Shown here piece after piece: positions 1 to 22,890 of a DNA stretch of 22,890 nt. The translations under genes were made by a program, and so were the position numbers. The first letter of the stretch is position 1; each line of letters begins with the position of its first letter. Location: the IMG/VR virus record IMGVR_UViG_3300032083_003297, positions 1-22,890 of that record. One strand, 5' to 3'. Below the pieces are notes generated by a model. The model did not search any database. It worked only from the letters and a program-made list of their open reading frames with translations, and had not been told where the DNA came from. Source of the DNA: a virus.

Positions 1-44
1 GGATAACCACCATATTCCGACACATATGTTAAAAACTTATCCAT
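1..44 (-). CDS. Start of a further gene, cut by the window edge
   Basis: An open frame begins with ATG two bases after the stop codon of the nucleotidyltransferase gene and runs off the left edge, giving only about 14 residues (starting MDKFLTYVSEY). The tight spacing matches the rest of the array. There is no clear Shine-Dalgarno sequence, and the visible part is too short to assign a family or to be sure it is a gene. Confidence 0.4.
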   Translation of the reverse strand, partial: MDKFLTYVSEYGGY

Positions 45-46
45 TA

Positions 47-508
47 TTATCTATGATATGCATTAGGTTCGTCATATTGTACCAATCCAGTATACTCTGA
101 TGATGAACGAATCTTTTCACCTAATCCGTCTACCATTGGTATTTCTAATTCTTGACATACTTTAAATTCAAAGATATTGTTCTGGTCTATTTGTCTATCT
201 CCACCATTACAAAATATTAGTTCGTCCATTGGTTTCATTCGTTTAATCATACGAATAGTTTCACATACTGATTTATCTTTATCACAAGATAAGATTGCTT
301 CATCAACCATATCTAAATGGTATACGATTTCTAATCTATCTGTTTCAATCATAAACTCATCAGCTTTTTTCAATAAACATTGTTCACGATTATTAACGAT
401 AACGATTAGTTCGTCTGCTAAATCCTTAGCCATTTTAAAGTATTCTATGTGTCCTACGTGTAGTGGGTCAAAGTATCCACTAACTATTGCTGTTTTTGTT
501 CTTTTCAT
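47..508 (-). CDS. Cytidylyltransferase-like nucleotidyltransferase
   Basis: A 153-residue protein of the nucleotidyltransferase superfamily that includes glycerol-3-phosphate cytidylyltransferase and the adenylyltransferase domain of ADP-heptose synthesis. Such enzymes join CTP or ATP to a phosphorylated alcohol or sugar. The N-terminal nucleotide-binding signature GYFDPLHVGH (residues 11-20) contains the HxGH motif. CNGGDR (100-105) and a late Ser-rich IRSSSEY (133-139) lie where the family has its second substrate loop and its ISSxxxR-like motif. I chose the start at 508 because AAGGA lies about 8 bases upstream and the motif begins at the expected distance. The same frame is open up to 607, but that extension is the shadow of the overlapping 50-residue gene. 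The substrate is unknown. A role in modifying host surface sugars or making a nucleotide-activated precursor is a guess. Confidence 0.85.
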   Translation of the reverse strand: MKRTKTAIVSGYFDPLHVGHIEYFKMAKDLADELIVIVNNREQCLLKKADEFMIETDRLEIVYHLDMVDEAILSCDKDKSVCETIRMIKRMKPMDELIFCNGGDRQIDQNNIFEFKVCQELEIPMVDGLGEKIRSSSEYTGLVQYDEPNAYHR

Positions 509-632
509 TTTTCTTGTCCTTCTTTCCAAATATTTTTTCCCAATTCTCATCATACTTCTTTTTGTTTGATGTTCTTGGTGCCGAACCTTTTGTGGTTCCG
601 GAATCATATATTGATTTATTTTTCTTTGTCAT
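480..632 (-). CDS. Small basic protein (50 aa), overlapping both neighbours
   Basis: A 50-residue, Lys/Asn-rich, very hydrophilic protein (begins MTKKNKSIYDSG, contains YDENWEKIFGKKDKK). Its ATG lies inside the last codons of the nuclease gene (17-base overlap), and its stop lies 29 bases inside the nucleotidyltransferase gene, each in a different frame. This bridging position is typical of translationally coupled phage genes and explains the 123 bases that would otherwise be a gap. The W/YxxIFGKK pattern recalls small uncharacterised phage proteins, but I cannot name a family. There is no clear Shine-Dalgarno sequence; coupling to the upstream gene is likely. It could bind nucleic acid given its charge, which is inference. 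Confidence 0.6.
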   Translation of the reverse strand: MTKKNKSIYDSGTTKGSAPRTSNKKKYDENWEKIFGKKDKKNEKNKNSNS

Positions 633-960
633 TTAATATTTTGATTAAATTGTTTATTTCCATTGATACGTATGTTTTACTACGATTTCTTTTGAATACC
701 AATAAAGGTATATGTGGACCAGCATTATCTTCTGCCTGTTCTAATGAACTCCATATATTAAGTTTTTCTTGGTTTTTACATTCCACCGAAAATGGAAATA
801 ATTTACGAGCTGCTGGTGATAATAGAACATCTTCACCAGAATCACCCATTGTTGTTGAGCGAACATCATCTGGTTCTAATTCTTTGAATGTTTCTAAGAT
901 TAAATCACGAACGTCGTTTTGTAACCTTTTACCTTTATTCTTAGCTGAACGAGTTTTCAT
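616..960 (-). CDS. PD-(D/E)XK-type nuclease, Holliday-junction-resolvase-like
   Basis: A 114-residue protein with the hallmarks of a small PD-(D/E)XK nuclease. A basic N terminus (MKTRSAKNKGKR) is followed by an amphipathic helix, then GED (42-44) supplying the metal-binding acid, the ECK motif (60-62) supplying the E-x-K pair, and a following helix with Gln75 and a conserved-looking SLEQAEDN segment. The closing strand is PLLVFKRNRS (85-94). Single-domain phage proteins of this type are often annotated as Holliday-junction resolvases or generic endonucleases, acting in recombination or in processing branched DNA before packaging. It is the first gene after the promoter-like element at 965-977. 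The leader is very short, and an upstream GTG is possible but unsupported. Confidence 0.75.
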   Translation of the reverse strand: MKTRSAKNKGKRLQNDVRDLILETFKELEPDDVRSTTMGDSGEDVLLSPAARKLFPFSVECKNQEKLNIWSSLEQAEDNAGPHIPLLVFKRNRSKTYVSMEINNLIKILNDKEK

Positions 961-964
961 ACAC

Positions 965-977
965 TAATAAATATAAG
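965..977 (-). promoter_or_regulatory. Promoter-like repeated element, copy 1
   Basis: Minus-strand CTTATATTTATTA, identical over 13 bases to the core of the elements at 9948-9965 and 12728-12745. It ends only 4 bases before the ATG of the nuclease gene. If it is a promoter -10 region, the transcript would be leaderless or nearly so. It follows the only sizeable non-coding gap of the left half. Confidence 0.5.
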
Positions 978-1098
978 ATAAAACTTCTAAAATGAATTTT
1001 TTTTTATTTTAAGAAAATAAATGTGGTTTTTTTAAAAAAAGCACATATATATTATTGTAGGTAGGTAGGACGAAAAGGAAAAATACTATATACCAGTA
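978..1098. other. Non-coding gap with inverted repeats
   Basis: The longest stretch without a gene in the window (about 120 bases), separating the metallopeptidase from the nuclease. It is dominated by A and T runs, with a short GTAG tandem (around 1057-1069) and the inverted repeats listed separately. I see no open frame with a start signal. The likely content is transcription termination for the upstream unit and leader for the downstream one. Confidence 0.5.
1022..1045. terminator. Near-palindrome, possible bidirectional terminator
   Basis: TGTG, then T7, A7 and CACA form a 24-base inverted repeat with a single C/C (G/G) mismatch, flanked by A/T runs on both sides. On the minus strand it could fold after transcription of the metallopeptidase gene. 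The stem is almost all A-U and has no real loop, so termination activity is uncertain. Confidence 0.3.
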
Positions 1099-1100
1099 TT
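1082..1100 (-). terminator. Weak hairpin with T run after the metallopeptidase stop
   Basis: On the minus strand AATACT and AGTATT can pair (6 bp, loop of 7) immediately after, and partly within, the stop codon, and are followed by a short T run. The layout is that of an intrinsic terminator, but the stem has only one G-C pair. It may work together with the palindrome at 1022-1045. Confidence 0.3.
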
Positions 1101-1512
1101 AAAAATCACCTTTCCACCTTTTTCGATATTCGTTTTTAGCCCATCTTTCAGCTTCTATTTCAAACTTATTATCATCATATCTATCTTTACCAAGAGCTAT
1201 TTGTCTATTCATTTCCATTTCATATTCGTTTTTGTATTTACTTTTACCCTTATCTTTGGCATCCATTGCGTGTTTGATTTCGTGTAATACTGAAATGATG
1301 AAGTCGGACTTCTTACTATAACTTGTTCTAATTCTTATTTTGTTTCTATCAACATCATAATCACCTTTGAGTGACTTATCTGAAAAGTTAGTTTCTACAA
1401 TCTTTATACCTGGTGGAATCTTTCTACTATAATGATTTATCAAGAACTCAGCAATTCTCAATGATTCTGTTTTTCCTAATGCTTCGTAAATATATTTTAA
1501 ACTATTTTTCAT
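1099..1512 (-). CDS. HExxH zinc metallopeptidase-like protein
   Basis: A 137-residue protein with HEIKH at residues 77-81, preceded by a hydrophobic helix (FIISVL). A later EAExxA motif (120-124) is a plausible third zinc ligand. The arrangement HExxH...E is that of small gluzincin-type domains seen in many phage and anti-repressor-type proteases. There is no signal peptide, so it would act in the cytoplasm, perhaps in virion maturation or regulator cleavage; the substrate is unknown. The ATG lies inside the end of the Nudix gene (11-base overlap, different frame), indicating translational coupling. A candidate terminator follows its stop codon. Confidence 0.65.
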   Translation of the reverse strand: MKNSLKYIYEALGKTESLRIAEFLINHYSRKIPPGIKIVETNFSDKSLKGDYDVDRNKIRIRTSYSKKSDFIISVLHEIKHAMDAKDKGKSKYKNEYEMEMNRQIALGKDRYDDNKFEIEAERWAKNEYRKRWKGDF

Positions 1513-1903
1513 TTAAATATTTCCTTAAATAATATATGTCCTCTGGCATTTCATCTTTTTGATAATACCCAAAGTCTGTGTGTTCGTGGTCGAGTGTTGG
1601 TGTTAGTTCGTGGTCTGATAAGTAATGAAACACATACATATAATTACCACCCTTTTCAATAGGTCTTTCTACTTTGTATAAGAACTTTGGTTCGTGTGGT
1701 AGTTCTAATTGTGTTTCTTCTTTTAATTCTCTTACCATAGATTCTCTTGGTGTTTCTCCTTTACGCATATGTCCTTTCGGTATAGAGTAATTACCCTCTG
1801 CTTTCTTTAATAATAATATTGTGTTAGCGTGTTCAATGATTACACCAGAAGTTGAATCTATATCGTCTGGGTGTTTTTCTAATAATGTTTCTAATTTAAT
1901 CAT
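1502..1903 (-). CDS. Nudix hydrolase
   Basis: A 133-residue protein of the Nudix superfamily, which hydrolyses nucleoside diphosphates linked to another moiety (for example oxidised dNTPs, ADP-ribose, NADH or capped RNA ends). The Nudix box spans residues 44-66: Gly44, Glu50, then REL-x-EE at 58-63. The usual Gly two residues after the EE pair is Gln65 here, while the catalytic REUxEE acids are intact. I place the start at 1903 because GAGGAGTG lies just upstream and the ATG overlaps the stop of the Cys-rich gene. A longer frame to 1936 would add 11 residues with no better signal. Nudix genes are common in large phages, where they may clean the nucleotide pool or alter host RNA. The substrate cannot be read from the sequence. 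Confidence 0.88.
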   Translation of the reverse strand: MIKLETLLEKHPDDIDSTSGVIIEHANTILLLKKAEGNYSIPKGHMRKGETPRESMVRELKEETQLELPHEPKFLYKVERPIEKGGNYMYVFHYLSDHELTPTLDHEHTDFGYYQKDEMPEDIYYLRKYLNEK

Positions 1904-2114
1904 TACACTCCTCACATTTACAATTACATAACTCATCTGGTAATTCTGTTCTCGTTACTTCGTTACCTTGTGAGTCCTTTATAGTTAATTCACTTAATTC
2001 TGTTTTCTTTACTAATATATCGTCTGTTGTTAAGTTATCTATATGACAACCACAATCATTACACACCTTTGTTAAGGTTTGATTTCCATTTGCTGTTATT
2101 TGCAATTTAATCAC
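1896..2114 (-). CDS. Small Cys-rich, probably metal-binding protein (72 aa)
   Basis: A 72-residue protein starting with GTG (MIKLQITANG...). It has two cysteine clusters, CNDCGC near residues 18-23 and CNCKCEEC close to the C terminus, suggesting a zinc-binding or other metal site formed by the two ends. The start is supported by an AAGG a few bases upstream and by the GTGA overlap with the stop of the 28-residue gene. The 3' end overlaps the Nudix start by 8 bases and contains its Shine-Dalgarno sequence. No family is recognised. It could be a small zinc-ribbon regulator, which is a guess. Confidence 0.6.
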   Translation of the reverse strand: MIKLQITANGNQTLTKVCNDCGCHIDNLTTDDILVKKTELSELTIKDSQGNEVTRTELPDELCNCKCEECND

Positions 2115-2197
2115 AACTTACCTTCATCTTTCCACATAGTAATTTGAACATAAGATACTACCATTACTACACAAATTATTGTTATTATATATTCCAT
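2111..2197 (-). CDS. Tiny membrane protein (28 aa)
   Basis: A 28-residue frame (MEYIITIICVVMVVSYVQ then a polar tail) that is one transmembrane helix with a short charged end. Its ATG shares one base with the stop of the anchored coiled-coil gene upstream (TAATG), and its TGA overlaps the GTG start of the Cys-rich gene. It fills exactly a gap that would otherwise be 82 bases. Very small phage membrane proteins can be holin-like or lysis regulators, but nothing specific identifies this one. Confidence 0.5.
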   Translation of the reverse strand: MEYIITIICVVMVVSYVQITMWKDEGKL

Positions 2198-2919
2198 TAT
2201 CTCCAATCCCATACTTTAATTAAATTATATGATACACCAATGCCAACTATTGGTTCAGTTAATCCTGTTACTCCGTTGTATGCAACTCCAATAAATGGAC
2301 CAAAGCTAAACTGATTTCTTGGTGGTTCTATTTGTTGGATTTCACCCCTTCCTCTAATCGTTATACCACCTAAGTATACATCATCAATATACGAAACAAA
2401 TTTGTCTTTGTCAAGCTTTTCTATCTTTGGTGATAAATTAATTTCACCAATAGTATTGACATTTACTTTTTTAGTTGCCAGATAATCATCTTTCCAAGCA
2501 ACCAATACTTGACCTTTGGTTTCATATTGTCCAATACGATTGACTTGTTTATCTGTAAACTCAAATCTATCATTAAAGACTTTACCATTAGTCATTGATA
2601 CTAAAGGTTTTGATGAAAGTATTTCAACCTTTTGTTCCAAGTCATATAATCTTTCCAATAGTAATACATTTTCGCTACCACGAGTTTTATTGTGCTTATC
2701 CAAATCTAATAATAGTCTTTGATTTTGAACAACCAATAAATTAACTCTGTCTTCTAATCCATTGATTACTTTTTCTTGAGCGTCAACTTTCAATCTCAAT
2801 GTAGCAAACTCACGATATAATTGTTTTACATCATATTTGTTTATTAAGATTGTAGTTCCTAATAATAAGATTGCACTTACTAATGAAAGTATATCTTTAT
2901 AGTATTTCTTGAACCGCAT
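2197..2919 (-). CDS. Membrane-anchored coiled-coil protein, spanin-like in layout
   Basis: A 240-residue protein. A single N-terminal membrane helix (about residues 9-27, ILSLVSAILLLGTTILI) is followed by a long heptad-rich coiled coil (about 35-105) and a C-terminal region rich in beta-strand patterns and ending in aromatic residues (GVSYNLIKVWDWR). This is the layout of a type II inner-membrane protein reaching into the periplasm, as in inner-membrane spanins, though much longer than lambda Rz. The final segment resembles the last strands of an outer-membrane barrel. The gene overlaps the end of the second CsgG-like gene by 23 bases, which ties it to that module. It may connect inner and outer membrane. 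No family is recognised with confidence. Confidence 0.65.
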   Translation of the reverse strand: MRFKKYYKDILSLVSAILLLGTTILINKYDVKQLYREFATLRLKVDAQEKVINGLEDRVNLLVVQNQRLLLDLDKHNKTRGSENVLLLERLYDLEQKVEILSSKPLVSMTNGKVFNDRFEFTDKQVNRIGQYETKGQVLVAWKDDYLATKKVNVNTIGEINLSPKIEKLDKDKFVSYIDDVYLGGITIRGRGEIQQIEPPRNQFSFGPFIGVAYNGVTGLTEPIVGIGVSYNLIKVWDWR

Positions 2920-3412
2920 TACCTATCGCCTCTTTCAGTGCTCCACCGAGTTCACTTCTATCGAACGGTAATTCTTCATTTATCTGAAAACCAGTAGAAC
3001 TAATATCTCTATCGATAGTTCCTGTTCCATTACCACTTACTACTTTACCTGTTTTTTTATTTTTCAATTCAACAACTACACGAACTTCTGTTGTAGTGGT
3101 TTCTCTTCTAAATAATCCAAGTATTGTTGTACTGGTTCTTGGTCTTCCAAGATAAACAACTCTTGCTGTCATTTCAAAATCTGAATCTTGTTCTACCAAG
3201 TCATATCTTGAATCCATTACATTTTCTGTAAGTATGTTTGAAATACCTAAGAAAACTCTTGAGTCTTCTAATCCCACAATCTCTGCTTGATTAACAAAAT
3301 TGTTAATACTCAAAGTAGGTGTTTTTAGGTTATCTTGTCCAACCATTGTTGGTTGTGGTAATTGTGCAAACACTACACTAAGTAGTATTGCGATTGACCA
3401 TAGTTTCTTCAT
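2897..3412 (-). CDS. Secreted CsgG-like protein 2
   Basis: A 171-residue protein with a signal peptide (MKKLWSIAILLSVVFAQ, cleavage expected after the Ala-Gln region). There is no lipobox cysteine. The body follows the CsgG/LpoB-type alpha/beta pattern: an early SRVFLGISNILTE helix (51-63), a strand pair around VEQDSDFEMTARVVYLG (73-89), the segment VRVVVELKNKKTGKVVSGNG (110-129), comparable to the 'vrlvnvkTG' strand of CsgG, and a closing helix GALKEAIGNAVQEIL (157-171). CsgG forms the outer-membrane export channel for curli. This copy is short and may only share the fold. The start at 3412 is set by AAGGAG six bases upstream. It is separated from a CsgG-like lipoprotein gene by an outer-membrane barrel gene and a tiny ORF. 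Confidence 0.65.
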   Translation of the reverse strand: MKKLWSIAILLSVVFAQLPQPTMVGQDNLKTPTLSINNFVNQAEIVGLEDSRVFLGISNILTENVMDSRYDLVEQDSDFEMTARVVYLGRPRTSTTILGLFRRETTTTEVRVVVELKNKKTGKVVSGNGTGTIDRDISSTGFQINEELPFDRSELGGALKEAIGNAVQEIL

Positions 3413-3422
3413 TTTTATCTCC

Positions 3423-4409
3423 TTAAAAATTAGTTCCAAATATAATAGAATAACTTATGTTTCTTTCACCTAAGTCATTAACTAATGTATTGTATCCTAT
3501 ATTGAATCCAAAATTCATCTTAAAGGTTTCAGTAAAGTTTATATCTACACTTGCGCCTGGATAAATCAATATAGGACTTTCCAATAATAAATATTTGTTT
3601 TCTGTTTTTAATCCCTCAAAATATCTAAAAATCGTATAACTTACAAAAGTCTGTAAATTTATATTAGTATCTCGAATTTTAATTGGATATCTATATCCAT
3701 ACATTAAATTTAAATTTAAAAAGTTTTCTCTTGATATTTGACCTAATGATGAACTCAATAGTCCAACTTGTCTAACATCATTACGAATTACTTTTCCATA
3801 ATTTCCTGTGATTAACCAATCACTACCTTCAAAAGTTCTGTAATACAATGCTCCTGCATTCCAAAAAGCATTTTGATTTTTTTCTTTTGACTTTTTTGTA
3901 TTACCATATAATCCCAATACCTTTTTTAAATCTAAAGTAATGTTTAAAGTGTAGTTAAACTCTTTGGTTAAATCAAAATTTTCTTGTGTATAAACCGAAT
4001 TAAATGTTGCGACTGAACCATAATCATAAAAAGTATTAACGATATCTCCACCGATAAAACTTGGTTCCGAAGCTCCAATATCTTCTTCGTCTTCCCTTTC
4101 TAATTCATCTGCTAAGTTTGTCGAAATAGCTGATGCCAATGCTTCCTCTGCGACATTAACCGCACAAGGAAATAGTTTTTCAAAATCACTATAAACTTGT
4201 TGTGTCCAATTTTGTAGTGTTCCGTCTGCTACTTCTAACCAAGTAAAAAATCTTCGTTGGTTATAATAAGTAACCCAAAATCCATTCTCAGTTGTTTCAG
4301 TTGTATAATTTAAATTAACCGCTTGTTGATTACAAGGGTCTATATAATTATAACCGAAACCTTGTCCGTAAAGACTACTAAATACTAATAATGTGAGTAA
4401 CCATTTCAT
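3423..4409 (-). CDS. Outer-membrane beta-barrel candidate
   Basis: A 328-residue protein with a signal peptide (about residues 1-16, MKWLLTLLVFSSLYGQ). It has two cysteines that could form a disulphide, an acidic segment (about 100-113, EREDEEDIG), then a C-terminal half of alternating strands ending in Phe (SIIFGTNF), the usual C-terminal signature of outer-membrane barrels. I do not recognise a family. It is not similar by eye to CsgF. It lies between two CsgG-like genes, so an outer-membrane partner role in the same module is plausible. The start has no strong Shine-Dalgarno sequence, but the gene follows a 41-residue ORF by 5 bases. Confidence 0.7.
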   Translation of the reverse strand: MKWLLTLLVFSSLYGQGFGYNYIDPCNQQAVNLNYTTETTENGFWVTYYNQRRFFTWLEVADGTLQNWTQQVYSDFEKLFPCAVNVAEEALASAISTNLADELEREDEEDIGASEPSFIGGDIVNTFYDYGSVATFNSVYTQENFDLTKEFNYTLNITLDLKKVLGLYGNTKKSKEKNQNAFWNAGALYYRTFEGSDWLITGNYGKVIRNDVRQVGLLSSSLGQISRENFLNLNLMYGYRYPIKIRDTNINLQTFVSYTIFRYFEGLKTENKYLLLESPILIYPGASVDINFTETFKMNFGFNIGYNTLVNDLGERNISYSIIFGTNF

Positions 4410-4414
4410 TCATT

Positions 4415-4540
4415 TTATAATCCAAATAATTGTATTTCAATAAACAAAAGGGTTGCAAAAAATGTCAATGTAAATAATATTGCTTTTGGAATCTCCAAGT
4501 AATCTTTTTTCTTTCTTTCTCTCGAACAACAATCAGACAT
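4415..4540 (-). CDS. Tiny membrane protein (41 aa)
   Basis: A 41-residue frame. A charged N terminus with a CC pair (MSDCCSRERKKKDYLEIPK) is followed by a hydrophobic helix (about residues 19-40, AILFTLTFFATLLFIEI). Its ATG shares one base with the stop codon of the CsgG-like lipoprotein gene (TAATG), and it ends 5 bases before the barrel gene. The topology of one helix with a positively charged N terminus is compatible with a holin-like or accessory membrane peptide, but no family is recognised. Confidence 0.55.
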   Translation of the reverse strand: MSDCCSRERKKKDYLEIPKAILFTLTFFATLLFIEIQLFGL

Positions 4541-5241
4541 TACCAACCTCTCTTTTCTAATCTTCTCAATACATTTGCTACCGCAGTTATTACTGCTCCT
4601 GTTGTAGCGAACGATACGGTTGATTGGTCAAAAGACATATCAAGATTTTTCAATACACCTTCACCTTCTTTTGCACTTGTTCCTAATCCACTACCTGTAA
4701 TGTATTTACCTGTTTCAACGTTTACTAAACGAACTTGGATACCTACCATTGTAGTGTTGGTTAGTTTTGCTTTTCTTCTTTTGATTTCTTCTTGATTGGA
4801 TACTGCAAAGTCATAAATTTCTGCATAAGCAAACCATTTAGTTGTTGCGAATGTACCGACATTTAATTCTTCTTCAAGTAATCCACTAACACTTCGTTCC
4901 CACTCTTGAACCATTTTGTTAATGACTTCGTCTTTTTCTTCTACGAAATAGAAACGACCTGCTTCTTCTAAGACCTCGATAATTCGATTGGTCATACCAA
5001 ACCCCACTCTTTTATCTCTTAGTTCTGGATATGCATTTAGAATATTTTCATTAATACTGATTTGAATTAATTGAATTCCTTCTGGTTCTCCGTCAAACCA
5101 TTTGATATCATCTAAGGTTTTTTCTGCTTCATAAGATGCGATTTTAGATTGAACTTTTGTTTTACCTGATTGTGCTTCAACACTTGATGTTGCACAACCT
5201 AATAAAAACATTGTTATGAATAAACTTAATATGTGTTTCAT
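4540..5241 (-). CDS. CsgG-like outer-membrane lipoprotein
   Basis: A 233-residue protein with a lipoprotein signal peptide: a hydrophobic stretch ending in LLGC, with Cys16 as the lipidation site, followed by a Ser/Gln-rich linker. The rest matches the CsgG pattern: IQLIQISINEN (56-66), the helix MTNRIIEVLEEAGRFYFVE (83-101), WFAYAEIYDF (136-145), VGIQVRLVNVETGKYITGSG (166-185) and a closing helix with LRRLEKRGW at the C terminus. CsgG is the nonameric outer-membrane lipoprotein channel for curli subunits. Curlins (CsgA/B) and CsgE/F are not seen here. I chose the start at 5241 because GAGGAG lies 7 bases upstream and the signal peptide then begins normally; a longer frame to 5316 overlaps the ferredoxin gene. 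Curli-secretion-like genes have been noted in some other marine myoviruses, from memory. Confidence 0.8.
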   Translation of the reverse strand: MKHILSLFITMFLLGCATSSVEAQSGKTKVQSKIASYEAEKTLDDIKWFDGEPEGIQLIQISINENILNAYPELRDKRVGFGMTNRIIEVLEEAGRFYFVEEKDEVINKMVQEWERSVSGLLEEELNVGTFATTKWFAYAEIYDFAVSNQEEIKRRKAKLTNTTMVGIQVRLVNVETGKYITGSGLGTSAKEGEGVLKNLDMSFDQSTVSFATTGAVITAVANVLRRLEKRGW

Positions 5242-5245
5242 TTTT

Positions 5246-5533
5246 CTACTCCTCGAAAAAGTTTGCGTTAATTTCTGTATACTTCTCGTATTCTTCTGGT
5301 AAGTCATCTTCATCATAGATTGCGTCTACCGGACATTCGGGTTCACACGCACCACAATCAATACACTCATCTGGGTCAATGTATAATTGTAATCCTGCAA
5401 CTGATTCTAACCCTTCAACTTCTGCTCCTGCTCCGTCTTTATCAATTGGTCCGTGAATACAATCTACCGGACAAACTGCGACACAAGCAGTATCACAAGT
5501 TGAGATACAAGGTTCCGTAATTACAAATGTCAT
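5246..5533 (-). CDS. Bacterial-type dicluster [4Fe-4S] ferredoxin
   Basis: A 95-residue acidic ferredoxin, complete and start-supported (TAATG overlap with the gene upstream). The second cluster motif is canonical, C-x2-C-x2-C-x3-CP (DECIDCGACEPECP). The first cluster region has Cys9, Cys13, Cys17, Cys21-Pro and Cys25 (CISTCDTACVAVCPVDC), the spacing of the ferredoxin family beginning 'ITEPC', in which one site can hold a [3Fe-4S] or [4Fe-4S] cluster. An insert rich in Gly and Glu separates the clusters, and the tail is acidic. Such proteins carry low-potential electrons in the cytoplasm. No reductase or acceptor enzyme is visible in the window, so it probably feeds a host enzyme or a phage enzyme elsewhere. 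Its stop codon lies within 4 bases of the CsgG-like start and its last codons provide that gene's Shine-Dalgarno sequence. Confidence 0.93.
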   Translation of the reverse strand: MTFVITEPCISTCDTACVAVCPVDCIHGPIDKDGAGAEVEGLESVAGLQLYIDPDECIDCGACEPECPVDAIYDEDDLPEEYEKYTEINANFFEE

Positions 5534-5661
5534 TACTTTTTAAATCCTAACATCATTAATTGAACCATAAAGATTAATCTTTTCAATAAAGATAAATCAT
5601 CTCGTTTCAACTCTTTTTGTAAGTGTTTAATTTTTGCTTCGTTTGTTTTAAAGAACATCAT
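5533..5661 (-). CDS. Small protein with hydrophobic C terminus (42 aa)
   Basis: A 42-residue frame (begins MMFFKTNEAKIKHLQ, ends LIFMVQLMMLGFKK). A charged amphipathic first half is followed by a Met/Leu-rich hydrophobic segment flanked by lysines. Both ends share one base with neighbours (TAATG with the anchored coiled-coil gene and TAATG with the ferredoxin gene), so it occupies the gap completely. It may be membrane-associated. No family is recognised. Confidence 0.55.
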   Translation of the reverse strand: MMFFKTNEAKIKHLQKELKRDDLSLLKRLIFMVQLMMLGFKK

Positions 5662-6074
5662 TATTTTTTAAATTTTGCTAATGGGTCACCGTGAAAATCA
5701 ACTTCGTGTTTTTCAATATGTTTGTGAGCTGCATTTGCATTATTTCTAACTGATTTAATTTCACCTTCTAATCTAACGATATCACCTGTGATACCTGATA
5801 AATCAACACCTTCAAAAGAATCGATTCTTTCTTTAAGATAATCAATATCTTTTTCAAAAGCATCTAATTTTTGTCCAACTAATTCTATGTCTGATGTTTC
5901 TGCGAATCCTTGAACTACTTCTTCTAATGAATCTATTCTACCTGTGAAAGTATACCAACCTGCGATTAAAGATGATAGTACCGTTACGATAGCTATGATG
6001 TTTTGTATTGATAATCCAAACTTTGCGTTTTGTAAATTATCTACTAATTGTTCTGCGTCTACTTGTTTTGCCAT
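5661..6074 (-). CDS. Membrane-anchored coiled-coil protein (137 aa)
   Basis: A 137-residue protein: a short polar N terminus, one membrane helix (about residues 22-44, IIAIVTVLSSLIAGWYTF), then a long region of heptad-like Leu/Ile/Val spacing (about 46-118) and a His-rich end (AAHKHIEKHEVDFHG). The topology suggests an inner-membrane anchor with a periplasmic or cytoplasmic coiled coil. The start at 6074 has a good AAGGACGG site. It sits in a run of tiny membrane genes, so a role in envelope attack or in anchoring is plausible, but the family is unknown. Confidence 0.65.
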   Translation of the reverse strand: MAKQVDAEQLVDNLQNAKFGLSIQNIIAIVTVLSSLIAGWYTFTGRIDSLEEVVQGFAETSDIELVGQKLDAFEKDIDYLKERIDSFEGVDLSGITGDIVRLEGEIKSVRNNANAAHKHIEKHEVDFHGDPLAKFKK

Positions 6075-6084
6075 TTTTCCGTCC

Positions 6085-6198
6085 TTATTTAAATTTGCTG
6101 TCTATCCAGCACTTTCCGTAATATAATATCCCTAACCATATTGTAAACAATATTCCGTCAAGGTATCCTATTGAGTTCCAAACACTTACAATATCCAT
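6085..6198 (-). CDS. Tiny membrane protein (37 aa)
   Basis: A 37-residue frame (MDIVSVWNSIGYLDGILFTI, then WLGILYYGKC and a polar end). It consists mostly of one aromatic-rich transmembrane helix. The ATG shares one base with the stop codon of the PorV-like gene (TAATG), and the stop lies 10 bases before the next start, upstream of its AAGGACGG site. It fills the gap exactly. Function unknown. Confidence 0.55.
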   Translation of the reverse strand: MDIVSVWNSIGYLDGILFTIWLGILYYGKCWIDSKFK

Positions 6199-7052
6199 TA
6201 TAAGTCAAACCCAAAAGAAATCATTAATGTTTCGTTAAAAAAACTATCTGTATTGTAATAATATGCTAATGATATATCAACAATACCTGCGTTAATACCA
6301 CCACCAAATGTTAGATAGTCTACATCAAATTCTGATTCTGTGTAGTATCCTAATTTTAAACTTGCGATACCTAAATTGTATTCACCACCTAAACCGATTG
6401 AATTGTAGTCTTCAAAGAATTTTACATCTGATGATAGTGTAAAGTCTCCAAACTTCTGTCCAACACCAATACCTACCGACATAGGTAGATTTAGTTTTTG
6501 GTCTAAAAATTCAGTTTCTCCACCAACATCTTTTAGAACTAATCCTAATGATGTGTTTCCAAATTCTTTGTAAGCACCAATATCAAATCCATAATTCATC
6601 TTGACATCATAGTCATCAATAAAACTATGATTGTATAGATTTAATCTTGCACCTACTAACCAATCTCTAAAACCAAATCCATAACCACCACTTACTCTAA
6701 ATGATGATGATTCAAAATCTCCCAACACTACTCCGTATTGGTCTGATTGAATTTGTGTTCCATAATTAAAGTAAAATATCTCGGTTGAAAAACCTCTCTT
6801 TGATGTTATGGAAATGCTTTGATATCCCATATCATCAGTAAGATTAGGTAACCAATCAACATATGATACTTCGTGTGTATGTTCATTTAATCCTGCAAAT
6901 GCTGGATTATGAAATATATGTTTTGGGTTTGCATTTGCAATACCGACATTACCCATTGCTGCACTACTTACACTTGGATTAAGTGTAAAGATATTATTTG
7001 CTTGTGCGAATAATGTTCCTGTTAATACTAATAATGTTAATAATCTTTTCAT
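6198..7052 (-). CDS. PorV/PorQ-like outer-membrane barrel protein
   Basis: A 284-residue protein with a signal peptide (MKRLLTLLVLTGTLFAQ). Directly after it comes the family signature around residues 26-55: SVSSAAMGNVGIANANP...FHNPAFAGL, which matches the 'aaMGgagvA...NPAgla' region of the PorV/PorQ and UPF0164 group of FadL-like barrels. The remainder is alternating amphipathic strands ending in a hydrophobic strand (ETLMISFGFDL). PorV binds the C-terminal sorting domains of T9SS cargo at the outer membrane; PorQ is also part of the cell-surface attachment complex. This copy is shorter than typical PorV (roughly 390 residues, from memory). It starts 9 bases after the T9SS cargo gene, with AGGAG overlapping that gene's stop, so the two are probably co-translated partners. 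Confidence 0.75.
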   Translation of the reverse strand: MKRLLTLLVLTGTLFAQANNIFTLNPSVSSAAMGNVGIANANPKHIFHNPAFAGLNEHTHEVSYVDWLPNLTDDMGYQSISITSKRGFSTEIFYFNYGTQIQSDQYGVVLGDFESSSFRVSGGYGFGFRDWLVGARLNLYNHSFIDDYDVKMNYGFDIGAYKEFGNTSLGLVLKDVGGETEFLDQKLNLPMSVGIGVGQKFGDFTLSSDVKFFEDYNSIGLGGEYNLGIASLKLGYYTESEFDVDYLTFGGGINAGIVDISLAYYYNTDSFFNETLMISFGFDL

Positions 7053-7061
7053 TACTTACTC

Positions 7062-9926
7062 CTATTTTAAAATTGTAAATTTCTTTGTTTTGATTTTGTT
7101 TTCAGTTTCCATTAAGAATACATAAATACCTGAATCTAAATTCTGATAACCACTATGGAATTGTGGGTCAGATGATTCTGGTAATTCATCAAACTTAAAG
7201 TTGTGTAAACCTTCTTGTACTGATTCTTCTAAGATTGTTGCAACTTTCTGTCCGTTAATATTGTAAATACTAATCTTAACATCTCCGGCTTGTTCCATAA
7301 AGAATTGGAAGTTTATGTCGTTGTGTTCTGATTGTATAAATGGATTTGGATAAACATAAGTTAATTCATCTTCTTGTGGTTGTCCACCACCGAATGCCCA
7401 ATACTTATTCCAAATACGAATATTACCACTTTGTCTTTCCATTAGTAAGTCGTCTCCGTTTGGATTACCTGCTGCATATTTACCTACGAATTGTAAGTCT
7501 GCTGTAATCCACTCGTCTGGATTGTTTTCACTAATTAATGATTGGAATACTAATTGTAATCCAACGATTTCATCAGTAATGTAGTAATCGATTGGTGCGT
7601 TGTTTGGTGAATTTTCTAATGAACCAAATGAAATTGTTTTATATCCTTCTTCGTCAATCTCTGATTCATTTAAATAAGTCATCCAAGGACCTGGTAATAA
7701 ACCTGTTTGAGCATCTAAGAATTCTAATTGGTCTGCTTTGAATCTTACTTCAAATTCAAATCCTGCTATCTTATTAACCTCACCAGTCATTTCATCTGCG
7801 ATTGGTGTAATGGTTAAAGGAACTACAACTTGATTACCCATTTGAACTTTAACACTTCCGTCTGCTGGTAATGATAAACGAACATCTGGATTTTCAACTA
7901 TTGTTCTTGGTGATGATGTTCTTGCCCACTCGGTTGGTGGTGAACCATTACCCCAACGATAAAATGTTGTTCCATCTACGGTTGGTGTAATTGCTGTTCC
8001 GTTGTTGTCAACTTTAACACCTGTTAAATTCATATCACCTGTAAAGTAATATGCGATATCACTATCGTTTGATGTTCCAATAATATCTACTTGTTTAGAA
8101 GCGTCAGTAGTTTTAAATAAGTAATCTGGATTTACATCATCTCCAAATGTAGAACTACCTGCTCCTAACTTAATTGATAATGTGTCTAATCCTGTTTGAA
8201 CATCATCCATTAATGGATTTAACCAAATAACTCCACCTCCGTCTTGTGTTAGTGTTGCGGTTTCTTGTGCTAAATCATCATCAACAAATATACTGAACTC
8301 TCTTCTTTGGTTTCTTGTGTTTCCGTCGTGTGCTTGATAATAATTTAAAGTTTCATCATTGTTTCCAGATTTTAAATTATCAATACTTGACCATTGTTGA
8401 TAAGTTTCTCCATTGTAGTGTGTGTAGTTTGTTTCAAATACTCCTGATGTGTATGCCCATAAGAAATATGTGTCGTTTAATTGGAACTTGTCATCTCCGT
8501 CTACATCACCGATTAAATACGCACTTGGTGTTGCAATATCAATATCGGTTTCGTTATCAAATTTATTTGATTGGAAATTAAATGATGCGATTGCGTCATT
8601 GATGTTGGTGATTGCTCCTCTATCTAATAAATAAGTTGTGTGGTCTCCAACATAGTCATCTGCTTCTGGTGGCCAGAACGACATACGATATCTGTTGTTT
8701 CTCGGTAAAGAAATATTGAAATATCCTTTATCATCTGTGTATGTCCAATACCAATAACTAACTCCTCTAAATCCGTCGTTTTGGATTTTCTGGTCTGATG
8801 TTGTTCCTGCATTTTGTTCATAGTATCTCATATGTTGATACCCTAATGCAAATGTTCCAGCGTTATCATAACTACCCATAACATCATCATTTAAAGATTC
8901 ATCTGTTAAACTTGAAGGATAATTAACATCTCTTGGATTTCTCCAATTAGAAAAATTGTCTGGATTGGTTTCATCTAATTCAAAGATAACTTTCCACATA
9001 GCATATTTGTTTCTTGAATATGCATTTGTTCCGTCGTATTCTCCAATGTATCTCATATATCCTTCAACATCAACAAGTTTCGGGTGTAAAGTAATATCAC
9101 CACGAGCAGCTCCGTTAAAGGTTCTTTCACCTGTATAGTAATTACCCCAATTTCCGTCAATGTAAACTTTATAATCTAAGAAATATGCGTCTGATACATA
9201 AGTGTAATATCCTGATGACCCGTCATAAAATGTTGGTATTCTAAATGCTTTTGGTGCAAAGTCATCAACAACATCATTTATTTTAAAATATAATTTTATT
9301 ATTTGTGCTTGGTTTCCATTACCAGTTCCGAATGTTTTATCTGGTGTTCCATCATTATCTGCGTCAACTCCGTGTGATACCATAGTAACTCTTAACCAAT
9401 CGTATCTTGTATCGGATATTGATTCTTCTACTAATGTTTCAGATGTTCCGACTGCTAATGAATCTTGATAACCGACATTTTGATAATGAACTACTTCAAA
9501 TGAATAGTCTGCTCCTGATGATTCATCACCTTCAGTCCAACCTGATATATGACTTCCTTTAACAACTTTGGATTCTCCTTGACTCCAAGCATTAACTGAT
9601 GTTTCACCTGATTCTACCCAAGTGATTAAGTCGTTATCGAATGCAATATCAAACCTAAGTGTAGTAATATCTTCCCCTACATCATCTAAGGTAACTTCCA
9701 TTTCCAAAACTTTATCTCTCCAGATATCGAAGTTATTATTATCGAATGCTGGATTTGACGCATCTGCTGCTAAGAAATCGTCTAAATCTTGTGTAACTGA
9801 GTTTTTCCACCAAGTTTGTGGTGAATCCCAACTACCTAATTGTTTTACTCTTATGATTGGATTTTGTGCAAAAACTATTCCAAACATAACCGCTGACATA
9901 ACCATTTTTTTCATAAAATGAAACAT
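7062..9926 (-). CDS. Large secreted protein with T9SS sorting domain, cohesin- and dockerin-like parts
   Basis: A 954-residue secreted protein. Signal peptide at residues 1-21 (ending MFGIVFAQ). An N-terminal domain (about 72-220) has a cohesin-like strand pattern (LRFDIAFDNDLITWVES). A calcium-loop-like DADNDGTPD lies at 188-196, and a dockerin/EF-hand-like GDVDGDDKFQLNDTYFLW at 473-490. A second, clearer cohesin-like domain spans about 681-821 (VVVPLTITP, IAGFEFEVRFKADQLEFLDA). The C-terminal type A T9SS sorting domain (about 857-954) has YPNPF, VKISIYNINGQKVATI, LDSGIYVF and the final KKFTILK. T9SS proteins cross the outer membrane and are anchored or released after this domain is cleaved. 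I set the start at 9926 because GGAG lies 6 bases before it; the upstream ATG at 9938 has no such site. First gene after the repeated promoter-like element. Confidence 0.85.
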   Translation of the reverse strand: MFHFMKKMVMSAVMFGIVFAQNPIIRVKQLGSWDSPQTWWKNSVTQDLDDFLAADASNPAFDNNNFDIWRDKVLEMEVTLDDVGEDITTLRFDIAFDNDLITWVESGETSVNAWSQGESKVVKGSHISGWTEGDESSGADYSFEVVHYQNVGYQDSLAVGTSETLVEESISDTRYDWLRVTMVSHGVDADNDGTPDKTFGTGNGNQAQIIKLYFKINDVVDDFAPKAFRIPTFYDGSSGYYTYVSDAYFLDYKVYIDGNWGNYYTGERTFNGAARGDITLHPKLVDVEGYMRYIGEYDGTNAYSRNKYAMWKVIFELDETNPDNFSNWRNPRDVNYPSSLTDESLNDDVMGSYDNAGTFALGYQHMRYYEQNAGTTSDQKIQNDGFRGVSYWYWTYTDDKGYFNISLPRNNRYRMSFWPPEADDYVGDHTTYLLDRGAITNINDAIASFNFQSNKFDNETDIDIATPSAYLIGDVDGDDKFQLNDTYFLWAYTSGVFETNYTHYNGETYQQWSSIDNLKSGNNDETLNYYQAHDGNTRNQRREFSIFVDDDLAQETATLTQDGGGVIWLNPLMDDVQTGLDTLSIKLGAGSSTFGDDVNPDYLFKTTDASKQVDIIGTSNDSDIAYYFTGDMNLTGVKVDNNGTAITPTVDGTTFYRWGNGSPPTEWARTSSPRTIVENPDVRLSLPADGSVKVQMGNQVVVPLTITPIADEMTGEVNKIAGFEFEVRFKADQLEFLDAQTGLLPGPWMTYLNESEIDEEGYKTISFGSLENSPNNAPIDYYITDEIVGLQLVFQSLISENNPDEWITADLQFVGKYAAGNPNGDDLLMERQSGNIRIWNKYWAFGGGQPQEDELTYVYPNPFIQSEHNDINFQFFMEQAGDVKISIYNINGQKVATILEESVQEGLHNFKFDELPESSDPQFHSGYQNLDSGIYVFLMETENKIKTKKFTILK

Positions 9927-9947
9927 TGTTTTCTCCATTGAGTTTAA

Positions 9948-9965
9948 TTCAATAATAAATATAAG
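9948..9965 (-). promoter_or_regulatory. Promoter-like repeated element, copy 2
   Basis: Minus-strand CTTATATTTATTATTGAA, identical over 18 bases to the copy at 12728-12745. It lies in the 50-base gap before the T9SS cargo gene, 21 bases from its start codon, and is followed by the Shine-Dalgarno GGAG. Recurrence at gaps only suggests a phage promoter. The match to the T4 late-promoter sequence TATAAATA is imperfect on this strand. Confidence 0.6.
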
Positions 9966-9976
9966 ATTGTTAAAAA

Positions 9977-10966
9977 TTAGATATCAAAGCGAACTATGAA
10001 ACTGGTTTCAATGTCGTCTGATAATTTGATAGGTTTTGCGAGTTTTCCGTGAGCCAATAGTTCATTATTTTCACTATATAAACCTATATCAGTCACAAAA
10101 GGTTTGAAATTAGATTCAGTTACAAAACCCAATGCTTCTGATGCTGCATTATAAAATGTAGCGTAACTTCCTGTTCCTTGTCCACTTGGTTGGTCACCTG
10201 GTCCAAAGTAATTAGACATTGAAACAACACCCTCAGCCATTGTAATACTACCACTTCTATCCGGTGTAATACTAATATTTGTTGTTGTATTGAACTCGTG
10301 TGGTTTTACCCTTACACGATATTCGTACTGATAATGAGTTTGTGTTGCTTTGTATTTTAAATTATATGAAGTTCCAAATCCAACGTCTTTATATGAACCA
10401 GTATCAGTCATTACAAATAGTCCTTGTTCATAAAAAATATTTCCTACTTCCGAACCACTACCACGAGTTGCTGCTGTGGTTGAACTACCACTTAAAAAGT
10501 TGTTTGTTTTAAATGTTGAAAAACTTGCTGAATGATTATTGTCATAAAGATTTCCTTCTCCGTCATCTCTAATGTCAAATGTTTGTCCACCAACAGTAGC
10601 TGATAACTCAATACTACCTGGTTTTATTTTCTCACCATACAATTCCCTTGCTACACTAATTACTGATGCTGAATCGTGTAGATTTCTATTCATAGAACCA
10701 GTATTTACATACTCCTTTCCGTGTTTAGAATAAAATAGATTGTGTAACATTGTATATGTTGGTAATCCAAAGTAATTTGTAGATACTGAACCAGATGTGA
10801 TTGTTGTGATTGCGTCTGATGAACTCACATAATTAAACTTAGAACCTGAACGAGCTTTGGTAGCAAATACACCACTACCACTATCGTTATTGGTAAATGT
10901 AAAGTTCTTAAAAGACTGAAATGCTTTTATAGTTGCGTCGTTATCTAAGTCAAGATTTTTGAACAT
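9977..10966 (-). CDS. Virion structural protein, paralogue of the next upstream gene product
   Basis: A 329-residue, Ser/Thr/Gly-rich protein with no signal peptide. Elements include KIKPGSIELS (about 114-123), RDDGEGNLYD (about 133-142), GNIFYEQGLFVMTD (about 175-188), and a C-terminal block TDIGLYSENNELLAHGKLAK (about 290-309) followed by a beta-strand end. The same order of elements occurs in the 341-residue protein encoded just upstream, so the two arose by duplication. Proteins of this type recur beside baseplate genes in marine myovirus sequences, from memory, and are probably tail or neck components. The start is supported by AGGA. It is the last gene of the block before promoter-like copy 2. 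Confidence 0.7.
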   Translation of the reverse strand: MFKNLDLDNDATIKAFQSFKNFTFTNNDSGSGVFATKARSGSKFNYVSSSDAITTITSGSVSTNYFGLPTYTMLHNLFYSKHGKEYVNTGSMNRNLHDSASVISVARELYGEKIKPGSIELSATVGGQTFDIRDDGEGNLYDNNHSASFSTFKTNNFLSGSSTTAATRGSGSEVGNIFYEQGLFVMTDTGSYKDVGFGTSYNLKYKATQTHYQYEYRVRVKPHEFNTTTNISITPDRSGSITMAEGVVSMSNYFGPGDQPSGQGTGSYATFYNAASEALGFVTESNFKPFVTDIGLYSENNELLAHGKLAKPIKLSDDIETSFIVRFDI

Positions 10967-10975
10967 TAGTTTGTC

Positions 10976-12001
10976 CTAAAAATCAAGTTTCACTTTAATA
11001 ATAGCTTCCCTTGAATATGATTTTAATAATGGTTTACTTAGTTTAGCAATCGCCAATAATTCATTGTCATCATTGTAAAGACCAACCTGTGTAATAAAAG
11101 TTTTAGGGTCTTTAAAGAAAGTTCCTTGTGTTAGACTTCCGTCCGAACCAGTAGAGAAAGTTGGATTAGAACTAAAATTAAAGTCTTTATTATTTGCTCT
11201 AATAAAGTAATTTGTTGAACTAATTTCTTCTTCTCTTCTTGCTTGGAAACTTGAACCTGATTTAATTGAATTATAGAATGCTTGTGGTCTATTATCAAAT
11301 GTATCTGTACTTCTTGGATTTGCTGGGTCTAAACCACCACTCGCCTCCATTTGAGATGCGTCTAATAATATAATTCCTAAGTCTGGATAGAATAATCCTA
11401 ATCCACCACCTGGTTGACTTGCTGCTGCTGTATTGATTCCGTCATTAATAGAACCACTAACAACATTGAATACTCTACCACCCTCATTTACGACTGGATT
11501 ACTTCCAGCACCACTATCATCAATTAATTGAATCTTTGCTGCTTTACCAGCCATCTGACCTGTTAATTGTAATTCCCAATTACCTGGGTCAATCTTTTCT
11601 CTTTGTCTTGCTCTTTGGAACGAGATAAAGTAAAAGTCATCACTTGATGATGGTGCACCTGAAAATGTAAATTCATCTGTGTTTGGTGCCAAGATAACAT
11701 TTCTAAATTGTCTATATAGAGCTGCTGTCTGTCTACCACCTGTTGTCAGTTTAGTTGTATTACCTGCTGAACCACTCCCGTGAATATTTGCATATCCAAC
11801 TGCGATTTGTGTTTCTGCTGATGTATCTGTATTTGGGTCTACATTATATAGTTCCAATACTGAACCTGTTATATTTCCATTACTTGACTGAGTAAAAAAT
11901 GAAGTAAGAGTTGAACTTCCACCACTCCACAATCCACTTGAGATTGTAGTTCGTTGATTTTCAACAATGTCGTTTTCTGGATTAAATCTTTGAAATGCCA
12001 T
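10976..12001 (-). CDS. Virion structural protein (341 aa), paralogous to the following gene
   Basis: A 341-residue protein rich in Ser/Gly/Thr. Recognisable parts are ALYRQFRNVILAP (about 93-105), a SSDDFYFISFQRARQREKI segment leading into DPGNWELQLTG (about 137-147), a LFYPDLGIILLDASQ strand (about 203-217) and the C-terminal block TQVGLYNDDNELLAIAKLSK, ending in an IIKVKLDF strand. This matches the architecture of the 329-residue neighbour. No enzyme motif is visible, and a virion role is inferred from context and composition. AAGGAG six bases upstream, overlapping the stop of the preceding gene, fixes the start. Confidence 0.72.
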   Translation of the reverse strand: MAFQRFNPENDIVENQRTTISSGLWSGGSSTLTSFFTQSSNGNITGSVLELYNVDPNTDTSAETQIAVGYANIHGSGSAGNTTKLTTGGRQTAALYRQFRNVILAPNTDEFTFSGAPSSSDDFYFISFQRARQREKIDPGNWELQLTGQMAGKAAKIQLIDDSGAGSNPVVNEGGRVFNVVSGSINDGINTAAASQPGGGLGLFYPDLGIILLDASQMEASGGLDPANPRSTDTFDNRPQAFYNSIKSGSSFQARREEEISSTNYFIRANNKDFNFSSNPTFSTGSDGSLTQGTFFKDPKTFITQVGLYNDDNELLAIAKLSKPLLKSYSREAIIKVKLDF

Positions 12002-12011
12002 TACCTACTCC

Positions 12012-12689
12012 TTATACTTTACTTGGGTCTGCTTTTACTGAGATAGCTACGGTGAATTGTGCACCTGAACTATTACCAGTTACTGACAAGTTTGTGTTTG
12101 TTAATGTTGTTAATGACCTTGAAATAACTCTTACACTTTTACCGACAACTGATATTGAACGTTTTCTTTCTGCTTCATTCATAAATACTGGTGTTGTTGC
12201 TCCAGCGTTAATGAAGTCCTGTTCAAGTCTACCACCTGGAAGTGTTTTTCCACTTGGTCCAGCTCCACCACTTAATGACAAGTTAGCAACATCTGCGTTA
12301 AACAATGTAAATGTATATGTTTCGTTTGGTGCATTTCTTGTGTTAGGTGATACGGTTTGTGTAATACCTGCTCCATTGAAAGTCAATGAAGGTGAAGGTA
12401 ATTCCAATATAGGAAGCTTGTTTGTTTCCTTTGGAAGTGTTGTCAATTTATATCTCATTAGTTGATTCTCATCTACGAACGCTTCTAATAGTGGCATATT
12501 CTCAATGACTGCCGCATAGAAGTTTGACCCGTTTGGGTGTGATGTATCGTAAAGATTGTAATCAACCTCGTCGTCTGCTAATGCAAACTTTGTAATTTTA
12601 AATTCGTTCTGCCCTCTTGCCAAAAGTTCACGACCTTTTTTTGTCAAGATAGCGTCTACTGTTATACTCGTGTTGTCTAAAAATCCCAT
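12012..12689 (-). CDS. Virion structural protein (225 aa)
   Basis: A 225-residue protein. Its N terminus (MGFLDNTSITVDAILTKKGR, then LLARG...FKITKFALADDEVDY) is a pattern I recognise from structural proteins of uncultured marine myoviruses, in which a small alpha/beta head is followed by a beta-rich tail. Here the tail carries Gly-rich (GGAGPSGKTLPGG) and Thr/Ser-rich strands. It is the first gene after promoter-like copy 3, with CAGGAG about 10 bases upstream of the start, and is followed directly by the two paralogous structural genes, so these three probably form one late unit. Its exact place in the virion is unknown. Confidence 0.7.
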   Translation of the reverse strand: MGFLDNTSITVDAILTKKGRELLARGQNEFKITKFALADDEVDYNLYDTSHPNGSNFYAAVIENMPLLEAFVDENQLMRYKLTTLPKETNKLPILELPSPSLTFNGAGITQTVSPNTRNAPNETYTFTLFNADVANLSLSGGAGPSGKTLPGGRLEQDFINAGATTPVFMNEAERKRSISVVGKSVRVISRSLTTLTNTNLSVTGNSSGAQFTVAISVKADPSKV

Positions 12690-12727
12690 TTTATTTTACT
12701 CCTGTGGAAATGATATAACTATTCTTT

Positions 12728-12745
12728 TTCAATAATAAATATAAG
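12728..12745 (-). promoter_or_regulatory. Promoter-like repeated element, copy 3
   Basis: Minus-strand CTTATATTTATTATTGAA in the 77-base gap between the 1292-residue baseplate gene and the 225-residue structural gene, 38 bases before the latter's start. It is identical to copy 2 and shares 13 bases with copy 1. The flanks differ, so the conservation is confined to the element itself. Confidence 0.6.
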
Positions 12746-12766
12746 AAAGTTAAATTTTCCATTGTT

Positions 12767-15700
12767 TTAATCCGTTCTTAGTTTAGATATATCTGAATCT
12801 TGTGTCTTTAATACTGTTGGTGCAACTTCATTGACTATTACTGGTTCCTCTCCGTCAATTGAATTATCTCTTGTTAAAATATTTCCTTGATAAAATGCTC
12901 TAAATAAATTAGTTGATACTGCCATACTTTCTACATCTGATGGTTTAAATGATGAACTATATGCTAATGTTGGTCCAATAGAAGCACTCAATGAACTTGA
13001 ATAGAAAAATTCTTTTACTTCATATGTTTGTGATAATCTTGAACCTGTAATGTTAGGTTGTAATACTTCTGTAAATATATTATTGTGTGAACCCAAAGTA
13101 ACACTTGCTGTTGCATATGTTGTTCCGTATTCACCTCGTTTGTCTATACCGTCTAATATCATTATAGAACGATTATTTAAGAATCCTAATGATGAACCTG
13201 TATCAAAGAATGCTAAATTAATATCTCCACCATAGGTTGTATATTCACCACTTGTTTCAAAGTAATTATCATTAGAACCTGTTATGTATCTTGTAATAAG
13301 AATACCAGTATCATACTCCCCAGCGTTTTCAAAAAATGTGTTTTCAAATTCTGGTCGTTGTCCTATGACTTGCTTATTTCTTTCTAAAATATTTGGTTCT
13401 ATCAATACACCAATACTTGTTTTTGCTCTCGCTGGAACTAATTGTAAAATTGTATCGTAAATACTACTATCATAAAATTCTAAAATTCTTAAATAGTCAA
13501 AGAAATTATTTGACATATCATATCGTTTAAAGTATTCTTTTCTTAAATCTCTTAAATCTTTATAAAAAGGTCTGTATTGGTCTCTTGGGTCACCAATGTA
13601 ATCGTCAAAATTAAAATCTGCAATACTATACATTATGTCTTCATTTACAATATCAACTGGTGAAAAGTAGATTCCTAATGAGTGGTCATCAAGTGGTGCG
13701 AAGTCATCATTGGATTGTTCTCGTCTTTTATCAACTAACAATGAACCACTACCATTTATATCTTTTGGTATGTCTGAATCCTCAATTCTAATCTTAGTCG
13801 CATTTCTACGAGTTGGTCCTAAACTTGGAACTCTTAACTTTTCTTGGTCTACCAATGTTCTTGAGAAGTTTCCTGTAAATCCAACAACATCAACCGATTG
13901 TGGTTCTGTATACAATGATAAATCGTGTGCTGTATTTGAAGCTGTTGCTGAAGATGATAAATTTTTATTTTCATCTAATTGATAACGAACTAATAATTCA
14001 TCAAATGATGAAGAATAACTATTACCATTATATGATTTTGGTGTTCGGACGTGATTGTCAAATACACTTGAACTTAATGGTTCTGACCATAATCGATATT
14101 CCATTAATGAACCTGTAAACTGATTTCCAAATGAACTACCACTACCACCTAAGTAAACGTGTCCACTTGAAGTAAATGCTGCATTGATTGCAGAAGATGT
14201 CACTTCCATACTTTGACTATCTTGATATAAAATCTTTTGTCTTGAAGACTCATAATATTTTGTTGTTAATTCAAATGAAGAACTCGCATAAATACTATCA
14301 TCATCAAATTCATCACCATTACTTGCTGACTTTCTTGTCAACATAACTGACCACATCTCATCATTATAAAATGGTTGTAGTGATGATGTTATATAATTTA
14401 CACTTCCGTCTGAACCACTAATGGTAAATCTTAAATAACCATAGTCATCTGTTTCTCCATTATCCTGTAATGAGATAGCAAAGTTATCATCTTTTTGTAA
14501 AATTACTTGGTCTTGTGATTTAGGACTTCTAAATCTAAATTCTAATGTATCAGGAATTAATCCATCTGCTGCTGCTTTCCAATTAGACTTAATGTATTGT
14601 GCTGCTTTAAAATCTAATGCTCTTGTAAACTTTCTTTTGATTTCATAACTTACTCTTGTTCCTTTATCTGGTCCACCATATTCACGAACTCTCAACATTG
14701 TACTTGGAATCCCATAACAATTTAGTAATCCTTTTAGAGAACGTTCTGTTCCTTTTGTTTTGATAAAGAAAGGTAAGTTTGCTAATATTCTTTTCCAAAT
14801 CTTTTCCGTAACTGCTTCTTGTGGTGATTCATATAAATCTGTTCCGTCTTTATTTTTTCCTAATAAATAAGTTGGTAAAGATAATAAATCATTACCACTA
14901 TATAGATTCATACCAAGTGCATTTGCATAATGTATCGCTACATCTTTTGATATACCCTCAGATATTTTATTTACTCTTACATTTAAATCCGTTATGGATT
15001 TTGTATAACTCCATATCTCATCAAATTGTTGCCCAACCATATCCATAAATTCTAAGAACACATTGTTTTCAGTATCTGCGTAAATATGTTCTGGTAAAGA
15101 GTTTCTTAATGAGTTCATATTTCTTTGGTCATAATCAGAAGATTCTGTAATTCTTCTATTGAACCAAGTATTAGCATCTGAACTACCGACTGCTGCTAAT
15201 GTATATGGTGATGATGAATTTGTCTTAGGCCAAGTTGTATCGTGGAATTGTCCAGCTGATGAACTTACATAAGATGAACTTTCAAAATACATATGATGTT
15301 CAAATGGGTCAAATGAATTTTTAACTCTTTGTCTTTTTGCTTCTATTTCTTGTATAGTTTCTAATGAACTTGAAATACTAACTAATGATGAACTATCTGA
15401 ATTATATCCTTCTATTAGTTTTAATTTTTTTTCAAAATTTCTAATTCTTGTTTCTGCACTTGAAAAGTGAATAAAGTTTCCAAACCCATAATCATCTGAT
15501 TCTATTGTTAAATCAGTAGTGGTTTTACCATATTCTGTATTTGGTTGAACATCTAATAAACTACCTGATATTAATAATCTTTCTATATCACGAGTATCAT
15601 CAGCGTTTGAACTTGTTAATGCGTTATGTGTTCCGTATTGTGTTCCTTGAAAATTAATTGGGTTGTCTATTGAATTAAAGTTTGGAAGTCTTAAGAATAT

Positions 15701-16645
15701 TCCGTCATCAACATCATCTTCAAATGGAACTAATCTAACATTATCAATATAGTCTGGTAATCTTTTTTCTACAAATGTAAAACCTTCTCCAAACTCAATA
15801 TCATTTGTTAATGGTAATTTTGTTTTTAAAATTCTTTGTTGTCCGTCAACACCCAATACACTATTTGTAACGAGATAATATTGTGAATCAATTTTTACAT
15901 AAGTTTTATATCGTTCTATATTGTTCTTTACATAATTTACTCTAAATCCTTTGAAGCGATTTGCTACTTGGTCTTCACCTTTATGTCCGTAAAGATTTAC
16001 TCCGTCATTATAAGATAAAGAAACTCTAATACGATTACTATCTATAACTTCTTCAATAGTAGCTACATAATCTCTCGGTGATAAATTAGATTGTTCTTGT
16101 TTAGGATTAATAATTTCCTCATTAGCTATTTGCTGATACTTTTTGGTAAATTCACCATTTGGTTTAATAACTTTTCTTTTTACTAAATCATCTTTTGATT
16201 GTGCTCTATTTCCCAATCCGTCATTAACCAACGCTGCTTTTGTTTCATCACTTACAAAAAATACTTCACCTGCTTCATCTCTACCACTTTCAACGTGTTC
16301 TCTAAATTCATCTCTTACTGCTTGAATACTTGCTGGTGGATTTTTTGGGTCAAATCCAGCGTCTGCGATTGGGTCAACAATCATTTTTCCATCAACACCG
16401 ATTTCCTCTAATACTACCCCACCCGGACCTAAAACTTCTATTACTCCGTCTGGTCTAACGATTGTTGGTGAACCTTTAAAATTTGGTCCCGATACGACAT
16501 TTTGTGGTTTTGGTTGTGGTGCAACTACTTTTGGTTTTGGTGTTCTTGGTGGTGCAACTCTTGGTGGAGCTGTTCCTGTTGGTCGTTTTTTATTTGAACG
16601 ACTTCCCGCTCCGACTTGTCTTGACTTACTTGTTGCTCTTGCCAT
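12767..16645 (-). CDS. Large baseplate/tail protein with tail-protein-I-like core and LamG-like domain
   Basis: A 1292-residue protein. The N terminus (about 1-50) is basic and Pro-rich (PRVAPPRTPKPKVVAPQPKP), like the gene product upstream. The middle has extended beta and helical segments. The central part contains ILANLPFFIKTKGTERSLKG and NCYGIP (around residues 630-655), the pattern found in tail protein I-type baseplate proteins that connect baseplate and fibres. After this comes a concanavalin/LamG-like sandwich (about 690-870, with DTLEFRFRSP, DEMWSVMLTR, GHVYLGGSG and GSLMEYRLWSEPL). The C-terminal third is Ser-rich and beta-like. The likely role is in the baseplate periphery, carrying or binding fibres, with the LamG-like part possibly touching glycans. 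Its start shares one base with the stop of the Pro/Arg-rich gene (TAATG). Confidence 0.72.
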   Translation of the reverse strand: MARATSKSRQVGAGSRSNKKRPTGTAPPRVAPPRTPKPKVVAPQPKPQNVVSGPNFKGSPTIVRPDGVIEVLGPGGVVLEEIGVDGKMIVDPIADAGFDPKNPPASIQAVRDEFREHVESGRDEAGEVFFVSDETKAALVNDGLGNRAQSKDDLVKRKVIKPNGEFTKKYQQIANEEIINPKQEQSNLSPRDYVATIEEVIDSNRIRVSLSYNDGVNLYGHKGEDQVANRFKGFRVNYVKNNIERYKTYVKIDSQYYLVTNSVLGVDGQQRILKTKLPLTNDIEFGEGFTFVEKRLPDYIDNVRLVPFEDDVDDGIFLRLPNFNSIDNPINFQGTQYGTHNALTSSNADDTRDIERLLISGSLLDVQPNTEYGKTTTDLTIESDDYGFGNFIHFSSAETRIRNFEKKLKLIEGYNSDSSSLVSISSSLETIQEIEAKRQRVKNSFDPFEHHMYFESSSYVSSSAGQFHDTTWPKTNSSSPYTLAAVGSSDANTWFNRRITESSDYDQRNMNSLRNSLPEHIYADTENNVFLEFMDMVGQQFDEIWSYTKSITDLNVRVNKISEGISKDVAIHYANALGMNLYSGNDLLSLPTYLLGKNKDGTDLYESPQEAVTEKIWKRILANLPFFIKTKGTERSLKGLLNCYGIPSTMLRVREYGGPDKGTRVSYEIKRKFTRALDFKAAQYIKSNWKAAADGLIPDTLEFRFRSPKSQDQVILQKDDNFAISLQDNGETDDYGYLRFTISGSDGSVNYITSSLQPFYNDEMWSVMLTRKSASNGDEFDDDSIYASSSFELTTKYYESSRQKILYQDSQSMEVTSSAINAAFTSSGHVYLGGSGSSFGNQFTGSLMEYRLWSEPLSSSVFDNHVRTPKSYNGNSYSSSFDELLVRYQLDENKNLSSSATASNTAHDLSLYTEPQSVDVVGFTGNFSRTLVDQEKLRVPSLGPTRRNATKIRIEDSDIPKDINGSGSLLVDKRREQSNDDFAPLDDHSLGIYFSPVDIVNEDIMYSIADFNFDDYIGDPRDQYRPFYKDLRDLRKEYFKRYDMSNNFFDYLRILEFYDSSIYDTILQLVPARAKTSIGVLIEPNILERNKQVIGQRPEFENTFFENAGEYDTGILITRYITGSNDNYFETSGEYTTYGGDINLAFFDTGSSLGFLNNRSIMILDGIDKRGEYGTTYATASVTLGSHNNIFTEVLQPNITGSRLSQTYEVKEFFYSSSLSASIGPTLAYSSSFKPSDVESMAVSTNLFRAFYQGNILTRDNSIDGEEPVIVNEVAPTVLKTQDSDISKLRTD

Positions 16646-17619
16646 TAGTATCTACCTCCACCTTGTCGTCTTGTTGTTCTTGTTCTTACTGGCGCTGACG
16701 CTACCTGTGGTCTTGATGTTCTTGTTCTTACTGGCGATGATGCTACCTGTGGTCTTGATGTTCTGACTGGTGCCGAAGGAACTCCCAAAGCTGGTGGTGC
16801 CGGTCTTCTAATTGGTTGACCAGCTATTCTTGTTGTAGGTCTTACTTCTCTAACCGGAACACTTGGTCTTGGTCTAACGAGTTGTATTACTGAACGAACT
16901 GGTGCTGGTCTTGAAACTTTTCTTGTTTTTCTTGTAACTTCTATCTGTTCGTTTATAACTTCAATTATAGTTTCTCCTGCAGGAATTTTCTTTGTAAGAC
17001 CTGCTTTAATGTTATTTCTGGCATTACCTCTTTTAGATTTTACCTTTCTAATGTCTTCTTTAATGGGCTTTCTTTTGATAGGAATAATTTTCCTTTTCTT
17101 TTTTCTTTTTACTGGTCCACCTAAAATTTCTTGTTCTCTTACACCACCTGAACCTATAACTCCAAGTCCTGTTTTTACTGGACTAAAGTCTGGTAAGTCT
17201 TCAATAAAAGGTCCTTTTGGTGGCGGTGGTGGTGGTGGTAAAATTAAATCTTTTTCTTTTTCAATTTCTTTTAAATCAACATCTGAAATTATTTCATCAC
17301 CTTTTGTATCACCCTCTTCTGGTCGGTTTGCTTTAATGTCAACTGGAAATCCATTGACGGTTTGTGGTTTAGGAACTGGTCCATTATCATCTATTGGTAA
17401 TGGTTTTATTTCTTCTAACACATCTGTATTTTGTGGTCCTATTCCTCCTGGTCCTGGATTTGATATTGCTATATCTACCCTTATTGGGGTAAAGCTATTA
17501 TCTTGGACTGATAATCCTGTACTTCTTGAACGAGCACCTTGTGCTACTTCTGCTCGTCCCACTTTCCTACGAATTGCGTCGGTTCTTCTGTTTGCTCCTA
17601 TGAATGCTCTTCTTGCCAT
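16645..17619 (-). CDS. Pro/Arg/Lys-rich low-complexity tail-region protein
   Basis: A 324-residue protein with little predicted fold: a basic N terminus (MARRAFIGANRRTDAIRRKV), a Pro/Gly linker, a polyproline run of seven residues (around 128-134), a strongly basic segment (KRKKKRKIIPIKRKPIK, about 170-186) and a C terminus of Pro/Arg/Ser/Val repeats ending RRQGGGRY. Two copies of a 14-residue unit with PVRTRTSRPQVAS arise from a 42-bp tandem repeat. The gene sits between baseplate genes with one-base overlaps at both ends, so it is almost surely translated with them. It may be a flexible connector or scaffold, or bind DNA or the membrane. No family is recognised. Confidence 0.65.
   Translation of the reverse strand: MARRAFIGANRRTDAIRRKVGRAEVAQGARSRSTGLSVQDNSFTPIRVDIAISNPGPGGIGPQNTDVLEEIKPLPIDDNGPVPKPQTVNGFPVDIKANRPEEGDTKGDEIISDVDLKEIEKEKDLILPPPPPPPKGPFIEDLPDFSPVKTGLGVIGSGGVREQEILGGPVKRKKKRKIIPIKRKPIKEDIRKVKSKRGNARNNIKAGLTKKIPAGETIIEVINEQIEVTRKTRKVSRPAPVRSVIQLVRPRPSVPVREVRPTTRIAGQPIRRPAPPALGVPSAPVRTSRPQVASSPVRTRTSRPQVASAPVRTRTTRRQGGGRY
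16675..16758 (-). repeat. Two tandem copies of a 42-bp unit
   Basis: Two adjacent 42-base copies (16675-16716 and 16717-16758) differ at only two bases. They keep the reading frame and encode a 14-residue Pro/Arg/Ser repeat at the C terminus of the 324-residue protein. A third, degenerate copy begins at 16759. The near identity points to recent duplication by slippage or unequal exchange. Confidence 0.85.
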
Positions 17620-18539
17620 TAGTATTGCTCGTTTGCTCTTTCTTGTAATGCTCCGTCTGCTATTTCTCTTTCGATTGGGTCCGGGTCATTTAGTAATATG
17701 TCAATTAATTCTTTGTTTGATATTCCATCACTTCTAAAATCTGAAGCTGCTCCATCACTAAGAAGTCCTTGTAGATATGGTGTATCGTCATCATCATCTA
17801 TTACGACATCACTATTATCAGTATCCTCATCTCCATCAATTTTATATAGTTTTGGTATAATGATTTGACCACCTACCATATTTTGTGTGAACCCTCTATC
17901 TTTTGGGTCTATATCAAATTCTAAAACTTGCGGGTCTTTTGGGTCAAATTTTATAGAACCCATATTTTGTCTACTTATTGGTTTATATTGAATCATCTCA
18001 CCCATTTCAATAAACTCTTGTATGTATTCTGAATTTTTTATTTTATCATTAAGCTGTAATATAAATTCTGTTCGGTCTGGTGAAGTTTCTACGAGTTCAT
18101 ATTTCATTTCTTTAATGAATACTTCTTCACGCATAGTCTTGTCTGATTCATCACCAGTTGCTTTAAAAAACTTTACTTCATCATTTACTACATCTCTTTC
18201 AACTTGACCATCAAAAATTGTTCCTTTTCCATCTACAAATTGAGTAGTTTCTCTACCAGCTAATCTTCTAAGAAACTTATATGTAACATTGTATTCACCT
18301 TCACTAAATCCTAAATCTCTTAGGTGTTGTCCTACATCAAGGTCTATGAAATCCCCGTCATTTTGAAAGTTAACTTCATTAAGACCCATAATTTTACTGA
18401 TAAGGAAACTACCTTCCATATCATAAACATATAGAACCATAAAATCACTTTCAAAGTCTCTACCCCAACTACTATAAACTTTTTCTGGATTAAAGTATTG
18501 GTTTCTTTCTTGTTGTGTAAATCCGTATTCTAATGCCAT
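17619..18539 (-). CDS. Tail/baseplate structural protein (306 aa), family unknown
   Basis: A 306-residue acidic protein without signal peptide or membrane segment. The first 170 residues have a mixed alpha/beta pattern (SSWGRDFESDFMVLYVYDME, then VGQHLRDLGFSEGEYNVTYKFLRR). A middle strand-rich part follows, then an acidic linker (DTDNSDVVIDDDDDTPY, about 241-257) and a helical C terminus. It has one-base TAATG overlaps with both neighbours, in the middle of the baseplate gene run, so a virion role is inferred. No specific family or enzyme motif is seen. Confidence 0.65.
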   Translation of the reverse strand: MALEYGFTQQERNQYFNPEKVYSSWGRDFESDFMVLYVYDMEGSFLISKIMGLNEVNFQNDGDFIDLDVGQHLRDLGFSEGEYNVTYKFLRRLAGRETTQFVDGKGTIFDGQVERDVVNDEVKFFKATGDESDKTMREEVFIKEMKYELVETSPDRTEFILQLNDKIKNSEYIQEFIEMGEMIQYKPISRQNMGSIKFDPKDPQVLEFDIDPKDRGFTQNMVGGQIIIPKLYKIDGDEDTDNSDVVIDDDDDTPYLQGLLSDGAASDFRSDGISNKELIDILLNDPDPIEREIADGALQERANEQY

Positions 18540-19285
18540 TATTTTTCATCTCTCTGGTATGGAAAACCTAATTGTAACCAAATCTCTTGTCCTCGTCTTG
18601 TATGATATAATTGTTTGTTAATTACATCATCATACTGATAACCGGCTAAATCTTTTTTTAATGAACGATAGTTGTGTCTATGACTTCTACCACCACCTGG
18701 TCTTTTCTTTTTACCTTTTTTTGTGAATTTCTTTACTTTGATTTTGTCTTGTCTGAATGCTTTCCAACCTTCTACATTTTTACCACCGATAGGACCCTCA
18801 GTTTTAAAAAATGTATTTAATACTGAGTGTAGTTTATCGGTTGACATATCTGGTGTAAATTCTTCATTAAAGTAAATATTCATAACTTGAATTAGATTAT
18901 CTCTTTTTGTCAGTTGGAATTCTACCTCTTCGTCTGTTGCTTCGTCGATAACATCATTTTCTTCCTCATCATCTTCTTCCTCATCTTCTTCTGGTTGAAA
19001 ATAATAAGTAAATTCATTATCTATTTCTCCTTCAAAAAAGTATTGTGCATTTTCTAAACGAACTTGTTCAAACTCTTCTTCTAATGAAACACCAATCGTT
19101 TCACTTTCAAATGAAACTAAAAATCCCTCATCATCTCTAAGTGGTGTATTGGCATCTATTGAAGCAGAAATAGATTGTTGTTGTTTTAAAAATTCTATTT
19201 CTTTTTGATATTCTATTTCAGCACCATTAAGTATGTTGCTGTATAGTTTAGATTTTTTTGCTGCTTCACTTGGTAAATATGGCAT
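18539..19285 (-). CDS. Tail/baseplate structural protein with acidic and basic tracts (248 aa)
   Basis: A 248-residue protein. The helical N-terminal part (MPYLPSEAAKKSKLYSNILN) leads to a highly acidic run (EEDEEEDDEEEND, about 99-111). A folded-looking segment follows (YFNEEFTPDMSTDKLHSVLN), then a very basic Gly-rich stretch (KKFTKKGKKKRPGGGRSHRH, about 189-208) and a C-terminal helix. The contrast of acidic and basic tracts could drive assembly with the Pro/Arg-rich neighbour. It lies between the DNRLRE-like protein and the 306-residue protein with almost no spacing. Family unknown. Confidence 0.62.
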   Translation of the reverse strand: MPYLPSEAAKKSKLYSNILNGAEIEYQKEIEFLKQQQSISASIDANTPLRDDEGFLVSFESETIGVSLEEEFEQVRLENAQYFFEGEIDNEFTYYFQPEEDEEEDDEEENDVIDEATDEEVEFQLTKRDNLIQVMNIYFNEEFTPDMSTDKLHSVLNTFFKTEGPIGGKNVEGWKAFRQDKIKVKKFTKKGKKKRPGGGRSHRHNYRSLKKDLAGYQYDDVINKQLYHTRRGQEIWLQLGFPYQRDEK

Positions 19286-19287
19286 TG

Positions 19288-20445
19288 TTATCTCACAACT
19301 CTAAATTCATAATTGTCATCATAGTAATTTATTTGTTCGTCAGTTGTTCCACTTCCACTAACTACCTTAACACAAAAACGATAATTTCTTTCTGCTTGAA
19401 ATGCATTCATTTGAACTCTAAAAAAGTTTCCGTCTGAATCACAACTAATTCTTGAACCACTACCAAAAGGTATAATTACTTCTTCGGTATCAGCGTCTCT
19501 TACTTCATATTCTACTGAAGCACTTGGTAAATATTTAACACCCAATTCACTTGGCGTTGCGCTAAAACTTGATGAAGGATAAAGTTCTCTACCAACTACT
19601 CTAAATTTTACAATTGACTTTTCTTTGTATTCTGTTTTCATATTTTTAAAGTAAACTTTTAATCTTTCTAAGTCTGTTGAACTTAAAGCAGATAAACTTC
19701 CTGTTGACCAAGAACTATCGTCCCACTCTGCTTCTAATTTAGGTGGATAGATTGTATGGGTTTCTCTTGAGAAATATTGTAGATTTCCTAATCTTGAACT
19801 ATCACCCTCTTGTCCGGTATTAAAGTCAAACATAGATGAACTTGGGTGGTCTCCATAAGAACCACTATCTTCTCTTTTGACTATAAAACCATTATTAGGA
19901 TAAACTGAACTTGAATATATAAAGTTGTTTACCATATCGGTAACATCTGCCCTAACATCTTTTTTATCAAATGTTAAGTTGTATGATGATGACACTTCGT
20001 ATTGTCCACTACTCGCCGTAAACCAAGAACCACCGTCAGTCAATACTGAACCCGTTACCCAAGGTGTTTTTGCCTCGTGGTCACGATATTGATAGGTCGC
20101 TCCATTTTGTGTTACTGGGTCGTGGTCAAGTTTTCCTGAACCTTGTTTCCAACTACCACTAACCATATAAATGTGTAGTGATTGTTCAACTTCAACTTCA
20201 TCTGATGTTGCGTCAAATAAATTTAAATAATATTTTGCCGTAGAAGGTATTTTTCCGTCTTGAACTGATTTAGAAATAAAACTTAAATCAAAATCAATCA
20301 ATACTCTTGATACATTTCCTACCGTACCATTATTGTTTACAACTTTATTTATTTCTAATATTTCATCAATACCCGTATTTCTGGAAGCTGTTGTTCCGCC
20401 AGAATAAAGTGTTGTATCTCTTTTTCCAAATTCAAAATAATGCAT
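19288..20445 (-). CDS. DNRLRE-like beta-sandwich protein, probable fibre or adhesion component
   Basis: A 385-residue protein. The first about 200 residues follow the DNRLRE-type pattern of carbohydrate-active and surface proteins: SRVLIDFDLSFISKSV (about 45-60), a STAKYYLNLFDA strand, the VSGSWKQGSGKLDHDP 'W.xGxG' segment (about 94-109), TPWVTGSVL, and DVRADVTDMVNNFIYSS (about 158-174). The C-terminal part is another beta-rich domain (RVVGRELYPSSSFSATP, ending YEFRVV). DNRLRE domains occur on cell walls and in glycan-binding proteins. In a phage tail cluster this suggests a receptor- or glycan-contacting structural part. The gene follows the gp6-like gene with a TAATG overlap. Confidence 0.68.
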   Translation of the reverse strand: MHYFEFGKRDTTLYSGGTTASRNTGIDEILEINKVVNNNGTVGNVSRVLIDFDLSFISKSVQDGKIPSTAKYYLNLFDATSDEVEVEQSLHIYMVSGSWKQGSGKLDHDPVTQNGATYQYRDHEAKTPWVTGSVLTDGGSWFTASSGQYEVSSSYNLTFDKKDVRADVTDMVNNFIYSSSVYPNNGFIVKREDSGSYGDHPSSSMFDFNTGQEGDSSRLGNLQYFSRETHTIYPPKLEAEWDDSSWSTGSLSALSSTDLERLKVYFKNMKTEYKEKSIVKFRVVGRELYPSSSFSATPSELGVKYLPSASVEYEVRDADTEEVIIPFGSGSRISCDSDGNFFRVQMNAFQAERNYRFCVKVVSGSGTTDEQINYYDDNYEFRVVR

Positions 20446-22415
20446 TATCTATCTCCCACTACTCTACCCTCAATATCTGTATTAGGGAATTTAAGTTCAA
20501 ATATACTTGGGTCTAATGAAGGATAAACGATTCCGTCTTTTGTAGCAGAAATCATATCATAAATGTTACCACTATATCCAAGACCAGTTTCAAATTTATT
20601 CTCAATAAGTATAAGTTCGTTGTTTGGATTATTTTCTGCTGGTGGAACTAATGATACCACACCCTCACAAGTGGAAATCTGATATGCTAAATCACTTAAT
20701 ATAATTGGTTGATTGATTTGCCATTTTTCTACTTGAAAGAATTCTTTTACTTTTTGTATTGTTCTAAACAATACATCATTTTTATTATACCCTCTTTTTG
20801 TAACGATATTATATTTTACACCAAAGTTAATTATGTATCCGTCTTTAATGTTGATAGCGTCTGTTAATAATCTATATTGAGATAAATATGTTTTAACATT
20901 ATTCTTTACCGCCCTGTTTAATCTAACTAAACTTTTACTTGAATCGTATCCCAATAAATACATATTTAGTGCTAATGGATTTTTGACTGCAGTTCCTTTA
21001 CTTCTCGTATCAACTGTTATACCATCATTAATAACTAATTGTCCATTCTGTTCTAATTGTTCGTCTTGAACAATAAATGCTTTTGCTACATTACCATACT
21101 TTTGTGGTAAAGAGTAAACTCTTGTTATGTAATCAGCTTTTGTTACTGCTCTATTTTGTGCATTGAAATAAGCAGATGCATTTTGCTTTATTTCTGTAAT
21201 GGTTTCTGTTGAAGCACCACCCGAAGCTGGTTCTTCATTTATAGCTGTAATACTTGATTCTACCGCACTTAGTAAGTCAGCGTCTAATCCAAGTGTATTA
21301 TTAGTATATGATAATCTGTTAAATGATGTTATACTATTTGTTGATACATTGTGTTCTACTGCTCCACCATAATTATAAGTTACGGTAAGTGTTGTGTTAC
21401 TTGGTGCTAATCCGAATGTTCTTGTTTTTAAGAAATTACTTGGGTCAAATGCTTCATCTAATCTTGAAACACCTAATCCTAATCTTGAACCGACATTATC
21501 AGGATTTGGAATGATTTCTTCATCTGCATTATCACTAACTCCGGAACCAAATAATAATTCCATTTTATTATCATCACGAACTCTTGTTGTGAATCGTCTT
21601 GCAGTTTTAATTAACTTTAATAAGTATGGTGTATCGGTTTTGAACTCAGCTAACGCTGGGTCATTGAGTGTTGAATTTTCTTCATCTTCAAACACCGTAT
21701 CTTGTGCTAAGAAAGGAACTTCATAGTATTTATTATTTTCACTATCCGTAACTTCAACGATACTTGTAACTTTATTATTTGATAAAACTATCTTATCAAA
21801 TTCTTTTGCATTTGTAAATGAAAAGGTTTCCTCTTCCCTAATACCAGATTGCACCATTCCTCTTTTAGTTAATCTAAAGTTTGTAGGAATATTACCTGAT
21901 GACGGTTGTAATGCTTTTACTTCCATAGTGTCTAATGAACTTGACACTTTAAAATCAATATCATCTAATAATGTAAATTCTGTTCCATTGTTTGCTACCA
22001 GAGTTGAGTTAGATTCTATCTTACCAGCGTAATCTAAGTCTGGTTTATAATTATCAGAGTCAATAGCTACTGCTGGAACATCTATACTAAATGTCATCTC
22101 AACCATAGCAGGTGATGCTAATCTTGGTTTATATCCATATGATTGTGCAATCGCTAAAACATTTTTTCTTTCTTCTGCGAACTGAATTAAAGTTTCTCTA
22201 AATTGATTATCAACATAGTAGTTCAATACATCTCCGACATACGCTGCCATTTCAACAAACATCATACCTGGTGATGCTTCATTAAAGTCATTGTATTGAT
22301 TTGGGAAATAGGATTTCGCAAACTCTATTAAGTTTTCTCTAATATCTGTAAAGTCTCTACCGAGATAACTTACTTCTTTTGATAATATTTTTTTATTTGT
22401 TCCGTAGTCGGACAT
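20445..22415 (-). CDS. Baseplate wedge protein, gp6/baseplate J-like
   Basis: A 656-residue protein, close to the length of T4 gp6 (660). The N-terminal region is typical of gp6-like wedge proteins: LGRDFTDIRENLIEFAKSYF, FNEASPGMMFVEMAAYVGDV, YYVDNQFRETLIQFAEERKN, then AQSYGYKPRLASPA (within residues 17-104). The middle contains the baseplate-J-type core around residues 420-475 (YFNAQNRAVTKADYITRVYS, KYGNVAKAFIVQDEQ). The C-terminal third is mixed alpha/beta (VKEFFQVEKWQINQPIILSD). gp6 forms the inner ring of the contractile-tail baseplate together with gp25 and gp53. It starts two bases after the gp25-like stop codon, the classic gp25-gp6 order. Confidence 0.9.
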   Translation of the reverse strand: MSDYGTNKKILSKEVSYLGRDFTDIRENLIEFAKSYFPNQYNDFNEASPGMMFVEMAAYVGDVLNYYVDNQFRETLIQFAEERKNVLAIAQSYGYKPRLASPAMVEMTFSIDVPAVAIDSDNYKPDLDYAGKIESNSTLVANNGTEFTLLDDIDFKVSSSLDTMEVKALQPSSGNIPTNFRLTKRGMVQSGIREEETFSFTNAKEFDKIVLSNNKVTSIVEVTDSENNKYYEVPFLAQDTVFEDEENSTLNDPALAEFKTDTPYLLKLIKTARRFTTRVRDDNKMELLFGSGVSDNADEEIIPNPDNVGSRLGLGVSRLDEAFDPSNFLKTRTFGLAPSNTTLTVTYNYGGAVEHNVSTNSITSFNRLSYTNNTLGLDADLLSAVESSITAINEEPASGGASTETITEIKQNASAYFNAQNRAVTKADYITRVYSLPQKYGNVAKAFIVQDEQLEQNGQLVINDGITVDTRSKGTAVKNPLALNMYLLGYDSSKSLVRLNRAVKNNVKTYLSQYRLLTDAINIKDGYIINFGVKYNIVTKRGYNKNDVLFRTIQKVKEFFQVEKWQINQPIILSDLAYQISTCEGVVSLVPPAENNPNNELILIENKFETGLGYSGNIYDMISATKDGIVYPSLDPSIFELKFPNTDIEGRVVGDR

Positions 22416-22417
22416 TT

Positions 22418-22825
22418 CTATTCTCCAATTCTAAAGTCAAAGTTTAATAATTCAATTGTATCTGGATTAAGTGCAACTGAAAACTCAACCTGAATATTGA
22501 CTTGATTTCGTTCTTGTGTAGTGAACACGTTTATAATGTTAATATAAGGTAAAAAGGTATCGGCAGCTATTCGAATAGATTCTTCAACTCTATTAGGAAT
22601 ATCTTGTCCTTGTTCAAAGACAATGTTTTTTAAACGACTCCCAAAGCTTGGTTGAAAGATTCTTTCACCTGGTGTAGTAAGTAATAAGTTTCTAAGATTT
22701 GCCTTTGATTGTTCTAATACGGTTTTCGTTTTATAGAAAAATCCCTCTGGACTATGGTCCAACGGAAATCTTATTCCGACATACTTGTCTTCATTTCTAT
22801 CTATTTCTCTTACGCTTCTTGCCAT
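22418..22825 (-). CDS. Baseplate wedge protein, gp25-like
   Basis: A 135-residue protein, near the length of T4 gp25 (132). It carries the family signature LLTTPGERIFQPSFGSRLKN (about 48-67) with the Gly-Glu-Arg core. Before it lies the VLEQSKANLRNLL helix and after it RVEESIRIAADTFLPYI (about 80-96) and IQVEFSV strands. gp25-like proteins nucleate the baseplate wedge and join it to the sheath; the same fold occurs in type VI secretion (TssE) and R-type tailocins. The start lies 6 bases after the stop of an upstream gene, and the Shine-Dalgarno sequence is weak. Confidence 0.92.
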   Translation of the reverse strand: MARSVREIDRNEDKYVGIRFPLDHSPEGFFYKTKTVLEQSKANLRNLLLTTPGERIFQPSFGSRLKNIVFEQGQDIPNRVEESIRIAADTFLPYINIINVFTTQERNQVNIQVEFSVALNPDTIELLNFDFRIGE

Positions 22826-22831
22826 TTTTTA

Positions 22832-22890
22832 TTAAGGTCTAAAATTACCTTCACCACTTTTCTTTTTATTAATTGCTTTCATCAATCCAG
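22832..22890 (-). CDS. C-terminal end of an upstream gene, cut by the window edge
   Basis: The frame is open from the right edge to a TAA just before the gp25-like start, giving the C-terminal residues GLMKAINKKKSGEGNFRP. It is basic and polar. In related baseplate clusters, hub or spike genes often precede gp25, but this fragment is too short to identify. Confidence 0.6.
   Translation of the reverse strand, partial: GLMKAINKKKSGEGNFRP

Follow-up and report, generated by a model that had tools for sequence, protein, structure and literature searches.

A viral contig pairs a type A T9SS cargo gene with the gene for a PorV/PorQ-family outer-membrane barrel within a conserved envelope cassette

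Here we describe a pair of adjacent viral genes which, on balance, probably encodes a phage T9SS cargo together with a dedicated carrier or anchor for it in the outer membrane. The window analyzed is the entire IMG/VR viral record IMGVR_UViG_3300032083_003297 (22,890 nt), and all window coordinates given below refer to its minus strand. Both open reading frames were confirmed at the positions and on the strand originally reported, the cargo at 7062-9938 and the barrel at 6198-7052. As an earlier note on this DNA had stated, the barrel gene follows next after the cargo stop on the same strand, separated by a gap of 9 bases. Both genes belong to a larger envelope cassette, which is conserved across dozens of divergent viral contigs.

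The cargo, recognized by domain searches, alignment and homology, has 958 amino acids from its first ATG and 954 from the second (position 9926), the latter being the start kept in most relatives. It comprises, in order, a signal-peptide-like N terminus, a virus-specific body, a dockerin-like stretch, a cohesin-like domain and a C-terminal sorting domain (CTD). The signal-peptide-like start, MFHFMKKMVMSAVMFGIVFAQ (9864-9926), was identified by inspection, as it was in those cargo relatives with a complete start. The dockerin-like motif, GDVDGDDKFQLNDTYFLWAYTSGV (8442-8519), is weak; it was recognized by eye and because it resembles related phage proteins of 630 aa. The cohesin-like domain (7407-7886) falls below threshold in Pfam, with PF00963 scores of 19.1 bits for the window cargo and 23.0 bits for its relative L126 against a cut-off of 24.1. 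By contrast, the homologous region of the 630-aa phage proteins scores 34.6-48.4 bits in four of five and aligns with the cargo region at an hhalign E value of 1.2e-17; the assignment draws on these phage homologues with clear cohesins and on Foldseek.

The earlier note had read the C terminus as a type A T9SS sorting domain and had suggested HMM searches as the check. These searches, together with the alignment, bear that reading out for positions 7071-7355, with TIGR04183 at 36.6 bits (cut-off 23), PF18962 at 29 bits (cut-off 27) and an E value of 5.1e-12 in a search of the whole record. Cargo relatives score 24.8-36.9 bits with TIGR04183, and all 15 long records that have any sorting domain have exactly one. 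The near-C-terminal lysine K949, which precedes F950, is invariant across 15 aligned cargos and by its position would correspond to the lysine of the solved PorV complexes. The cargo body is long and strongly conserved, and no cellular relative of it was found in 296 Bacteroidota genomes. Because only the sorting domain has relatives in those genomes, the cargo appears to be a viral body bearing a cellular address tag. The AlphaFold model of the cargo is poor outside the C-terminal domains (pLDDT 39.5), and we therefore make no fold call for the body.

The second gene (6198-7052) encodes a 284-aa outer-membrane barrel with a start that by eye looks like a signal peptide; it was characterized by profiles, AlphaFold, Foldseek and a tree. 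Its proposed identity as a PorV/PorQ-like protein stands at the level of the subfamily (NF033709, 98.6 bits against a cut-off of 90) but not at that of either equivalog, since it scores 43.5 bits against 250 for PorV (NF033710) and 69.3 bits against 220 for PorQ (NF033711). It is therefore placed in the PorV/PorQ family rather than called PorV proper. Among its relatives, L143 reaches 90.1 bits with NF033709 and L127 only 66.5. A better match to a non-T9SS transport family, which would have counted against the proposal, was not observed, as PorV is the top family above FadL and TodX. The best solved structure for the barrel profile is PorV (E 2.2e-12), followed by TodX (0.01). The AlphaFold model has 14 strands and an N-terminal plug, and its top Foldseek matches are two PorV chains. 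A FadL/TodX transporter was thus rejected as lower by sequence, with the qualification that a comparison of folds alone barely separates PorV from FadL (Z 30.1 versus 28.9). A PorP/SprF barrel with a type B cargo was likewise set aside, since the type A model fits the CTD and the barrel falls in the PorV family.

In the tree, the viral barrels form one separate branch. Their most conserved stretches are loop L1 (WLPNL.DDM; WLPNLTDDM in the window, 6828-6854) and hairpin L2 (F.YG.Q; FNYGTQ...GDF in the window, 6714-6770), which align with the PorV loops holding Asn87 and Phe115, respectively. In PorV, these two residues accept the conserved lysine of the cargo (PMC10994853). The viral L1 is of the PorV type and is absent from PorQ. 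With some 100 residues fewer than PorV and a score below the PorV equivalog cut-off, the barrel could act differently.

The region of the pair is present in 77 distinct IMG/VR contigs, so the suspicion that it might be host chromosome or a chimeric assembly does not hold. In all 34 of these contigs with readable sequence past the cargo stop, the barrel gene comes next, which argues that the pairing is not due to chance. A survey of viral contigs, also suggested in the earlier note, thus found the pair recurring across divergent contigs beside baseplate genes. For the baseplate context in the window itself (20445-22825), which marks the contig as that of a contractile-tailed phage, the gp6-like gene (20445-22415) matches phage baseplate wedge proteins, while the gp25-like assignment comes through synteny with Flavobacterium phage immuto only. 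Two fibre/baseplate-like proteins of 329 and 341 aa (9977-12001) are encoded directly upstream of the cargo, and one long relative carries a 3567-aa fibre-like protein elsewhere.

Cargo and barrel genes alike show dN/dS values of 0.05-0.25, and both genes are under purifying selection. Within the near clade, CTD and barrel distances covary when the cargo body is controlled for (partial Mantel 0.44, p 0.005). This mirror-tree signal is confounded as evidence for CTD-barrel coupling, because covariation with the barrel is just as strong for the linked genes downstream.

Downstream of the barrel, the cassette continues with a 137-aa protein (5661-6074) that on inspection has one membrane helix and a coiled coil, resembling a spanin of the inner membrane or a holin-like protein, and a 4Fe-4S ferredoxin (5246-5533) that is missing from some relatives of the cassette. 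These are followed by a conserved exported lipoprotein-like envelope protein (4540-5316), a putative outer-membrane protein (3423-4409) and a second exported envelope protein (2897-3439), all three with homologues in immuto, and by a 240-aa membrane-anchored coiled-coil protein (2197-2919). A CsgG curli pore was considered for 4540-5316 and 2897-3439 and rejected, as there was no Pfam CsgG match and no CsgG chain among the PDB profile matches.

Immuto, a cultured Flavobacterium phage, has a homologous cassette (MW353176, 12691-16409) in which a cohesin and sorting-domain protein is followed by three exported-envelope homologues in the same order. It differs from that of the window in that its cargo is much smaller and has further exported genes of the cohesin and lectin types as neighbours, and in that no PorV-family barrel was detected in the 160-kb genome. 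Of 83 immuto-like viral loci, 82 share this barrel-free arrangement. The cassette as such thus does not depend on the barrel, which belongs to the lineage of the window; since immuto-like phages have the cargo without it, the cargo is probably the older of the two. Elsewhere, PorV matches turned up in three faecal records labelled 'Bacteriophage sp.'; the gene content of the two that were inspected is that of a bacterial chromosome. A search of BFVD yielded no convincing PorV fold in any viral protein.

As no SprA translocon was found in the 15 long phage records, the T9SS of the host would be needed. Indirect pointers to a host with this system are the homologous cassette of a Flavobacterium phage and one phage contig in a T9SS-positive Flavobacteriaceae metagenome-assembled genome; for the latter a binning error is possible, and no further phage contigs were found in 397 genomes of that family. 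For the path from export to surface display, we infer the following model. During infection, both proteins would be exported by Sec, and the barrel would insert into the outer membrane. The host T9SS translocon would move the cargo through the outer membrane by means of its C-terminal sorting domain, which the phage barrel, instead of or besides host PorV, would receive from the translocon. The barrel would then keep the cohesin-type body displayed on the infected cell, where the cargo may act with the cassette's other exported products, most likely modifying the surface of the doomed cell for adhesion, superinfection exclusion or egress. A more specific version, which we put forward tentatively, is that the phage lineage acquired a private T9SS carrier, such that phage cargo could be extracted and anchored apart from host cargo, giving infected cells a virus-specified cohesin-dockerin coat.

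Other explanations were weighed against a dedicated carrier or anchor. The barrel might instead be a decoy that docks on host SprA in place of PorV with its cargo locked in, blocking or monopolizing host T9SS export and thereby shutting down host surface proteins, possibly including phage receptors. The retained PorV-type loops, the ratio of one barrel per cargo gene and the fact that the PorV cycle includes binding of the carrier to SprA (PMC10994853) are consistent with this, but immuto-like phages have the cargo without a barrel, and a long, strongly conserved body would be needless for a mere plug; we consider such a decoy unlikely. No more probable is a virion adhesin or tail-fibre-like cargo, whose T9SS-like domain would be only an Ig-like module or would serve to decorate virions on exit. 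The cargo does directly follow the 329-aa fibre/baseplate protein, the slot in which immuto has its tail fibre and spike genes. However, it has a signal-peptide-like N terminus and a family-specific sorting domain matching cellular cargo, and its identity is decoupled from that of the baseplate genes: one relative shares 91-96% baseplate but 68% cargo identity, and another 43-55% and 91%, respectively. In addition, the long relative has its 3567-aa fibre-like protein elsewhere, and in immuto some 70 kb separate the homologue, which adjoins the envelope genes, from the baseplate genes.

Slightly less probable still is a lysis or egress module, in which spanin-like coiled-coil proteins, the surface protein and the barrel would weaken or bridge the outer membrane late in infection. 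The late-region position, the several exported envelope proteins within one block and the two membrane-anchored coiled-coil proteins point this way; but the spanin matches of the latter (PHROG spanin for the 137-aa protein, Rz-like spanin for the 240-aa protein) are weak (E about 0.005), the block yielded no endolysin, and a sorting domain with a cohesin suggests display rather than disruption. That the genes are host passengers, either carried in on a host fragment fused with phage DNA or captured recently and without function, might be supposed from the otherwise cellular nature of T9SS parts. We regard this as highly improbable in view of the 77 distinct contigs, the purifying selection, the cargo body without cellular relative and the single separate branch of viral barrels.

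The earlier note had called it unusual for a phage to bring both substrate and carrier. For the substrate this does not stand, as cryophages are reported to encode T9SS cargo (PMC7468147) and crAss-like phages to carry T9SS-domain proteins close to BACON proteins (PMC6949934); for the carrier it does, no phage-borne example having appeared in the papers searched. In the passages on them, those cargos share phage-encoded sorting domains with the window but are enzymes, PA14-domain or BACON proteins, in contrast to a cohesin-type cargo with an envelope cassette, and a carrier barrel encoded by the phage goes unmentioned. In cells, cognate cargo-shuttle gene pairs exist for type B CTDs (PMC12618676). 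The SprB/SprF pairs of Flavobacterium johnsoniae (PMC12618676, PMC9143113) similarly link a cargo gene to its own outer-membrane shuttle gene, but they combine a type B CTD with a PorP/SprF barrel, whereas the window combines a type A CTD with a PorV/PorQ-family barrel and is phage-encoded. PorV, the general type A carrier (6h3i, 8gl6), shares with the viral barrel its family, the 14-strand fold with plug and the conserved L1 and L2 loops, but has about 390 residues against 284. PorQ, which acts with PorZ in the attachment complex (PMC5562754), is likewise a short barrel of this family anchoring one dedicated surface partner, and differs in lacking the PorV-type L1.

Phage T9SS cargo has so far been noted in passing, without a tested mechanism. 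The conserved cassette points to regular use of the host T9SS by phages of Bacteroidota-like hosts as a way of altering the cell surface; one lineage among them would bring its own carrier. Because immuto, which has the barrel-free form, is cultured, the export step is directly testable in a laboratory strain. The viral barrel itself would be a natural small PorV, useful for finding the parts of the carrier that bind the sorting domain.

The genes of this 22.9-kb IMG/VR viral record lie nearly all on the minus strand. Read as transcribed, baseplate genes resembling gp25 and gp6 lead through more structural genes and two fibre/baseplate-like proteins to the 954-958-aa cargo (7062-9938). Next come the 284-aa barrel (6198-7052), a coiled-coil protein of 137 aa with a membrane anchor, a ferredoxin and a group of exported envelope proteins (4540-5316, 3423-4409 and 2897-3439). 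Scanning viral contigs with the cargo and barrel proteins and with alignments of both recovered 77 distinct contigs, and in all 34 with a readable stretch past the cargo stop the barrel was the next gene, -4 to 495 bases away; none lacked it. The 33 barrels compared formed 28 groups at 90% identity, so the contigs are not copies of one genome, and dN/dS of 0.05-0.25 for both genes indicated purifying selection. Collectively, these results exclude a chimeric assembly, which the earlier note had named as a danger to its cargo-barrel pair, and confirm that the pair recurs across divergent viral contigs.

The 4Fe-4S ferredoxin gene (5246-5533) shares 71 bases with the next cassette gene; in related sequence (L018/L040), a ferredoxin homologue stands instead amid the baseplate genes (1379-1660), so the gene changes place within these genomes. 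Past the cassette, 47-1936 holds cytidylyltransferase-like, PDDEXK nuclease, HExxH metallopeptidase-like and NUDIX genes. Another relative, L192 (IMGVR_UViG_3300027801_002586), encodes at 1365-12065 a repetitive, fibre-like protein of 3567 aa that may be the phage's long tail fibre, and an 82-kb relative (L189, L190) carries by eye numerous metabolic-looking genes, among them candidates for SAM synthetase, asparagine synthase, carbamoyltransferase and peptide deformylase.

The type A T9SS sorting domain read at the cargo C terminus scored above both curated cut-offs. It was present in 15 of 16 long records, exactly one apiece, and the sixteenth covers no more than the beginning of the cargo. 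Across 296 Bacteroidota genomes, cellular relatives were found only for the last ~105 cargo profile positions, and the cargo body had none except in a phage contig binned in a MAG. The C-terminal 230 residues, comprising a cohesin-like and the sorting domain, are homologous to 630-aa phage proteins (hhalign E 1.2e-17) in which the cohesin and sorting domains are clear and a dockerin-like stretch is weak. A chain that combines cohesin-like with dockerin-like parts could allow assembly from chain to chain.

The barrel had been described as PorV/PorQ-like, which stood at the subfamily level, where it exceeded the cut-off, and failed for PorV or PorQ individually, since both equivalog cut-offs were missed by far. 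A viral barrel profile matched PorV of the T9SS translocon best among solved structures (E 2.2e-12; TodX, 0.01). The structure model (pLDDT 76.5, pTM 0.76) has 14 strands and an N-terminal plug, and Foldseek placed two PorV chains on top (1.6e-10) with FadL behind (2e-7). Because PorV and FadL nearly tied in a second structure aligner, the family call rests on sequence, by which PorV stood ahead of FadL and TodX. Phylogenetically, the 33 viral barrels formed a single branch (support 100/97) separate from cellular PorV and PorQ; as the cellular rows of the tree were only the best matches from the 296 genomes, a nearer cellular source may be absent from it.

In solved translocon complexes, a near-invariant lysine near the cargo C terminus touches PorV Asn87 and Phe115 (PMC10994853). 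These residues fall in 'YLTDLAND' and 'YFGFG', for which the HMMER alignment gave the viral counterparts 'WLPNLTDD' and 'YFNYG', among the most conserved stretches of the viral barrel. Loop L1 had a mean pairwise identity of 0.70 versus 0.39 for the whole barrel and is of the PorV kind, PorQ being gapped there, and the cargo lysine that corresponds by position was invariant in 15 aligned cargos. The conservation of both stretches together with this lysine supports, and does not prove, a PorV-like contact of the barrel with the sorting domain, because contact details differ from cargo to cargo (PMC10994853).

The cargo travels apart from the virion genes: identity to the window is 91-96% for the baseplate genes and 68% for the cargo in one relative, and 43-55% and 91% in another. 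Sorting domain and barrel covaried when the cargo body was controlled for (0.44, p 0.005, near clade), and cargo body and barrel did not once the sorting domain was controlled for; joint recombination can also explain this, as sorting domain and barrel adjoin.

A search of 50,697 phage records with the exported 4540-5316 protein matched only Flavobacterium phage immuto, in four near-identical records. The immuto cassette runs from a C-type lectin protein through a second exported protein, a cohesin and sorting-domain protein (243 aa, TIGR04183 45.4 bits) and a 103-aa membrane protein to homologues of 4540-5316, 3423-4409 and 2897-3439. The opening lectin protein (8860-9858 of L202, immuto sequence) has a signal-peptide-like start and a dockerin-like tail and is a candidate partner of the cohesin. 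The full 160 kb of immuto held exactly one sorting domain and no PorV-family gene. Searches that used the immuto protein and an alignment of it gave 83 viral loci having 3 kb upstream, of which 82 had a sorting-domain protein within that distance and none a PorV-family barrel; these related loci form ~22 groups at 90% identity, so that the 82 are not independent events. The cargo-plus-envelope unit is thus widespread and the barrel so far confined to the window lineage, where its gain is a simpler reading than loss elsewhere.

The presence of the cassette in a Flavobacterium phage points to a Bacteroidota host; one phage contig was binned, possibly in error, in a Flavobacteriaceae MAG having SprA (2445 bits) and PorV. 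Phage-encoded T9SS cargo is already known from Cryophage (PMC7468147) and near crAss-BACON proteins (PMC6949934); the literature searched, with partial coverage, yielded no description of a phage-encoded T9SS carrier or of a cassette of this type. Two records filed as 'Bacteriophage sp.', L204 and L205 (MT836897.1 and MT836010.1), were rejected as bacterial chromosome by gene content, with SusC/SusD-like, mnmA-like and ispF-like genes seen by eye. At 312-3168 of the Bacteroidales-like L205 scaffold, a cellular gene whose product ends in a sorting-domain-like stretch lies directly upstream of a PorV-family gene, an arrangement that may be a cellular precedent for the cargo-barrel pair.

We propose that Sec exports cargo and barrel, both of which have signal-peptide-like starts by inspection. 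A search of 15 long, incomplete phage records for SprA found none, so the host translocon would carry the cargo. The phage barrel, whose sorting-domain-holding loops are PorV-like, would receive it from the translocon and retain it on the surface. Such a role would resemble that of SprF-type shuttles, cognate for type B cargos (PMC12618676), and of PorQ, which holds PorZ on the surface (PMC5562754). Phages of the immuto-like kind would depend on PorV from the host. The phage may benefit by making infected cells adhere, by keeping other phages out or by aiding egress.
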